Source of the DNA: Clostridia bacterium
GTDB taxonomy: Bacteria > Bacillota > Peptococcia > DRI-13 > UBA5745
Length of the DNA: 64,000 nucleotides
Assembly: GCA_018436095.1 (NCBI GenBank)
Contig: JAHDMJ010000018.1
Span: 186,001 to 250,000, forward strand
Direction of reading: 5' to 3'
The notes below the pieces were generated by a model, which had not been told where the DNA came from, did not search any database, and worked only from the letters and a program-made list of their open reading frames with translations. Made by a program: the position numbers and the translations under genes. The first letter of the stretch is position 1, and every line of letters begins with the position of its first letter. Below are positions 1 through 64,000 of this stretch, in pieces.

Positions 1-1
1 T

Positions 2-1639
2 TTAAATACGGTATACCGCAATCAAAAGGTTATCGGCAAGGGCGAGGTAGTGACAGCCAATCATATCGAGATCCTTAAAGCCCTGGGTTATCAGCGGAGC
101 AAGGCTCCTTATGTGATGCTGGTGGGCGTGGCGGTATTTACTGCCGGCATCTTTTTCCTGCTTTCGCTGTATTTGAAGCAGTTCCCTCCCAAAAACCTGG
201 CCGACGGCAAGCATTATACGCTGCTGAGCCTGCTTTTTCTTATGATTTTGGCAGTGGCCCGGCTTATTGTGGCCATCAATATCAGCCCTGAGCCCATAAT
301 GGCGGAGCAGGTGGCCTATTTGATTCCCGCCTCGGCCGGCAGCATATTGATTGCTATTCTCATGGATAGCTGGCTGGGGGTATTTTTTGGCACTGTCGTA
401 AGCCTATATATTGGCATTTTAGCGGGCGGCGGCCTTTCTTACGCTATTGTGGCCTTTGCCGGCAGCATGATCGGCATATACGGCATCAGCCGTTATGCCC
501 AGCGTTCGGAATGGGCCAAGGCCGGTTTAATGATTGCCCTGGTGAACTCCTGGATGATCATAGGCATGGGTATTATGAACAACCATGCCAGGATGACCAT
601 TTTCTACGGCGTGATTCTGGGTGTGGTCAACGGCTTCTTTTCTCCTATTCTGGCTTACGGCAGCCTGCCGTTTTTGGAGTCGGCTTTCCACGTCACCACC
701 AGCGTCAGTCTGATGGAGCTGTCCAATCCCCGGCAGCCCTTATTGAAGGAGTTGCTGCTGAAGGCGCCGGGCACCTATCACCACAGCATTTTGGTGGGTA
801 ATCTGGCGGAAGCCGCCGCCGATGCGGTAGGAGCGGACCCCATATTGGTAAGGGTAGGGGCTTATTACCATGACATCGGCAAGACCAGGCGTCCCTATTT
901 CTTCGTGGAAAACCAGTTGGCCGGCGCCAATCCCCATGACAAGCTGACGCCGGCTCTCAGCGCTTTGATTCTGAGCTCCCATGTGAAGGATGGCCTGGAA
1001 ATCGGCAGAAAAAATAAACTGCCGGAAAAGGTGCTGGATTTTATTGTCCAGCATCATGGCGACAGCATCATGGCCTTTTTCTACCACAAGGCTCTGGAAG
1101 AGGCGGAGGATCCCGAAAAAGTCAAGGAAAGCGATTTCCGCTATCCCGGGCCAAGGCCTCAATCCAAAGAAACGGCTTTAGTGATGCTGGCAGACTCTGT
1201 GGAAGCGGCCATCCGCTCCATGAATGTTAGCGGCGATAAAATGGAAGCGGCGGTAAAGAAGCTGATTAATGACAAAGTTGCCGACGGGCAGTTGGAGGAT
1301 TCCCATTTATCTCTCAGCGATTTGAAAACCATTGGTCAGAGTTTTACCCAGGTGCTGAACGGTATTTACCATAGCCGTATCGAGTATCCGGAGAATGTGC
1401 TGGCCGTGATGAAAAAAGGCATGGAAAAAACGGAAGATAATCCCGGAGAGCAGGGGGAAGGGATTCCGGCAGAAGGGCCGGCGGCGGAAGCCGGCGCCGG
1501 CAAGCCGGGCAGCCAGCCGGAAGGGGTGGCAGAGGGTGCCGGTACCGGCAAGTCCGGCACTCCGGCAGCAGCGCCCGGCAGCTCGCCGGAGCTTAGCGGC
1601 TTGCCGGAATCCGGCAGCCTGCCGCAGCAAGGGAAATAA
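2..1639 (+). CDS. pgpH: PgpH/YqfF-type 7TM-HD phosphohydrolase, 5' truncated by window edge
   Basis: The reading frame is open from base 2, so the gene starts before the window; a GTG at 50 is only an internal codon. The first residues match the end of the extracellular 7TMR-HDED domain. About seven hydrophobic segments follow (bases ~110-700), then a cytosolic HD domain with paired His and a YYHDIGK motif (~865-890) and a later LADSVEAA Asp motif (~1190). Family members hydrolyse cyclic di-AMP at the membrane. The last ~65 residues are an unusual low-complexity Gly/Ala/Pro/Glu tail of unknown role. It heads the pgpH-ybeY-era-recO cluster common in Clostridia. Family assignment is firm; c-di-AMP activity is inferred from the family. 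Confidence 0.93.
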   Translation, partial: LNTVYRNQKVIGKGEVVTANHIEILKALGYQRSKAPYVMLVGVAVFTAGIFFLLSLYLKQFPPKNLADGKHYTLLSLLFLMILAVARLIVAINISPEPIMAEQVAYLIPASAGSILIAILMDSWLGVFFGTVVSLYIGILAGGGLSYAIVAFAGSMIGIYGISRYAQRSEWAKAGLMIALVNSWMIIGMGIMNNHARMTIFYGVILGVVNGFFSPILAYGSLPFLESAFHVTTSVSLMELSNPRQPLLKELLLKAPGTYHHSILVGNLAEAAADAVGADPILVRVGAYYHDIGKTRRPYFFVENQLAGANPHDKLTPALSALILSSHVKDGLEIGRKNKLPEKVLDFIVQHHGDSIMAFFYHKALEEAEDPEKVKESDFRYPGPRPQSKETALVMLADSVEAAIRSMNVSGDKMEAAVKKLINDKVADGQLEDSHLSLSDLKTIGQSFTQVLNGIYHSRIEYPENVLAVMKKGMEKTEDNPGEQGEGIPAEGPAAEAGAGKPGSQPEGVAEGAGTGKSGTPAAAPGSSPELSGLPESGSLPQQGK

Positions 1640-1690
1640 AGAGATAGCCGGTTTTTGAGCCGGTATTAGTATAGAAGGGATTGGAGAAAA

Positions 1691-2149
1691 ATGAAGCTGG
1701 TATTCAGCCGTCAGGGCAAGAGCAAGCCTTCCGAAGAGATGGCAGCCTTGCTGCGCCAGGCAGTGAAGCTAAGCCTCTTGCGGATGAAAGCCGATCAAAA
1801 AGTGGAAGTCAGCCTGACTTTGACTGATGATCCCGGTATCCGGGAGCTGAATAAAGCTTACCGCAATATGGACAGGCCTACGGATGTGCTTTCCTTTCCC
1901 ATCAACGAGGGACAGGCTTTGGCCACGGGCGGCAGCCAGCGGCGGCTTTTGGGAGATATTATTATTTCCACAGACCGGGCGGCGGAGCAGGCTTTGGCTT
2001 ACGGCCATAGCTACGAACGGGAGATGGCTTTTTTGACGGTTCATGGCATGCTGCATCTTTTAGGGCTGGACCATCAGAGTCAGGAGGAGGCGGCTCATAT
2101 GGAGGAGCTGCAGCGGCAGATTCTGAGGGCTATGGGGCTGCCCCGTTAG
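1691..2149 (+). CDS. ybeY: Endoribonuclease YbeY, rRNA maturation factor
   Basis: 152 residues, the normal length for the family. The diagnostic zinc-binding motif HGMLHLLGLDH lies at bases 2041-2073, supplying the three metal-binding His. YbeY is a single-strand endoribonuclease used in 16S rRNA 3' maturation and 70S quality control. The ATG at 1691 follows a GGAG site. It lies 51 bases after pgpH and 47 before era, the usual clostridial gene order, so the three are probably cotranscribed. Confidence 0.95.
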   Translation: MKLVFSRQGKSKPSEEMAALLRQAVKLSLLRMKADQKVEVSLTLTDDPGIRELNKAYRNMDRPTDVLSFPINEGQALATGGSQRRLLGDIIISTDRAAEQALAYGHSYEREMAFLTVHGMLHLLGLDHQSQEEAAHMEELQRQILRAMGLPR

Positions 2150-2196
2150 TAAAACGAGATTTGTAATAAAAATTAAACGCTGAACAGGAGCACAAC

Positions 2197-3099
2197 ATGA
2201 CGAAAACAAAAGAGCACCGTTTTGGCTCGGTGGCCTTGATCGGCCGGCCCAATGCCGGCAAATCCACTTTGCTTAATTATCTGGTGGGAGAAAAAGTAGC
2301 TATTGTTACCGATAAACCTCAGACCACCAGAACGAGAATTATGGGGATCGTGACGAAGCCGCAATGGCAGATGGTAATTTTCGATACCCCCGGCATCCAT
2401 AAACCTAAAGACCGGTTGGGCAAAAACATGGTGGATACTGCGGCCGGCGTCCTTGAGGTAGCCGATGTGGTGTATTATATTGTAGATGCTGCCACAGAAT
2501 TTGGGGCCGGTGAAGCATATATCCTGCAAATGCTGGAGAAAGTAAAGAAGCCGGTTTTCCTGCTGCTCAACAAGGTTGACCTGCTGGCCAAGGAGGAGCT
2601 GTTGCCCATCATCGCCGCTTTTCATGAGCGGCGGCAATTCGATCATATTTTCCCTCTTTCGGCATTGAAAGGGGATAATATCCCGGACCTGCTGGCGGCT
2701 ACCGTCGAGCATTTTCAGCCCGGTCCTCCCTGCTATGACGAAGATGAAATGACGGATCAGCCGGAGCGGGTGATGATAGCGGAAATGATCCGGGAAAAAG
2801 TGATGCTGGCCACCCGCCAGGAGGTGCCTTATTCCGTTGCTGTGCTGGTGGAAAAGATGACGGACCGCCACGAGAATTTAATGGATATTCATGCTGCTAT
2901 AGTGGTGGAACGGAGCAGCCAAAAGGGCATATTGATCGGCAAGGGCGGGGGCACCCTCAAATGGATCGGTACTGAGGCCCGCAAAGACATCGAAGACCTT
3001 TTGGGGATTCAGGTTAATTTACAGCTTTGGGTGCGGGTCAAGGAAGATTGGCGCAATAAAGTCCATCAGCTAAAGGAACTGGGTTTGGGAGAGAATTAG
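2197..3099 (+). CDS. era: GTPase Era
   Basis: 300 residues. G1 motif GRPNAGKST near the N-terminus, a PQTTR switch I, DTPG (G3) and NKVD (G4) are all present, followed by a C-terminal KH domain with the GKGGGTLKWIG signature. Era binds the 3' end of 16S rRNA and assists 30S assembly. An AGGAGC site precedes the ATG. Its position after ybeY fits their shared role in small-subunit maturation. Confidence 0.97.
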   Translation: MTKTKEHRFGSVALIGRPNAGKSTLLNYLVGEKVAIVTDKPQTTRTRIMGIVTKPQWQMVIFDTPGIHKPKDRLGKNMVDTAAGVLEVADVVYYIVDAATEFGAGEAYILQMLEKVKKPVFLLLNKVDLLAKEELLPIIAAFHERRQFDHIFPLSALKGDNIPDLLAATVEHFQPGPPCYDEDEMTDQPERVMIAEMIREKVMLATRQEVPYSVAVLVEKMTDRHENLMDIHAAIVVERSSQKGILIGKGGGTLKWIGTEARKDIEDLLGIQVNLQLWVRVKEDWRNKVHQLKELGLGEN

Positions 3100-3186
3100 C
3101 AAGGAGATTAGCAAAGGAAAGCGGCGGCTTCTTCATTAATTTTTAATGATTGTTTAATGGGGAGTTCATTGTGGCCGGGGAAGAAT

Positions 3187-3930
3187 ATGGTACAATACAA
3201 AACAGAAGCCATTGTTTTGCGGCTCCGCAAATATCGGGAAGCAGACGCTTTGGTGACTCTGCTGACAAAAGAAAGAGGGAAAATTACCGCCGTTGCCAAA
3301 GGGATTTATAAGCCCTCCAGCAGCCTGCGGGGAGGAGTCCAGCCTTACAGCATCAACGAAATGATGCTGGACGCCGGCCGCTCCACACTTCATTCTTTAC
3401 TGCAAAGTCAATGTTTGGAGATGCTGCTGCCCTTGCGGCAAAGCTACGATGCTCTGACTTTGGGAGCTTATTGGGCAGAGCTCCTGGAAAACTTCGGACA
3501 GGAAGAAATGCCGGAGCATGAACTGTATTACTTGGCGAAAGCCGGGTTCCTTGGCCTGGCTGTCAATGCCGGTAAGCTGATGAGCCGGGCCCTGGAAGTG
3601 CGGCTGATTCAGCAGCAGGGTTTGAGCCCCGATTTCCGGCTATGCTGCCGCTGCGGCCAGCCGGTGACGAAAGACAAGGTCTGCTTTTTTTCCGGCAGTG
3701 AAGGCGGCTTTCTCTGCGGCTCCTGCGCTAAAGAACTGCAGGAGCTTACCCGCATCAGCCCGGCAGCTCTCAGCCTTTGGCAGGTGTTGGAGAACCTGGC
3801 TCTGGATAAACTAACTCGTCTGACGGTAACCGAAGAGCAATTGGGGGATTTGGCAAAAGTATTGCGGCAGTGGATTGTCCGCCATACCGGCAGGCCCATG
3901 AAAACTTGGTCCATGATTAACAAGGTATAA
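3187..3930 (+). CDS. recO: DNA repair protein RecO
   Basis: About 247 residues from the ATG at 3187, which follows a GGGGAAG site; an in-frame ATG at 3157 would add ten residues and has no good ribosome site. The N-terminal OB fold starts with the typical YKTEAIVLRLRKYREAD. Four cysteines in two CxxC pairs (CCRCG and CGSC) form the zinc site. RecO loads RecA on SSB-coated DNA with RecR. It closes the pgpH-ybeY-era-recO cluster. Confidence 0.94.
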   Translation: MVQYKTEAIVLRLRKYREADALVTLLTKERGKITAVAKGIYKPSSSLRGGVQPYSINEMMLDAGRSTLHSLLQSQCLEMLLPLRQSYDALTLGAYWAELLENFGQEEMPEHELYYLAKAGFLGLAVNAGKLMSRALEVRLIQQQGLSPDFRLCCRCGQPVTKDKVCFFSGSEGGFLCGSCAKELQELTRISPAALSLWQVLENLALDKLTRLTVTEEQLGDLAKVLRQWIVRHTGRPMKTWSMINKV

Positions 3931-3937
3931 CGAACAA

Positions 3938-3991
3938 GGCAATCGGCAAAAGGTAATCAGCAAAGTAGTCAACAAAGGCAATCGACAAAGG
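3938..3991 (+). repeat. Imperfect 12-14 bp tandem repeat, about four units
   Basis: The gap between recO and the DUF4342 gene is built of four degenerate copies of a unit like AGGCAATCGGCAA (variants GGTAATCAGCAA, GTAGTCAACAA, GGCAATCGACAA). It looks like slippage-derived sequence; no function is apparent. Confidence 0.6.
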
Positions 3992-4002
3992 GAGGGTTGA
4001 AA

Positions 4003-4578
4003 ATGAACGAATTGGAAAAAATGGATGCGTTAAAAGAACGGTTGAATGTGACGTATGCTCAGGCTAAAGAGGCTCTGGACGAATCCGACGGCGATCTGGC
4101 TCAGGCTTTGGTTTACCTGGAAGAGCACGGAGCTGCCGCTGCCGCAAGAGAGCAAAATGAATTTTTGGGTGAAGATGTCAAGGAGCCAAAATGGGATAAG
4201 GAAAACACAGAGCATTTCGTCCGGGGCTTGATTGAGCAAATCAAGTCGGTTATCCAGGAAGGCAATGTAACGAAAGTGCGGCTGATCAGCGGCGAAAGAA
4301 CCCTGATCGAGATTCCGGCCACTTTTGGTGTAGTGGGCCTGGGCGTTATGCTGTTTAGCCCGCTGCTGCTGGCTATGACGGCAGTAGGCGCCGCCGCCGC
4401 CGTGATGAAGGAAATGGTTTTTGAGATAGAAAAGGCTGACGGCACCATCGAAAGGCGGAATCTGAAGCTGCCCCGCTTCGGCAGCAAGGATAAAGATTGC
4501 GATGGGGCGGAGGATGGCGGTTGCGCCGGCGAGGCTGGAGCCGATAGTCCGGAAGAGAAAAGTTCTGAGGAAGAGTAG
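4003..4578 (+). CDS. DUF4342 protein with N-terminal UBA/TS-N-like helical domain
   Basis: About 191 residues from the ATG at 4003, six bases after GGGAGGG. The N-terminal ~40 residues (ALKERLNVTYAQAKEALDES..) resemble the UBA/TS-N three-helix fold of EF-Ts and nascent-chain factors. The middle section matches DUF4342, with a hydrophobic stretch (~residues 105-130) that could be a membrane segment. The tail is very acidic. Function is unknown; the UBA-like domain suggests protein or nucleotide binding. It is followed by a structured terminator-like element. Confidence 0.8.
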   Translation: MNELEKMDALKERLNVTYAQAKEALDESDGDLAQALVYLEEHGAAAAAREQNEFLGEDVKEPKWDKENTEHFVRGLIEQIKSVIQEGNVTKVRLISGERTLIEIPATFGVVGLGVMLFSPLLLAMTAVGAAAAVMKEMVFEIEKADGTIERRNLKLPRFGSKDKDCDGAEDGGCAGEAGADSPEEKSSEEE

Positions 4579-4616
4579 CATAAGGGCTATCTTTAGTAAA
4601 AGGAAAAGACCGGGGA

Positions 4617-4665
4617 CTGCTGCAAATTTGGTTTGAGAATAACCGAGAAGCGGCAGTTCTCTTTT
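4617..4665 (+). ncRNA. Structured two-hairpin element, copy 1 (terminator-like)
   Basis: Downstream of the DUF4342 gene is a short element with hairpin 1 (GGTT/AACC closing a loop containing TGAGAA) and hairpin 2 (GAGAA/TTCTC) followed by TTTT. A leading GCTGC can pair with GCGGC in the hairpin 2 loop. A second copy with compensatory changes lies at 52697-52746. It probably acts at least as an intrinsic terminator. Confidence 0.55.
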
Positions 4666-4681
4666 CGTTCAAACAGGATAG

Positions 4682-4729
4682 AAAAAAGAGCTCCCGCTAA
4701 TTGGCTTCACAAACCAATTAGTGAGAGCT
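4682..4729 (-). terminator. Intrinsic terminator of the minus-strand kinase/YigZ pair
   Basis: On the minus strand an AGCTC..CACTAATTGG arm pairs with CCAATTAGCG..GAGCT around a short loop and is followed by TTTTTT (plus-strand A run at 4682-4687). It lies 120 bases past the stop of the cytidylate-kinase-like gene. Confidence 0.8.
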
Positions 4730-4731
4730 TC

Positions 4732-4767
4732 CCGCATTCGCCGGCCGCACCGCATTCGCCGGCCGCA
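4732..4767 (+). repeat. 18-bp perfect tandem duplication
   Basis: Two exact head-to-tail copies of an 18-bp GC-rich unit beginning CCGCATTCG (4732-4749 and 4750-4767), followed by related GC-rich sequence. Non-coding, between convergent genes. Confidence 0.8.
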
Positions 4768-4847
4768 GCGCAGCTGCCGGCTGCTCAGCATCCGCCGTTC
4801 CTTTGCATCTGCTGCCCAGTCTGCTTTTACGCCAGGCTATCAGACTG

Positions 4848-5468
4848 TCAGTCTGCCAGGCTGACGATGTGGGCCAATACCTCCGCCGTTTTTTCCACGC
4901 CCAAGAGGCTGCTGTTGATAGACAGATGATAGCTTTCTTGTTTGCCCCAGCGGCTGTCGGTATAATAATTGTAGTAAGCCGCTCTTCTTTTGTCGATTTT
5001 CTCGATGGTTTCCCGTATCTTTTCCTGGGGCAGCTTATACTCATTAATAGCTCTATCTATGCGGTCTTTGATCGGCGCATGGGCAAAGACGCTGAACAGG
5101 TGAGGATGATCTTTTAAAACGTAATTGGCGCAACGGCCAATAATGACGCAGGAGCCTTCCCGGGCCGCATCCTTGATCAATCCGGATTGCAGCAGGAATA
5201 AGTGGTCGTTTAGCGGCATACTGACGCCTCCCGGATATTGGGCCCCCAAAGCGTAATTGCCCATGAGAGAGGAATAAAGAAAGCTGCTGGCAGGCCGCTC
5301 GTCAGCAGATTTTAAAATTTCTTCGTTATAGCCTGCTTTTTGGGCGGCTAATGAAATCAGGTGATTGTCGTAAAAAGGGATGGATAATATCTCCGCCAGC
5401 CTTTGACCGATAAGGCGGCCGCCGCTGCCGTACTGGCGGCTAATGGTGATTACCGTTTGTTTACTCAT
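4848..5468 (-). CDS. Cytidylate kinase-like family protein
   Basis: 206 residues. The N-terminus TVITISRQYGSGG is the P-loop region of the cytidylate-kinase-like (AAK6) family, and IIGRCANYVL is its second conserved block. The start at 5468 is chosen because AAAGGAG sits eight bases upstream; a GTG at 5477 would abut the ribosome site. Members occur widely in Clostridia beside unrelated genes; the true substrate is unknown, and the main CMP kinase is a different protein. It lies one base after the yigZ-like gene on the same strand. Confidence 0.85.
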   Translation of the reverse strand: MSKQTVITISRQYGSGGRLIGQRLAEILSIPFYDNHLISLAAQKAGYNEEILKSADERPASSFLYSSLMGNYALGAQYPGGVSMPLNDHLFLLQSGLIKDAAREGSCVIIGRCANYVLKDHPHLFSVFAHAPIKDRIDRAINEYKLPQEKIRETIEKIDKRRAAYYNYYTDSRWGKQESYHLSINSSLLGVEKTAEVLAHIVSLAD

Positions 5469-5469
5469 T

Positions 5470-6138
5470 CTACTCACTCCTTTGATGATTGCTGGGCTTC
5501 ATGATAATTTCGCCTTGCCAAAAATCAAGATATTCCATGGGGCCCGGTTGCAGCCGGCCTTGTCCGGCGGTAAGCTCCGCCACCAGTTTTTGAAGATTTT
5601 CCTCTTCTGCCGGGGGGATAAGCACCGTAAAAGTCACTTGCTCTAAATAGGTAGTATCCTTTAAAATATATCCTCTTTGAGCAAATTCCCGCTGAAATTT
5701 TCCCGTCAGGGAGTATTCGGTATGCACATAGCGGGAAAGATAAGGGAGCCGCTGAATAATTTTACCGGCCTCCAAAGCTATTTTGGCCCCCTGGGTATAG
5801 GCCCGCACCAGGCCGCCGGCGCCCAGCTTAATGCCGCCAAAATACCGGGTCACTACTACGGCCACATCCCGCAAGCCTTCTTTGCGGATGACTTCCAGCA
5901 CCGGAATACCGGCGGTGCCTTGGGGCTCGCCGTCGTCGCTGAAGCGCTCCCGGGCGCTGCCCAGCACATAAGCCCAGACATTATGAGCGGCATCCCAATG
6001 GGTTTTGCGGATTTCCTCAATGAACCGGAGGGCCGCCTCTTCCGTATCCACCGGCTTTGACCAGCCGATAAACCTGGAATGGGAAACGGTGAATTCATCC
6101 CGTCCTGCCTCCAGAACCGTCTTATAACTCTCTGTCAT
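5470..6138 (-). CDS. YigZ/IMPACT family protein
   Basis: 222 residues from the ATG at 6138, preceded by AGAGGTG. The N-terminal UPF0029 domain carries the family hallmark GEPQGTAGIPVLEVI and VVVTRYFGGIKLGAGGLVRAY; a C-terminal DUF1949 ferredoxin-like domain follows. Bacterial homologues are structurally related to eukaryotic IMPACT but their role is unsettled. It is transcribed divergently from mecA and leads into the kinase-like gene. Confidence 0.93.
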   Translation of the reverse strand: MTESYKTVLEAGRDEFTVSHSRFIGWSKPVDTEEAALRFIEEIRKTHWDAAHNVWAYVLGSARERFSDDGEPQGTAGIPVLEVIRKEGLRDVAVVVTRYFGGIKLGAGGLVRAYTQGAKIALEAGKIIQRLPYLSRYVHTEYSLTGKFQREFAQRGYILKDTTYLEQVTFTVLIPPAEEENLQKLVAELTAGQGRLQPGPMEYLDFWQGEIIMKPSNHQRSE

Positions 6139-6186
6139 TTGTTCACCTCTATGGTAAATATTTGACATTCTAACTATTATTCCTGC

Positions 6187-6216
6187 TTGCAGAGGACATG
6201 CTATTAAGAGTATAAT
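6187..6216 (+). promoter_or_regulatory. Sigma-A-type promoter for mecA
   Basis: TTGCAG at 6187-6192 and a perfect TATAAT at 6211-6216 are separated by 18 bases, about 94 bases before the mecA start, in the divergent gap after the yigZ-like gene. Confidence 0.7.
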
Positions 6217-6309
6217 GTATTAAGGGGTAGTGTAATTGTAGCAGAATGAACTCTGATCAAACTGCCGGAATAGTATAGAGAAATGCACTGCTGCCGGGAG
6301 GTGAAGCAA

Positions 6310-6930
6310 ATGAAATTTCGTAAAATTAATGAAGATAAAATACAAATCATCTTGACTACTCAGGATTTGGAAGAGAGGGACTTTCGCCGCTGGGAGATGA
6401 TGCCCATGAGCCCCAAACTCCAGGAGTTCTTTCATGATCTGCTGGAGCGGGCTTATAAAGAGTGCGGCTTTGAGATCAGCGATGATTCCCAATTGGTGGT
6501 GGAGGCCTATCCCCTTAATGCCGAGACCTTTGCCATTATTTTAACCAGGATTCCCGCCGGCTCTCAAGGAGAAGCCCATGGGGGCACTATCCATCTGGGC
6601 CAATTTGACCGGGATAGCGAAGAAGATTTGGAAGAGCTGGAGCGGGATTGCCATCAGGTATGGTGCTTTGCCGAACTTGAGGACTGCATCCGGGCCTGCA
6701 ATCGGCTGGAGCCTGCCCAGATTGAAGACAGTGCTTTGTACAAATTAGAGAAGCAGTACTTTTTGGCTGTTTCCACCACGAAAGAAGGCCAATTGGACGT
6801 AGCTGCTGTTTTAGGCGAATACGGCCACTGGAGCTTTGTGCCCAGGCCTTACTATGAGGAGCATGGCCAAGCGCTGATTAAGGAACACGCGGTAGTCAAC
6901 CTGGCTTCCCTGATCCGGCCGGAAGGCTGA
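6310..6930 (+). CDS. mecA: MecA-type adaptor protein for ClpC
   Basis: 206 residues from the ATG at 6310, which follows GGGAGGTG. The N-terminal block (MKFRKINEDKIQIILTTQDLEERDF) and the two-lobe architecture match the MecA/YpbH family, adaptors that deliver substrates to the ClpC-ClpP protease. The central linker is acidic (EEDLEELERD). Its substrate here is unknown; no competence genes lie nearby. Confidence 0.85.
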   Translation: MKFRKINEDKIQIILTTQDLEERDFRRWEMMPMSPKLQEFFHDLLERAYKECGFEISDDSQLVVEAYPLNAETFAIILTRIPAGSQGEAHGGTIHLGQFDRDSEEDLEELERDCHQVWCFAELEDCIRACNRLEPAQIEDSALYKLEKQYFLAVSTTKEGQLDVAAVLGEYGHWSFVPRPYYEEHGQALIKEHAVVNLASLIRPEG

Positions 6931-6957
6931 TGCTCAAGGGAAAAAGGGAGTAGGATT

Positions 6958-6977
6958 GGGCGCATTACGATGCGCCC
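6958..6977 (+). terminator. Hairpin after mecA, weak terminator
   Basis: GGGCGCA/TGCGCCC perfect seven-base stem with a six-base loop, 27 bases after the mecA stop. The tail is not a clean T run, so termination may be partial. Confidence 0.5.
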
Positions 6978-7048
6978 GTCCTTATGCATTTGTGAAAATT
7001 ATTACATGATTAGTGATTCAGAATATAAATAATAGGGGAAGAACATAG

Positions 7049-7702
7049 ATGGCGGCAAAAAAAACAATCACAAAAAAGCAAAAATTAGCCATGCTGGACA
7101 TTTTATCACAGAAGTACCAGAATATCGGCACGGCCCTGGAGTACAACAGCCCTTTTCAGCTTCTGGTCTCCACGGCTTTGGCGGCTCAGACCACCGACGT
7201 TCAGGTAAATAAAGTTACCCGGGCTTTATATGCCAAATACCCTGATCCCCAGAGTATGGCCGGTATTACGCCGGAAACGCTGATTCCCTATATCCAGAGC
7301 CTGGGGCTATACCGGAATAAAGCAAAAAACATTGCGGCTCTGGCCGAAATGTTGTTGCTGGAATTTGACGGCCAAGTGCCCCAAACCAGGGAGGAGCTGA
7401 TGAGGCTGCCGGGTGTGGGCCGCAAGACGGCCAATGTAGTGCTGGCCAACGCCTTTAAGATTCCGGCTTTTGCAGTAGATACCCATGTTTTTCGTGTGGC
7501 TAACCGCATGGGGCTGGCCTGGGGCAAGACGCCGGATGAGGTGGAGAGGGATGTTTGCAGCCTGATCCCCGAAAAAGACTGGGCCGACGCCCACCATTGG
7601 CTGATCTGGCATGGCCGCCGCTGCTGCAAAGCCCAGAATCCCGCCTGTGAAGAATGTCCTGTAGGTGATTTATGTCCTCGTATTATGGCGAAGCCATCAT
7701 AA
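7049..7702 (+). CDS. nth: Endonuclease III (DNA glycosylase/AP lyase)
   Basis: 217 residues. The helix-hairpin-helix LPGVGRKTANVVL contains the catalytic Lys, and VDTHVFRVANRMGL holds the catalytic Asp. The C-terminal cysteines in C-X6-C-X2-C-X5-C spacing bind a 4Fe-4S cluster. It removes oxidised pyrimidines in base-excision repair. An ATAGGGGAAG site precedes the ATG; pfkA follows after 25 bases. Confidence 0.96.
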   Translation: MAAKKTITKKQKLAMLDILSQKYQNIGTALEYNSPFQLLVSTALAAQTTDVQVNKVTRALYAKYPDPQSMAGITPETLIPYIQSLGLYRNKAKNIAALAEMLLLEFDGQVPQTREELMRLPGVGRKTANVVLANAFKIPAFAVDTHVFRVANRMGLAWGKTPDEVERDVCSLIPEKDWADAHHWLIWHGRRCCKAQNPACEECPVGDLCPRIMAKPS

Positions 7703-7727
7703 AATTAGACAATAGGAGCGTGGCAGA

Positions 7728-8831
7728 ATGATCAATCGTGTGGCTATCCTTACCGGCGGCGGTGATGCGCCGGGACTAAACGGCGTAATCCGGGGCGTAG
7801 CCCGGGCAGCGGAGAATATTTATCATGCCCAGGTTTTCGGTTTTATGGATGGATTTAAGGGCTTGATTGAAAACAAATATATGGTTCTTGACCGGGCCAA
7901 TACCTCCGGCATTCTGCACCGGGGCGGCACCATTTTGGGTACCAGCAACCGGGACAACCCCTTTCGCTACCCTATGGGCCGGGATGAAGAAGGCAGGATC
8001 ATCTTTGGCGACGTCTCCGATCAGGCCATCAATAATCTGAACCGCCTGGGTATTCAGGCTCTGATTGTTATTGGCGGCGACGGCAGCCTTCATATAGCCA
8101 AACAGCTTTCAGAAAAAGGCGTTAATGTGGTGGGGGTGCCCAAGACCATCGACAACGACCTGGATGCCACGGATCAGACCTTTGGTTTTGACACGGCCAT
8201 CAATACGGTGATGGAAGCCCTGGACCGGCTTCATACCACGGCGGAATCCCACCACCGCATCATGGTGGTGGAGGTTATGGGCCGTTATGCCGGCTGGATA
8301 GCTTTGCACAGCGGTATTGCCGGCGGCGCCGACGTTATTTTAATCCCTGAGATACCCTATGATATCAGTGAGATTGCCAAGAAAATCCGGCAGCGCTCCC
8401 GGATGGGCAAGCACTTCAGCCTGGTGACGGTGGCAGAAGGGGCTGTGGAAAAAGAAGGGGAGATGGTGGTGGCCGCCCATATTGAGGAGAGCACCGATCC
8501 CGTTCGTCTGGGGGGTGTAGGCCAGGTGGTGGCGGATAAACTCCACAAGTTTATGGGCTTGGAAAGCCGGACTACTGTTTTGGGCCATCTGCAAAGGGGC
8601 GGCAGCCCTACGGCAATGGACAGGATACTGACCACCAGGCTGGGGGTCAAGGCCATGGAGGTGGCTACCAAGGGACCCTGGAACCATATGGTATCCTTGC
8701 AAGGCAGCGAAATTGTGGTGGTGCCCATTGACAAAGCCATCGACAGCTTAAAAAGAGTGAATCCGGACAGCGAAATCGTCAGGGCGGCCAAGGCAGTAGG
8801 GATTTGTATGGGAGACAGATATGATGAATGA
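7728..8831 (+). CDS. pfkA: 6-phosphofructokinase, mixed-signature clade
   Basis: 367 residues, longer than the ~320 of the classical enzyme. TGGGDAPGLNGVIRG, GGDGSL, PKTIDND and MGRYAGWIAL are conserved. GGDGS (Gly at the phosphodonor position) is typical of ATP enzymes, whereas Lys in PKTIDND is typical of PPi enzymes; the combination matches the group III/actinobacterial-type ATP-PFKs. The phosphoryl donor should be treated as probable ATP, not certain. The stop overlaps the alr start by 11 bases. Confidence 0.93.
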   Translation: MINRVAILTGGGDAPGLNGVIRGVARAAENIYHAQVFGFMDGFKGLIENKYMVLDRANTSGILHRGGTILGTSNRDNPFRYPMGRDEEGRIIFGDVSDQAINNLNRLGIQALIVIGGDGSLHIAKQLSEKGVNVVGVPKTIDNDLDATDQTFGFDTAINTVMEALDRLHTTAESHHRIMVVEVMGRYAGWIALHSGIAGGADVILIPEIPYDISEIAKKIRQRSRMGKHFSLVTVAEGAVEKEGEMVVAAHIEESTDPVRLGGVGQVVADKLHKFMGLESRTTVLGHLQRGGSPTAMDRILTTRLGVKAMEVATKGPWNHMVSLQGSEIVVVPIDKAIDSLKRVNPDSEIVRAAKAVGICMGDRYDE

Positions 8832-10029
8832 AAGGTCAGGGAGCTGCCGGCCAGGTGAGGAGCGGTGGCCGGCAGAGGAAACGGCGGCGGCAGCGGAAGC
8901 AAGGGGGCAGCGGCCTTCCTTTGTTCAAGTAGATCTGGCTGCCATTGGCAGAAACGCCAAAAAATATAAGGAGCTGTTGGCAGAGGAGCCGGGTTGCCGT
9001 TTGATGGCGGTAGTGAAGGCCAATGCCTATGGCCATGGAGCCTTGCCGGTAGCCCGGGAGGCCCTGGCTGCCGGCGCCCATTGGCTGGGCGTGGCTTTAC
9101 CCCAGGAGGCCTTCGAATTGCGGCAAGGGGGAATCCAGGCTCCTATCCTGATTTTAGGTTACTCCGATCCGGCGGCTTATGAGGGCTTGATTAAAGAAAA
9201 CGTCAGTATTACCATTTTTTCTCCTGAGCAGGGCCGGGCTTTGGCTGAGGCCGCAGCGGCAATAGGACACAAAGCCCTCGTTCACCTCAAAATCGATACG
9301 GGCATGAGCCGCATCGGTTTTTGCCCCGGTGAGGCTGCCCTGAAGGATATCGTAGCCTTGGCCGCTTTGGGGGGACTGGAGCTGGAAGGCTGCTTTACTC
9401 ATTTTGCCCGGGCTGATGAAGATGATGAAGCAAGCTGGCGGCAGCAGCGGGAGGCCTTTGAGGATTTCCTGGCTGCCCTGGCGGCCAAAGGCCTGAGTTT
9501 CCCTCTGGTGCATTGCGCCAATACGGCGGCTATCATGAGGGGAGGGGCGGCCGGCATGAATATGTGCCGTCTGGGTATCGGCCTCTATGGGCTTTATCCT
9601 TCACCGGCGGCCAAAAGCTGGGGTTTGGGCCTTGAGCCGGCTCTTTCCTGGAAAAGCTGCCTCAGTCACGTCAAATGGCTGCCTCCCGGGAAGGGGGTCA
9701 GCTACGGGCACATCTGGAGGACAGAAAGAGAAACTTTGGTTGGTACGGTGCCCCTGGGCTATGCCGACGGCTATCCCCGCTCCCTGAGCAATAAAGGCAG
9801 GGTGCTGGTGGGCGGCAAAAGTGTGCCGGTTATCGGCAGGATCTGTATGGACCAGTTCATGGTGGATTTAACGGCGGTGCCCCAGGCCCGGCCGGGAGAT
9901 GAGGTAGTGCTCATCGGCAGACAGGACGCTGAGGAAATCAGTGTTGATGATCTGGCCGGTTTGGTCAATACGATCAACTATGAAGTCGTCTGTATGATAG
10001 GCGGCAGAATACCGAGGCGATATATATGA
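8821..10029 (+). CDS. alr: Alanine racemase
   Basis: 402 residues. The PLP lysine motif AVVKANAYGHGA and the C-terminal domain with VPLGYADGYPRSLS and GRICMDQFMVDLT are clear. About 35 extra N-terminal residues precede the conserved VDLAAIGRNAKKYKEL; a later start cannot be excluded, though the ATG at 8821 has a GGGAGA site. It converts L- to D-alanine for peptidoglycan. It overlaps pfkA and the next gene, so it is cotranscribed with the hydrogenase-like cassette, an unusual context. Confidence 0.95.
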   Translation: MMNERSGSCRPGEERWPAEETAAAAEARGQRPSFVQVDLAAIGRNAKKYKELLAEEPGCRLMAVVKANAYGHGALPVAREALAAGAHWLGVALPQEAFELRQGGIQAPILILGYSDPAAYEGLIKENVSITIFSPEQGRALAEAAAAIGHKALVHLKIDTGMSRIGFCPGEAALKDIVALAALGGLELEGCFTHFARADEDDEASWRQQREAFEDFLAALAAKGLSFPLVHCANTAAIMRGGAAGMNMCRLGIGLYGLYPSPAAKSWGLGLEPALSWKSCLSHVKWLPPGKGVSYGHIWRTERETLVGTVPLGYADGYPRSLSNKGRVLVGGKSVPVIGRICMDQFMVDLTAVPQARPGDEVVLIGRQDAEEISVDDLAGLVNTINYEVVCMIGGRIPRRYI

Positions 10030-10268
10030 TGATCAAAATTTGTGTTGGCAGTTCCTGTCATATTAAGGGTTCCGCTCAGGTCATTGAGGCCTTTCGTCAA
10101 GCTGTGGCCGAACGCCCTGAGTCCGAGCAAAATGAAATCCAATTGGGCGGAAGTTTTTGTATGGGCGAATGTCAAAAAGGGGTCAATGTTTCCATAGACG
10201 GCGTCATCTACCATCAAGTAACACCGGAACAGGTGCCCCAAATAATGGAGTTGAGAAAAGATGGCTGA
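10026..10268 (+). CDS. Thioredoxin-like 2Fe-2S ferredoxin protein
   Basis: 80 residues. Two N-terminal Cys (CVGSSC) and two further Cys (CMGEC) have the C-X4-C/C-X3-C layout of the thioredoxin-like 2Fe-2S (NuoE C-terminal) fold. Such single-domain proteins commonly precede [FeFe] hydrogenase genes and are likely electron partners. It overlaps alr by four bases and the hydrogenase gene by eight. Redox partner role is inferred from context. Confidence 0.85.
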   Translation: MMIKICVGSSCHIKGSAQVIEAFRQAVAERPESEQNEIQLGGSFCMGECQKGVNVSIDGVIYHQVTPEQVPQIMELRKDG

Positions 10269-11973
10269 AATAATTACGACCCAGCAGGCGGAATGCAAAG
10301 ACTGCTATCGCTGCTTGCGGGGCTGCCCCGTAAAATCCATCGGCTTTGTCACCAAGCAGGCAAAAATCCAAGAGGACCGCTGTATATTGTGCGGAAAATG
10401 CGTGGTGGAATGCCCCCAAAAGGCCAAGGTCTATATTAATGAAGTTGAAGAGATCCGCCGGCTTTTGCAAGGGGAAGAGCCGGTGGTTTTGAGTATTGCT
10501 CCCAGCTTTCTGGGCAGCTTTGAGGAAAAGCCCGGCCAGTTGTTTAACCGGATCTGTCAGGCCGGTTTTGCCGACGTGGAGGAGACGGCTATCGGCGCCG
10601 CCTTGACCACCCGGGAATACCGCCGTTTATTAGCCTCAGACCAATGGCAGGATAAAACGGGTCTTTCTACTTGCTGTCCGGTGATTGTTAATCTGGTGGA
10701 AAAATATCACCCCGCTTTGATGAACAACTTGCTGCCGGCCCTTTCGCCCATGGTAAGCCATGCCCGCCTGATCAAAAGCCAGCGGGGGGAAAACTGCAAA
10801 GTGGTTTTTGCCGGTCCTTGTATTGCCAAACTGGATGAGGCCAAAAAATTTGGTTTGGACGGCGCCTTAACCTTTGGCCAGCTAAAAGTACTCCTTCTGG
10901 AAATGGAGGGGCTGCCGGAGAAGAAAGCGCCGGAGCATTATAAATATGAAGAAAACTGGCTGCCCACCAGAAGCTATCCCATTCACAACGGTGTGCTGTT
11001 CAGCGTGAAGGGGGCCTGGGGCAGCAATCAGGATTACTGGTCCATTGAAGGCATCGAGCAATGTCAGGAAATTTTAAAAGCTTTGGAAAATGGGGATATC
11101 TCTCCCCGGTTCATCGAAATGATGGCTTGCCAGGGCGGCTGCGTAGGGGGGCCGGCCATCGACTCCCGTCATAATTTGTATTGGCGTAAGCAAAAAGTTC
11201 AGGATATAATTAAAACCAGCGAAAGCAAGTATTTGGCTGACATTCCCGAATTTCCCGGCACTATGTCCAAATCTTTTACCAACCGGCAAATAAAGGAAGG
11301 CCCTTTTACGGAAGCTCAGATCATGGAAGTGCTGCGCAAAATGGGCAAAGAAGGAGAAAAGGACCTCCGCAACTGCGAAGGCTGCGGCTACCCCAGCTGC
11401 CGGGATAAAGCTGTGGCTGTCCTTGCAGGCCTGGCTACTTTGGAGATGTGCATACCTTTTATGCGGTCAAAGGCGGAATCTCTGGCCAACATGGTGCTGG
11501 ACAATACGCCAAACGGTATATTGGTTCTTGACCATCACCTGCATTTGCGGGACTTTAATCCGGCGGCGGCCCGGATGCTGCCTCAGATACCTCTGGCCCA
11601 GGGCCTTAATTTGGGGGACTATGTGGATATCAGGCCCTACCGCCAGGCATTTTTAGCAAAAGAGAATGTTTATGGGGCCTTGGTGGAATATCCCCAGTGG
11701 AATAAAAATACCCGCCAGACCATCGTGCCTGTGCTTTCAGAGAGCCTGGTCATGGTGATTCTGGAGGATATTACCGATTTACTAAAAGAACGGCATGAGC
11801 TTGACGCCATGAAAGAAAACGTCATGGACAAAGCCAAAACCGTTATCGAGCAGCAAATGCGGGTAGCCCAGGAGATCGCCGGCCTGCTGGGAGAGACTAC
11901 AGCGGAAACAAAGGCCACCTTATACGAATTATTGAAGCATCTGGAGGACAGGGGCAATGGCAATATCCTTTGA
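10261..11973 (+). CDS. hydS: Group C-like sensory [FeFe] hydrogenase with PAS domain
   Basis: 570 residues. Order: two 4Fe-4S ferredoxin motifs (residues ~12-55), the H-cluster domain, a CEGCGYPSC iron-sulfur FES motif (~371-395), a PAS domain (~405-505) and a coiled-coil tail. The three H-cluster signatures are divergent: STCCPV (~138), GPCIAK (~185) and MMACQGGCVGGP (~288). All four cluster-binding Cys are kept. This domain order matches the putative sensory [FeFe] hydrogenases (HydS, group C), thought to report H2 or redox state. It overlaps the phosphatase gene downstream by 17 bases. Confidence 0.88.
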   Translation: MAEIITTQQAECKDCYRCLRGCPVKSIGFVTKQAKIQEDRCILCGKCVVECPQKAKVYINEVEEIRRLLQGEEPVVLSIAPSFLGSFEEKPGQLFNRICQAGFADVEETAIGAALTTREYRRLLASDQWQDKTGLSTCCPVIVNLVEKYHPALMNNLLPALSPMVSHARLIKSQRGENCKVVFAGPCIAKLDEAKKFGLDGALTFGQLKVLLLEMEGLPEKKAPEHYKYEENWLPTRSYPIHNGVLFSVKGAWGSNQDYWSIEGIEQCQEILKALENGDISPRFIEMMACQGGCVGGPAIDSRHNLYWRKQKVQDIIKTSESKYLADIPEFPGTMSKSFTNRQIKEGPFTEAQIMEVLRKMGKEGEKDLRNCEGCGYPSCRDKAVAVLAGLATLEMCIPFMRSKAESLANMVLDNTPNGILVLDHHLHLRDFNPAAARMLPQIPLAQGLNLGDYVDIRPYRQAFLAKENVYGALVEYPQWNKNTRQTIVPVLSESLVMVILEDITDLLKERHELDAMKENVMDKAKTVIEQQMRVAQEIAGLLGETTAETKATLYELLKHLEDRGNGNIL

Positions 11974-13105
11974 GGTAGGCATCGCCTCCCAAAATAAAGT
12001 AGACGAAGTCCTCTGCGGCGATGTGGTGGAGGTACAGCGGGATGAGCAGTCTACGGTCATCGTTTTATCCGATGGCTTAGGCAGCGGCGTTAAAGCCAAT
12101 ATTCTGGCCACCCTTACCGCCCGCATTGCTTCCCGGCTTTTAATCCGGGGCGTGCCTTTGTCGGAAGTGGTGGAGACGATTTCCAGTACCCTGCCGGTCT
12201 GCCAGGTGCGCAATTTGGCTTATTCCACTTTTTCCATATTACAAATTTTTAAAAACGGCACGGGGTATCTCATTCAATATGATAATCCCAGAGCTATGCT
12301 TTTACGGAGAAACCAGCCGCCGATCCCTCTGAAAGGGAAGGAAAGGCAATACGGCAGCCGCAAGATCAGTGAGACAATGTTGGAGTTGGATGACGGCGAT
12401 ACCCTGATTTTGTGCAGTGACGGCGTCACCCATGCAGGAGTGGAGGCTTTGCTGCCCCTTGGACTGGGGGAAGAAGGCCTGGAGCGGATGCTGCGCCAGG
12501 AGGTGGGGTTAAAAAACTCTGCTCAAATTCTGGCCGAGGAAATTGTGGAATGCTGCGAGTGTTACAGCGCCGGTACCATGGGGGACGATACCACTGCCGT
12601 GGTAGTGAAGGTGCGGCCTTTGATCAAAGGTGTGCTGCTGTCGGGCCCGCCCCTGGATAAGGCTCAGGACCAGGCTATGGTGGATGCTTTTTTTGAGGGA
12701 AAAAAAACCAGGGCTATCTGCGGCGGCACCTCCGCCAATATCGTTTCCCGGCTGCGGAATTTGCCTATCGACGCTGATTTGAGCTATGTGGATCCCAAAA
12801 TCCCCCCTATTGCCAAAATGCCCGGCGTTGACCTGGTGACGGAAGGGGTCCTGACGCTAACCAGGGTGGTGCAGGTCTTGGAATCAGGCCAGATCCGTAT
12901 TAAAAACAAGAAGGACGGAGCCAGTCTGCTGCTGCAATGGCTGCTTTCCTGCGATGAAATCGATTTGCTGGTGGGGCTGCGGATCAACGCCGCCCATCTT
13001 ACCCCCGGCCTGCCTTACAGCATGGGGCTGCGTTCCACAGTTTTGCAGAAGCTTCATGACTTGCTGAGTGAGCGGGGCAAGATCTGCCGGCTGCACTGGT
13101 ATTGA
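11957..13105 (+). CDS. SpoIIE-family PP2C serine phosphatase
   Basis: 382 residues. The PP2C-like metal motifs are visible: VLSDGLGSGVKA, LILCSDGVTHAG and GDDTTAVVVKV. SpoIIE-type phosphatases dephosphorylate serine, usually on anti-sigma-factor antagonists. About 140 residues beyond the phosphatase core (from ~residue 230) form a conserved C-terminal extension often seen in hydrogenase-linked members. The 17-base overlap with the hydrogenase-PAS gene strongly implies coupled output: H2 or redox sensing to protein dephosphorylation. The target protein is not in this window. Confidence 0.88.
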   Translation: MAISFEVGIASQNKVDEVLCGDVVEVQRDEQSTVIVLSDGLGSGVKANILATLTARIASRLLIRGVPLSEVVETISSTLPVCQVRNLAYSTFSILQIFKNGTGYLIQYDNPRAMLLRRNQPPIPLKGKERQYGSRKISETMLELDDGDTLILCSDGVTHAGVEALLPLGLGEEGLERMLRQEVGLKNSAQILAEEIVECCECYSAGTMGDDTTAVVVKVRPLIKGVLLSGPPLDKAQDQAMVDAFFEGKKTRAICGGTSANIVSRLRNLPIDADLSYVDPKIPPIAKMPGVDLVTEGVLTLTRVVQVLESGQIRIKNKKDGASLLLQWLLSCDEIDLLVGLRINAAHLTPGLPYSMGLRSTVLQKLHDLLSERGKICRLHWY

Positions 13106-13135
13106 TGTTAACTTAAAATATGGTGGTTGCGAAGA

Positions 13136-13864
13136 ATGAATCAAAGGCTAACATTTCATAAGGATTTTTTTCAAGGTTTGCAAGATGGCATTCCCGTAGG
13201 GCTGGGGTATTTGTCGGTTTCCTTTTCCTTTGGCGTTATGGCTGTCAATATGGGGCTGCCGGTTTGGTCGGCAGTACTGGTTTCTTTAAGCAATTTAACG
13301 TCGGCGGGACAATTCGCCGGTATCGGCTTAATGGTGGCGGGGGCTCCTTTGGTGGAAATGGTTCTGACTCAATTGGTGATCAATATAAGATATTCGCTGA
13401 TGTCCATGTCCCTTTCCCAAAAAGCCGATGGAACAATGACGGCTTTACACCGGTTTTTGACGGCTTTTATGATTACCGATGAGATATTTGCCCTGGCCAG
13501 TCAAAAGGAAGGGCAGGTAAGCCGGTATTATATGTATGGGGTAGGCTTGATCCCGGTAGTCTCCTGGACCTTGGGTACCCTTTTGGGGGCTGTGGCCGGA
13601 GGATTGATGCCAGAGGCTTTACGGTCGGCGCTGAATGTGGCTTTGTATGCCATGTTTATCGCTATTATTCTGCCAACCGCCCGGCACAGCAGGCCGGTGC
13701 TGCTGGTGATCCTGCTGGCCGGCGGCGCCAGTTGTTTTATGCGCTATGCACCGGTGGTTTCCCGGCTTTCCGCCGGCTTTGCCATGATCCTTTGCGCGGT
13801 GGCGGCGGCATTTGTGGCCGCTTTGCGCTATCCTGTGGAGGAGGTGGAGCATGGAGACCGCTAA
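13136..13864 (+). CDS. azlC: AzlC-family branched-chain amino acid exporter, large subunit
   Basis: About 242 residues, mostly hydrophobic with roughly eight predicted membrane segments and the N-terminal FFQGLQDGIPVGLGYLSVSFSFGV block typical of AzlC. It forms an exporter for branched-chain amino acids with AzlD. The ATG at 13136 fits a GGTGG site nine bases upstream; a TTG at 13127 abuts that site. The end overlaps azlD by 14 bases. Confidence 0.92.
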   Translation: MNQRLTFHKDFFQGLQDGIPVGLGYLSVSFSFGVMAVNMGLPVWSAVLVSLSNLTSAGQFAGIGLMVAGAPLVEMVLTQLVINIRYSLMSMSLSQKADGTMTALHRFLTAFMITDEIFALASQKEGQVSRYYMYGVGLIPVVSWTLGTLLGAVAGGLMPEALRSALNVALYAMFIAIILPTARHSRPVLLVILLAGGASCFMRYAPVVSRLSAGFAMILCAVAAAFVAALRYPVEEVEHGDR

Positions 13865-14168
13865 CCTGCTGCTTTATACGGGCGTTATGGCTTTGGTAAC
13901 TTATTTGATCCGCATGCTGCCCCTGGCTTTGATCCGCCGCAAGATCGCAAGCCCCTTGATCCGCTCTTTTCTGTATTACGTGCCCTATGCGGTGCTGGCA
14001 GCCATGATTTTGCCGGATATTTTATATGCTACCCGCTCTTTTTGGTCGGCGGCGGCGGCTTTGGCGGTGGGAGCGGGTTTGGCTTTGCGGGGCCAAAAAC
14101 TGATCGTAGTAGCGATTTTTGCCTGCCTTACCGTATTTGTGGCAGAGCTTTTATTGGGAATAGTTTAA
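13851..14168 (+). CDS. azlD: AzlD-family transporter small subunit
   Basis: 105 residues with about four membrane segments; the N-terminal TYLIRMLPLALIRRKI is typical of AzlD. The ATG at 13851 follows GGAGGTGGAG within the end of azlC, showing translational coupling. Works with AzlC in amino-acid export. Confidence 0.92.
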   Translation: METANLLLYTGVMALVTYLIRMLPLALIRRKIASPLIRSFLYYVPYAVLAAMILPDILYATRSFWSAAAALAVGAGLALRGQKLIVVAIFACLTVFVAELLLGIV

Positions 14169-14192
14169 GTCCCGGGAGGAAAGAGGAAACCT

Positions 14193-15338
14193 TTGCAGAA
14201 AAACATGAAGTTAAATCAAGAGGATATGGCGCTGTTGGCCGGGCTTCCCGGCCTTTTTTTAGAGTGGTACAGGACGGCGGCCCGCAATCTGCCCTGGCGG
14301 CAAAACCGGCAGCCTTATGGCGTCTGGCTGTCAGAAATCATGCTGCAGCAAACCCGGGTGGAGGCCGTAAAAGGCTTTTATCAGCGGTTTTTAGAGGCGT
14401 TGCCGGATATTGAGGCTTTGGCTGCCGCTTCGGAAGAGCAGGTGTTTAAGCTGTGGGAAGGGCTGGGCTACTACCGGCGGGCCAGAAACCTCCACCGGGC
14501 TGCTCAGCTTGTGGTGTCCGAACATCAGGGTGTTTTTCCTGCCGATTATGAAGGGATACTGGCCTTGCCGGGTATCGGCGAATATACGGCGGGAGCTGTG
14601 GCCTCTATCTGCTTTGGCATAGCCAAACCGGCAGTTGATGGCAATGTTCTGCGGGTGATGGCCCGGCTTTTGGACAGTGATGAAGCCATTGATCAGCCGG
14701 CCTTTAAGAAAAAGGTGAGCCAAGGCCTGGAGGCTGTGATGGCGGGCATTTCGGGAGCTGCCGTCCCTGATTATATAAGCAGGTCTTTTGATCCGGGGGA
14801 TTTTAACCAAAGCCTGATGGAAATCGGGGCCATGATCTGCCTGCCCAAAGGCATGCCGAAATGCTGCCAATGTCCGGCCCGGCAGCTCTGCCGCAGTCAT
14901 GCTTCCGGCAGGGCGGAACTTTTGCCGGTGCGGCAAGTGAAAAAACCCCGCCGCATAGAAGAAAGAACCGTATTTATTTTGCAGCGGGGTGAGGAAATTG
15001 CTCTTTGCCGCCGCTGTGACCAGGGCCTTTTGGCGGGCTTGTGGGAGCTGCCTAATGTGGCGGGCCGCTTAAGTCCCGATCAGGCTATGGCCCAGGCTGC
15101 TGCCTGGGGTGTCTATCCTGTGGCCCTGGAGAAGTCTTTAGAGCGAATCCACGTTTTCAGCCATGTGGAGTGGCGGATGACCGGCTATTTCATAGGCTGT
15201 GCTGCCGGCGGCGAAAGGACGGTTCTTCAAAAGGAAGAGTTGCAGGATACGGCAAAGGAGCTTGAATGGACTTCCGTCCGCCAGAGGCAGTTGGCCCATC
15301 CCCTGCCGGCGGCTTTCAGCTTATTTTTGGAAGAGTGA
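14193..15338 (+). CDS. mutY: A/G-specific adenine glycosylase MutY
   Basis: 381 residues. The N-terminal HhH-GPD domain has the catalytic Glu in SEIMLQQTRV, the HhH LPGIGEYTAGAV, the catalytic Asp in AVDGNVLRV, and Cys in C-X6-C-X2-C-X5-C spacing for a 4Fe-4S cluster. The C-terminal NUDIX-like domain that recognises 8-oxoG is present. TTG at 14193 has an AGAGG site; ATG at 14205 is the alternative. It removes A opposite 8-oxoguanine. Confidence 0.95.
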   Translation: MQKNMKLNQEDMALLAGLPGLFLEWYRTAARNLPWRQNRQPYGVWLSEIMLQQTRVEAVKGFYQRFLEALPDIEALAAASEEQVFKLWEGLGYYRRARNLHRAAQLVVSEHQGVFPADYEGILALPGIGEYTAGAVASICFGIAKPAVDGNVLRVMARLLDSDEAIDQPAFKKKVSQGLEAVMAGISGAAVPDYISRSFDPGDFNQSLMEIGAMICLPKGMPKCCQCPARQLCRSHASGRAELLPVRQVKKPRRIEERTVFILQRGEEIALCRRCDQGLLAGLWELPNVAGRLSPDQAMAQAAAWGVYPVALEKSLERIHVFSHVEWRMTGYFIGCAAGGERTVLQKEELQDTAKELEWTSVRQRQLAHPLPAAFSLFLEE

Positions 15339-15419
15339 GGGGAATGAAAATTTTCTTCTTATTTGCATAAATGTTTACTTATGCTCATTCTCTTATCGTT
15401 GTCGAACAATTTTAAGCCC

Positions 15420-15448
15420 TTGTGCGCTTATAAAATTTATGATAATAT
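15420..15448 (+). promoter_or_regulatory. Putative promoter for tig
   Basis: TTGTGC at 15420-15425 and TAATAT at 15443-15448 with a 17-base spacer, in the 203-base AT-rich gap before tig. Confidence 0.5.
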
Positions 15449-15541
15449 CTACAAGAATAAGTTGCTTTTCTTTATATGAGAAATAGATAAGGCTATCATA
15501 GGATAAGCCTTTGGCAAGTTAATACAGGAGGAATGTGTGAA

Positions 15542-16837
15542 ATGAAAGTCAATGCAGAAAAACTGGAAGGCAATAAGGCCAAACTCACGATTGAGGTGGC
15601 CCCGGAAACCTTTGAGAAATCTATGGATAAAGCTTTTCGCCAAGTGGTGAAAAAGATCAGTATTCCCGGTTTTCGCAAAGGAAAAGCGCCCCGGCATGTG
15701 GTGGAGCGGATGTATGGCCGGGAAATTCTTTTGGAAGATGCTATTAATGATGCTGTTCCCGAAGCCTTCAGCCAGGCTCTTGATGAGATTGGCTCCGAGT
15801 ATGAATGCATTGTTTACCCCAAATATGAGATCGTTTCCTCTGAAAAAGGCCAGGGTTTGGTTTTTACGGCCACTTATGATTTAAAACCGGAAATCAAGCT
15901 GGGCCCATACAAAGGTATGGAGCTGGAGAAGATTTCTGAGGCAGCCGAAGAAGGCGCCGTAGAAAAACAGCTTAAAGCTATGCAGGAAAGATTTGCCCGC
16001 CTGGAAAAAACCGAAGGTCCCGCCGTAGTAGGCGATGTATGCACCATCGACTTTTTGGGCAAGGTAGATGATATTCCTTTTGAGGGCGGTGCAGGCCAGA
16101 ATCATCCTCTGGAGCTGGGCAGCGGCTCCTTTATTCCCGGCTTTGAAGAGCAATTGGTAGGCGCTAAAGTTGGCGACGAGGTAGCGGTAAATGTTACATT
16201 CCCCGAGGATTACCGTGCTACGGAGCTGGCCGGTAAGGCTGCCGTCTTTGATGTTACCGTCAAAGAAATCCAGCATAAGATTTTGTCTGAGATGGATGAC
16301 GAATTTGCCAAGGACGTCTCCGAGTTTGAGACTCTTGAAGAGTTAAAGAAGGATCTGGAAGAAAAATTAAATAAAGAAGCCAAAGAAAAAGCCCAGGCCG
16401 ATCTGGAAAACAAGGCTGTAGAAAAGGCTGTTGAAGAAGCTAATCCGGAGCTGCCGGAGAGCATGCTGGCCATGAGACAGGATCAATTGCTGGAGAATTT
16501 TGCCCGCCAGATTCGCCGTCAGGGTATTGAGCTGGAGCAATATATGGAGCTTACCGGTATGAAGCTGGAAGACATCCGGGAAAACTTCAAAGAAAGAGCC
16601 CAGAAGGAGCTGCAAACGGAGCTGGTTCTGGAAGCTGTGGCCAAGGCTGAAGGTGTGGTCATCGGCGATGAGGATCTGGAGGATGAGTATAAGCGTCTGG
16701 CAGATCAGACCGGCAGACCGGCAGAGGAGATCAAAGAGATTTACGGCGGCAACAAGACTATGGTGGAATCCCTGAAATTCAATCTGATGATGAATAAGGC
16801 CATCAAAGTTCTGACGGACAACGCCAAGATCAAATAA
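15542..16837 (+). CDS. tig: Trigger factor
   Basis: 431 residues. N-terminal ribosome-binding domain with the signature PGFRKGKAPRHVVERMYG, a FKBP-type prolyl isomerase domain (VGDVCTIDFLGKVDDIPFEGG), and a C-terminal chaperone domain with SEFETLEELKKDLEEKL. The ATG at 15542 is ten bases after AGGAGG; the in-frame ATG at 15533 is only one base away from it. Trigger factor folds nascent chains at the ribosome exit. It is followed by clpP-clpX, the usual order. Confidence 0.97.
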   Translation: MKVNAEKLEGNKAKLTIEVAPETFEKSMDKAFRQVVKKISIPGFRKGKAPRHVVERMYGREILLEDAINDAVPEAFSQALDEIGSEYECIVYPKYEIVSSEKGQGLVFTATYDLKPEIKLGPYKGMELEKISEAAEEGAVEKQLKAMQERFARLEKTEGPAVVGDVCTIDFLGKVDDIPFEGGAGQNHPLELGSGSFIPGFEEQLVGAKVGDEVAVNVTFPEDYRATELAGKAAVFDVTVKEIQHKILSEMDDEFAKDVSEFETLEELKKDLEEKLNKEAKEKAQADLENKAVEKAVEEANPELPESMLAMRQDQLLENFARQIRRQGIELEQYMELTGMKLEDIRENFKERAQKELQTELVLEAVAKAEGVVIGDEDLEDEYKRLADQTGRPAEEIKEIYGGNKTMVESLKFNLMMNKAIKVLTDNAKIK

Positions 16838-16861
16838 ACACCACCGGGATCGAATCAGGCC

Positions 16862-16913
16862 AGAGGGCAGCCGGATGTACCGTTTCAAATACAGGTGCAG
16901 GACGCTGCCCTCT
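16862..16913 (+). terminator. Stem-loop between tig and clpP
   Basis: A perfect ten-base stem (AGAGGGCAGC with GCTGCCCTCT) encloses a 32-base loop just after tig. There is no T run, so it may be a processing or attenuation structure, not a classical terminator. Confidence 0.5.
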
Positions 16914-16932
16914 ATAGTATATACGGCAATTA

Positions 16933-16961
16933 TTGAAAGTATTAGTTGATATTCGTAGATA
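16933..16961 (+). promoter_or_regulatory. Putative promoter for clpP-clpX
   Basis: TTGAAA at 16933-16938 and TAGATA at 16956-16961 with a 17-base spacer, 31 bases before the clpP start. A direct repeat ATTAGTTGA overlaps it. No CtsR-type tandem heptamers were seen. Confidence 0.5.
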
Positions 16962-16991
16962 TTAGTTGAATAAAGAGATGAGGTGTAAAAA

Positions 16992-17624
16992 ATGACCGAG
17001 ATTTATCGTCCTGCCATGAATGCCTATGTGCCTATTGTTGTGGAGCAGTCCAGCCGGGGTGAACGCTCCTATGATATTTACTCCCGTTTGCTGAAAGACC
17101 GTATCGTTTTCTTGGGTACGGAAATCGATGATACCGTAGCCAATTTGGTGGTAGCTCAGTTGTTATTCCTATATGCGGAGGATCCGGATAAGGATATTTC
17201 GCTGTATATTAACAGTCCCGGCGGTTCGGTAACGGCTGGTATGGCTATTTACGATACCATGCAGTATATCAGAGCCGATGTTTCTACCATTTGCATCGGC
17301 CTGGCGGCCTCCATGGGAGCTTTCCTCCTGGCTGCCGGCGCTAAAGGCAAGCGGTTTGCTTTACCTAATGCGGAGATTATGATTCATCAGCCTTCTGCCG
17401 GCGCCCGGGGTCAGGTGACGGATATCGAAATCCACGCCCGCCGCTTGTTGCAGGTTAAGGAGCGCTTGAATCAGATATTGGCGGAGAATACAGGCCAGCC
17501 TTTGGAGAAAATTAAGCAGGATGTGGAGCGGGACTTCTTCTTTGAAGCTCAGGATGCTAAGGAATACGGCCTGATCGACGACATCCTGACGCAGATTCCT
17601 AAGGATGCCATAGGGAAAAAATAA
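16992..17624 (+). CDS. clpP: ATP-dependent Clp protease proteolytic subunit
   Basis: 210 residues. The nucleophile Ser lies in [11 protein letters not shown], the His in MIHQPSAG, and the oxyanion strand [11 protein letters not shown] is intact. ClpP tetradecamers degrade substrates unfolded by ClpX or ClpC; both ClpX (next gene) and a MecA adaptor (6.3 kb) are encoded here. clpX follows after 41 bases. Confidence 0.98.
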
Positions 17625-17665
17625 AGGATACCGGTTGGCCCAAGGCTGCCGGTGCGAGGTGATAT

Positions 17666-19048
17666 ATGGTTAAATATGACGATGGCGAACATGATGTAAA
17701 GTGTTCTTTTTGCGGCAAAAGCCAGGACATGGTAGCGAAGCTGGTGGCAGGACCCAGCGTTTACATTTGTGACGAATGTATTGAGCTGTGCAATGAAATT
17801 ATCGGCACGATCACTGATGAGGATGATTCCCTGGATGATAAATCCTGGGGCAGGGCTTTGCCGCCTAAAGAAATTAAAGATATTCTCGATCAATACGTAG
17901 TGGATCAGGATGTGGCGAAAATTGCTTTAGCCGTAGCCGTTTACAATCACTATAAGCGTATAGGCAGCCCCGGGGCCAAAGGGAAAAAGAGCAAGGAAAA
18001 GAATAGCCGTACCGCCAAAAATGATAAGGGAGAGCAGGTAGAGCTCCAAAAAAGCAATATCTTGCTTATCGGTCCTACAGGCAGCGGCAAAACCCTGTTG
18101 GCTCAAACCCTGGCCAAGATTTTGAAGGTGCCTTTTGCCATTGCCGACGCCACTTCGTTAACGGAAGCCGGTTACGTAGGCGAGGATGTGGAAAATATTC
18201 TGCTAAAGCTGATTCAAGCCGCCGACTACGATATCGAGAAAGCAGAACGGGGCATCATCTATATCGACGAAATCGATAAGATCACCCGGAAGTCGGAAAA
18301 CCCTTCCATAACCCGGGATGTTTCCGGCGAAGGCGTTCAGCAGGCTTTGCTGAAAATCCTGGAGGGCACAGTAGCCAGCGTGCCGCCTCAGGGCGGGCGT
18401 AAGCATCCCCATCAGGAGTTCCTGCAGTTGGATACGTCCAATGTGCTGTTTATTTGCGGCGGCGCTTTTGAGGGCATCGACAAAATCATCGGCAACCGGG
18501 TAGGCAAAAAAACCATGGGCTTTGGCGCCAAAGTGGAAAGCCGTAAGGAAACGAATTTGGCGGAGTACCTGAAGCAGCTAATGCCTCAGGATCTAATCAA
18601 ATACGGTATGATACCGGAATTTGTGGGCCGGGTGCCGGTGACCGTATCCCTGACCCCCCTCGACCGCAATGCTCTGGTGCGGATTTTGACGGAGCCCAAA
18701 AATGCTTTGGTTCGCCAGTATCAGGCTTTGCTGGAAATGGACGGTTGTGTGCTGGAGTTCACGGAGGAAGCTTTGGAAGCTATTGCTGATGAGGCGATCA
18801 AGCGTAATACCGGGGCCCGGGGACTCAGAGCGATTATGGAAGACTTGATGCGCAAAACCATGTTTGAGCTGCCTTCCCGCAAAGATATCCGCAAGTGCCT
18901 GGTGACTAAGGAAGCTGTGACAGACGGGGCCGAGCTGACCTTGCTGACCACATTAGCCGGCACCGGTACCGCCGTTGCCGCAGGAGCAGCTCCCGCCAAA
19001 GAAAAAGCCAAAGATGGCAAGGATGGTAAAGAGGAAGCCAGCGCTTGA
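17666..19048 (+). CDS. clpX: ATP-dependent Clp protease ATP-binding subunit ClpX
   Basis: 460 residues. Zinc-binding domain with [14 protein letters not shown], Walker A GPTGSGKT, the pore-loop GYVGEDVEN, Walker [10 protein letters not shown] and sensor regions. The C-terminus carries an extra ~40-residue Ala/Lys-rich tail not needed in most homologues. It unfolds substrates for ClpP. A good terminator follows at 19117. Confidence 0.98.
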
Positions 19049-19116
19049 TGTTTGGACATTACAGCAGATAATGGGAAAACAAGGTCTTATTGCATATGAA
19101 GCTGAAAAAAGGACAA

Positions 19117-19146
19117 GGGGGTCTCAATGTTGAGGCCCCCTTCTTT
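19117..19146 (+). terminator. Intrinsic terminator after clpX
   Basis: GGGGGTCTCA pairs with TGAGGCCCCC (one G-U) around ATGT, followed by TTCTTTT. It separates clpX from the convergent dapA. Confidence 0.85.
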
Positions 19147-19182
19147 TAGGTGGAGCATTTCTCTGTTTTCAGTGAGGGCTTG

Positions 19183-20061
19183 TTAAATCAATCCATACTC
19201 TTTTAAAGCGGTGCAGACGGTATTCCGTCCATTGCCGCTAATTTCTACAAGGGGCAGACGGCATTTCCCCACATGGAATCCCATTTGATTCATCGCCGCT
19301 TTTATAGGGATAGGGTTTATTTCACAAAATAGGGCATTGACTAAATTGATAGCACGAATTTGAAGGGAGCGGCTGGTATCCAGATCACCGTTAAAAAAGG
19401 CGGTAACCATTCTGCTGGTATCGGCGGGAACAATATTTGCCATAACTGAAATTACGCCCAGACCTCCCAAAGCCAATAGCGGCAGGACATTTCCGTCTTC
19501 GCCGGAGTAAATGGCCAGATCATCACTGCAAAGGAGCCTGGTTTGAGCCACCTGGTTTAAATTACACTCCTTAAGTGCTACGATGTTTTCAATGGCAGAT
19601 AAGCGTTTCAAAGTCTCCGGATTGATGTTTAAATTGGTTCTGGCAGGCACATTATATAGAACAATAGGTATAGTGACGGCTTCTGCCACAGCCTTGAAAT
19701 GCTGATATAATCCTTCCTGGGTAGTTTTGTTATAATAAGGAGTTACCAGGAGGAGGCAGTCAGCTCCAACAGACTGGGCATATTGACTCATCTCAATAGT
19801 ATATTGAGTATTGTTGCTGCCGGTTCCTGCCATAACAGGAATACGTTTGGCGACTTTTTCAACGGCAAAACGAATAATGGACTTATGCTCTTCCTTTGTC
19901 ATAGTTGAGGCTTCACCGGTAGTTCCGCCGATTAAAATGGCATTGCTGCCTTCCCTTAAATGCCAGTCGATAAGCTCTTCCAACTCCTCGTAATCCACAC
20001 CGTCATCGGTGAAGGGGGTCACCAAGGCCACACAGGAGCCTAGGAAAGGGGGCTGCTTCAT
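19183..20061 (-). CDS. dapA: 4-hydroxy-tetrahydrodipicolinate synthase
   Basis: 292 residues. The Schiff-base Lys in VALKECN, GGTTGEAST, and YNVPARTNL (catalytic Tyr) are conserved. It condenses pyruvate and aspartate semialdehyde on the lysine/diaminopimelate pathway. It stands alone on the minus strand with its own leader containing a strong hairpin. A DapA-family aldolase with other specificity is possible but the motifs favour true DapA. Confidence 0.93.
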   Translation of the reverse strand: MKQPPFLGSCVALVTPFTDDGVDYEELEELIDWHLREGSNAILIGGTTGEASTMTKEEHKSIIRFAVEKVAKRIPVMAGTGSNNTQYTIEMSQYAQSVGADCLLLVTPYYNKTTQEGLYQHFKAVAEAVTIPIVLYNVPARTNLNINPETLKRLSAIENIVALKECNLNQVAQTRLLCSDDLAIYSGEDGNVLPLLALGGLGVISVMANIVPADTSRMVTAFFNGDLDTSRSLQIRAINLVNALFCEINPIPIKAAMNQMGFHVGKCRLPLVEISGNGRNTVCTALKEYGLI

Positions 20062-20098
20062 GAAAATCGCTCTCCTTTTCTGTAATCTAAATTTATAT

Positions 20099-20129
20099 AA
20101 AACTGCCGGCAGGAATTGCCGGCAGTTTT
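20099..20129 (-). promoter_or_regulatory. Leader hairpin upstream of dapA, possible attenuator
   Basis: AAAACTGCCGGC and GCCGGCAGTTTT form a perfect 12-base stem with a seven-base loop, 38 bases before the dapA start on the minus strand, followed by TTTTATATAAATTT. A candidate promoter (TTGAAT, 17 bases, TAATAC on the minus strand, about 20190-20220) would put it inside the dapA transcript. I could not match the leader to the lysine riboswitch. Confidence 0.55.
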
Positions 20130-20396
20130 AAACACCAAACAAATCTTGTTACTAATAACCTTCAGCGTAAGTACCTATATCTCCTGGAGTATTAAGATAA
20201 TATATCATAATATTCAATTATATTTTGATTTAAATTAAAATAAAAAATAAATTAACGGATGATTCCTTAAATTAATAGGATAAGGATAACAGCTAAAAGC
20301 TATAGTGTCAAATAATATTTTTAAATAAATTGATTATCTGATAAAAAAATTATATTTTCATAAATGAGATTTAATGCAAGAAAAGGTAATGGAAAT
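20130..20396. other. AT-rich intergenic stretch, dapA leader and spacer
   Basis: Roughly 270 bases rich in A and T, with a small GTTA/TAAC hairpin near 20140-20155 and a candidate minus-strand promoter near 20190-20220. Nothing else is recognisable: no open frame, repeat or known RNA. Confidence 0.5.
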
Positions 20397-20460
20397 AAAT
20401 AAAAAGCACTTTGATCCTATATAGATATGCAGATTCCGGATCAAAAGTGCTTTTTATTTT
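20397..20460 (-). terminator. Bidirectional terminator of the small winged-helix gene
   Basis: AAAAAGCACTTTGATCC pairs with GGATCAAAAGTGCTTTTT (one bulge) around a 20-base loop. The minus-strand T-rich tail serves the gene ending at 20479. Confidence 0.8.
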
Positions 20461-20478
20461 TGTGTCTATGCTATTGCC

Positions 20479-20655
20479 TTATTTGGCGGCATAATAACAG
20501 TTTTTTGGGGACTCCACTTTTCCCTCAGCCTTCAAAGCTTTGATGGCTTTATCTACAGCCTTTTTGTCTTCACCTGCTTTTTCAGCGATCTCAGCAGACT
20601 TCATGGGCTGGCCGCTGGCTTGCAGAACCTCTAAAACTTTAGCATTAACATCCAT
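20479..20655 (-). CDS. 58-residue winged-helix/MarR-like DNA-binding protein
   Basis: Starts with MDVNAKVLEVLQASGQPMKSAEIAEKAG, a helix-turn-helix pattern, followed by a second helix (KKAVDKAIKALKAEGKVESP) and a wing ending in YYAAK. This is the compact wHTH form found in many anaerobes as a free-standing transcriptional regulator. AGGAGG lies nine bases before the ATG. It has its own promoter and terminator and is divergent from the Tad locus, so it is a candidate regulator of that locus; this is inference from position only. Confidence 0.85.
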   Translation of the reverse strand: MDVNAKVLEVLQASGQPMKSAEIAEKAGEDKKAVDKAIKALKAEGKVESPKNCYYAAK

Positions 20656-20687
20656 AGCGCATACCTCCTGCCTTTATGATTAACGAT

Positions 20688-20716
20688 ATTCTATGCTGTT
20701 TTGACGAAAAATACAA
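20688..20716 (-). promoter_or_regulatory. Promoter for the 58-residue wHTH gene
   Basis: On the minus strand TTGTAT (plus 20711-20716) and TAGAAT (plus 20688-20693) are separated by 17 bases. Confidence 0.55.
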
Positions 20717-20741
20717 GGAAAAAGAAAAAAATCATTGTCTC

Positions 20742-20770
20742 TTTACAAAACTGGAATAAAATGGTATATT
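20742..20770 (+). promoter_or_regulatory. Promoter for the Tad/Flp locus
   Basis: TTTACA at 20742-20747 and TATATT at 20765-20770 with a 17-base spacer, 24 bases before the first cpaF-like gene. The two divergent promoters lie 25 bases apart. Confidence 0.65.
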
Positions 20771-20794
20771 ATGAAATAAAAGGAGAATATTTCC

Positions 20795-21943
20795 ATGGCC
20801 AGACCAGAATATGCCGAATGTTTGCAAGAGATTGAAGGAGCACTCTCATCCAGAGCGGCCCGGGAAGGGGAATGGTCCGACAGTGCCGTGCGGCAGACTC
20901 TGGAGGCCTTGGTTCTTGACCGGGGCAGAGCCTTCGGTCTGGGCCTGGAGGAGAAGGAAGCCCTGCTGGAGCAGTTGTTCAACCGCTTTCGCCGCCTGGA
21001 CCGCTTGCAGCCTTTGATGGAGGATGAAGAAGTTACCGATGTATTGATCAATGGCTGCCAACAGGTGTATGTGGAGAGAAAGGGCCGGCTGATGCCGGCC
21101 GGCATAGCCTTTGATGATGACCGTCAGGTTTTTCAGTTGATTCAGCGGGTTTGTGATCAGGTTAATCGTCAGGTTAATCAGGCCAACCCCATGGTGGACG
21201 CCAGGCTGCCCGACGGCTCCCGTATCGGAGCTGTGTTGCCGCCGGTAGCTTTAGATGGCCCCGTGCTGGCGATTCGGAAGTTTGCACCCAAAAGCTTTAG
21301 CCTGGAGGAGTTGACGGCTCAAGGATCTTTGACGAAGGATGTAGCCGGGGAATTAGCCGAGGCAGTAAGGCAGCGGAGGTCGATTTTTATCAGCGGCGGC
21401 ACCGGCAGCGGCAAGACCACTTTGCTGAATACTTTGGCTAATTTAGTACCGGCAGGAGAGCGGATTGTGACGGTGGAAGACGCCGCCGAACTGAAAATTG
21501 GCGGCCAGGCCAATTTAGTCCGCCTGGAAGCCCGGCCGCCAAATACGGAGGGTCAAGGCGAAGTGACACTAAGGCAATTGGTACGTATGGCTCTGCGGCT
21601 GCGGCCGGACAGGATTATCGTCGGAGAGGTTAGGGGAGGAGAGGCTTTGGATATGCTGCAAGCCATGAATACGGGGCACAGGGGGGCTATGTCCAGCGGC
21701 CATGCCAATTCAGCCGCCGATATGCTGGAGAGGCTGGAGACTATGGCGATGATGGCAGGCTTAGGCTTGCCTGCAGACGCTATCCGGCGGCAGATCGGTG
21801 CCGCCTTGGATTTAGTGGTGCATTTGGAGAGGCAGGCAGAGGGCGGAAGGCAGGTCACAGAAGTTATCCAGGTCTTAAATTGGCTGGGGGCAAGGCCGCA
21901 GATCAAAAGGTTATATGAGAGGGAAAAGGGGAAAGAGCTTTAG
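20795..21943 (+). CDS. CpaF/TadA-type secretion ATPase 1
   Basis: 382 residues of the VirB11/CpaF family. Walker A SGGTGSGKTT at ~199-208, the Asp/His boxes (DAAELKIG, TGHRGAMSSGHANS), Walker B region IIVGEVRGGEALD. It powers assembly of Flp-type pili at the inner face of the membrane. AAAGGAG precedes the ATG. It overlaps the membrane-platform gene by 29 bases and is the first gene of the Tad locus. Confidence 0.93.
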   Translation: MARPEYAECLQEIEGALSSRAAREGEWSDSAVRQTLEALVLDRGRAFGLGLEEKEALLEQLFNRFRRLDRLQPLMEDEEVTDVLINGCQQVYVERKGRLMPAGIAFDDDRQVFQLIQRVCDQVNRQVNQANPMVDARLPDGSRIGAVLPPVALDGPVLAIRKFAPKSFSLEELTAQGSLTKDVAGELAEAVRQRRSIFISGGTGSGKTTLLNTLANLVPAGERIVTVEDAAELKIGGQANLVRLEARPPNTEGQGEVTLRQLVRMALRLRPDRIIVGEVRGGEALDMLQAMNTGHRGAMSSGHANSAADMLERLETMAMMAGLGLPADAIRRQIGAALDLVVHLERQAEGGRQVTEVIQVLNWLGARPQIKRLYEREKGKEL

Positions 21944-23141
21944 CGGAGGGGGAAAAGAGTTGCGGCTGCTTTTGATGAAGGCAGGTCTGGCCCTGGCAGC
22001 GTTGGCAGCGGCAGCCCTGTATTTCCGGATCAAACCCTTGCTGTTGGCGGCTGCGGTGCTGGTCTACCGGCTGACCTTACCTCTCTTGATGAGCCAAAGA
22101 AAGAGCCGGCAGGGCCGGAGGTTGAGAAAAGAAGCCGTTTTATGGCTGGAGGAATTGACCCTGGGATTAAAAGCAGGCAAGGCTTTGGCTGCGGCTACCC
22201 GGGATTTGGCTCATCGTATCCTTGCCTCTCCCGGTAAGGCCACAGAAAACGGCCAGGCGGCGGCAGCCTGGCGCCAATGCCTGAGCCTGCTGGAATTGAA
22301 TTATCCGGTAGACCTGGCTTATAAAGAATTGGCCCTGGGTCTGGATATAGGGGAGTTTAGGGCTCTGGCTGCGGTATTGGCATCGGCGGTAAAGACAGGG
22401 GCCAGTCTCAGCCAGGTGTTTATCCAGTGTACCGCCGCCATACGGGAGCAGTTGGCAGGATGGGAGGTTCTGGAGGCCCGGCTGGCTGCCAGAAGACTGG
22501 AAGGCTGCCTCCTGGCGGCAGCACCGGCAGTATATACGGCTTTTTTGCGGCTGGCGGCACCGGCCTACATGGAGTCTCTTTATAGGGGCCTAGGGCCGGT
22601 AATAACCGCAGTAGTTTTTGGTCTGCAAATGTTCGGCAGCTTCTTGTTTTTTCATTTGCTGCTACAGGAGGAGGACCCGGCGGCGGAGCTGATGCTGGCT
22701 GATTTTCAGGAGGAAATGGCTTTACAGTTATCTGCAGGCCTCAGCTTGCCGGAAGCCTGGCAGCAGGCAGCAGGAAGCCGCCGGTCGGCAGCTTTATTGA
22801 CGGAGGCGGAGAGGACCACAGGCGGCGTGGACAGCCTGTTGCTTGCAGTAGCCGGACAGCTGGCTGTAGGTGTTCCCTTTGCCGCCGTTTTAGAAAGAAT
22901 GAGATTCGGCGAGGGGGCGGAGTTTTGCCGTTTAATCGAGCTGCTGCTGCAAAATTACGGCCTGGGCAGCAGTTCCCTGGCGGCGATGCTGCGGCTTGAG
23001 GCTAAAGAAAGCAGACAAAGATGCCTATTAAGCCAGAAAGCCCGGGACAGCCGCAGGGAAACCTGGCTGTTGTTTCCTATGATACTGCTGCTGGTTTCGT
23101 CTTTATTGCTGACAGCCGCTCCGGCGCTGCTGAGTCTTTAA
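21915..23141 (+). CDS. TadB/TadC-type membrane platform protein, two-lobed
   Basis: 408 residues. Hydrophobic segments near residues 15-55, 190-250 and at the C-terminus (~385-405), with two cytosolic GspF-like helical lobes (~60-190 and ~262-385). The arrangement looks like a fusion of the TadB and TadC halves that are separate genes further on. It pairs with the overlapping CpaF-type ATPase. Assignment rests on hydropathy and context as much as on motif. Confidence 0.75.
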   Translation: MRGKRGKSFSGGGKELRLLLMKAGLALAALAAAALYFRIKPLLLAAAVLVYRLTLPLLMSQRKSRQGRRLRKEAVLWLEELTLGLKAGKALAAATRDLAHRILASPGKATENGQAAAAWRQCLSLLELNYPVDLAYKELALGLDIGEFRALAAVLASAVKTGASLSQVFIQCTAAIREQLAGWEVLEARLAARRLEGCLLAAAPAVYTAFLRLAAPAYMESLYRGLGPVITAVVFGLQMFGSFLFFHLLLQEEDPAAELMLADFQEEMALQLSAGLSLPEAWQQAAGSRRSAALLTEAERTTGGVDSLLLAVAGQLAVGVPFAAVLERMRFGEGAEFCRLIELLLQNYGLGSSSLAAMLRLEAKESRQRCLLSQKARDSRRETWLLFPMILLLVSSLLLTAAPALLSL

Positions 23142-23205
23142 CTAGTCAATAAGTAATTATAAAATTACTTATAAAAGAAGATAACGAATGGAAGGAGTGA
23201 AAGGA

Positions 23206-23388
23206 TTGAACAGGTTTCTATGGGAAGAAGAAGGCTTAGGTACGGTAGAGGTTGTGCTGATTTTGGCCGTGCTGGTAGGTATAGCTCTGGTTTTTCGCCA
23301 GTATATTTTCGGCTTTGTCAAAGATATCATGGAAAACATTATGGGCGGCGCCACTATGGATATCCGTACTAACCCTTTAGGCCAATAA
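23206..23388 (+). CDS. Flp-type (type IVb) pilin-like protein
   Basis: About 60 residues from TTG at 23206 (GGAGTGAAAGG upstream; an ATG at 23188 would add six residues). A short charged leader ending EEEGLGTVEVVLI precedes a hydrophobic stretch, with Glu five residues into the mature part as in type IV pilins. Such Flp1-like proteins are the pilus subunits. The prepilin peptidase at 36.1 kb would process it. Confidence 0.78.
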   Translation: MNRFLWEEEGLGTVEVVLILAVLVGIALVFRQYIFGFVKDIMENIMGGATMDIRTNPLGQ

Positions 23389-23415
23389 AGCAAAGAAAAT
23401 CAAGAGGAGACAACC

Positions 23416-24465
23416 GTGAAAGCTTTGTTTTTTATTACCGCTTCAGAAAAAATACCCGAATTCATTTATCCGGCAGCTGATATCAATGCTGCGGACCGGT
23501 TGATTATCCAGCAAGACGCCATGACTTTGCCCGGGGCAGAAGAGTTGATTGCCGCTTGGCCGAAGGAAAAAGACAAGGTGCTGCTGCTGACCGGCGGCGG
23601 ACATGACGGGCCTTGGATCAGGTTATTTCTTGCTAATGGTTTTTTGAACATATTGCGGGGCGCTAATGCCACAAAAGCAAATATCGGTTACCGCCTCCGG
23701 AATCCCGCCGGTCTCCAAAACCTGGATGATAGTTTGTCCTGCAAAGAGCAGCATTATAGAGATGCAAAAGAAGAAAAGGCCGTTGCTGAAGATGGTGTGG
23801 AAGTGCAGGCATTTTGGTCCGCTACGGGGCGCACCGGCGCTACCAGCATGGCTATTATGGAGGCTTTGGCTTTAGCCGGGGCAGGAAAAGAGGTGCTGCT
23901 TTTGGATTTTCATGAGCCGTCTCCGGCCATCTGCGGCTATTTATCCGTCAGGCATCCTAAAAATTATGACCCGTTAAAGCTGATCAACCAGTTGGAAGAG
24001 GGCAGCCTTACTGTAGAAAAAGCCGAAAATTATTTAGTTAAAACCCAGGGTTTGCGGATTTTTCCAGGCTTTAGCTTTGACAGTTATCAATATTTTACCC
24101 TGGAGCATTGCCGGCGGCTGCTTGGCCTCTGTAAAAGCTGTTATCAAAATCTTATTATTGATTGCGCTCCCGGCTTGGTCTACAGCAGCACCTATGGAGC
24201 CATGTCTATGGCTACAGCCATTCGGCCTGTGGTTGTTCCGGACAGGCGTCTGCTGGCTTATCAGCAGCAGCAGGTGGAATTTATGCAAAAGCATTGGCAG
24301 GTTAAAGGAGAAATCTCCTTTATAATCAATCATCTCTACAATCGTGACCAGGAGGATATCAGCAGAGAAGAACTGGAGGCAATTCATCCCCGAGCCAAAC
24401 ATGTTCCTCAGCAAAAGGCTATTGCTCACAAGGATTATGCGGCAGCTGCCGGCGGCAGGAGGTAA
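23416..24465 (+). CDS. CpaE/TadZ-like MinD-family protein with deviant P-loop
   Basis: 349 residues with GTG start after GAGGAG. The N-terminal ~110 residues form an atypical receiver-like domain; the rest is MinD/ParA-like. The P-loop reads WSATGRTGATSMA and lacks the Lys of the KGGxGKT motif, while LLLDFHEPSP (switch-like) and LIIDCAPG (Walker B-like) remain. TadZ/CpaE proteins localise the pilus machine; several also have degenerate P-loops. It lies two bases before the second ATPase gene. Confidence 0.8.
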   Translation: MKALFFITASEKIPEFIYPAADINAADRLIIQQDAMTLPGAEELIAAWPKEKDKVLLLTGGGHDGPWIRLFLANGFLNILRGANATKANIGYRLRNPAGLQNLDDSLSCKEQHYRDAKEEKAVAEDGVEVQAFWSATGRTGATSMAIMEALALAGAGKEVLLLDFHEPSPAICGYLSVRHPKNYDPLKLINQLEEGSLTVEKAENYLVKTQGLRIFPGFSFDSYQYFTLEHCRRLLGLCKSCYQNLIIDCAPGLVYSSTYGAMSMATAIRPVVVPDRRLLAYQQQQVEFMQKHWQVKGEISFIINHLYNRDQEDISREELEAIHPRAKHVPQQKAIAHKDYAAAAGGRR

Positions 24466-24467
24466 AA

Positions 24468-25616
24468 ATGCTTATTGATCCGGCAACGATTTTTACTAAG
24501 GCCCCCTTTACACCGGCGGTAAAGGATTATCAAAGGCATCTGGAAAGAACTATCGAATTGATGATTGAAGAAAAAACCGAACTGATCAATGCTTACCAGG
24601 CAAGAAAGGTACAGCAGGTAATGGTTCGGGCCGAACTTGCCCAAATCATTCAGAAGCATTTCCCGGATTTTGCCGGGGAGCCGCAGTTCTATGATGATGC
24701 TCTCGCTTTACTCTTAGGCTACGGGCCTTTAGAACCATACCTGGCCGATCCTCTGATCACCGATATTTTAGGCAACAATAAAAATACCTGGTTTGTCAAA
24801 AAACGAGGCTATCAAATCCGTATACCCTTGTCCTTTGAATCGGAGCAAAGCTATCTTAAATTTTTATATAAGGTTGCGGCTGCAGCCGGCGGCAAAATTG
24901 ACGAAAATCAAAATGCCGCTGCGGTTTTTACCGACCGGCAGAGGCTGATGAGGATAGTCATCACCCTGGGGCCTTTAGGTATGACCTCGCCCCTTATTGC
25001 CATCAGGAAGCATGCCGAGACTTATACGCTGGGCCAATTAATTCAGGAAAACATGCTGACCTCTGAGCAGGCCCGGCTTCTAAGGAATGCCGTAGAAAAC
25101 CGGCAAACCATTGTCATTGCCGGCAGGGGCGGGTCCGGCAAGACGACGCTGATGGCCTCTCTTATTGATCAGGTACCCGCTGATGAGCGGGCGGTTTTAT
25201 TGCAGGAAACCTGTGAGATCGTTCCCCGGCATCCCAATATTACAAATAAGATGATCCGCCTCTCCGATAATGCCTCGGTCAGGGATTATACCCTGTTTGA
25301 GCTGACGAAGCTGGCTCTCCTTGAAAGCGTGGACCGTATTTTCATTGCGGAGCTGAAAGACAGAGAAGCTTTCGATTTCTTTAACGCCATTTATACCGGC
25401 CATGCCGGCAGCATGACTACCCTGCACAGCCCCGTTAAGGAGCTAAACCCGGAGGCTGTGATCAACCGGCTTCTGCAGCTAATGGCCCGGGCAGCCACGG
25501 GCATTCCCCATAGGGAGCTGTGCAGTATGCTGGAAAAGTCATTGGATATTATCGTTTTCATGGAGGAATTTAAGGTTTTGGACATCGTCACAGTAAAGAA
25601 GGAAGGGGAGGTGTGA
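24468..25616 (+). CDS. CpaF/TadA-type secretion ATPase 2
   Basis: 382 residues. Longer N-terminal helical region than ATPase 1, then GYGPLEPYLADPLITDIL, Walker A GRGGSGKTT (~residue 223), Walker B region IFIAELKDREAFDF and the His-box YTGHAGSMTTLHS. A second complete motor in the same locus implies two assembly complexes or a dedicated secretion branch. The stop overlaps the region of the next gene's ribosome site. Confidence 0.92.
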   Translation: MLIDPATIFTKAPFTPAVKDYQRHLERTIELMIEEKTELINAYQARKVQQVMVRAELAQIIQKHFPDFAGEPQFYDDALALLLGYGPLEPYLADPLITDILGNNKNTWFVKKRGYQIRIPLSFESEQSYLKFLYKVAAAAGGKIDENQNAAAVFTDRQRLMRIVITLGPLGMTSPLIAIRKHAETYTLGQLIQENMLTSEQARLLRNAVENRQTIVIAGRGGSGKTTLMASLIDQVPADERAVLLQETCEIVPRHPNITNKMIRLSDNASVRDYTLFELTKLALLESVDRIFIAELKDREAFDFFNAIYTGHAGSMTTLHSPVKELNPEAVINRLLQLMARAATGIPHRELCSMLEKSLDIIVFMEEFKVLDIVTVKKEGEV

Positions 25617-25621
25617 GCAGC

Positions 25622-26395
25622 ATGGCCGTTAAAAGAAGCATCAGGGAATTTCTTGTTTGGTTAAACCGGCTGATTTACCAATCGGGAATTGCCGGGAGGT
25701 TGCCTTGGTTTAACGATAAGGTATTGCTGCTTTGCCTTTTGGCTGCAGCTTTCCTGGTCTATATCAAGCTCTCGGCAGCCGGCAGGTTTATTGCTTTAAC
25801 CTATGGGTTTATTGCCCTGGTGGCCTTGACGACTTTTTTGCTGCTTTTGGTTTTAATGAATAAAGCGAAGCTGCGTAAAAGTTTTTTAAGCTTCCTGACG
25901 ATTTACAGCAACTTTTATGCCGCTGAAGCCGATGAAATACAAGCTTTAGAAAAGGCGGCAGACTACATTGAAGATCCTTTCAGAAGCATCATCAAACGTT
26001 GGACAGCTTTCTACAAAGGACGAAAGGAGCTTTCCTTTGATGAAGCCCTGGCCGGTATTCTCAGCGATACCGGCGATGAGCCGGAGGTTCGGAAATTTAT
26101 CAATATGACCCGGATAAGTCACCGCTACGGCGGCGATTATCAAGGGCTGTTAAAAAAGATGATCCGCCAGGGGCAGTATAAAGAGGAGAGCCTTGCTAAA
26201 AAAGCCTCTACCGCCGCTTTGGGTACCGGACTGATTCTTTTTATGATAATAATGAATCTGATATTGTTGTTCAGTCTGCTCAATCAAGCTGAGCTAGCGG
26301 TGTTTTTCCATTCGGCAAAAGGAAGGCTGCATCTTTTCCTTAATGCTCTGGCTACTTTAACCAGCATTGGTTTTGTGTTTAATATCAACAAATAG
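25622..26395 (+). CDS. TadB-like membrane platform protein
   Basis: 257 residues from the ATG at 25622 (GGGGAGG ten bases upstream; a GTG at 25613 abuts it). Two membrane segments near residues 35-80, a cytosolic GspF-like helical region, then two C-terminal membrane segments (~200-255). With the next gene it makes the split TadB/TadC platform for ATPase 2. Confidence 0.75.
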   Translation: MAVKRSIREFLVWLNRLIYQSGIAGRLPWFNDKVLLLCLLAAAFLVYIKLSAAGRFIALTYGFIALVALTTFLLLLVLMNKAKLRKSFLSFLTIYSNFYAAEADEIQALEKAADYIEDPFRSIIKRWTAFYKGRKELSFDEALAGILSDTGDEPEVRKFINMTRISHRYGGDYQGLLKKMIRQGQYKEESLAKKASTAALGTGLILFMIIMNLILLFSLLNQAELAVFFHSAKGRLHLFLNALATLTSIGFVFNINK

Positions 26396-26403
26396 GAGGC
26401 GGT

Positions 26404-27210
26404 ATGCTTACTTTCCTGTCCGGGATCTTTTGCGGTTTTGGCTGTTACTTTGCAATTACCGGTTGGTATACCTATGTTTTGCGCTGCCGCTTTTATAATT
26501 ATAAGCCATTTGCTCCCTTGGAGGATAAGCTTAGGGAGTTGCCGGGCCAGATCAGGCTGCGGCAGCGGCTGGATCAGGCCGGCCGGCCTTTGAGAATGAG
26601 GCCGTTGCATTATTATCTCCTCCATATTGCTGTACCGCTGTTTCTCTGGTGTTTTCTGCGTCAGGCGGTGCCGGCAATTAATCTGGCTGCCGCAATGGTA
26701 TTTGGTTTCTTTGTTGTGGATATTTTGATTTACTCCTGCTGCCAGGAGCGAAAAAAAGCTTTCAAAATGGACTTCCCCATATTTTTAGAAACGGTGGAAC
26801 TGGCGGCGGCGGCAGGATTACCGGAAGAGCAGGCTTTTCTATTGGCGGCTGAAAATGTCCGGTCTAAAGCGATGAAGGAAGAATTGGCTCTGCTGGCAGC
26901 CAGACTTTATGCCACCAAAGATCCTTCGGAAGCTTTGCGGGTCTTTTCTGAGCGGGTGACTATAGCGGAAGCAAAGATACTGGAAATGGCCCTTGGCCAA
27001 GGGGAAAAAACCGGCAAGGTGGAGGCTGTTTTGGAGAATATCACCAACAGTATGTTTAACCGGGTGATTGCGATGATTAATGTTCAGGAGAAGGCCTGCG
27101 AATATAAGATTATGGCCGCCCTTTTTATCTTGCTGGCGGGGATTATGAACCTGCTGTTTCAGGCCTATTTTACAGACTTAAATATTGGGTTACAAGGGAT
27201 TTTCGGATAA
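26404..27210 (+). CDS. TadC-like membrane platform protein
   Basis: 268 residues. N-terminal membrane segment, a pair near residues 70-115, cytosolic lobe with ETVELAAAAGLPEEQAFLLAAENV and GQGEKTGKVEAVL typical of GspF-family platforms, and a C-terminal membrane segment. AATAGGAGG precedes the ATG. Confidence 0.78.
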   Translation: MLTFLSGIFCGFGCYFAITGWYTYVLRCRFYNYKPFAPLEDKLRELPGQIRLRQRLDQAGRPLRMRPLHYYLLHIAVPLFLWCFLRQAVPAINLAAAMVFGFFVVDILIYSCCQERKKAFKMDFPIFLETVELAAAAGLPEEQAFLLAAENVRSKAMKEELALLAARLYATKDPSEALRVFSERVTIAEAKILEMALGQGEKTGKVEAVLENITNSMFNRVIAMINVQEKACEYKIMAALFILLAGIMNLLFQAYFTDLNIGLQGIFG

Positions 27211-27226
27211 AGGAAGGATGGAAAGG

Positions 27227-27439
27227 ATGGATAGCATGAAGGGAATCCATAAACAAATGAGCAAAGAGGAAACGAACAAGGAAAAAAACAGAGGCAGCAA
27301 TGAAGTTATAGCCTTCGTACTATTACTCGTCTTCATTCTGCTGCTGGCTGCGCCGCAGATTAAGATCTTGGGGGAGACGGTAAGAACCGCGGTGAGCAAT
27401 TTAAACACCAGCCTGTCCACAACCTTAAGCGATTCCTAA
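27227..27439 (+). CDS. Small single-membrane-segment pilin-like protein
   Basis: 70 residues from ATG 27227, nine bases after AAAGGAAGG; ATGs at 27218 and 27236 are alternatives. A basic/polar N-terminus (residues 1-27, ending EKNRGSNEV) leads into a ~20-residue hydrophobic stretch and a short Ser/Thr-rich tail. Its place among pilin genes suggests a minor Flp-type pilin, but no strong family signature is visible. Confidence 0.65.
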   Translation: MDSMKGIHKQMSKEETNKEKNRGSNEVIAFVLLLVFILLLAAPQIKILGETVRTAVSNLNTSLSTTLSDS

Positions 27440-27468
27440 TAGGCGCAAAAAAGAAGGAGTGTACTTTT

Positions 27469-27897
27469 ATGAGGCAAAGGGAACACGGACAAGCAAACCG
27501 GGGCAGTGCGGAAATTATGGCGATGATCTTGATTTTGCCTCTGCTTTTGCTGCCTTTATTCAGTACGGCAGTTCACTGGCTTAATATTAATCAATACGAC
27601 GTTTTACGCCAGTGTGCCAATCAGGCTGTTCTCAGTATGGAAATCGAAGGGGGGCTGACGGCAGCCGGCAAAGCCCGAATTTATGAGGCGTTGGCAGAAA
27701 AAGGTGTTGATGCGGAGAGCGTTCATCTTGATTATACGCCTTACCCTGTGGCTTATGGCCAGCCGGTGAAAATCAAGATTAGCTGCAATTACCAAGCGGT
27801 CACCTATAGTCTGGGATTAGGAGGACTAACCAAAGATGCTGAGGATAAGATCATGGTTTACGGACCGGTGGCATCCTTGTCGAAAAAATACCAATAG
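27469..27897 (+). CDS. DUF4320-like pseudopilin
   Basis: 142 residues. RGSAEIMAMILILPLLLLPLF is a pilin-like N-terminal hydrophobic helix after a charged leader, followed by a ~100-residue periplasm-side domain. It resembles DUF4320 proteins found in clostridial Tad loci. GAAGGAG precedes the ATG. Probably a minor pilin. Confidence 0.7.
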   Translation: MRQREHGQANRGSAEIMAMILILPLLLLPLFSTAVHWLNINQYDVLRQCANQAVLSMEIEGGLTAAGKARIYEALAEKGVDAESVHLDYTPYPVAYGQPVKIKISCNYQAVTYSLGLGGLTKDAEDKIMVYGPVASLSKKYQ

Positions 27898-28396
27898 AGG
27901 CTCGGTTATACTGATTAGCGGGTCCATGATAGCGGTAATCATCACCCTTATCTGCATTGCTTTTATTTCTCTGCGCTATTTATATAGCGTTAAACGGGTA
28001 GGGGATATAGCCGTAGTCGCTGCCGGGCTGGCCGCTTTGCGGTCAGAGTCCACAGAGGATCTTGCTTACGGGGAATATACGCTTTCAAAGCCGGCAGCTA
28101 TTGCCGCTTTTAAATCTTCCCTTCAGGAAAACCTCAAGCTGGACAGCAGCCTTTACCCTTTGAGCAATCATTACATCACCACGCCGGTAACGATTGAAGA
28201 GATAAGCGTATATAATCCCGAAGATATTACATCGGGCCTGACTTGCAGCTGCGGTACGGCTATCCGCAGAACCTCAATCCATGTAGTCATCAGCTACCGG
28301 GTTCGTATCCCTGGGCTCCATGGATTACTGGGAAAAGAAAGCCGGCTGCGCATCCATAAGGACGTAGATAACCATTATTCGCTTAACATTGCATAG
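27836..28396 (+). CDS. Pseudopilin-like membrane-anchored protein
   Basis: 186 residues. The ATG at 27836 overlaps the preceding gene by 62 bases but has GGAGG 11 bases upstream. KNTNRGSVILISGSMIAVIITLICIAF is a TadE/pilin-like leader and membrane helix. The external part holds a CSCG pair (~residue 140). No named family recognised with confidence. Confidence 0.65.
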   Translation: MLRIRSWFTDRWHPCRKNTNRGSVILISGSMIAVIITLICIAFISLRYLYSVKRVGDIAVVAAGLAALRSESTEDLAYGEYTLSKPAAIAAFKSSLQENLKLDSSLYPLSNHYITTPVTIEEISVYNPEDITSGLTCSCGTAIRRTSIHVVISYRVRIPGLHGLLGKESRLRIHKDVDNHYSLNIA

Positions 28397-28405
28397 GAGT
28401 AGGTT

Positions 28406-28951
28406 ATGATCAGAAAAAAGGTCATTATTGCTTTTGTTTGTCTGGGTATAGCTATTGCCGCCGGGTTGGGGCAGCATATTTATCTGTCGGAAAAGTTTGA
28501 GGAAAAGCATTACGAGTTATTGGCGGCAAGGCAAGCCATGGAGGTTGCACAGCAGTTGCAGGATGAAGAATCACCGGAAGGAGCCATACCGCCGCTGAAG
28601 GAAGGCCAGGTGAAAGTAACCATTCGGGTGGATCTCTATTCAGCTTTGGCCGGCAAGATCGGGCCGGCAGATCAAGTCAGCGTAGGTTTTGTCCCGGCTG
28701 CCGCCGATAGCGGCAAAGTCCGCCTGCCCGCTATGGTGGCTGAGGGTCTATTGATTGCTGATGTGACTAATGAAAAGGGTAAGGATATTCATAGCAGCCA
28801 AGGCGGCAATGCTTACGCCGGTGATGAGGTCATGCTGCCGGCGGCCGTAACCTTGGTTTGCGACAGCAAGGAGCAGGCCCTATCCGTCAAAGAATATGAA
28901 AAAGCCGGCAGCCTGTTTTTAATGATGGCCGGCGCCGGCGGGGTAAACTGA
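28406..28951 (+). CDS. CpaB/RcpC-like SAF-domain protein
   Basis: 181 residues. An N-terminal membrane anchor (IIAFVCLGIAIAAGLG) is followed by a coiled region and a segment (VKVTIRVDLYSALAGKIGPADQVSV) reminiscent of the SAF/RcpC domain of CpaB proteins. In diderms CpaB helps gate the secretin; in Gram-positives it may act at the wall. The TGATG junction couples it to the next small gene. Confidence 0.65.
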   Translation: MIRKKVIIAFVCLGIAIAAGLGQHIYLSEKFEEKHYELLAARQAMEVAQQLQDEESPEGAIPPLKEGQVKVTIRVDLYSALAGKIGPADQVSVGFVPAAADSGKVRLPAMVAEGLLIADVTNEKGKDIHSSQGGNAYAGDEVMLPAAVTLVCDSKEQALSVKEYEKAGSLFLMMAGAGGVN

Positions 28952-29130
28952 TGGAGAAGGTATTGGTTTTAGACCCAGAGGGCAAGCCGAAAGGCAAGTA
29001 TCCGGCTGCCCTCTGCCGCAAGCTGCTTCGCCGCAAGCAGGCAAAAGTTCATTCCCGCCAGCCTTTTACCTTGATTTTAAGGTCTGCCAAAATTTTGACA
29101 GACTTTAACAAAAAGGATGATATAATATAG
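28951..29130 (+). CDS. 59-residue stand-alone RRXRR/PLMP domain (IscB N-terminal-like)
   Basis: The ORF starts one base before the end of the CpaB-like gene (TGATG overlap). Its sequence, VLVLDPEGKPKGKYPAALCRKLLRRKQAK followed by VHSRQPFTLILR, matches the N-terminal PLMP (RRXRR) domain of IscB/IsrB/IshB proteins: a hydrophobic strand, Pro-containing turn, basic helix and PFTLIL strand. No RuvC or HNH region follows before the stop, and none is found in other frames downstream. It is either a remnant of an IS200/IS605-linked IscB element or a free-standing domain protein. The 3' end overlaps a 22-bp palindrome. Confidence 0.75.
   Translation: MEKVLVLDPEGKPKGKYPAALCRKLLRRKQAKVHSRQPFTLILRSAKILTDFNKKDDII
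29082..29103. promoter_or_regulatory. 22-bp palindrome, copy 1
   Basis: A near-perfect palindrome centred on CAAAATTTTG with arms GTCTG/CAGAC (one mismatch). It overlaps a TTGACA hexamer at 29095-29100, upstream of the copper-amine-oxidase-like gene (TATAAT at 29121). It recurs at 30243. Confidence 0.7.
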
Positions 29131-29158
29131 GCAGAAAAAAGAGGGGAGAAAACCAGAG

Positions 29159-30238
29159 ATGAAACGATTTTTTATTTTGGTCTTAATGGCCTTTTTACTG
29201 CTGCCGGTGCTACCCGTTTTGGCCTATTTGCCGGCCAGTTTTGATACCCTCGAGGAAGCCATGGCTGAGGCCGCCCGGCGTATGGGACCGAAAGAGCTGC
29301 TTTGGTCTGATGCTATTAAAGTAGAACCGCCGGAGGGTGTGATCACAGAAACCGGCTACATGATCCAGCCGGTAGGGGAAACTTACAAAAAGGCTGTGGA
29401 TAATATCGTGATCATTCGGGGAAATCCGGATAGCGGCTTTACGGTTACTGATTACTTTAGTGGCAGTTCTGGTAACTTGTCTTGGGCAGATTTTTTCCAA
29501 AATCCTAACTATATTTGGAATGACCTGGAGTTTGATCGGGCTATTCATGCTGGAATGAAAGGGGCATTCTCTGGAGCTCCGACTTTATTTTCTATGTATA
29601 TCAATAATGTTCCCTGGCAGGAAAGTCCCTGGGGGGATTTGATCAAGGAAAACCGTAGGAAAGACCCTGGCATCTTAGCTGATCCCTTTTTCTGGGCTGT
29701 TTGGGCTGATCCGGAGTATACGTTGTATGTACGAGGCATAACCATGCCTACGGATGAAAAGGAACGGGCCAGGCGGGAAGCGGCCATGGTTAAGCTGGGG
29801 TTTAAGAAACCAGAGATATTGCCGGTTCCTACGGAAGTTGTTCCTGCAAAGAAAAAGCAAGTCAAGCTGACCCTGGGCAGCAACAAAATAATCTTAATCG
29901 AAGATAACGCAACTACCGGCCAAAGCTTTCTAAGTGTACCGGCAACGTTAATCAACGGCAGTACGATGATTCCGCTGCGAGGAGTGGTGGAGGAATTCGG
30001 TGCAGAATTAAATTACGATGAAACCAGCAAAACCGTGACGATTATCCTAGGCGAAGTCGAAGTACAATTAACTATCGGCCAGTTTTCAGCTTTGGTAAAT
30101 GGTAAAAAATTAACATTAAGTGCAGTACCAGTCCTCCAGGATGGGAGAACACTGCTGCCTCTCCGGGGCGTATTTCAGGCCCTTGGGCTGGCAGTAGATT
30201 ATGACGATGCCACAAAGGAGATACAAATCAGCAACTAA
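29159..30238 (+). CDS. Secreted protein with copper amine oxidase N-terminal-like stalk domains
   Basis: 359 residues. Signal peptide RFFILVLMAFLLLPVLPVLAYLPA. The C-terminal ~115 residues hold two repeats (TMIPLRGVVEEFGAELNYDE and TLLPLRGVFQALGLAVDYDD) characteristic of the copper_amine_oxidN1 stalk domain common in Clostridia surface proteins. The central part is unassigned. No copper oxidase catalytic domain is present. The gene is bracketed by two copies of a 22-bp palindrome. Confidence 0.82.
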   Translation: MKRFFILVLMAFLLLPVLPVLAYLPASFDTLEEAMAEAARRMGPKELLWSDAIKVEPPEGVITETGYMIQPVGETYKKAVDNIVIIRGNPDSGFTVTDYFSGSSGNLSWADFFQNPNYIWNDLEFDRAIHAGMKGAFSGAPTLFSMYINNVPWQESPWGDLIKENRRKDPGILADPFFWAVWADPEYTLYVRGITMPTDEKERARREAAMVKLGFKKPEILPVPTEVVPAKKKQVKLTLGSNKIILIEDNATTGQSFLSVPATLINGSTMIPLRGVVEEFGAELNYDETSKTVTIILGEVEVQLTIGQFSALVNGKKLTLSAVPVLQDGRTLLPLRGVFQALGLAVDYDDATKEIQISN

Positions 30239-30242
30239 AATG

Positions 30243-30264
30243 GTCTGTCAAAATTTTGACAAAC
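30243..30264. promoter_or_regulatory. 22-bp palindrome, copy 2
   Basis: Same palindrome as at 29082, with arms GTCTGTCAAAA/TTTTGACAAAC (one mismatch), starting five bases after the preceding stop codon and about 40 bases upstream of the toxin-like RNA unit. Confidence 0.7.
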
Positions 30265-30352
30265 GAAATAGCGGCAGCCAGTTCTCTGTGGTAAAATAGA
30301 GTAGAGTTGTCGCTTAGCGGCCGGTTCACTTCCCAAAGGGGAGGTGATGCCT

Positions 30353-30430
30353 ATGGTTAGTTGGATGGAGCTTTTGACTCTATTAACTTTCCTAGTGGCA
30401 TTTGCCAGTTATTTAAGAAAGCTTAAATAA
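30353..30430 (+). CDS. 25-residue hydrophobic peptide, putative holin-like type I toxin
   Basis: MVSWMELLTLLTFLVAFASYLRKLK: a single membrane helix with a basic tail, preceded by GGGGAGGTG eight bases upstream (an ATG at 30347 is too close). It resembles the short holin-like type I toxins of Firmicutes in length, charge pattern and the strong hidden ribosome site. Toxic activity is not shown by the sequence. Confidence 0.6.
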   Translation: MVSWMELLTLLTFLVAFASYLRKLK

Positions 30431-30463
30431 ACGGCAAAACCGCCGTTGCCGGCGGTTTTCCGT
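30431..30463. terminator. Hairpin after the toxin-like peptide
   Basis: ACGG-C-AAAACCGCC pairs with GGCGGTTTT-C-CGT around a short loop directly after the stop codon. On the minus strand a T-rich tail follows, so it could end an antisense RNA. Confidence 0.6.
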
Positions 30464-30521
30464 TCGCTACATTTCGGAACCTGCCGCTCTTCCAGAAGCG
30501 ACAACTCCTTTTTGTAAGTAT

Positions 30522-30550
30522 ATGATATCATATTCTATTTTATACTTCAA
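30522..30550 (-). promoter_or_regulatory. Possible antisense (antitoxin) RNA promoter
   Basis: On the minus strand TTGAAG (plus 30545-30550), 17 bases, then TATCAT (plus 30522-30527). Transcription would begin near 30515 and run against the 3' arm of the toxin mRNA, as in txpA/RatA-type modules. Confidence 0.45.
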
Positions 30551-30588
30551 GGTGAAAAATGGTATCATCCAGAGAATTACCTGTTGCT

Positions 30589-30660
30589 ACGCAGCAGAGG
30601 CCAACCGGCATTCCGGTTAAAGCAAGTAAATGCTTGTGGTCTTTACTGCGTTTTTTATTT
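30589..30660 (+). ncRNA. Three-way-junction RNA ending in a T run
   Basis: Nested stems: ACGCAG/CTGCGT (30589-30594 with 30646-30651), AGAGGCC/GGTCTTT (30596-30602 with 30638-30644), AACCGG/CCGGTT with CATT loop, and AAGCA/TGCTT. TTTTTTATTTT follows the outer stem. It is either a small RNA or a leader element for the PKD protein starting 20 bases on. I do not recognise the class; a HEARO/omega-RNA relic is one possibility given the nearby PLMP domain. Confidence 0.55.
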
Positions 30661-30679
30661 TGTTAAAGGAGGAAGATAA

Positions 30680-33600
30680 GTGAGAAGGTATATCGCTATT
30701 TTCCTGGTCTGCTTGCTGCTCCTGCAGGCGCCGGGTCAGTTGTTGGCTAATACAATTATCGATTACGTCCGGGACTTTGGCGAAATCACCTCTGGAGCAC
30801 CGACTAGTATTTCCGGGGTAAATACCAGGGTATATCGAGGGATAGGTAATGCTCCATTTAAGTATAGTAGGGACTGGAGGATTCGGGTAGTCAACGATAA
30901 AGGAGTTTTGCAGGGTTCCGGCCTTACTCCCTGTATCGTCGATAAGAATTACTTGGAATTCAACTTTGTACCCACCAGTCAATTAAGCCAGTGGGTATCT
31001 CTGCTCAACGGTGATTTAAGTTTTGTGCAGAGTAGAATGAGTAATCCCACTCTTTCTGCCGATTTAGGGAGTAACACCATAATGATCAATGGACGCAGCA
31101 GCAACCGCATTTGGATCAGGGTCTTGGCAGAGCTGTGCGGTGCTACGCCTACGGTCAGCTCGAATTGGATTGCTGAGGTACAAACTACACCTTACCCAAC
31201 GGCGCTTATCGGTTACGACTACTCTGCAAAAGTAGGAGGTCAGGCCAACTTTACCCTGACTGCTGCGGGGTTTGCTGCTTCTGGATACCTGGTAGGTGGC
31301 CCTGGTCTTAACCAAGTTACTTTCAAGGTCAACGGCAGCACAGTAGCCAGCTATAACAATGTTACCCGTATAGATAATGCCCAAGCCTCCTGGACGGTGC
31401 CGGCAGAAGGGATATATAAAGCGGAACTGTCGGCCACAGACAAAGTGGGCCGGAGGACGACAAAAACCCTTTCCTTTGCCGTCGGCGATCTGCCCCAGCC
31501 GCCCCAGGAACCGCAGCCCACTCCGGTCAAGCGGCCGCCGGTGGCTAAATTTGAGGTGCCGGTCATGGCCCGGCCGGGAGAAGTAATCAATGTCAACGAT
31601 CTCAGCTATGATCCTGACGGTACAATTATTCACTGGGCCTGGACGGTAACACCAAACGAAGATGCAGAAATCAATCTGAGTACCAGCGGCAGCGGCGGTA
31701 CCCTTTCTTTCCTGGAAAATGGCCTGAAAGAAATCCGTCTGAAGGTTACAGATAATGATAGCATGACTGATGAAACTGTTCAATTTGTCCTGGTTGTGGG
31801 ACCGCCGCCGGCGCCGGCGATCCAGGCCAACTTCTCCCTGCCGGGCTATATGCTTACCGGCTTTGCGGTCCCGGTGGAGGATCTGTCCACTTCCCGGGGG
31901 ACGATTACCAAAAGAGAGTGGGAGATCTGGCCTATGGACGGTGTGGATGCGGACATGAAAACTGACGGCAGCACCAGTACCATCACCTTCATGCAGCCCG
32001 GCACCTTTTCGGTAAAGCTAACGATTTGGGACAGCAATAACCTAACGGATAGCCTGACAAAAACCATTGAGATTATCCAGGGCAATAAACCGCCCACCGC
32101 CAATTTCAGCATGCCTGAGCATCAAAAAGTAGGTACGGCCGTTCCCGTAACCGACAACAGCTATGACGATGACGGCTACATCGTGAAATGGGAGTGGGAA
32201 TTGACGCCGGCAGATGGAGGTACCCTCAATTTAAGCGGTACCGACGATAGCGGCGGGGACATTCGCTTCACAAAGACCGGGGAGCATGAGCTGAAGCTGA
32301 CGGTGACGGACAATAACGGCGCTGCCGGCTCCGCAACCAAGAGCATTTTGATTGTAGAGAATCAGCCCCCGGTAGCCCGGATTGATGCTCCTGAGCGAGT
32401 GCTGCAAGCCCGGGACGTGGAGATTCGTTCTGCCTCTTATGATCCGGATGGAACCATTGCCAATCATGCATGGACAGTTACCCCTGACGACTCCTTAATG
32501 GGCATCCTGGACGGGGAAACCAGCACCGTATATTTCGATAAATTGGGTACCCATACCATCGAATTAACGGTAACGGATGACGACGGCCTAACGGCAACTA
32601 CCACCAAGGAAATTGAAGTAGAGCCGGCCATTCCCCAGGCCTACTTCTCCATAGACGGCACCTACAAAGTAAACCGCCGGCTGGACCTGAATGCGGTTGG
32701 CAGCTCCACGGTGCCTCATTCCCCCATACTGTGGGAGGAAACGATATGGGAATACCTGCCCGCAGAAGGCCAGGATGAAGAAAGCTGCAAGGTTCGCAGC
32801 TCCGGCGATCTGCAGAAGAGGGCGCTGCTGTTCAAAGAGCCGGGTGACTGGAAGATCCGGCTGAAGGTCAAAAATGAGGCCGGTCACTATTCGGAATGGT
32901 TTGAACAAACCATAAAAATCTATCCGGATGAGGCGCCCATCGTAGACTTTATGCTGCCTGTTTTGCTGGTTCGGGATGTGACCAACAACCGGAAGGCGAT
33001 CATTCAGCCCCAGGATACCTCCCAGGTGATTGACGGGGACCGGATCAAGGAAAGGGTCTGGAAGTACCAATACGACAGCAATAATGACGGCAGCTTTGAA
33101 GATGAAACTTGGATTACCTTCTCTGCCGGCAACGATACAATGCCAAAGATCACTAACGGGGATGTGGGCCGCTATCGCTTTGAGCTGGAGGTAGTGGAGG
33201 AATTCGGCCAGCCTACCCTGGAGGAATTCATCGGGCCGGAAGATATCCTGCGCAGCAGCACTAGCTGGAAGCCGGCCGAAGAAAAAATAGCGGAAGTCAT
33301 CAATAATGAGCCTTCGGTAAGCTTCCGTCCCATCAAGATCAAAAAACCGGATATCGCTATCGTCATGGATCAGCTAGACAGCAATAAAATGCAGGAACTG
33401 CGGTCTTTAATCAGCAGCAGCCTGGGCAGCGAGATCAAGCCCAATATAACCTTTTATGAAAGGTACAGCACTACGGCAAAAACCTCTTTTTCCTGGGAGG
33501 TAAGAACCTACCGCCAAAATGGATTTGGCAATGGAGACGGCCAGTTTCAACAGTCAGGGAACAACTATACCTACAGGGGATTTGGAAGAACGGCAGTGCC

Positions 33601-36145
33601 GGGGTGGGGGTCGGAAAGAGCTGAGGCAAATGATGAGTCGTTGAAAAACGCCCCTGCGGATCATCTATACGTCAGAGATTCTTCAACAAATACCCAGGAG
33701 TTTACTTTTGATGTGGATCTTACCGGATACAATGTTCGGGCAGAGACTATTCCGGCCCTTCTTTTTAACGCAGGGTATTCGAGTACTATGTATTATGGAT
33801 TAGGCTCTATGCTCCTGATCAACCCTACAAAAATACAGGTATATTCTCTTTTTAATATGAACGATTTACAGGGTCTGATGTATCACCATGCGGGGGATTT
33901 GATCAAAGGTAACGGAACGGAGGATTTTTGGTGGCGGCAGCTAGAGCCGGGAGGCGGGAGTGCAGTATATTTTAATCGGCAAGTGAGATTGCGAGAGGAA
34001 GTTACGGTACCCTATTCGCTGCAGAAGAGCATAAAAGTGGTTCATGCAGCCGGCAGTTATAAAATTTACGTCAATAATAATCTGGTTCTTGAGGGAGAAG
34101 GAGCAACGACAGGAACGGCTTCTTCTGGTTTCCCCTCTAATTATGGGATTGCGGCAGTTAATCGTGCACATCGCCATCTAGCGGAAGACGGGAGAAGAAA
34201 TACCTTTCAAATCAATAACTTTGCGCTAAAAGAAACGGTGAATAAGGACTTCAGGGCTTTGGTGGAAGGAGTCACCTGGGGAGATACCCCGAGTAGGTTT
34301 TTGATCAATCTAACGGAACAGCCTATGACTTACAAGAGGGAGGATGTTGCCGTCACCAGAAGCTTACTTAATAACAATGTCCATTATCTTGCCCTGTGGC
34401 ATTCTGGAAGAGAAACATTGTTAGATACTCTTCTTGGCAGGGGCAAACTCCTTAACACTCAACCAAACACAGTAAACCTTGCCAATGAAATTGCCCAATA
34501 CGTTAAAACGGCATTGGCTAATGAGCCGGTTGGGCTAGAAGAATACATATTGCTTAACGAGGAAATCAAATACGAAACCTATTACAACGATCCGGAGCAG
34601 GACCCGGAGATTGCCCGAAAATGGCTCTATGACCACAACAGTCACTACTTTGAAAACAGCCTGGGCTTAGTCAGCTACCATAAGACGGAATTGGATAACC
34701 AGGTAACTGCATTTAACCGGGTGGGTAAGTTCAATGTTAATTTTAGGGCCCAGGATGAGCCTAAGCCGGATCCCCGTTTTGAAAACTACCGGAAGTGGTC
34801 CTATATGCCCACAGAAACCCTGGATATCTATGTGCACCGCCGGCCGGCAGCGTATTTCACGGCAGCCACAGAGTACGACAGGCCAAGCAGAAAATATTTA
34901 GTGACCATAGAAAACCAAAGCTATGACAGGGATCACAGCAGCAAAGCCAATAAGGGGATTGTGAAAGAGGAGTGGAAATGGAAGGGCGTAAATGATAGCG
35001 CCTGGACAGAAGGGAAGCTCTTAGGCCCCTTGGATAGCTATACAAACTACTATGTTTATTTACGGGTTCAAGATGAAGAGGGGATTTGGAGTTTGCCTTA
35101 TGTTGATCTGGTTAGTACATCGGCCATAAGGAGGCCCCCAATCGCTCAGTTCACCGTCACACCCTTCAGCCAGATTATAGGGAGGGCCTTTTCCATCGAA
35201 GACCAGAGCTATTCCCCCAATGGCTACCGAATTGAAGAGTGGGTTTGGCGCCTGCAGAAACCTGATGGTCAATGGGTGAATTACGGGGCAACGAAGCCGG
35301 AGGATCTGTCCAAATATGGGACAGGCCTCTACACCATCGAGCTGAAGGTAAGGGATGCAGGCGTGGGTTGGCAAGGAATAATGCCGGAATGGTCCTTGCC
35401 GGTGCAAGAGCAAGCAGTGGTGATCACGGAAAACTTAGCCCCCACGGTTAGTTTTACCATATCCCCTAACCCGGTGGCGGTGGACGAGCCTTATCAGCTA
35501 AACATCAACCGTTGGGATCCGGAGGGTGATCCTATCGTGGAGGAAGAGTGGCAGGTTTACCGGCCGGGAGCCGGCTCCTGGCAGCCCCTGACTGGCGGAT
35601 GGAAATCTACCTATGAAGCGATGGGATTAGAAGCGGAGGGAGCTTACCAGTTTAGGGTACGCATCAAGGATGATCCCACAGGACGGAATGCATACCTGGT
35701 AGGAAAATGGAGCAACTGGTACAGCCAGACGGTTCAGGTGGAATCCACCCTGGCTATCATCGGAGAGAGTGAGCAAGATGTTTATGCTGCAGGCCAGGCC
35801 ATGCTGATCAATGCCCATACCGAAGGCCGGGCCAGCCGGGTGGAGGCGGAAATGTGGTATCCCCGGAATCACTTGGTGAACACCGGCAAAACAGACCTTC
35901 TCCCGGACCAGCCTTTAGGCAGCCCGGCAGCAAAGGAAATGAACTGGCACAGCGGCCGGACGAAAGCCGAAGGCAGGGATAATGTGGTGATCATCCCCTT
36001 AGACACGCCGGAAGGAACCTATACCGTGAAACTGACCGCTTATAAGCCCAAGGTAGGCGGCGGTTATAAGATGGAGACGGATTTTATCACCGTTAAAGTG
36101 AAAGGAAATGTCTATGACCATAGCCATAGTCAAATTATTGGATAG
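30680..36145 (+). CDS. Giant secreted PKD-repeat surface protein (1821 residues)
   Basis: GTG start after AAAGGAGG. Signal peptide RRYIAIFLVCLLLLQAPGQLLA. At least four consecutive PKD-like domains (about residues 284-375, 374-467, 469-557, 561-647), each with SYDPDG-type and WxWTVTP motifs, and at least two more near 1484-1570 and 1586-1690. The middle (~900-1250) contains a jelly-roll-like stretch and no recognised domain. No sortase motif, SLH domain or C-terminal membrane segment is seen. Its 3' end overlaps the prepilin peptidase gene, tying it to the Tad locus; an adhesin or pilus-associated role is likely but inferred. Confidence 0.85.
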   Translation: MRRYIAIFLVCLLLLQAPGQLLANTIIDYVRDFGEITSGAPTSISGVNTRVYRGIGNAPFKYSRDWRIRVVNDKGVLQGSGLTPCIVDKNYLEFNFVPTSQLSQWVSLLNGDLSFVQSRMSNPTLSADLGSNTIMINGRSSNRIWIRVLAELCGATPTVSSNWIAEVQTTPYPTALIGYDYSAKVGGQANFTLTAAGFAASGYLVGGPGLNQVTFKVNGSTVASYNNVTRIDNAQASWTVPAEGIYKAELSATDKVGRRTTKTLSFAVGDLPQPPQEPQPTPVKRPPVAKFEVPVMARPGEVINVNDLSYDPDGTIIHWAWTVTPNEDAEINLSTSGSGGTLSFLENGLKEIRLKVTDNDSMTDETVQFVLVVGPPPAPAIQANFSLPGYMLTGFAVPVEDLSTSRGTITKREWEIWPMDGVDADMKTDGSTSTITFMQPGTFSVKLTIWDSNNLTDSLTKTIEIIQGNKPPTANFSMPEHQKVGTAVPVTDNSYDDDGYIVKWEWELTPADGGTLNLSGTDDSGGDIRFTKTGEHELKLTVTDNNGAAGSATKSILIVENQPPVARIDAPERVLQARDVEIRSASYDPDGTIANHAWTVTPDDSLMGILDGETSTVYFDKLGTHTIELTVTDDDGLTATTTKEIEVEPAIPQAYFSIDGTYKVNRRLDLNAVGSSTVPHSPILWEETIWEYLPAEGQDEESCKVRSSGDLQKRALLFKEPGDWKIRLKVKNEAGHYSEWFEQTIKIYPDEAPIVDFMLPVLLVRDVTNNRKAIIQPQDTSQVIDGDRIKERVWKYQYDSNNDGSFEDETWITFSAGNDTMPKITNGDVGRYRFELEVVEEFGQPTLEEFIGPEDILRSSTSWKPAEEKIAEVINNEPSVSFRPIKIKKPDIAIVMDQLDSNKMQELRSLISSSLGSEIKPNITFYERYSTTAKTSFSWEVRTYRQNGFGNGDGQFQQSGNNYTYRGFGRTAVPGWGSERAEANDESLKNAPADHLYVRDSSTNTQEFTFDVDLTGYNVRAETIPALLFNAGYSSTMYYGLGSMLLINPTKIQVYSLFNMNDLQGLMYHHAGDLIKGNGTEDFWWRQLEPGGGSAVYFNRQVRLREEVTVPYSLQKSIKVVHAAGSYKIYVNNNLVLEGEGATTGTASSGFPSNYGIAAVNRAHRHLAEDGRRNTFQINNFALKETVNKDFRALVEGVTWGDTPSRFLINLTEQPMTYKREDVAVTRSLLNNNVHYLALWHSGRETLLDTLLGRGKLLNTQPNTVNLANEIAQYVKTALANEPVGLEEYILLNEEIKYETYYNDPEQDPEIARKWLYDHNSHYFENSLGLVSYHKTELDNQVTAFNRVGKFNVNFRAQDEPKPDPRFENYRKWSYMPTETLDIYVHRRPAAYFTAATEYDRPSRKYLVTIENQSYDRDHSSKANKGIVKEEWKWKGVNDSAWTEGKLLGPLDSYTNYYVYLRVQDEEGIWSLPYVDLVSTSAIRRPPIAQFTVTPFSQIIGRAFSIEDQSYSPNGYRIEEWVWRLQKPDGQWVNYGATKPEDLSKYGTGLYTIELKVRDAGVGWQGIMPEWSLPVQEQAVVITENLAPTVSFTISPNPVAVDEPYQLNINRWDPEGDPIVEEEWQVYRPGAGSWQPLTGGWKSTYEAMGLEAEGAYQFRVRIKDDPTGRNAYLVGKWSNWYSQTVQVESTLAIIGESEQDVYAAGQAMLINAHTEGRASRVEAEMWYPRNHLVNTGKTDLLPDQPLGSPAAKEMNWHSGRTKAEGRDNVVIIPLDTPEGTYTVKLTAYKPKVGGGYKMETDFITVKVKGNVYDHSHSQIIG

Positions 36146-36566
36146 GCCGGCGACCGGCCTGTTAGTTCTGGTGCTTTTGTCGGCCTTAAGCTGGATAGAT
36201 TTACGAAGTTGTTATGTGCCCCCGGCTATTGTTTTAACTATTGGCCTTTTGGCCTTGCCGGGCATCACTTTGCAGGATACGCTTTTTTCCTTGGGGGTTT
36301 ATATTCTTTTAATGGTGCTGTCGGCTTTGACGAGCTGGTCTATAGGCGGCGGTGATATTAAGCTGCTGGCGGCACTGGCACTTTACCTCAGGCCCGATCA
36401 GTTTGCCTATTTTTTATTACCTTTGGGAGCGGGCTGTCTGGGCGTTATCCTTTGGGCTTTCTTTCAAAAAATACCCAAGGACAGGCAAATTCCTTTTGTG
36501 CCTTTCATTTGTGCCGCCTTTACCCTTTGGCTATTCTGGCGATTTCCGGCTGCCCCGGGAGGATAA
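36108..36566 (+). CDS. A24 prepilin peptidase (TadV/CpaA type)
   Basis: 152 residues with about five membrane segments. The two aspartates of the aspartyl peptidase are in SWIDLRS near the N-terminus and in the diagnostic GGGDIKLLAAL. The short form without the N-methylation domain is typical of Tad loci. It would cleave the Flp-type leaders encoded here. It overlaps the PKD gene by 38 bases. Confidence 0.9.
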   Translation: MSMTIAIVKLLDRPATGLLVLVLLSALSWIDLRSCYVPPAIVLTIGLLALPGITLQDTLFSLGVYILLMVLSALTSWSIGGGDIKLLAALALYLRPDQFAYFLLPLGAGCLGVILWAFFQKIPKDRQIPFVPFICAAFTLWLFWRFPAAPGG

Positions 36567-36588
36567 AAAAAGATAAGGAGGGTTGATG

Positions 36589-36900
36589 ATGAAGAGAAGG
36601 CAAGGAACAAAGCGGCAACAGGCAGGCAGTTTGACTGTAGAGGCCCTGTTGATTTTGCCCTTGATTTTCTTATTGCTGGCTTTGTTTGTCCGCTGGGGCT
36701 TCATTTTACAAAATGATTTGGCGGAGGAGGCAAAAAGATATGAAGCGGGGGCCTATGGGGGAGACAATGGCGGCGGGCCGGCCTTTTTAAAAAACGGGCC
36801 GCCGGCCAGAAGGATCAGAGACGCTGATTTGCTGATTGATTTGGGATATAGCATAAAGGAGAGTTTGCCCTCATGGTTTCATTCGGGAGAGAAGAAATAA
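36589..36900 (+). CDS. TadE-like pseudopilin
   Basis: About 103 residues from ATG 36589 (GGAGGG seven bases upstream; ATG 36586 and TTG 36583 are alternatives). AGSLTVEALLILPLIFLLLALFV is the TadE leader with Glu at mature position five region, then a short external tail. Overlaps the next gene by 28 bases. Confidence 0.8.
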   Translation: MKRRQGTKRQQAGSLTVEALLILPLIFLLLALFVRWGFILQNDLAEEAKRYEAGAYGGDNGGGPAFLKNGPPARRIRDADLLIDLGYSIKESLPSWFHSGEKK

Positions 36901-38456
36901 AAACATACCGTTCCTTTATTAATGAAGACACGGCGGCGATTACCGTATATTTTTTATTGGCGGGCTCCGCCTTGATTCTTTTGTTGCTGGCCCTGTTTAA
37001 TTTTGGCCGTTTTCTGATGGCAAAGCAACAAGCGGCGACGGCTTTGGAAGCCTCGGCAGCTTCCGTACTGTCCCATTATCAAGCTGATCTGGTTCGGGAA
37101 ATGGGATTGTTTGCTTTGGATACCCAGGATATAGCCGGCCTGCAGGCGGCAGGCAAAGCCTATTTCACAGCTAACCTGGGTGAACCGGGAGCAATCAATA
37201 GCCAAAAATGCCTGATTTATGCGCTGAGCTTTCCCGAAGAAAGCCGCTTAAACCAGGAGGAAATATTGACTATTCAGGCTGTGGACAGCCAGAGAATAGA
37301 AGGCTGGTTTAAAGCCGGCCAGGATATACTGGACTTTTTAGGTCTAACAGATTGGCAAAGCCTTCTTAAATCCTGGCTGCCCTCCGGAACAGAAGAAAAA
37401 GCTTTAGTCAGCGGTGAAGCAGACTCTTTAGCAAATCCCGGAGAGGCAGTTTCCGGCCATTCCGGCCTTGAGGACTGGGCGGATTGGTACGAGGATGAAA
37501 ATGGGCAAACCACAGGAACGGAGCCGGAAGGAGGCGGGTCCGCCGCCGTAAGACTCTGGCATTTTTTCCTGCCTTGGCCCATCCACAGCGGTTTTGCCAA
37601 TGTAGAGCTGCCGGAAGGTATTGGAAATCAGGCCTGCTCAAACGAACAGGGGGAAAAGCAATTGGAGGAGCTGGCCGCTTTTGGTCAAGGCTTTTCCTCC
37701 CTTTTCAGCAGCAAGAAAAATGATGAGGCAGACCAGCCGGCGGAACTTCCGCGTGGCGCCTTGGAAAAAATAAAAATCTTCCTGGCGGGGTTTCAGGATA
37801 GTTTGTCCGGTGTCTTGGCAAAAGGCAAAGACAAACTGCTTTTTACTGAGTATTTGCTGCAGGAGTTGGATTATGCCACCAATAAGCCGGCAATGGAGCG
37901 GTATTTTTCCCGCTGTGAAGCGGAATATGTTTTGTGGGGATACGGCAATAGCTGGGACAACCTGCGCTATACCGCCCTGCAGCTTTTCCTGCTGCGCTCG
38001 GGCTTTCACTTACTTGCGTCGGTGATAAACATGGAAGCAATAGATGAGGTCACTTTAGCTAAAGAAGCTTTGCAGGCGCTGGTTAAAGGCGGGAGTGATG
38101 TGGAAAAACTCTTTAACGGAGAAAGAATTCCGGCTTTTCCCGGACAAACAAGGATAACCATGTCCTATAAAGATCATTTAAGGCTTTTCCTGATTTGCCA
38201 AAAGGGAATAAGCCAAAAGCAGGCTTTGCAGCGGCTGATCCAAACTAATCTATGGTTCTGGCAGGCAAGGAACACTTCCGGAAGCGGACAAGGCCTGGCA
38301 GGACAAGTGAGGGCGGCAGAATTTGGCCTTAGCCGTTATGCTGCGGAAGTGAGGATAATTGCAGAGACGAAGCTTTCCTTATGGCCTTTTGGGGTTGCGC
38401 TAATCAGGCGGGAAGGAGTGATGGGCTATGACCGGCCCTTTGCTTTGGTTTCGTAA
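36873..38456 (+). CDS. DUF5702-like Tad-associated protein
   Basis: 527 residues. INEDTAAITVYFLLAGSALILLLLALFNFGRFLMAK is a pilin-like leader and membrane helix followed by a large external domain (LEASAASVLSHYQADLVREMGLFALD is the conserved start). Such proteins accompany Tad pili in Clostridia; function unknown. It is preceded only by a weak ribosome site, consistent with coupling to the overlapping upstream gene. Confidence 0.75.
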   Translation: MVSFGREEIKTYRSFINEDTAAITVYFLLAGSALILLLLALFNFGRFLMAKQQAATALEASAASVLSHYQADLVREMGLFALDTQDIAGLQAAGKAYFTANLGEPGAINSQKCLIYALSFPEESRLNQEEILTIQAVDSQRIEGWFKAGQDILDFLGLTDWQSLLKSWLPSGTEEKALVSGEADSLANPGEAVSGHSGLEDWADWYEDENGQTTGTEPEGGGSAAVRLWHFFLPWPIHSGFANVELPEGIGNQACSNEQGEKQLEELAAFGQGFSSLFSSKKNDEADQPAELPRGALEKIKIFLAGFQDSLSGVLAKGKDKLLFTEYLLQELDYATNKPAMERYFSRCEAEYVLWGYGNSWDNLRYTALQLFLLRSGFHLLASVINMEAIDEVTLAKEALQALVKGGSDVEKLFNGERIPAFPGQTRITMSYKDHLRLFLICQKGISQKQALQRLIQTNLWFWQARNTSGSGQGLAGQVRAAEFGLSRYAAEVRIIAETKLSLWPFGVALIRREGVMGYDRPFALVS

Positions 38457-39216
38457 AAAGGAGGACAAGCCAAGATTACTAAAAAATCAGCAGGGCAGCC
38501 TGGCAGTGGAAGGGATGCTGACCTTGCCCTTTTTGCTTTTGGTTTTGCTCTTATGCATTGCCTTGATCTACACTGTCAGGGGGGCCTTGATCCTCGACAA
38601 CGCCTTAGCTGCCACTTGCCGGGAGCTGGCAGAAAGCAGCTACCTTTTACAACAGGCTGTGGGCTTGGGAATGGATGAGAAAGCTCTGGGGAATCTGGCC
38701 GCCGCCGGGATAAGCAGTCTTTGGGCCAACCGCTGCTTGAATAAATATTTAAGTGAATATCCGGAAATTAAACAGGCTATTGAGTGGAAGCAGGCCAGGG
38801 GGCCGTTTTTCGCTGCTGAAGGAGCCGGCGGAGTTGCCGGGATTGGGACGGCGGGAGAAAATGATAGTGACGATGATGTAATCTTGGTTTTATGTTTTGC
38901 TCCGGCTAAACTTAACGGCATTACCGCAATACTGCCGGATTCCTGGCAAATTATATTTGCCAAGCGGCAAAGGGCTTGGCTGACCGGCCGCAGCCTCTTG
39001 CCGGAGCGGGGGCTGGAGCAAGCTGCAGGACAAAAAGAACAGGGATCCTTGGTATATATAACTCGTTGGGGGATAAGATATCATACAGAAAATTGCCGGT
39101 ATTTAGCGAAAAGCAAGATCCCCGCTTATTTGAACCGTTTAGCGGCGGCCTATGGTCCTTGCCGGGTTTGCGGGCCTCCTTCCCGGCGGCCGGAGTATTT
39201 GCCGGAGGCGGGCTAA
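38428..39216 (+). CDS. TadE-like protein with C-terminal Cys/His metal-binding-like motif
   Basis: 262 residues, GGAGTG before the ATG. QGSLAVEGMLTLPFLLLVLLLCIALIY is a TadE-type leader and helix. The C-terminal ~45 residues carry YHTENCRYL...YGPCRVC, the pattern of the small Ada-like/metal-binding modules (H-x3-C...C-x2-C) found at the ends of some secreted nucleases. The combination with TadE is unusual. It ends the Tad locus. Confidence 0.72.
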   Translation: MTGPLLWFRKKEDKPRLLKNQQGSLAVEGMLTLPFLLLVLLLCIALIYTVRGALILDNALAATCRELAESSYLLQQAVGLGMDEKALGNLAAAGISSLWANRCLNKYLSEYPEIKQAIEWKQARGPFFAAEGAGGVAGIGTAGENDSDDDVILVLCFAPAKLNGITAILPDSWQIIFAKRQRAWLTGRSLLPERGLEQAAGQKEQGSLVYITRWGIRYHTENCRYLAKSKIPAYLNRLAAAYGPCRVCGPPSRRPEYLPEAG

Positions 39217-39350
39217 GGCCGCCTTTTTGACCGGGTAGCTGCAGAGTTTGCTGTAGGGTTTTCCAGAAAACTGTTGAAAAGTGATGCAGACAAACAATAG
39301 ATAATCTGATAAAATAGAAAAAAGTTATCATCAGCGGAGGAGGATACAGC

Positions 39351-40040
39351 GTGGCGGAGCATTTGGAGAGGCCCAAACTGGTCGTTGACTTTAATAGTTC
39401 CAAGCCTTTGGGTGAGGTTGTCTATGAAGCTTTAAGAGAGGCAATTATTAGAAACCAGTTCAAACCCGGTGAAAGGCTGATGGAAACTGAGCTGGCCGAT
39501 GAGATGGAAGTCAGCCGTACACCGGTGCGGGAGGCTGTTCGCAAGCTGGAGGCAGAGGGCTACGTTGTTATGATCCCCCGTAAAGGGACTTATGTTGCTT
39601 CTTTATCCATTCAAGACGTTAATGACGTTTTTGAAATTCGGGCAGCCCTGGAGGCCATGGCGGCTTCCCAGGCAGCGGTCAGGGCTTCGGAGGAAGAGAT
39701 TGCCGCTATTAAAAAATGCATTGAGGCCGAAGCGGTTTTATGGGAAAGCGCCGATTTGGAAAAAACCGTAGAGTCGGATATTCAGTTTCATTCTTTGCTC
39801 TACCGGGCCTCTAAAAATAAGAAAATCGAAAGCCTGATCAACGATTTGCGGGAGCAAACCCAGCGGCTGCGCTCCAGCACCTTGTCCACACCAGGCCGGT
39901 TAAAATTTGCTTTGGATGAGCATAGACAAATTCTGGCGGCTATAGAGGCCAGAGATCCCCAAGGAGCTCACGAGGCCGCCTTGGCCCATATTGAGCGCTC
40001 CCGGGAAGTTATGCTGGGATTGTTGCGCTACCAAGCATAA
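39351..40040 (+). CDS. GntR-family regulator, FCD (FadR-like) subfamily
   Basis: 229 residues with GTG start after GGAGGAGG. N-terminal winged helix (GERLMETELADEMEVSRTPVREAVRKLEAEGYV) and an all-helical FCD ligand domain with conserved Asp/His metal or carboxylate site (FHSLLYRASKN, DEHRQILAAIEARD). It probably responds to a small carboxylate. It sits 200 bases before a FAD oxidoreductase gene, a plausible target. Confidence 0.92.
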   Translation: MAEHLERPKLVVDFNSSKPLGEVVYEALREAIIRNQFKPGERLMETELADEMEVSRTPVREAVRKLEAEGYVVMIPRKGTYVASLSIQDVNDVFEIRAALEAMAASQAAVRASEEEIAAIKKCIEAEAVLWESADLEKTVESDIQFHSLLYRASKNKKIESLINDLREQTQRLRSSTLSTPGRLKFALDEHRQILAAIEARDPQGAHEAALAHIERSREVMLGLLRYQA

Positions 40041-40061
40041 TGATTTTATTTTCCAGCGATT

Positions 40062-40145
40062 GCCGGGTTCAAATGCCTGATCAAAATCCGCTTCAATATG
40101 GATTTTAATCAGGCATCAGTATTACAGGCCCGGTTCTTTTTTATT
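40062..40145 (+). terminator. Terminator after the GntR gene
   Basis: Inner stem ATGCCTGAT-AAAATCC with GGATTTT-ATCAGGCAT (40073-40116), outer CCGGG/CCCGG, then TTCTTTTTTATT. Confidence 0.75.
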
Positions 40146-40246
40146 GTATTTTGTTAAGAAATATTAAGATTTAATTCATAGAAAAATGGCGATAAGCCTG
40201 TTATGATTATATAAATGTGATTTTATAGAAATATACTGGGAGAGAT

Positions 40247-42169
40247 ATGATGAAAGGTAAAAAGACTATTGCATTGATTCAGGCTGTGTTGATGTGGCTG
40301 ACACTGCTGGGCGGAGTTTGGCTCGGCGGCTGCAGCGCCTTGGCCCAGCCTCAGGTGAAAGAGCCGGTAACCGGCCCTGTCATTGACGGTGCCGAAGCCT
40401 ACCATGTCATCGTAGCCGGCGGTGAGCCGGAAGGAGTTGCGGCGGCCTTGGCGGCAGCCAGAAACGGCATGAAAACCGTATTGGTAGAAAAAGGCGATGC
40501 TCTGGGCGGTTTGATGACTTTGGGCATGCTAAATTTTCTGGATATGAATCACGGACCAAAAAATGAGCTTTTGACCAGGGGGATTTTCGAAGAATTTTAT
40601 AAAGCCCTGGGCAATGCTTTTGATGTGGAAGAGGCCAAAGCCTGGTTTCTGCAGAAATGTGAGGCCGAACCTAATCTTACCGTACTGCTTGATACGGAGA
40701 TATTGGAGCCGGTTATGGAAGGCAAGACCATTGCCGGCCTGAAGATCAAAAGGGAAGGCCAGGAAGAGGTTTTGCGCAGTCTGGCGGTAATCGATGCTAC
40801 CGTCGATGCCGATGTGGCTGCCGCTGCCGGCGTGCCTTATACGGTAGGCGGCGAGGATTACGGCGCCCACGGCACTTTGCAGGGAGTGACTCTGGTTTTT
40901 GAGGTCTCCGGTGTAGATTGGGCCGGTGTGACCAGACACTTGAAAAACGACGGCTATGAGGGCTCCGGTTCCGATGCGGTATCAGCCTGGGGCTATGGTC
41001 CGGAAGCCATGAAATACCAGCCTGTGGATGAAAACATGCGGTTTAGGGGACCCAATATTGCCCGGCAAAAGGACGGCAATGTCTTGTTAAATGCCCTGCT
41101 GATTTTCGGAGTGGATGCTCTGGACCCCGATTCCCTGGCCGAAGGTATTGCCAGAGGCCGGGCGGAGATACCTCATATCATTGAATTTATGAGAGAAAAT
41201 TTCCCCGGCTTTGAAAATGCCGCTTTTGTGGATACGGCTTCCCGTCTTTATGTAAGAGAAACCCGCCATATTCAAGGGGAGTACCGGCTTACCATCACCG
41301 ATATGCTGGAAAACCGGGATCATTGGGACAGGATTGGCCACGGCAGTTATCCTGTGGATGTGCAGCCTACCAGCCCTTCCAACTACGGCAATATTATTGG
41401 TGTTCCTGATATTTATAGTATACCTTTTCGCTGCCTTGTACCCCTTGAAATCGACCAGCTTTTGGTGGCCGGACGCAGTGCCTCTTATGACTCTCTGCCC
41501 CATGGCAGCGCCCGGGTCATCCCCGTAGGCATGGTGGCTGGTGAAGCTTGCGGCACGGCGGCAGCCTATGCAGTGGAGCAGGAAGTGACTTTCCGCCAGA
41601 TGTCTCAAGATCCCGAGGCCATCAAGTGGCTGCAGGATCAGTTGAAGAAGCAAGGCGCCTATTTGACGGAATATACCCCGCCCCGGATGGCAGTGATGGG
41701 TCACTGGGCCTATCCCGGAGTGGTGGTGATGCGGGAGCTGGGCCTGACCGAAGGCGGTTATAACAACGATTACCGTCTGGATGAGACCTTACCCAACCGC
41801 TGGCCCTTACAGAACAAGCTCAATAAGTTGATGTCTCTCGTCCATGAGCGGACGGCAGACAGAGGCCAGGAGCAAATCCCGGCTTGGCAAATCAGCTTGC
41901 CCGGTGACGAGATTACCGTAGGCCAGCTTTATCTCGCAGCGGCCCAAGCCGCCTCTTTGGGAGAGAAAAGCAACGCTGGCGGCCGGGAAGCCGGTGAAGA
42001 GCCGAAAGTTCGGATTTTTACCGATGAAGCAGAGGCAAAAGAATATCTGATTGCCCAAGGTATATTAACGGCTGAAATGCTGGAGCATTCTCCCGATGAG
42101 GCGGCTATCGCCAACTACGGACAATTGTTGAGCATATTAGGCGCTTTATATACAACTTTGATGGCTTAA
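40247..42169 (+). CDS. FAD-dependent oxidoreductase with lipoprotein signal
   Basis: 640 residues. The N-terminus MKGKKTIALIQAVLMWLTLLGG followed by VWLGGCS is a lipoprotein signal with Cys at ~28. The FAD_oxidored family Rossmann motif VIVAGGEPEGVAAALAAARNGMKTVLVEK follows, and VDATVDADVAAAAG is a second FAD contact. Homologues act on unknown sugars or organic acids. A surface-anchored flavoprotein in an anaerobe suggests extracytoplasmic electron transfer, which is inference. GGGAGAG precedes the ATG. Confidence 0.85.
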   Translation: MMKGKKTIALIQAVLMWLTLLGGVWLGGCSALAQPQVKEPVTGPVIDGAEAYHVIVAGGEPEGVAAALAAARNGMKTVLVEKGDALGGLMTLGMLNFLDMNHGPKNELLTRGIFEEFYKALGNAFDVEEAKAWFLQKCEAEPNLTVLLDTEILEPVMEGKTIAGLKIKREGQEEVLRSLAVIDATVDADVAAAAGVPYTVGGEDYGAHGTLQGVTLVFEVSGVDWAGVTRHLKNDGYEGSGSDAVSAWGYGPEAMKYQPVDENMRFRGPNIARQKDGNVLLNALLIFGVDALDPDSLAEGIARGRAEIPHIIEFMRENFPGFENAAFVDTASRLYVRETRHIQGEYRLTITDMLENRDHWDRIGHGSYPVDVQPTSPSNYGNIIGVPDIYSIPFRCLVPLEIDQLLVAGRSASYDSLPHGSARVIPVGMVAGEACGTAAAYAVEQEVTFRQMSQDPEAIKWLQDQLKKQGAYLTEYTPPRMAVMGHWAYPGVVVMRELGLTEGGYNNDYRLDETLPNRWPLQNKLNKLMSLVHERTADRGQEQIPAWQISLPGDEITVGQLYLAAAQAASLGEKSNAGGREAGEEPKVRIFTDEAEAKEYLIAQGILTAEMLEHSPDEAAIANYGQLLSILGALYTTLMA

Positions 42170-42261
42170 AGGTATAAAGTGGGAACGGGATTATCGCAGA
42201 TGCCGAACCTTGAATCTAGGAAGTTCTGATTTTATTGCGAAAGAATGAAGGAGGCAGCAGG

Positions 42262-43782
42262 ATGTATATCAGCACCAGAGGAAATTATTCGCCGGTAACG
42301 GCTTCAAAAGCGATCTACCTGGGTATGGTGCCCCCCGGCGGCTTATTTGTGCCGGAAAAGGTGCCTAAGCTCAGTCTGGACGAAATCAAAGCCATGGAGG
42401 ATTTGCCTTATCCGGCTTTAGCCGAAAAAATATTGGGCTATTACCTGGATGACTATACGCCTGAAGAAATCAGAGAATCCACCCAAGCCGCTTATGGCCA
42501 AAACTTTTTTCATGAGGATATTGCACCCTTAACCTTATTGGAGGATATGGGGGGCATACTGGAGCTTTGGCACGGTCCCACGGCGGCTTTTAAAGATATG
42601 GCTTTACAGCTTACCCCCCGCCTTTTGTCCCAGGCCATCAAAAAGAGTGACGACAATCAGGAATTGCTAATTCTGGTGGCCACCTCCGGTGATACCGGCA
42701 AGGCGGCCCTGGAGGGTTTTAAAGATGTGCCCGGCATTCATATTGCCTGCTTTTTCCCTGACAAGGGAGTCAGCAAGGTACAGGAGCTGCAGATGCGGAC
42801 CACTGACGGTAAAAATACTTACGTTATTGCCGTGGAGGGCAATTTTGACGATTGCCAAAACGGCGTTAAGGATATTTTCGGCGACGCGGCTTTTAATGAG
42901 GAACTGGCAAAGAAAGGCTGGCAATTGTCCTCAGCCAACTCCATCAATTGGGGCCGCCTTTGCCCCCAAATCGTTTATTACTTCTATGCCTATTTATCCC
43001 TGACCCAGGCCGGCTGTCTGGAAATGGGCCAGCCCGTTCATTTTGTAGTGCCCACAGGCAATTTCGGCAATATTTTATCGGCCTGGTATGCTAAAGAAAT
43101 GGGGCTGCCTATAGGCAAGCTGATTTGTGCCTCCAATGAGAATAAAGTGCTCACCGATTTTTTTGCCACAGGCCATTACGACCGGCGGCGGACATTTTAT
43201 AAAACCAGCAGCCCCTCCATGGATATCTTGATTTCCAGCAATCTGGAGCGCTTCCTTTTTGAGATGAATGGCCACAACGCCGAAGCCATTGCCGGGTACA
43301 TGAGGGATCTGCAGGAGAAGGGCAGCTTTACAATAGAGGAAGGCCTGCTGCAAAAGATGCAGGAGCTGGTCTGGGCCGGCAGCGCCAATGAAAAAGAGGC
43401 CGCGGCAGAAATCCGCCGGGTCTATGAGAAATACCATTACCTGATGGATACCCATACGGCTGTAGGATCGGTGGTTTACGGACGCTATACCGAAGAAACG
43501 AAAGATGAGACTCTGGCGGTAATGGACGCCACCGCCAGCCCCTTTAAATTTTCTAAAAGCGTCATGGCGGCTTTGGGTGATGAGGAAGCACCCGAAGACG
43601 TGGATGAACTGCTGATCTTGGATGCTTTGGCAGCCTATACCGGCAATCCCGCTCATCCGGCTTTGGCCGGATTGGATAAACGTCCGGTGCTGCATTCAAA
43701 ATGCGTGACTCAAAAAGAGATGAAAAGTGTGGTGGAGGCCATTGTTCAAGGAACTTTTTCTCCCTCCTCATCGTCTAAATAA
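42262..43782 (+). CDS. thrC: Threonine synthase
   Basis: 506 residues from the ATG at 42262, after AAGGAGGC; a TTG at 42235 lacks a ribosome site. Starts YISTRGNYSPVTASKAIYLGMVPPGGLFVP; the PLP lysine is in HGPTAAFKDMALQ, and VATSGDTGKAALEGF is the phosphate-binding region. It makes threonine from O-phosphohomoserine. No other threonine gene is adjacent. Confidence 0.96.
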   Translation: MYISTRGNYSPVTASKAIYLGMVPPGGLFVPEKVPKLSLDEIKAMEDLPYPALAEKILGYYLDDYTPEEIRESTQAAYGQNFFHEDIAPLTLLEDMGGILELWHGPTAAFKDMALQLTPRLLSQAIKKSDDNQELLILVATSGDTGKAALEGFKDVPGIHIACFFPDKGVSKVQELQMRTTDGKNTYVIAVEGNFDDCQNGVKDIFGDAAFNEELAKKGWQLSSANSINWGRLCPQIVYYFYAYLSLTQAGCLEMGQPVHFVVPTGNFGNILSAWYAKEMGLPIGKLICASNENKVLTDFFATGHYDRRRTFYKTSSPSMDILISSNLERFLFEMNGHNAEAIAGYMRDLQEKGSFTIEEGLLQKMQELVWAGSANEKEAAAEIRRVYEKYHYLMDTHTAVGSVVYGRYTEETKDETLAVMDATASPFKFSKSVMAALGDEEAPEDVDELLILDALAAYTGNPAHPALAGLDKRPVLHSKCVTQKEMKSVVEAIVQGTFSPSSSSK

Positions 43783-43808
43783 AGAAGGAATCAGGAAGGA
43801 GGCAGGTA

Positions 43809-44618
43809 ATGGCGCCTTTGATTGAAATAAAAGGCCTGACAAAAAAATACCGCATCGGCCGGGAAGTCATCACGGCGGTAAACGATGTCAGCCTCAGTAT
43901 AGAAGCCGGTGAATTCGTCTGTATTTTGGGACCTTCCGGCTGTGGCAAAACCACATTTCTCCACTTGGTAGCCGGCCTGGACCGGCCCACTAAGGGCGAT
44001 ATTTTTGTGAAGGGGCTCTGTATTAACAAAATTAAAGAAAAAGATATGGCTTTATTCCGGCGGCGCTTTATGGCTTTTATTTTTCAGGCCTACAATCTGG
44101 TACCTACGCTGACGGCTATTGAGAATGTCAGTATGCCCTTGATGTTTGACGGCATGGTAAAATTCAAACGGGATAAAATGGCTAAAGAATTGCTGACTCA
44201 AATTGGCCTGGGCAAGCGTCTGCGCAATAAGCCTTCGGAGATGAGCGGCGGCCAGCAGCAGCGGGTCAGTATTGCCAGGGCCTTGATTAATAATCCGAAG
44301 GTTCTTTATGCCGACGAACCTACCGGCAACCTGGACAGCAAAACCACCAAGGAAATCATGGATATTCTGGTAAGCCGGGTCAGGCAAAAAGGCGTTACTT
44401 TAGTCATGGTCACCCATAATAAAGAATTGACGGAGGACGCCGACAAAGTTATTTATATGCTGGACGGCCGTATTCAGAAAATCGTGGATCAGCGCAATAA
44501 TACGGTTCAAGAATTCATCCATGAAGAAGTTGAAGCTCCTCCGGCAGCGGAAAGTCCGGAGAAAATTGCTGTAGAAGCTATAAATGAAGGTCGCATAGCG
44601 GCAGAAGGAGCGGTTTAA
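43809..44618 (+). CDS. ABC transporter ATP-binding protein (MacB/LolD type)
   Basis: 269 residues. Walker A GPSGCGKTT, Q-loop FIFQAYNLVPTLTAIENV, signature MSGGQQQRVSIARAL, Walker B VLYADEPTGNLDSKT and H-loop MVTHN. The last ~45 residues are an extra Glu/Ala-rich tail. First gene of an exporter trio; the stop overlaps the next ATG (TAATG). Confidence 0.95.
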   Translation: MAPLIEIKGLTKKYRIGREVITAVNDVSLSIEAGEFVCILGPSGCGKTTFLHLVAGLDRPTKGDIFVKGLCINKIKEKDMALFRRRFMAFIFQAYNLVPTLTAIENVSMPLMFDGMVKFKRDKMAKELLTQIGLGKRLRNKPSEMSGGQQQRVSIARALINNPKVLYADEPTGNLDSKTTKEIMDILVSRVRQKGVTLVMVTHNKELTEDADKVIYMLDGRIQKIVDQRNNTVQEFIHEEVEAPPAAESPEKIAVEAINEGRIAAEGAV

Positions 44619-46348
44619 TGAGAATCGGAAAGTCAAAGTTTAAGGGAGCAATGAGTATTTTGGTAGTTATGCTTTTGCTGATGGGCGCCTTGCCCGCCTA
44701 TGGCAGCGGATTGATCACTATTGAGAACTCTATCCTGCCTGTATTGTCTTTAGAAATATCCCGGCAGGATCCGGCGGTGATCGGCGAAGAATTCACCATC
44801 GTTTATTTGGTTAAGAATATTAGTGATAAACCGGCTTTTAATATTAATTACAACTTTAATATAGTAGGTTCTGACGACCTTTATCCTTTCACCTTGACGA
44901 AGCCGGAGCCCATTACCCAGCTTGATCCAGGCGCCAGCGCCACCATGTCGGTGAAGTTTACCGTGGACAAAGACGCCAGGGAAAAGACTTACCGGATCAA
45001 CGGCCAGGTCAACGCTCAAGACGCCGGTATGGCCACCACCGTGAACTATTCCGCCATCAGCGACGTCCCCATCAGCTTTACTACCGTTAAGCCCAATTTG
45101 ACGGTATCGGATTTAAAAATCCTTGAAGAAAATCCGGATACCCTGGAAGGCTTCACTGTGCGGCTGACCCTGAAAAATGGCAGTGTAATTTATGATCTCC
45201 GCAATATTCTCGTACAGTTGGAGGGCGGCGATAACTTCGAAATCATGGATATTACCAACAAGAAAGAAATCTCCAAGATATCCGCCAATCAGGCCAGCAG
45301 CATCGATTTCAAAATCCGCTCGAAAGAAGGCCGTACCACCAATACGGTAACCATGACTACATCTTATAATTATACAAACGGTTCTGTGGAGGATAAGAAA
45401 GAAGAGCTTTTTATCCCGATTAAGGAAGACGTATCCACCAACGGCAAAAAACCCCAGGTTATCATCAAGCGTTACACCTTGTCTAAGGATCAGGTACTGG
45501 CCGGCGACAAAATCGACTTGACCCTGGCCATCGAAAACACCAACAGCCGTCCGGTGAAAAACGTGCTGATCAACTTCGGTGTGGAAAGCACTACTTCCGA
45601 AGGGGGCGGCTCCAGCAGCAGCACGGTTTTTGCTCCTGTAGGCTCCAGTAACACCTTCCATGTGGATCAAATCAAAGGTAAATCCACGATTACGAATACC
45701 ATTACCTTTGCCGTGGACCCCGGCGCTTCCGCCAAGACTTATATCGTACCGGTAACCATTACTTATGAGGACGAAAAAGGTCTGTACGATAATTTGGCCA
45801 TTAAAGATAACGTCAATATTCCCGTAACCCAGCAGGCCAAGATGAGCGTCACCTCCATGACTCTGCCCTCCGATGCCAACGTGGGCATGCCTACGCCGGT
45901 AATGGCGGAGTTTGTCAACTCCGGCAAGGTGGATCTAGTGGATTTCACCGTTAAGCTGGAAGGCGATTTCGAGACGATGGACGCTACTGTCTATCTGGCA
46001 AAGCTTTCCATCGGTTCTACCAATTCCTATACCGGTATGCTGATTGCTTCGGAAGAAGGGGAGAAGGAAGGTAAGCTGATCGTATCTTACCTGGACAACA
46101 ACAACCAGGAAGTCGTTGAAGAATACCCCTTTACCGTTATGGTTACGGCCATGGAGGAGATGGGCCCTATGGATCCCGACATGTTCCCCCCCGGTGGTGA
46201 GGGTATGCCGGAAGACGAAGGCAATGCCGTGGTCAATTTCCTGAAAAACAATTGGTTCAGCGTAGTTTTAGGCCTGGCTGTGGCCGGTCAGTTGATCTAC
46301 ATCGTCCGCATCAAGAAGAAGGCGAAAGAGGAATTTTTCGATGAATAA
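44618..46348 (+). CDS. Membrane-anchored CARDB/S-layer-like protein of the ABC exporter
   Basis: 576 residues. Signal peptide (AMSILVVMLLLMGALPAYGS), several CARDB/NEW3-like beta-sandwich repeats (VIGEEFTIVYLVKNISDKPAFNI, VLAGDKIDLTLAIENTNSRPVKNV, NVGMPTPVMAEFVNSGKVDLVDF), and a C-terminal membrane segment with a basic end (~545-570). Such proteins sit between ATPase and permease genes in Gram-positive MacB-like exporters and may replace MacA. Overlaps the permease by eight bases. Confidence 0.8.
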   Translation: MRIGKSKFKGAMSILVVMLLLMGALPAYGSGLITIENSILPVLSLEISRQDPAVIGEEFTIVYLVKNISDKPAFNINYNFNIVGSDDLYPFTLTKPEPITQLDPGASATMSVKFTVDKDAREKTYRINGQVNAQDAGMATTVNYSAISDVPISFTTVKPNLTVSDLKILEENPDTLEGFTVRLTLKNGSVIYDLRNILVQLEGGDNFEIMDITNKKEISKISANQASSIDFKIRSKEGRTTNTVTMTTSYNYTNGSVEDKKEELFIPIKEDVSTNGKKPQVIIKRYTLSKDQVLAGDKIDLTLAIENTNSRPVKNVLINFGVESTTSEGGGSSSSTVFAPVGSSNTFHVDQIKGKSTITNTITFAVDPGASAKTYIVPVTITYEDEKGLYDNLAIKDNVNIPVTQQAKMSVTSMTLPSDANVGMPTPVMAEFVNSGKVDLVDFTVKLEGDFETMDATVYLAKLSIGSTNSYTGMLIASEEGEKEGKLIVSYLDNNNQEVVEEYPFTVMVTAMEEMGPMDPDMFPPGGEGMPEDEGNAVVNFLKNNWFSVVLGLAVAGQLIYIVRIKKKAKEEFFDE

Positions 46349-47723
46349 TGTAGACGTCCTCCGCATGGCATATGGCAACCTTTTCCGGCGGAAGATGCGG
46401 GCTATTCTTACCATCGTTGGCGTGTTTATCGGTACCATGGCCATCGTGGTGATGATGTCTTTGGGTATCGGTCTGAAAGAATCCACCACCAAGCAGATGG
46501 AGAGCTGGGGCGATCTGAATATGATCACCGTCAACCAGGGCCGTAGCTGGGATCCGGAGACAGGGGAGTATAAAGGCGACGAGCAGCGTCTGAATGACGA
46601 TGCTGTGGCCCTGTTTAAAAGCCAGCCGGGAGTTATTTCCGTTATGCCCTCTATCCAGGTCAACGGTCAAGCTAAGTACGGCAAGAAAGAAGGCTGGCTG
46701 AATCTTTACGGCGTGGAGCCGGAAATTTTTAACCAGATGACTTACGAAATTGCCGAAGGCCGGACCCTGAGGGACACGGACGTTAACAGCGTTCTCGTAG
46801 GCTGGCAGGTGATCAATCAGTTTTGGGATCCTGAAGATACCGGCGGAGGCCGGCGAATGATGATAGGTCCCGGGGGTACGGAGCAATCTAATTCCACAGA
46901 GATGCTGAATCAGGTAGTCTATGTCACCATCAATAATAACTATAATTATGAAATGTCGAAAAAACAGCCCCTTACCGTAGTAGGCGTTTTGGAAGGGGAA
47001 TTTAAGGATCACGCTTACAGTGCTTATGCCCCTATCAGCACATTAAAAAAATGGCGGGATTTTGTTAACGACAAGTCCTATATGACCGAAGAGCAGCGCC
47101 AGCAGCAGGAACAGTGGGAAAGGGAAATGAAGGAGCGGGGAGAGACCAGCATGACCCGGGACCCCAAGGACTATGACCAGATTCTCATCCGCTGCAAAGA
47201 TGTTAAAGAGGCCCGGGTTGTAGCCAGCACTTTGCGGGATATCGGCTACAATCTTTGGACGGTAGCCGATTATATGGAAAATGTGGAGAATCAGGCCCTG
47301 ATTATCCAGGCTGTTTTGGGCGGCATCGGCGGTATTACTCTTTTGGTGGCCTCCATCGGTATTGCCAATACTATGATTATGGCTATTTATGAGAGAACGA
47401 GAGAAATCGGGGTAATGAAGGTCATCGGCGCCACCGGCGCCGACGTCATGAAGATGTTCCTGATGGAGGCCGGCCTCATCGGTGTGTGCGGCGGCGTCCT
47501 GGGGCTGATTTGCAGTTTGGGGGCTTCCAAGCTCATCAACTACCTATCCGGCGATTATTTCGGCACTACCATGGATGGTATGCAGCTAAATATCTCTGTG
47601 ATTCCGCCCTATCTGATGATTTTTTCTCTGATTTTTGCTTTCTGTATCGGTATCATAGCCGGCTTCTATCCTGCCCGCCGGGCTTCCAAACTGAGTCCTA
47701 TTTTGGCTATTCGCAACGAATAG
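46341..47723 (+). CDS. MacB/FtsX-family ABC permease
   Basis: 460 residues. N-terminal membrane segment (KMRAILTIVGVFIGTMAIVVMMSLGIGL), a large external MacB_PCD domain (~50-320), then three C-terminal segments with the FtsX core (ILGGIGGITLLVASIGIANTMIMAIYERTREIGVMK). An insertion of Gln/Glu-rich sequence lies near residue 250. Works with the two preceding genes, probably in export or lipoprotein extraction. Confidence 0.93.
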   Translation: MNNVDVLRMAYGNLFRRKMRAILTIVGVFIGTMAIVVMMSLGIGLKESTTKQMESWGDLNMITVNQGRSWDPETGEYKGDEQRLNDDAVALFKSQPGVISVMPSIQVNGQAKYGKKEGWLNLYGVEPEIFNQMTYEIAEGRTLRDTDVNSVLVGWQVINQFWDPEDTGGGRRMMIGPGGTEQSNSTEMLNQVVYVTINNNYNYEMSKKQPLTVVGVLEGEFKDHAYSAYAPISTLKKWRDFVNDKSYMTEEQRQQQEQWEREMKERGETSMTRDPKDYDQILIRCKDVKEARVVASTLRDIGYNLWTVADYMENVENQALIIQAVLGGIGGITLLVASIGIANTMIMAIYERTREIGVMKVIGATGADVMKMFLMEAGLIGVCGGVLGLICSLGASKLINYLSGDYFGTTMDGMQLNISVIPPYLMIFSLIFAFCIGIIAGFYPARRASKLSPILAIRNE

Positions 47724-47772
47724 AGCAAGGATTAGCCAGGGATAGCCGGCAGCTTGAACCAGTAATCACAAT

Positions 47773-47820
47773 AAAAAGTTGGGTTCTGTCCCCTAACCGG
47801 GCAGAACCCAACTTTTTTTT
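47773..47820 (+). terminator. Strong intrinsic terminator after the ABC permease
   Basis: AAAAAGTTGGGTTCTG pairs with CAGAACCCAACTTTTTTTT around a short loop; a T8 run follows. It also faces the end of the convergent tautomerase gene. Confidence 0.9.
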
Positions 47821-47852
47821 CAATCATTGTCAATAGGGTCTAAAATATGGTA

Positions 47853-48038
47853 CTATTTGTCTGCGGCCAAAATACCGCCGCTGGCATAGTCTTCCTTTTT
47901 CAGTTCTTCGATCATGACGACGATGGCTTCCTCTTTGGCATTGATGGTTTCCGAAACGGCTTGGGTGACTTTTTTGACCAGGGCTCTTTTTTGATCAAGA
48001 CTGCGGCCTTCAAACATTTTGACGATAACGGTAGGCAT
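47853..48038 (-). CDS. 4-oxalocrotonate tautomerase family protein
   Basis: 61 residues. The start at 48038 places Pro immediately after Met (MPTVIVKMFEGRSLDQKRALVKKVT), giving the catalytic Pro1 of the family; a longer frame to 48155 would destroy it. GGAGGG lies upstream. Enol-keto tautomerase activity is expected, but the substrate is unknown. Confidence 0.93.
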   Translation of the reverse strand: MPTVIVKMFEGRSLDQKRALVKKVTQAVSETINAKEEAIVVMIEELKKEDYASGGILAADK

Positions 48039-48181
48039 AGTTAATCCCTCCTTTAATAATTGGTGACACCTAAAATTTAGAGTATAATGTTTTTTCTTTA
48101 GTATAGCGGGCAATCTAAATGGGGTCAACAAATATAGCAAAACATGGCGGGACATAAATATAAATAAAGCGGGTGGTATTC

Positions 48182-49570
48182 ATGGCGGAAATCAGAAAAT
48201 CGGCGGCCCTTGCCTTGCCGAAGCATATATTGGATGTTTTCATGATGTTTGATGAGGCGGAGCTGCCGGCCTGGCTGGTTGGCGGCTGCCTGCGGGATAT
48301 TTTTCTGGAAAGGACTCCTGCTGATTGGGACTTTGCCACACCCTGCCCGCCGGAGCTGGTACGGGAGAAGCTGAAGGCAGCAGGCTTGACGGTTTGGGAT
48401 ACGGGTCTTAAGCATGGTACGGTAACCTTTCGCTACCAAGGGTTTTCTTATGAAATCACCACTTTTCGGGTAGACGGCCCCTATCTGGATCACCGCCGGC
48501 CGGAGTGGGTAGCCTTTACCACCTCTTTGCAGGACGATCTGGCCCGCCGGGATTTTACCGTCAATGCCATGGCTTACAGCCCCCGGGACGGCTTGACCGA
48601 TCCCTTTGGCGGTTTAAGAGATATGCAGGATAATGTAATTCGGGCGGTGGGTCTGCCCCAGGACCGGCTGGAGGAAGATGCTCTGCGGATTTTACGGGGC
48701 ATTCGCTTTGCGGGCAGCCTGGATTTTTTTATTGAGGAAAGCTTATTTCAGGCCATGAAGGAAAAAGCCGGCTTATTGCAATGGATCAGTCCGGAGCGGT
48801 TGGCGGCGGAGCTGAAAGGCATACTGCTCCTGGCCTCCCCTTATAGGGCTTTGCGGCTGCTGGCCAAAATGGGTATTTGGCCCTATGTGATCCCTGAGCT
48901 GGTGGATACCATCGACTTTGACCAGCACAGCAGCCATCATTATCTTGATGTTTATCATCACCTGATCCAGACCGTGGAAAACACGCCGCCGGATCTGGTC
49001 CTCAGGCTGGCTGCCCTGCTTCATGATATCGGCAAGCCTGCCGTATTTACTCTCGATGCAAAAGGCAAGGGCCATTTTTATAATCATGAGGCGGTAGGCG
49101 CGGAAATGGCCGGCAGGATTCTGGATCGCCTCCGTTTCAGCCATGCTATACGGGATCAGGTGATCCTGCTGATTCTCCATCATATGCTGCATTTGAAGGT
49201 GCTGAAAGACGTGACCATCAGGCGGATGATCAGCGGTCTGCCTAAGCCCCGCCAGGAAAATTTAGAGTTGATACTGTTGTTGCAGAAGGCGGATTTGTTG
49301 GCTTCCCGCTACACGAAAAAATCTTTAATTGAGTTTGAAGGTTTCGCCCAGCGTTGCCGTCAAGTGCTAACCAGCGGCTGCCCCTTGGATTTAAGCGATT
49401 TGGCGGTGCGGGGAGAAGAACTGGCCGGCTTAGGGGTGCCGCCGGCAAAAAGAGGCAAGGCCCTTAAAGCTTTATTGGCGGAAGTACTGCGGGAACCCAG
49501 CCGGAATCAGCGTCATATCCTGTTGGAAATTGTAGAGCGTTATGCCGGAGGCAAAGAGGCCAATGAATAA
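48182..49570 (+). CDS. cca: CCA tRNA nucleotidyltransferase with HD domain
   Basis: About 462 residues from the ATG at 48182 (GTG at 48173 is an alternative). Motif A LVGGCLRDIFLERTPADWDFAT with the catalytic aspartates, RRDFTVNAMAY, and the neck region EDALRILRGIRFA of class II enzymes; a C-terminal HD domain (LLHDIGKPAVF..NHEAVGA) follows. It adds or repairs the tRNA 3' CCA end. The stop overlaps the next gene. Confidence 0.93.
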   Translation: MAEIRKSAALALPKHILDVFMMFDEAELPAWLVGGCLRDIFLERTPADWDFATPCPPELVREKLKAAGLTVWDTGLKHGTVTFRYQGFSYEITTFRVDGPYLDHRRPEWVAFTTSLQDDLARRDFTVNAMAYSPRDGLTDPFGGLRDMQDNVIRAVGLPQDRLEEDALRILRGIRFAGSLDFFIEESLFQAMKEKAGLLQWISPERLAAELKGILLLASPYRALRLLAKMGIWPYVIPELVDTIDFDQHSSHHYLDVYHHLIQTVENTPPDLVLRLAALLHDIGKPAVFTLDAKGKGHFYNHEAVGAEMAGRILDRLRFSHAIRDQVILLILHHMLHLKVLKDVTIRRMISGLPKPRQENLELILLLQKADLLASRYTKKSLIEFEGFAQRCRQVLTSGCPLDLSDLAVRGEELAGLGVPPAKRGKALKALLAEVLREPSRNQRHILLEIVERYAGGKEANE

Positions 49571-50984
49571 ACAGGAAAAAAAGGCTGAAAACCGCCGGCC
49601 AAAAGAGCGCTACGACGTCCGCTATCCTTTTTGGATACTCTGCATTTTAGCTCCGGTAATGGTGCTGATCTGGCTTTATCTGAAGCTGTTTCATCAAATC
49701 CGCATAACGAAGGATCCCCGACTGGAAGAGATCAAGGATGAGCCATGGGTGGTTTTAGGCAACCATGGCTCTTATTTTGATGCTCCCATCATGACCATCG
49801 CCTTTTTCCCCAAAAGAATTCATTATGTTATGTCCAATTCTTTTATGGCCACCTGGTGGGGGGCCTTTATTATCAAGGTTTTGCAGCAGATACCCAAAAG
49901 CCAGTTCTTTGTGGAAGCCAAAAGTGTCATCGCCATGAAACGGGCGGTGGCGGCAGGGGCTTCCGTAGGCTTATATCCTGAAGGCCGGATGTCGTTGACC
50001 GGCCGGCTGGGCTACCTGGCTCCTGCCGTAGGCAAATTGGTGAAATCTTTCGGCATACCGGTAGTGGCTGTCAAGGAAGAGGGGGTCAGCTTGGGGCGGC
50101 CTTTATGGGCAAAGCAAAGCCGCCGGGGCCCCATAGAGGTTCATTGCCGGCTGCTGCTTTCCCGGGAAGAGATTGCCCGGCTTACGGCGGAAGAAGTTTA
50201 TCAAAGGATTGTCCGGGATCTTTCTTATAATGACCACCAATGGCAGGCAGAAAAAGGAGCTCTCTATAAATGTTCCAAGCCGGCGGAAGGACTGGAGAAC
50301 CTTTTGCACCGCTGTCCCGCCTGCCGGCAGGATTTTGCTATGACCTCCCAAAGGGAAAGGCTGATTTGCAAGCATTGCGGTTTTACGGTGCAAGTCAGCG
50401 GCCAAAGCCGTCTGCAGCCGGCGGCAGGTTTTTTCTGGCCCGCCCAGGCCCTTGAAAGCATCCCTCTTTGGTATGATTGGCAGGGGGCTTGCCTCAAAGA
50501 AAGACTGACGCGGCAAGAAGCAGAAGTGCAGAAGGCAGACCGGATGATGGCGCAGGCAGGAGCGGAGGCCATGCAGGCAGAGGCGATGCTGGCGGAGGCA
50601 GGACTGCAAAGGCAGGCTGCTGCTGCGGCAATCCGGCCTATCGCTGAGACGGCAGTGGACATCGAGGTTTTGCTGAAAGAGGACTTTCGGCCCCGCCCGT
50701 GGGGGAGCGGGCTTCTTACACTAAAACCTGAGGGCCTCACGCTGACCAGTGATGATAAGGAAAGGCCCCTGCCTGACGAAGGCCATAATGTTTGCGGCCA
50801 GGAGGGCGCCTATGGCGCAGCTAATCAAATATTTTTTCCGGCAGGGCTTTTGCCTACCATTACCGGTACACTGGGCAGCCATGTGGACCTGCCCGGCTTG
50901 AAGGCCCTGTATAGGCTAAGATTTGCCAAGCCTGGGCAGCCGGTGTTTTGGATGCAGGCAGTGGAGGCTTTAGCTGAGAAATAA
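49563..50984 (+). CDS. PlsC-type acyltransferase with zinc-ribbon extension
   Basis: About 473 residues from ATG 49563, which overlaps the cca stop (ATGAATAA). One N-terminal membrane segment, the acyltransferase motifs NHGSYFDAPI and LYPEGRMS, then at ~250-275 a CPACRQDF..CKHCG zinc-ribbon and a ~200-residue C-terminal region with an Ala/Glu-rich coiled coil and no known family. Plain PlsC proteins are ~200-250 residues, so about half of this protein is extra. It probably acylates lysophosphatidate. Confidence 0.82.
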   Translation: MNKQEKKAENRRPKERYDVRYPFWILCILAPVMVLIWLYLKLFHQIRITKDPRLEEIKDEPWVVLGNHGSYFDAPIMTIAFFPKRIHYVMSNSFMATWWGAFIIKVLQQIPKSQFFVEAKSVIAMKRAVAAGASVGLYPEGRMSLTGRLGYLAPAVGKLVKSFGIPVVAVKEEGVSLGRPLWAKQSRRGPIEVHCRLLLSREEIARLTAEEVYQRIVRDLSYNDHQWQAEKGALYKCSKPAEGLENLLHRCPACRQDFAMTSQRERLICKHCGFTVQVSGQSRLQPAAGFFWPAQALESIPLWYDWQGACLKERLTRQEAEVQKADRMMAQAGAEAMQAEAMLAEAGLQRQAAAAAIRPIAETAVDIEVLLKEDFRPRPWGSGLLTLKPEGLTLTSDDKERPLPDEGHNVCGQEGAYGAANQIFFPAGLLPTITGTLGSHVDLPGLKALYRLRFAKPGQPVFWMQAVEALAEK

Positions 50985-51073
50985 TCAAAGCTGCCCGGTA
51001 CCGCGACCATGGCGTCTTGAGCACCGGCGGCTGGGCGGCACTGGGGACTCTGGGGATCCTGGGCGGCTTTGGG

Positions 51074-51165
51074 CAGTGACCTCTCTGTAGCTCCCTGTGG
51101 TCTCCCTGCAGCTCCCTGGCAGTGACCTCCCGGCAGCTCCCTGTGGTCTCCCTGCAGCTCCCTGG
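51074..51165. repeat. 46-bp tandem repeat, two copies
   Basis: Units 51074-51119 and 51120-51165 differ at only a few bases and are themselves built of CAGCTCCCTG-like sub-units. The minus strand has regularly spaced GGG tracts that could form a G-quadruplex. The frames running through it are low-complexity and not convincing as genes. Confidence 0.75.
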
Positions 51166-51514
51166 CTGTGCAAAAAACGAGGTATTGTGTAGTAATTAGG
51201 AATCATTATGATATTTCGTGCCACTATTTGATTAATTATGTGCATAATTTAGTGCATGCTGCATATATGCACTCGTATTTGCATGAGATTAGTGCACAAC
51301 CTCGATTTTTGTGCAGTTGGCCAGTTGAAAAAGTAAATGCACTGGTCTTTTGCATACTTGACCGCAGCGCCGCTGACAGTATCGCTGCTGTTGCTGCCGC
51401 TATCGCCGCTACGTCATACGTAAATGTCCCTAATAAACATTTTTTAAGACTGGCTCATAAAAGTATATTGCCGCATAGGATAAAACGCGAAGTAAGGGTA
51501 GAGGAGTTGATGAT
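51166..51514. other. Intergenic stretch rich in TGCA motifs before the LysM gene
   Basis: About ten TGCA tetramers occur between 51167 and 51360, several as GTGCA/TGCAC, including an inverted repeat AGTGCAT..ATGCACT near 51252-51274. The sequence is AT-rich there, then GC-rich near 51361-51420. This may be an operator array or promoter region for the following gene. No open frame is convincing. Confidence 0.45.
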
Positions 51515-52654
51515 ATGCGGCAATATACTGTCCAACAGGGTGATACTTTATATTCTATAGCAGCCATGTGGGGACTGACGGTGGAGCAACTGGCGGCAGC
51601 CAATAACCTTAGCCCAAATGCAGAATTGATGGCCGGACAGATAATCATGGTTCCCGCTGCCGGGGGTAACGGGAATGGTAACGGAAATGGTAATGGCAAT
51701 GGCAACAATAATGTTAACCGGCGCCCCGGCGGCGGACAGGGCGGCCCCGGCGGCAGACCTCCCGGCGGTGGCGGACCCGGTGGTGGACCCGGTGGTGGCC
51801 CCGGCGGCGGACCCGGAGGCGGGCAAGGCGGACCCGGAGGCGGGCAAGGCGGACCCGGACAGCGGCCACCTCAACCAAGGCCGCCTCAACCAAGGCCACC
51901 TCAACCAAGGCCGCCTCAACCAAGGCCGCCTCAACCAAGGCCGCCTCAACCGAGGCCGCCTCAACCCCAACCCAGGCCGCCTCAACCCCAGCCGTTACCG
52001 CTGCCCATTTATCCGCCCCAGGAATACCACTGCCCCATCTTGCGGCCCGGCAGCCGGGGATCGGTAGTGGTGCTGGTACAGCAGCTGCTACGGGCCAGAG
52101 GCTACTACAACGGTCCTGACGACGGCATATTCAATGCCAGGCTGCAGCAATCCTTGCGAAATTTCCAGCAAGACAACGGCATTTATCCTTCCGGTGTAGT
52201 TGACGGCCGCACCTGGAACCTTCTGGGCGTATATTGCGGCCAACCGCCTCAGCCTTCGCCCAGCCTGCCGGTAAACAGCGGCATTTCCAACGGCTTGCGC
52301 CAGATTCTTTATACAGACCGGCGGGTTTACCGTCCTAATCAATCGGTGCAGATTATGCTTTCGAAAACCAACATCACCAATGCGCCGGTAAATCTCCGCT
52401 ACAGTTCCAGCCAGCTTGTGGAGATTGTGGTCAGGAACATTTATAATCAAGAAGTCTGGCGGTATTCCCGCCATCACACCTTCAGCTCCTATGGCCGTTT
52501 GATTACCATAATGCCCGACGCTACCCAAAGGATCAATGAGCTGTGGAATCTTACCGATGATGCAGGTTATCAGGTTTACAGCGGCATCTACAGCATTACC
52601 GCTCATAATCTGGCTACCGGCTTGGAGCTTACGGTACAGGTGGAAGTCAACTGA
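51515..52654 (+). CDS. LysM and peptidoglycan-binding protein with low-complexity linkers and a BsuPI-like domain
   Basis: 379 residues. An N-terminal LysM (RQYTVQQGDTLYSIAAMWGLTVEQLAAANNL) starts at residue 2 with no signal peptide. It is followed by an Asn-Gly repeat, a Gly-Pro tract, and about eight RPPQP repeats (~residues 118-160). Then a peptidoglycan-binding domain 1 (GSRGSVVVLVQQLLRARGYYNGPDDGIF) and a C-terminal BsuPI-like beta-sandwich (VYRPNQSVQIML.., SGIYSITAH). A spore-coat or wall location is plausible. Confidence 0.85.
   Translation: MRQYTVQQGDTLYSIAAMWGLTVEQLAAANNLSPNAELMAGQIIMVPAAGGNGNGNGNGNGNGNNNVNRRPGGGQGGPGGRPPGGGGPGGGPGGGPGGGPGGGQGGPGGGQGGPGQRPPQPRPPQPRPPQPRPPQPRPPQPRPPQPRPPQPQPRPPQPQPLPLPIYPPQEYHCPILRPGSRGSVVVLVQQLLRARGYYNGPDDGIFNARLQQSLRNFQQDNGIYPSGVVDGRTWNLLGVYCGQPPQPSPSLPVNSGISNGLRQILYTDRRVYRPNQSVQIMLSKTNITNAPVNLRYSSSQLVEIVVRNIYNQEVWRYSRHHTFSSYGRLITIMPDATQRINELWNLTDDAGYQVYSGIYSITAHNLATGLELTVQVEVN
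51863..51993 (+). repeat. 15-bp in-frame repeats encoding RPPQP
   Basis: About eight copies of a CCGCCTCAACCAAGG-type unit with a few synonymous changes, inside the LysM gene. Preceded (51660-51860) by repeats encoding Asn-Gly and Gly-Pro. Copy number is likely to vary between strains. Confidence 0.9.
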
Positions 52655-52696
52655 CGCTAAAGGAAACAAATTATAAAATACACTGTATATAAAGAT

Positions 52697-52746
52697 GCTG
52701 CCGCAAATTGGCTTGAGAAAATCAGCCGAAGAGCGGCGGCTCTTTT
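52697..52746 (+). ncRNA. Structured two-hairpin element, copy 2 (terminator-like)
   Basis: Second copy of the 4617-4665 element, after the LysM gene. Hairpin 1 is GGCT/AGCC (GGTT/AACC in copy 1) and hairpin 2 is AGAGC/GCTCT (GAGAA/TTCTC in copy 1), so pairing is kept while sequence changes. TGAGAA loop and GCAAATT are conserved. TTTT follows. Confidence 0.55.
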
Positions 52747-52867
52747 AATTTGTGTTATCGACAAAAGGCTTTATTTTGACTATACTAATAATCAAATTTC
52801 TTTGTTAGAATAATTCTTCGGTTTGAATGCCATGCTGTAAACGATTAAAAAGGGGCGGAGAGAAACA

Positions 52868-53554
52868 GTGGCTTGCGACAAAAAAGTATCTAACGCCGTA
52901 ATCCGGCGTTTGCCGAAATATTACCGGTATCTGTCTACCCTTCAGCAGATGGGAATCAGCCGGGTATCCTCAAAAGACTTAAGCCAGCGTCTGGGAATCA
53001 CGGCTTCCCAGGTGCGGCAGGATTTTTTTCATTTCGGCGGCTTCGGCTTGCAGGGATATGGCTATGATGTAGCCAGCCTGCTGCAGGAGATTGGCTGTAT
53101 ACTGGGGCTTGACCGCACCTACAATATGGTTTTAATCGGCGCCGGTAATCTGGGCCAGGCTATAGCAAAGCACAGCAGCTTTGAGAAAAGAGGCTTTCAA
53201 ATCGTTGGGGTCTTTGACGCCAATCCTCATCTGATAGGCAAGCAAATTAAAGGAATCGATATTCTGCACTATGATCAGCTTGAGGATTTTGTAAAGCGGC
53301 ATGCCGTGGATATTGCCGTCATTACTGTGCCGCGGATCTATGCCCAGGATGTGATGCAGCGGGTAGTGGACTTAGGGATAAAGGGCATCTGGAATTTTGC
53401 TTCCGTGGAACTGGACGTGCCGGAGGATGTATCTATTGAGAATATCCACCTAAGTGAAAGCCTGATGACACTGGCTTATGAAATGAAACGTAAAAAAGAA
53501 AAACTACCCAAAAAAACAAGACCTCTCAATGAGCAAAAGAAACTCCAACCCTGA
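52868..53554 (+). CDS. rex: Redox-sensing transcriptional repressor Rex
   Basis: 228 residues with GTG start after GGAGAG. N-terminal winged helix (VIRRLPKYYRYLSTLQQMGISRVSS..GITASQVRQDFFHFGGFG) and a Rossmann domain with GAGNLGQAIAKH for NADH. Rex leaves DNA when NADH/NAD is high and controls fermentation and hydrogenase genes. Directly downstream is a hydrogenase operon with a Rex-like operator, a strong contextual fit. Confidence 0.97.
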   Translation: MACDKKVSNAVIRRLPKYYRYLSTLQQMGISRVSSKDLSQRLGITASQVRQDFFHFGGFGLQGYGYDVASLLQEIGCILGLDRTYNMVLIGAGNLGQAIAKHSSFEKRGFQIVGVFDANPHLIGKQIKGIDILHYDQLEDFVKRHAVDIAVITVPRIYAQDVMQRVVDLGIKGIWNFASVELDVPEDVSIENIHLSESLMTLAYEMKRKKEKLPKKTRPLNEQKKLQP

Positions 53555-53597
53555 CCTTTCCGGCCAAGCCGGCGGGTATAATCGGAGGAGCAGATCA

Positions 53598-53670
53598 AAA
53601 AGGCCTCTCAGTGCAGGATGATACCTCTGCGGTAACATATCACCTTGCACCGGGAGGCCTTCTTGTTTTT
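53598..53670 (+). terminator. Terminator after rex
   Basis: AAGGCCTC with GAGGCCTT closes a long imperfect hairpin (inner GTGCA/TGCAC), followed by CTTGTTTTTC. Confidence 0.8.
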
Positions 53671-53683
53671 CTTTTAGCGGAGA

Positions 53684-53701
53684 TCGTTAAATATTTGACG
53701 A
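53684..53701. promoter_or_regulatory. Rex-like operator upstream of the hydrogenase operon
   Basis: TCGTTAA-ATAT-TTGACGA is an 18-bp palindrome with one mismatch, close to the Rex consensus TTGTTAA-N4-TTAACAA. The TTGACG half could serve as a -35 box for a promoter with ATAAAA at 53718, so binding would block transcription. Confidence 0.65.
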
Positions 53702-53788
53702 AGATGAAGGGGTAAACATAAAAACCTTAGCAAGTTTTCAACACAAGCTGTCAAATAAAAAACTATGCTTGCATAAGGCGAAAGAGCA

Positions 53789-53908
53789 ATGTACACTACA
53801 AAAAAACAGCGGCCGGGTAAGCTGGAGAAACGGCCGGGTAAGCTGAAGCAGCAGCAGGGCAGGCTAAAAAGGCCCGGCAAGCTGAAGGGCAGGGTAGAAA
53901 AAGGGTAG
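53789..53908 (+). CDS. Possible 39-residue Lys/Arg-rich repeat peptide
   Basis: An open frame with RPGKL repeated three times plus a QGRL variant (MYTTKKQRPGKLEKRPGKLK..), in the hydrogenase leader. It has only a weak ribosome site (AAAGAG) and could be chance within repetitive DNA. The repeats are imperfect at DNA level (CGGCCGGGTAAGCTG). Confidence 0.3.
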   Translation: MYTTKKQRPGKLEKRPGKLKQQQGRLKRPGKLKGRVEKG

Positions 53909-53947
53909 GGTAGAGGTAAGAAGGACAGGGTAGGAGGAGAAGGAAAG

Positions 53948-54445
53948 ATGCAAGCTGTTGTACAGGAGATTGTCGGACAAATGGGCAATGAAAAGGCGCC
54001 TTTACTGCAAGTGCTTTTGGCAGTGCAGGATGCCAGCCCCCGGAATTACGTCAGCGAAGAAGCGGTGAGGGCCATCGCCCGGTCGATGAGGGTTTCCCGC
54101 TGCCGGGTTTATTCTACGGCTTCTTTCTATACGGAAATATCTCTTAAGCCAAGGGGCCGGCACCTTATCCGCATATGCGGCAATGCCCCTTGTGAAAATG
54201 CGGGGAGAGCAGCCATTATGGATGCTATTCAGAAGGAACTGGGCATTAAGGCGGGAGAGATCACCGCAGACGGATTGATCAGCCTGGAGAAGGTAAGCTG
54301 TTTAGGCGCTTGCTACAAATCACCGGCAATCAAGGTGGACCATCAGATCTATGGCAACCTGACGCCTGAAGAGGCTGTAGCCATTATCCGCAGTTTAAGG
54401 GAGGAGTTTAGCAATGAGCATAACGGATCGCCAGTTGGTATTTAA
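53948..54445 (+). CDS. hymA: NADH-dependent [FeFe] hydrogenase, NuoE-like subunit
   Basis: 165 residues with thioredoxin-like 2Fe-2S Cys in CGNAPC and CLGAC. Carries electrons in the trimeric HydABC/HymABC hydrogenase. GGAGGAGAAGG lies just upstream. Overlaps hymB by 32 bases. Confidence 0.93.
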   Translation: MQAVVQEIVGQMGNEKAPLLQVLLAVQDASPRNYVSEEAVRAIARSMRVSRCRVYSTASFYTEISLKPRGRHLIRICGNAPCENAGRAAIMDAIQKELGIKAGEITADGLISLEKVSCLGACYKSPAIKVDHQIYGNLTPEEAVAIIRSLREEFSNEHNGSPVGI

Positions 54446-55694
54446 CGTTGAAGGCCGGGAATATGTGGACTTGGATTTGTACCGCAGCCGTGGCGGCTAT
54501 GAGGCCCTGGAAAAGGTTTTGGCCTGGGATCCCCGGCAGGCTGTTCATATGCTCAAGGAAGCCGGCTTAAAAGGCCGGGGCGGCGCTTCTTTTCCGACAG
54601 GGCTGAAAATAGAAATGGTCCGGAACAACCGGGAGAAAGAGCGTTACATTATCATTAATGCCGATGAAGGTGAGCCGGGAACCTTTAAGGACCGTTATAT
54701 TATGACCCACCTGCCCTTTCAATTGCTGGAGGGCGTCACCATAGCGGCTTACCTGGCCGGCATTTCCCAGGGCATCCTTTATGTACGCCATGAATATGAC
54801 GAGCCCCGCAGCGTTATGCGGGACAGCATCGCTCAAGCCCAGGCGGCAGGCCTTTTGGGCGACGACATTTTGGGCAGCGGCTTTAACTTGCATATTGAGT
54901 TGTTTTCCGGCGCCGGCAGTTACCTTTGCGGTGAGGAAACCGCCCTTTTGTCTTCCATCGAAGGCCGCAAAGGCAGACCCCAGGTAAAGCCTCCTTACCC
55001 CACTCAGCAGGGCTTATGGGGCAAGCCAACCCTGATCAACAACGTGGAGACTTTAAGCAATATTCCCAAAATTATAGAGAAAGGCGCTCTTTGGTACCGC
55101 AATCTCGGTACGAATGACAGCCCCGGTACCAAATTGATTTCCCTGTCCGGTGATATTCAATTTCGGGGATTGGTGGAGGTGCCTTTTGGCACCAGCTTCC
55201 GGGATATCGTTTACAAATATGGCGGCGGCCCTAAACCCGGCCGTAAAGTCAAGGCAGTGAATATCGGCGGGGCTTCCGGCGTATTGGTGCCGGAAGAAAT
55301 GCTGGATGTACCGTTGGAATACGGAGCCTGCAGCCGGGCCGGGATTACTATCGGCTCCGGAGCAGTCTTTGTTTTAGACGATACCCGCTCAATTTTAGAT
55401 AACGTCAGCAACCGTATCAACTTTTTCCTCCATGAAAGCTGCGGCAAGTGTACGCCTTGCCGGGAAGGCTTGCGTCAAGCCCAGATCATTATGGAAAAAC
55501 TTTTGGAAGGCCGGGCAGTAATGAAAGATGTAGAGAATCTGGAACGCTACACCAGAGTTATGCAAAACGCCTCATTTTGCGGCCTGGGCCAAGCGGCAGG
55601 CAATAGCGTGATTTCATCCTTGCATTATTACGACCAGGAATACCGCGGCCAATGTGTGGACGGAGACTGTTTATACGGAGAGGAGAGTGCCTGA
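54414..55694 (+). CDS. hymB: NADH-dependent [FeFe] hydrogenase, NuoF-like subunit
   Basis: 426 residues. NADH-binding GRGGASFPTGLK, FMN-binding ADEGEPGTFKDR, and the C-terminal 4Fe-4S ligands in ESCGKCTPCREG. It lacks the extra N-terminal 2Fe-2S domain and the C-terminal ferredoxin pair found in longer HydB proteins, so it is a compact form. It oxidises or reduces NAD(P)H. Its stop overlaps hymC by one base. Confidence 0.94.
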   Translation: MSITDRQLVFNVEGREYVDLDLYRSRGGYEALEKVLAWDPRQAVHMLKEAGLKGRGGASFPTGLKIEMVRNNREKERYIIINADEGEPGTFKDRYIMTHLPFQLLEGVTIAAYLAGISQGILYVRHEYDEPRSVMRDSIAQAQAAGLLGDDILGSGFNLHIELFSGAGSYLCGEETALLSSIEGRKGRPQVKPPYPTQQGLWGKPTLINNVETLSNIPKIIEKGALWYRNLGTNDSPGTKLISLSGDIQFRGLVEVPFGTSFRDIVYKYGGGPKPGRKVKAVNIGGASGVLVPEEMLDVPLEYGACSRAGITIGSGAVFVLDDTRSILDNVSNRINFFLHESCGKCTPCREGLRQAQIIMEKLLEGRAVMKDVENLERYTRVMQNASFCGLGQAAGNSVISSLHYYDQEYRGQCVDGDCLYGEESA

Positions 55695-57427
55695 TGTCAA
55701 CGGTTGAAATCACCATCAATAAAAAAACGGTCAGAGTACCGGAAAACATCACGATTATGGCGGCGGCCAAGCTAAATGGCATTTCCCTGCCCAGCCTCTG
55801 CCACCATCCCGATCAGAAGGTCAAAGCCAATTGCCGGGTTTGCGCAGTTGAGGTGGAAGGCTCTAAAAACCTTGTTGCCTCCTGTTCTACAATGGTTTCC
55901 GAAGGAATGAAGATTACTACCAATTCTCCCCGGGTGCGGGAAACCGTGCGCACCATAGTGGAGTTGATTCTGGCCGATCATCCCCAGGAATGCCTGACCT
56001 GTATCCGCAGCGGCGAATGCGAACTGCGCCAATTAGCTTTCAAATTGGGGATGAAAGAGGTCCAGGGGGTCAAGACCGTCAAACGTCTGCCTTTGGATTT
56101 ATCTACCCCTTCCCTGGTACGTGACCCCAATAAATGCATTAAATGCGGCCGCTGTGCCGAGGTTTGCCACCACGTTCAGGAGGTGGGTATTCTATATAGC
56201 CATAACCGGGGCTTGGATATAGGCGTGACGCCGGAATACGGCAAGGAATTAAAGGATGTGGCCTGCGTTTTATGCGGACAATGCGTATTGGCCTGCCCCG
56301 TAGGCGCAATTTATGAAAAGGACGACACCGATAAGGTTTGGGAGGCCCTGGGTAATCCCGATAAACATGTGGTGGTCCAGGTGGCCCCTTCGGTGCGGGT
56401 GTCTATTGCCGAAGAGTTTGACCAGCCCTCCGGTTCCATTGCCACCTCCAAGCTGGTGTCAGCTTTACGGTTGTTGGGCTTTGACCGGGTATTTGATACG
56501 GATTTTGCTGCGGATCTCACTATTATGGAAGAAGGTCACGAACTGCTGCAACGGCTGCAGACCGGCGGCGTTTTACCGCTGATCACTTCCTGCAGCCCCG
56601 GCTGGATCAAGTATATCGAACATTTTTATCCGGAACTGCTGCCTCACGTATCCAGTTGTAAATCTCCCCAGCAGATGTTTGGAGCCATGGCCAAATCTTA
56701 TTATGCGCAGATCAGCGGCATTGACCCTAAAGATATCTTTGTGGTTTCGGTGATGCCCTGCACAGCCAAGAAATACGAAGCGGCCAGGCCGGAAATGAAA
56801 GATAGCGGCTACCGTGATGTGGATGCGGTGCTGACCACCCGGGAGCTGGGACGGATGTTTAAACATGAAGGCATCGATTTCAACAGCCTGGAAGATGGGG
56901 AGTTTGATTCGCCCCTAGGTATTTCCACCGGAGCTGCCGCCATTTTCGGAGTCACCGGCGGCGTTATGGAAGCGGCTTTGCGGACGGTTTATGAAGTCGT
57001 TACGGGCCAAACCTTGGAAAAGCTGGAGTTTACAGGAGTTCGGGGTATGGCGGGAGTAAAAGCCTCCAGTGTGAATCTGGGGGGCACAGAGGTTAAAGTA
57101 GCGGTAGCCCATGGCCTGGCTCATGCCAAACAGATTATGGAAGCTATTGCCGCCGGAGAGGCCGATTATACGTTTATTGAAGTGATGTGCTGCCCCGGGG
57201 GCTGCATCGGCGGCGGCGGCCAGCCTTACGGCACCACCAATGCGGTGCGGGAAAAACGGATCCAGGGCCTGTATGAAGTGGATCAAAAGGCGGAGTTAAG
57301 AAAGTCACATGAAAATCCCGCCATTCAAAAGCTCTACGAAGATTATTTGCAGGCGCCTTTAAGCCCCGTATCCCATAAGCTTCTGCATACGACTTATACC
57401 AACCGCTGCCAGCACGAATTGCAATAA
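55694..57427 (+). CDS. hymC: [FeFe] hydrogenase catalytic subunit
   Basis: 577 residues from ATG 55694. 2Fe-2S domain, His-Cys 4Fe-4S motif, two 4Fe-4S motifs, then the H domain: TSCSPGW (~298), MPCTAKKYE (~354) and VMCCPGGCIGGGGQP (~500). The last usually reads VMACPGGC; here Ala is Cys. The C-terminal small-subunit-like domain is present. With HymA and HymB it forms an electron-bifurcating or NADH-linked hydrogenase. Confidence 0.95.
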   Translation: MSTVEITINKKTVRVPENITIMAAAKLNGISLPSLCHHPDQKVKANCRVCAVEVEGSKNLVASCSTMVSEGMKITTNSPRVRETVRTIVELILADHPQECLTCIRSGECELRQLAFKLGMKEVQGVKTVKRLPLDLSTPSLVRDPNKCIKCGRCAEVCHHVQEVGILYSHNRGLDIGVTPEYGKELKDVACVLCGQCVLACPVGAIYEKDDTDKVWEALGNPDKHVVVQVAPSVRVSIAEEFDQPSGSIATSKLVSALRLLGFDRVFDTDFAADLTIMEEGHELLQRLQTGGVLPLITSCSPGWIKYIEHFYPELLPHVSSCKSPQQMFGAMAKSYYAQISGIDPKDIFVVSVMPCTAKKYEAARPEMKDSGYRDVDAVLTTRELGRMFKHEGIDFNSLEDGEFDSPLGISTGAAAIFGVTGGVMEAALRTVYEVVTGQTLEKLEFTGVRGMAGVKASSVNLGGTEVKVAVAHGLAHAKQIMEAIAAGEADYTFIEVMCCPGGCIGGGGQPYGTTNAVREKRIQGLYEVDQKAELRKSHENPAIQKLYEDYLQAPLSPVSHKLLHTTYTNRCQHELQ

Positions 57428-57574
57428 CCGCCGGCAGGACGAATAAGTGCACAGAAAGGCTGCACAGAAAGCCTGTACAGGCTGCTGCAGTGCGAGGTGC
57501 TTGAAAGGATACATAAGAGGGCACATAGAACGGGTGTGTCAAAGAAAAGAGAGGGCTGCCAGTAGCCTCAGTCT

Positions 57575-57617
57575 AAGCGTGATGAATGCCATGAGAGCAT
57601 CATCACGCTTGTTTCTT
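57575..57617 (+). terminator. Terminator after the hydrogenase operon
   Basis: AAGCGTGATGA..ATGC pairs with GCAT..TCATCACGCTT, followed by GTTTCTTT, at the edge of the convergent hsdR gene. Confidence 0.8.
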
Positions 57618-60600
57618 TACAATATTCCACCAACACCTTTAAATTTTTCTACAAAAGCAGATATTTTTTGAAAAACGGTTTGTTTTTTCGTTAAATACTT
57701 AGGGTTGAGTGGGCTCATTTTAGGAAGCACTTCATTTAATTCTGTTCCATTTTCGCTAGCGTATTCTCTTTTTAATGAAGCAAGGAGATACCTCTTTGCG
57801 GCATCTTGGTTAAGCTCTTCGGCATGAATTAATTCCTTCGCCTCTCTTTGTTGTTCAGCTTGAGCAAACGAGAAAAAGGCATCTATGATACTTGCCTTGT
57901 CTGAAAATTTGTCTAAGTCTGTTTGATTAATAAAATCGACCATCAAACTTTCTTTTGCACGATTACCTACACTAGAGCGAATCAAACGACGAACATCTTC
58001 CACCAAGGTTTCTTTGTCTTGTGATTTCTTATTTTTCTCGAATATCAGTTCTAGTATATAATCCAGATTTATTTCTTGCGATTTTAAGAGATCAACCTCA
58101 AAAACAACATCATCCCAATCAACCGAAAATGCTTCCTTTTGCTTTCCAGCGCTTTCTTTGCGGAGCCAGTCACGAATATCATTATAGGTGGAACGATAAT
58201 CTTGAATTGTTCTTTCCTCTGGCATTGCTATTTCTTGCATAGCGGCGATTTCTTGATCGCTTACATAGTGAGTAGCCTTGAACGCTTCAACGGCTTGAGA
58301 ATCTTGCAAATCAATCGATTGAAAAGCTTTCAAACTCGCAAACTCATCGTAGTTTTGTAGTATATTCTCAACTCGCAAATATTCTCCAAACAGCTTAGAA
58401 AAGTCTTTTTTATCCTTTTCGGTTAAGATATTGTCGACATTAGGAAAACGTTCGCTTAACTCCTTGACCACTTCTACATAACCACGACGGGCTTCTCCAG
58501 TAGCAATGTCGGTAAAGCCTTGCATATACTCTTTATAGCTTTTTTCCAGCACAACATTTTTTGTATTTGTATCGCCAAAGAGCGTAATGGCATCAACGGT
58601 TGCTTTTTCCAAATCTCTAAAGGTAACAATGTTCCCAAAAGTCTTTGTTGAGTCATATATGCGATTGGTTCTTGAAAATGCTTGAATCAAGCCATGGTAA
58701 CGAAGGTTTTTGTCGACAAATAGTGTGTTCAAAGTTGGTGCATCAAAACCCGTTAAAAACATTCCGACCACAATTAAAAGATCAATTTCCTGCCGTCTAA
58801 CTCGGTTTGCAAGGTCACGATAATAGTTTTGGAATTCTTTGCTCTCCACTCCAAAATTGGTTTTAAACATAGCGTTATAATTGCTTATAGCATATGTCAA
58901 AAACTCTTTTGCACTGCTGTCCATGGCTGTGGGCTCAAATGTTTCATCAGCAATTTCACCAATAGCATTTTGATCTTCGTTGGCGGCAAAAGAAAAAATA
59001 GTTGCAATTTTTAATGGTTTTTCGCTTTCCTTTTGCAAGCTGTTTAACGACTCGTAATAAAGCTTTGCTGCGTCAACGCTACTTACAGCAAACATGGCAT
59101 TAAACCCTTTTGCCCCAGTATGGGAACGATGCGTCTTTACTCTGAAATTATTAAGAATGTACTGAGAAATCTCTTTAATTCTTTCTGGATGCAGTAGAGC
59201 TTCTTTGGTTTCGGCGGCTGTTAACTTTTTCTCATCTTGCTCCATTTCAATTAATTTGAACTTCGGGCGAACATCGTTATAATCAACTTTGAATTTAAGC
59301 ACCTTTTCATCTCTGATTGCATCAGTGATAACATAGGAGTGTAATTCACGCCCAAACACGGAAGCCGTAGTTTCAGCACCAAGAGCGTTTTCGGGAAAAA
59401 TAGGCGTGCCAGTAAATCCAAACTGGTAATATTGCTTAAACTTCTTGTGAATATTTTTTTGCGCTTCGCCAAATTGTGAACGATGCGCCTCGTCAAAAAT
59501 GAAAACGACTTGCTTATTGTAGATGGGTAAATCTGCTTCACTTTTAATCAGATTATTTAGTTTTTGAATCGTAGTTACAATGATTTTATTATCATCTTTT
59601 TCAATGTTGCGTTTCAGCCCTGCGGTATTTTCAGAACCATTCACACTATCAGGCGAAAAACGCTGATATTCCTTCATCGTCTGATAATCCAAATCTTTTC
59701 TGTCTACTACGAAAAACACTTTGTCTATAAAATCGAGTTCAGTAGCAAGCCGTGCAGCTTTAAAGCTTGTAAGTGTTTTGCCACTGCCGGTGGTATGCCA
59801 GATATACCCACCACTTTCATTGGTTCGCCATTTTTTAGCGTGGTAGGAGCTTTTAATCTTCCACAAAATTCTTTCTGTTGCGGCAATCTGATACGGGCGC
59901 ATAATAAGTAAATTGTCGCTGATATCAAAAACAGAATAGTGTAACAGCACACTGAGCAATGTGTTTTTCTGAAAGAAAGTTGCGGTAAAATCCTTCAAAT
60001 CTTTAATCAAGGTATTGTCTGACTTTGCCCAGTTCATCGTAAAATCAAAGCTGTTCTTATCTCGTTTCGTAGTATTAGCAAAATAGCGGCTATCTGTTCC
60101 GTTGGAGATTACGAAGAGTTGCAGATACTTGAACAGCGAGTTTTCCGAATTAAAACTCTCCTTGCTGTACCTATTTACCTGATTAAACGCTTCTTTGATG
60201 GCAATTCCACGTTTCTTTAGCTCCACTTGAACCAAGGGGAGTCCATTAACCAAGATGGTAACATCATACCGATTGGCGTGGGTTCCTGTCTGTTCAAATT
60301 GCGAAATTACTTGCAGCTTATTTTTCGCTATATCTTTTTTATTCACTAAATAAATGTTTTGAATATGTCCATCGTCAAAAACAAAGTCATAGATATAATC
60401 GTTATGAACTTTACGTGTTTTGTCAATATGGGTATCACTTGGTTTATCTAAGTATTCATCACAAAAGCGTTTCCACTCGTCATCCGAAAACACCATCTTG
60501 TTTAGTAGTTGCAGCTGTACTCGGACATTTTCAAACATCGTCTGTGGGGTAGTGAGCTTTGGTAGAGGTTCATAACCCTGATTCACCAGATCGGCAATGA

Positions 60601-60715
60601 GCTCACGCTCTAAATCAGCCTCGGTTTGGTAGCCAACACCTTGCTGTTTTATTTTAGTATATTTATCTAAAACGATAAAGTTATTAGATTCAGCAATTAC
60701 CTTACAATCTGTCAT
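57617..60715 (-). CDS. hsdR: Type I restriction endonuclease subunit HsdR
   Basis: About 1032 residues from the ATG at 60715 (five residues after the longest start; GGGAGG upstream). N-terminal endonuclease domain with VQVELKK, Walker A TTGSGKT, DEAH box [11 protein letters not shown] and helicase motifs, and a C-terminal HsdR-specific domain ([13 protein letters not shown]). It translocates DNA and cuts unmethylated foreign DNA. The start overlaps prrC by four bases. Base composition is much more AT-rich than the rest of the window. Confidence 0.95.
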
Positions 60716-61881
60716 ATATCTCCCTCCCAATGATTGAATTTATGGTTTTTCTTAATTTCTTTTAATAAGTAAGCCAAAACTCTTTTGTCATTCTCTGTTA
60801 ATTGTACAATCTCTTCAGCTGAGTGCTTGGAATGGCTGGAAATATTAATAATTCTACTCTCGTAGGGATCGGTTTTACCGTCTGTTGTTTTGGGTAAAAT
60901 TTTACCCCAGTTTTCATAGCCCAAAAATGTTGAGGTTTTTTCCAAAATGTTTCTAAGAAAATTAAAATGATACTTTTGAACTTGTCCTGTTTCAATTGCT
61001 TTTTCAATCTCTGCTTTTAGAAATAGATGGTAGGAAAATGGAGCATCATTACTTTGAGACTCTAAGTTATATTGGCCATCTTCATCTTTTTTTAGAAAGT
61101 ATTTCTTAAATGCCGCCTTCTTGAACTCATTATGTAGCACGTTATAAAAGAGAGGGTTGTGAGTGGTAATAAGGAACTTCAAGTCAGACATACTATTTTT
61201 TATAAGCTGCGCCAAGTTGACTGCCAGTTCAATCAAGTGGTTGTCATCTAATGAACTTACAGGGTCATCTATAAATATATATTCTAAATGGTCAAACTGG
61301 TGTGTCTCCCTTTCGCTTACTTCAGGAACATTTAAAACATCAACAACTTGTTCAAGCAGTGAATAAAAAACACTCCAAACAAAACAGCTCTCTTCACCTT
61401 TGGAAATTTTAATGTTATCTGAACGCTCGTCGTTACCACGTTCATAGGAAAAAGTTACTTCTGTAAAAGCTGGTATTAGTTTTTCTCTCCCACTGTCCTC
61501 AATGGTGTACGGTGCATTAAAATGTGGAGTTAATTTAACATCAGTGTAATGTTGAAAATTTTCAATGATACGACCATCTTGGCCTTGGTCTTCAAAAATC
61601 CATTTTGTAAAAATGTTGGGTTGTATGATTAGCTTTGGTTCAATATCATTTTCTAAATCATTATCCCAATAGAACAAATCCTCTGTAAAGGCATTATAGT
61701 AAATGATTTTTTTACTGGCTAATCCTGTATCCTCTGTTTCTGCATCGCTTTTTGGTGCAATTAAATCTTTAAACTCTCTGGAAAGCCTTGTTTTACCTGT
61801 TCCGTTAAAGGCATAAATTAGCTGTACTTTTTTGCCGCTATCATTTAACTCCTGTGCAATTTCAATTAAACTTTTCCCCAT
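60712..61881 (-). CDS. prrC: PrrC-type anticodon nuclease
   Basis: 389 residues, close to the ~396 of E. coli PrrC. ABC-type ATPase: Walker A NGTGKT (26-31), signature KGEES (161-165), Walker B IFIDDP (202-207) and His241. The block [15 protein letters not shown] is characteristic of PrrC. The nuclease triad is kept: Arg310, Glu314 and His350 (RNILE, SSH). PrrC cuts tRNA-Lys at the wobble base when its partner restriction enzyme is disabled by a phage. It lies between hsdS and hsdR, the classic prr order, and overlaps hsdR. Confidence 0.9.
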
Positions 61882-61882
61882 A

Positions 61883-63100
61883 TTACACCTCTAACTCAGC
61901 CTTTGGAAAGGTAAGCAGCTTATCACGGTAGTACTCATATTGCTGCTGCCTTGCCTTTATCTCGGCAGGTAGACCGTTTGAAATATCGTTACAAAGAGTG
62001 TCAAAACGGTCGAGAATGTCCACAATACGTTGTTGCTCGGCGAGAGATTTTTCTACATCGTTCGGGTACGGAATAGGGATTTGAATTCTTTCCACTACAT
62101 CACGCCCAATACGAGGGACATTTGCCCTTCTAACTTGAGAAAAAATATAATCCTGTTGGTTCGAGAGTGCGTGATACAAGTATCTACTATCTAAATCTTC
62201 AGGGCAAACAAGGCAATAGCAATCATCGGCAGCCCAAAAATCAACATCACTATATCCGACAGAGCCAGCTGCGCCTGCACTAATAACGAATGTTGTTTTT
62301 GCTTGGTAATTGCTTTTATCATAATATCCCAACGGTGTCATGCTGTTTTGATATACGGGATATTTGCCTTGATCGTTTAACTGACTTCTAATAACCCTTA
62401 CACCTCTTGATAAGCTTGTTATCCTTCCGAGTGCTTTCCACTCAAACTCATCACCAAAAGTTAGCAAGCTATCTCTATAATACTCATACTGCTTTTTTCT
62501 TGCTGTAAGCTCCGCTGTAAGCTCCGCTGTAAGCTCCGCTGTAAGCTCCGTGAAATTGTCCAGTATACGGACAATTTCCTCTTGCACCGGCAAGGGAGGG
62601 ATGGGGATTGTTACCTTTGCCATTTTCTCTTTTGACACATTAAATCTTGTAACACCACTTGCTGTCTTCCCAATTTGATACCTTAAATTATAAGAACGAA
62701 ATAGGTGTTTTAAAAAATCAGGCTGTATTATACTAATATCATCAAATCGAAAGAAAAAACAAAAGCTGTTAAGGTAAAGTGGCTTTTCAGGTTTTTTAGT
62801 TACAACGGATGAAAATCCACATTCATCTGGTGTTTCTGATGAACCTGTAAATACAACATCCCCATATTTAAGAGTTCGTTGATTTTCTCCTTCTGCAATT
62901 TTCACAGTATCATCAGGATTTATATTCAACGCTAGGTTTGAGTACACATTTTTATAAGTAATAAATGTTGCATTTCCATCTGTAAAATCTGTCTTTGATT
63001 TACCTGTTAATCCACCATAGAATTTTCCTAATTCACCTAAAACCTTGTACTCCACCCCATCAGGGCAAAGCTCATTTATAAGCTCCTCCAATCTGCTCAT
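61883..63100 (-). CDS. hsdS: Type I restriction specificity subunit HsdS
   Basis: 405 residues. Two target-recognition domains separated and closed by conserved helical repeats ([21 protein letters not shown] and ..[16 protein letters not shown]). The central linker holds TAEL repeats encoded by a four-copy 12-bp tandem repeat, as in type IC subunits where repeat number sets the spacer between half-sites. It begins right after the hsdM stop. Confidence 0.95.
62502..62549 (-). repeat. 12-bp tandem repeat, four copies, in hsdS linker
   Basis: Four exact units GCTGTAAGCTCC (plus strand) at 62502, 62514, 62526 and 62538. Each adds four residues (TAEL-type) between the two recognition domains. 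Confidence 0.95.
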
Positions 63101-64000
63101 TTACCTTACCTCGATTTCTGCAATAATCTCATCTATCTCAGCACGAAGCCTATCTATCTTGGCTACCGTTGTCTTAATTTCTGCGTTTAACACATCGATA
63201 TCAATTACTTCTCGTGTGTTCTTTGGCTCTACATAAGTGCTAACCGAAAGATTATAATTTTCTTCTGCAATCTTATCCTTATCGACTGACTTTGCCACAT
63301 GGTCAATATCTTCTTTGCGGTCAAATAGTTCCAATATTTTTTCAATATGCTCTTCTGTTAATACGTTGTTGTTGGTCTCTTTTTTGAAAAAGTCTTCACC
63401 ACTGGCATCAATAAACTGTGTTTTCGTATCGCTTTTGTGCTTTGAAAGAACCAAAATATTAACAGCAATGGAAGTACCGTAAAAAAGGTTTGGTGCCAGA
63501 GAAATAACCGTTTCCACGAAGTTATTATCGATCAAATATTGTCTAATTTTCTGCTCAGCACCACCACGGTAAAAGATACCGGGGAAGCAAACGATAGCGG
63601 CGCGCCCTTTACCAGAAAGATAGCTAAGGCTGTGAAGCACAAAGGCAAAGTCCGCCTTAGATTTTGGCGCAAGAACACCTGCCGGTGCAAAACGGTCATC
63701 ATTGATTAGGGTTGGGTCATCGCTACCAATCCAATTGATAGAATAGGGTGGATTGGATACAATGGCATCAAAAGGCTTTTCGTCACCATATTGAGGGTTT
63801 CTTAGTGTATCTCCTAATGCAATATTAAATTTGTCGTAGTTGACATTATGCAAAAACATATTCATGCGGGCAAGGTTATAGGTTGTGTGATTGATTTCCT
63901 GCCCAAAAAAGCCGTCTTCAATGATATGAGCATCAAATTGTTTTTTCGCTTGTAAGAGAAGTGAACCTGAACCAGCTGCCGGGTCATAAATCTTATTAAT
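63101..64000 (-). CDS. hsdM: Type I DNA methyltransferase HsdM, truncated at right edge
   Basis: The frame is open to the window end, so only the C-terminal ~299 residues are seen. SAM motif [15 protein letters not shown] begins six residues in, and NPPYSINW is the catalytic N6-adenine motif IV. The C-terminal helical region ends in an [14 protein letters not shown] coiled coil. It methylates the target site as HsdM2HsdS. The upstream part and the promoter lie outside the window. Confidence 0.95.

Follow-up and report, generated by a model that had tools for sequence, protein, structure and literature searches.

The locus examined here raises the question of what a predicted sensory [FeFe]-hydrogenase is doing in a run of overlapping genes that it shares with a PP2C-type phosphatase and two housekeeping genes, namely, whether this protein is a decayed enzyme or a sensor, to which partner it might pass a signal, and whether its position behind the genes for 6-phosphofructokinase and alanine racemase has any functional meaning. 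The window, a stretch of 64,000 nucleotides spanning positions 186001-250000 of one contig in a draft genome of 3.7 Mb, contains five intact genes of interest, all on the forward strand. These are the upstream neighbors pfkA (6-phosphofructokinase, window positions 7728..8831; TIGR02483, 451.8 bits), the linkage of which is lineage-specific, and alr (alanine racemase, 8821..10029; TIGR00492, 379.6 bits), followed by the genes for a small thioredoxin-like [2Fe-2S] protein of 80 amino acids with the signature C-x4-C ... C-x3-C (10026..10268; PF01257, E 4.9e-12), which occupies the position of hfsA, for a HydS/HfsB-like sensory [FeFe]-hydrogenase of 570 amino acids, hereinafter HydS (10261..11973; Fer4, PF02906 with E 1.4e-42, and PF04060), and for an HfsC-like, SpoIIE-type PP2C phosphatase of 382 amino acids (11957..13105; PF07228, E 8.8e-16, 58.8 bits). 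Consecutive genes overlap by 11, 4, 8 and 17 bases, in that order. The original prediction had proposed this layout, overlaps included, and its coordinates proved exact, with Pfam and NCBIfam models backing each of the names.

The sibling genome G004 has the identical gene order with the identical four overlaps, and the dN/dS values between the window genome and G004 are 0.039 for pfkA, 0.108 for alr, 0.090 for the [2Fe-2S] protein, 0.080 for HydS and 0.033 for the phosphatase; given the preservation of the overlaps and this range of values (0.03-0.11), all five genes are real and subject to purifying selection. Shine-Dalgarno-like GGAG or GAGG sequences are located upstream of the starts of the [2Fe-2S], HydS and phosphatase genes. 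The start codon of alr is uncertain because most of the homologs align only from residue 18-29 onward, the first ~25 amino acids being non-conserved. A recent foreign origin of the cassette is unsupported since the GC3 of hydS (0.60) and of the phosphatase gene (0.65) resembles that of the neighbors; the short [2Fe-2S] gene has a lower GC3, 0.47. In a scan of positions 5400-15600, promoter-like matches were near the chance level, and terminator-like matches exceeded chance but were mostly within genes and so uninformative.

HydS consists of two N-terminal [4Fe-4S] motifs (residues 1-66; cysteines 12, 15, 18, 22, 41, 44, 47 and 51), the H-domain (67-300), a C-terminal FeS domain (346-408; cysteines 372, 375, 380 and 397; PF04060, 34.9 bits), a PAS-like domain (409-504), for which the match to PF13188 scores 20.5 bits, just below the Pfam cut-off of 21.8, and C-terminal signaling helices (505-566; positions 11773..11958, forward strand) that hold the block QMRVAQEIAGLLGETTAETK, conserved in the alignment of 104 HydS sequences. 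In the structural model (mean pLDDT 86), five strands at residues 419-503 lie between helices, long helices cover residues 505-543 and 548-566, and the catalytic part matches the structures of CbA5H, HydABC and CpI; the PAS-like domain yielded no fold match of its own. With ~160 residues following the FeS domain, HydS differs from group D (M2e), for which the lack of a PAS-like domain is a criterion. Among the 104 HydS, 34% of the alignment columns in the C-terminal helices (513-562) are at least 90% conserved, compared to 30% in the FeS domain, 29% in the N-terminal clusters, 14% in the H-domain and 3% in the PAS domain. The PAS domain is also the least constrained part of HydS in the comparison with G004, with a dN/dS of 0.17, against 0.015-0.09 for the other parts (0.048 for the H-domain and 0.015 for the FeS domain). 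We propose the C-terminal helices as the candidate contact to the phosphatase.

The active site of HydS had been described in the original prediction as having lost part of the canonical motif context, with STCCPV and GPCIAK given as the evidence. The comparison of the motifs leads to the opposite assessment: both hold cysteines of the H-cluster, C299 is present as well, and GPC is the norm in this family. Specifically, motif L1 (STCCPV, 10660..10700, forward strand) contains C138, the counterpart of C299 of CpI, and C139, the counterpart of the ligand C300; motif L2 (GPCIAK, 10807..10830, forward strand) contains G185 in the M353 position and C187, the counterpart of the ligand C355; and motif L3 (EMMACQGGC, 11113..11157, forward strand) contains M288 in the M497 position and the ligands C290 and C294. 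The four cysteine ligands of the H-cluster (C300, C355, C499 and C503, that is, C139, C187, C290 and C294) are invariant across the 104 HydS, which, together with the low dN/dS, rules out decay of the active site. Glycine is found in the M353 position in 94 of the 104 HydS, including that of the window, so that GPCIAK represents the family norm rather than decay. Similarly, C299 is retained in 75/104 HydS, again including that of the window, so it is the alanine of TmHydS, the enzyme of Thermotoga maritima, that is atypical of this sample, which is weighted toward gut genomes. Methionine in the M497 position is present, by contrast, in only 14 of the 104, the window HydS among them. Compared with the published description of the second sphere in TmHydS, a property of that enzyme rather than a criterion of the class, the window protein is altered at M353 (Gly) and unaltered at C299 and M497. 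Among the 104 HydS, only the window protein and those of eight loci, all from the taxonomic class to which the window belongs, show the combination Cys-Gly-Met, and the Cys299 and Met497 pair marks the window lineage. The window HydS has other residues in place of E279, S319 and E282, and this loss of the proton relay, along with the published work on TmHydS and TamHydS, is in keeping with the further suggestion of the original prediction that the protein may sense more than it catalyzes. In TmHydS, the substitution A131C decreases H2 oxidation by ~40% and S267M by ~95%, the latter also shifting the potential of the H-cluster (PMC10055695). The window HydS is thus a natural combination of the equivalents of A131C and S267M, in a different background, so that the effect is not inferable from TmHydS alone. 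The window lineage is, then, a natural variant at two positions mutated in TmHydS, the authors of that study having raised the question of whether residue 497 tracks environmental H2 (PMC10055695). The genome also encodes HydF, the maturase of the H-cluster.

The phosphatase comprises two domains. Residues 1-222 form the SpoIIE-type PP2C domain, in which the metal-site residues D22, D39, D155, D210 and D211 are invariant in 93 sequences; the structural model of the protein (pLDDT 88) matches the PDB structures of SpoIIE, 5mqh and 5ucg, as well as 3pu9. Residues 224-382 form a second, well conserved alpha/beta domain with the motifs GPP, GGT, TEG and VGxxxN that is covered by no Pfam model and for which a fold search of the PDB returned only PP2C among the matches listed. 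A kinship of this domain with phosphoheptose isomerase is suggested by a single weak sequence match (E 0.084) that we do not believe. The first PP2C strand begins as early as residue 3, with no N-terminal regulatory linker ahead of it, so that the chain lacks the arrangement of RsbP and RsbU, in which the sensor, the linker helix and PP2C belong to one chain; accordingly, the comparison with these proteins concerns only the way in which they work. The cassette contains no kinase or STAS gene, and only two STAS genes are present in the genome, one in a SpoIIAA/AB module and the other in an RsbU-like module, so that a STAS substrate or partner kinase inside the cassette was rejected. In related lineages, kinase-like genes are found in or beside the operon, namely, one for an APH-type protein (locus L141) and those for HATPase proteins (L098 and L152).

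When 299 genomes of the phylum were searched with the profiles of both proteins, the phosphatase was detected in all 85 genomes that have a full-length HydS and in 9 of the 214 genomes that do not, six of these 9 having a partial or fused HydS match (Fisher p ~1e-64, with the caveat that species are not independent). The phosphatase gene directly follows HydS in 96 of 104 loci, with two further loci stopping at a contig edge, and the two genes overlap in 77/104 loci, usually by 8 or 4 bases; in 78 of the 104 loci, a [2Fe-2S] gene immediately precedes HydS. By gene content and order, HydS and the phosphatase are one unit. In the phylogenetic tree, constructed without TmHydS and the HydS of Ruminococcus albus, the window protein belongs to the HydS clade that also includes Ruminococcus bromii, Desulfotomaculum and others, apart from the group A/B enzymes of its own genome. 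For this group C-like family, the almost complete pairing and the strong conservation at the C-terminal helices point to the phosphatase as the likely partner and indicate which segment is worth testing; identification of interaction partners has been called critical for the group D enzyme studied in PMC13104023 (2026).

The triplet is an instance of an already described module, in which a group C (M2f) "sensory" [FeFe]-hydrogenase is combined with a phosphatase. One close counterpart is the HfsA-HfsB-HfsC(-HfsD) system of Thermoanaerobacterium saccharolyticum and T. thermosaccharolyticum, where a small protein, a HydS with a PAS domain and a serine phosphatase are encoded in the same order (PMC5707799, PMC11837493), HfsA being likened to the window [2Fe-2S] protein by gene position. 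The adjacency of hfsB and hfsC is reproduced in the window and hfsD is not: a second hydrogenase follows in G007, G008, G009, G012, G016, G031 and G033, unlike in the window, where azlC comes after the phosphatase, and for this reason, we refer to the window cassette as hfsBC-like rather than as an hfsABCD operon. In Thermoanaerobacterium, ethanol rises when hfsA or hfsB is deleted but not when hfsC or hfsD is (PMC5707799), and these genetics fit a circuit. The HydS operon of R. albus likewise encodes a group C HydS with a PAS domain and an adjacent putative Ser/Thr phosphatase (PMC6776011); according to Zheng 2014, as relayed in PMC6776011, this HydS is encoded in a cluster of eight genes that also includes one for an alcohol/aldehyde dehydrogenase and is strongly regulated in co-culture. 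By contrast, the window has pfkA and alr upstream, and no alcohol/aldehyde dehydrogenase or kinase in the cassette. TmHydS shares with the window protein the accessory [4Fe-4S] clusters, the H-cluster, a PAS or PAS-like domain and the glycine in the M353 position, and differs from it in having A131 and S267 where the window protein has Cys and Met (PMC10055695). TamHydS, of group D/M2e, is also putatively sensory, with a C-terminal [4Fe-4S] cluster and a lost proton relay; however, it has no PAS domain and is flanked by genes for a HATPase and an AraC regulator (PMC8163306, PMC13104023). A group D-like gene accompanied by a HATPase and a response regulator is present elsewhere in the genome of the window (L079). 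Finally, in RsbP and RsbU of Bacillus subtilis, a sensor and a helical linker (PAS and coiled coil in RsbP) likewise govern a PP2C domain, within one polypeptide as opposed to the two of the window system; RsbP dephosphorylates RsbV (PMC3183031, PMC12143880), and coiled-coil linkers that control PP2C are common to several outputs (PMC12143880).

The HydS searches also recovered the same head, consisting of the two [4Fe-4S] motifs, the H-domain and the FeS domain, fused to a sigma-54 activation domain, usually with a Fis-type HTH and with the PAS domain present or absent. We found no published description of such a fusion in a literature search of papers outside subscription. The fusions, with full-length matches in 34/299 genomes, group together in the tree with an SH-aLRT of 99, adjacent to the clade of HydS paired with the phosphatase. 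The PAS domain is dispensable in these heads, and the FeS domain is always retained. In 19 of 30 loci, a -24/-12 site is located 3' of the fused gene (within 600 bp, on the same strand, with at most one mismatch), often preceding [NiFe]-hydrogenase genes; in these 30 loci, no such site was found within 600 bp upstream of the fused gene or on the opposite strand, and there was none in 66 kb of gene body, the average for shuffles being 0.155. The genes after the fusion include those for periplasmic [NiFe]-hydrogenase subunits, hydABC, and a formate transporter with a molybdopterin oxidoreductase. The fusions and their neighbors mark the head as a regulatory module that is transferable and connected with H2 metabolism, and the sister clade gives independent support for a signaling role of the head. 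The originally predicted coupling of a group C-like sensory hydrogenase to a PP2C phosphatase is thus supported, given the co-occurrence in 85/85 genomes, the adjacency in 96/104 loci and this sister clade. All 36 sigma-54 fusions have CxxC in the H-cluster loop instead of the usual CxxxC, so this branch may carry a modified cluster. The fusions are one-protein systems with predicted promoters, which opens sensing by such a head to a simple reporter. Conceivably, and with chances that we would put somewhat short of even, Bacillota possess an exchangeable sensor head, with a phosphatase branch that acts in trans by way of the conserved C-terminal helices (a "split RsbP") and a sigma-54 branch that drives adjacent [NiFe]- and [FeFe]-hydrogenase operons, and the natural Cys/Met pair of the window lineage would shift its H2 set point.

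As a whole, these observations are in our opinion quite probably best explained by a HydS sensor with a [2Fe-2S] partner and a dedicated HfsC-like phosphatase, the signal passing through the C-terminal helices in trans. The H-domain would react slowly with H2 or equilibrate with reduced ferredoxin via the N-terminal clusters and the [2Fe-2S] protein; the altered state of the H-cluster would shift the C-terminal FeS domain and the PAS-like domain; and the signal would reach the C-terminal helices that, as a linker in trans, would control the PP2C phosphatase. The pair would then work like RsbP (PAS, coiled coil and PP2C) divided over two chains, and the phosphatase would dephosphorylate some protein by which fermentation or the expression of hydrogenase is adjusted. 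Here, we infer H2 as the signal, the direction of the effect, the action of the linker in trans and the target. Counting against this explanation are the methionine in the M497 position, the residue that costs TmHydS (S267M) ~95% of its activity (PMC10055695), the lack of a kinase or STAS gene in the cassette, and the PAS score below the Pfam cut-off. The same residue, M288, equal to the low-activity S267M variant, would be readily accommodated if HydS sensed the general redox state, through ferredoxin or Fe-S integrity, rather than H2, with electrons delivered by the [2Fe-2S] protein and the H-cluster either left over as a relic or serving as a slow buffer of redox state. The [2Fe-2S] partner directly before HydS in 78/104 loci, the loss of the canonical proton relay and the shortened H-cluster loop of the sigma-54 relatives (CxxC for CxxxC) point in this direction as well, but the four ligands of the H-cluster are invariant in the 104 HydS, the H-domain is under strong selection, and the H-cluster bound by TmHydS and TamHydS is functional (PMC10055695, PMC8163306); we consider such redox sensing, including the delivery of electrons by the [2Fe-2S] protein, unlikely, if worth keeping in view. 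Far less credible, to the point of being nearly negligible, is that HydS is mainly an enzyme, a slow uptake hydrogenase that feeds the [2Fe-2S] protein, with the phosphatase as a co-expressed passenger: the retained ligands and C299 and the turnover of H2 by TmHydS (PMC10055695) would be in line with such a role, but not the obligate pairing with the phosphatase, the very high conservation of the C-terminal helices that have no catalytic role, the fusion of the sister clade to transcription activators, or the increase of total hydrogenase activity upon deletion of hfsB (PMC5707799).

The signaling explanation leaves the position behind pfkA and alr to be accounted for, which the original prediction took for a functional link to both genes. 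If everything from mecA or nth through to the phosphatase formed a regulon, H2 status would tune glycolysis and the supply of cell-wall precursors; the 11- and 4-bp overlaps at pfkA and alr, shared with G004, and the linkage being common to two genera, with HydS 67% identical, are compatible with this possibility, which we nevertheless hold to be highly improbable. Only 4 of the 104 HydS loci have pfkA or alr close by, all in the family of the window (4/9 genomes); G001, G002, G003 and G005 retain pfkA-alr or alr without the cassette; the genome encodes two further alr homologs; and co-transcription would provide the sensor rather than make pfkA and alr its targets. The conserved run is mecA-nth-pfkA-alr-[slot]-mutY-tig-clpP-clpX, where mutY comes directly after alr in the siblings G001 and G003, and azlC-azlD in G002 and G005, so that the place taken by the cassette is a slot of variable content within a housekeeping run; in the window, azlC and azlD (13127..14168, forward strand; PF03591 and PF05437) lie on the far side of this slot. 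With the neighborhood confined to one family and the slot variable, the functional link to pfkA and alr lacks support, and as a general phenomenon, it is ruled out by the 104 loci and the siblings with an empty slot. The overlap with alr probably gives co-expression, and the place behind pfkA and alr is most simply explained if the cassette is expressed along with a steady run of housekeeping genes, rather than by joint regulation of those two genes.

The window thus presents a known sensor type, the position of which is specific to its lineage and the active site of which is an instructive variant, and its interest lies mostly in the broader comparison, less in the window alone; the relatives of the cassette may hint at how such sensors pass the signal on. 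In G007 and G008, the slot is filled by a fuller cassette, which adds a second [2Fe-2S] protein and another hydrogenase (assigned to group B1 by TIGR04105 in G008), and such a fuller cassette lies elsewhere in G009, G012, G016, G031 and G033. The simplest history is the insertion of an hfsABCD-like unit behind alr, followed by the loss of the hydrogenase in the genus of the window and of the cassette in some of the siblings; independent insertions of the cassette behind alr are a possible alternative scenario. The second hydrogenase of G009 also belongs to group B1 by TIGR04105, and a Rex-like gene follows the fuller cassette in that genome.

The sensor cassette, which consists of a small [2Fe-2S] gene, the gene for the group C-like sensory [FeFe]-hydrogenase HydS and the phosphatase gene, occupies a variable slot within an otherwise conserved run, namely, mecA-nth-pfkA-alr, the slot itself and mutY-tig-clpP-clpX (window 6283-19048 and loci L184-L187). 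Across these five regions, the slot 3' of alr is empty or contains either azlCD or the sensor cassette. The HydS-linked phosphatases share a conserved C-terminal alpha/beta domain (residues 224-382; window 12626-13102, plus strand) with the motifs GPP, CGGT and LVTEGVLT; no Pfam model covers these residues, and a PDB fold search gave no structural match for them among the matches listed.

Kinase-like genes accompany HydS in several other loci. In L098 and L152, genes for HATPase_c-type proteins (L098:3436-3993 and L152:3443-4003) lie upstream of HydB, HydA, HydS and the phosphatase, all on one strand, and their products are candidates for a kinase that would oppose the HydS-linked phosphatase. 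An APH-type kinase-like gene (~249 aa; L141:6847-7596) directly precedes the [2Fe-2S]-HydS-phosphatase genes, and genes of similar size are present in many gut loci. The source genome of the window itself encodes a second sensory hydrogenase, a group D-like protein of 435 aa that contains the FeS domain and lacks PAS; its gene adjoins those of a HATPase and an OmpR-type response regulator (L079:8008-10552, that is, contig C37, 51007-53551). Thus, in this genome, the phosphatase sits beside one sensory head and a kinase-like ATPase beside the other. Group A HydABC is encoded at window 52868-57427 (a rex-like gene followed by hydC, hydB and hydA), and an additional HydABC cluster, the last gene of which is another small [2Fe-2S] gene, is located just upstream of the window (L073:8937-13275).

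In other genomes, HydS heads are joined to sigma-54 activators (L064-L069, L072 and L191-L220). In all 36 fusions checked for the H-cluster loop (L064-L067, L069, L072 and L191-L220), CxxC, as in LFCKGC, replaces CxxxC between the H-cluster ligands C499 and C503, position 497 is Leu, and position 299 is Pro, Tyr, Ala or Ser (CpI numbering). A predicted -24/-12 site with at most one mismatch was detected within 600 bp 3' of the fusion gene in 19 of 30 loci, often ahead of [NiFe]-hydrogenase small-subunit genes. One fusion gene (genome G009, L064:7064-9306) is seemingly broken into two overlapping frames of 533 and 217 aa, possibly through a frameshift or a sequencing error.
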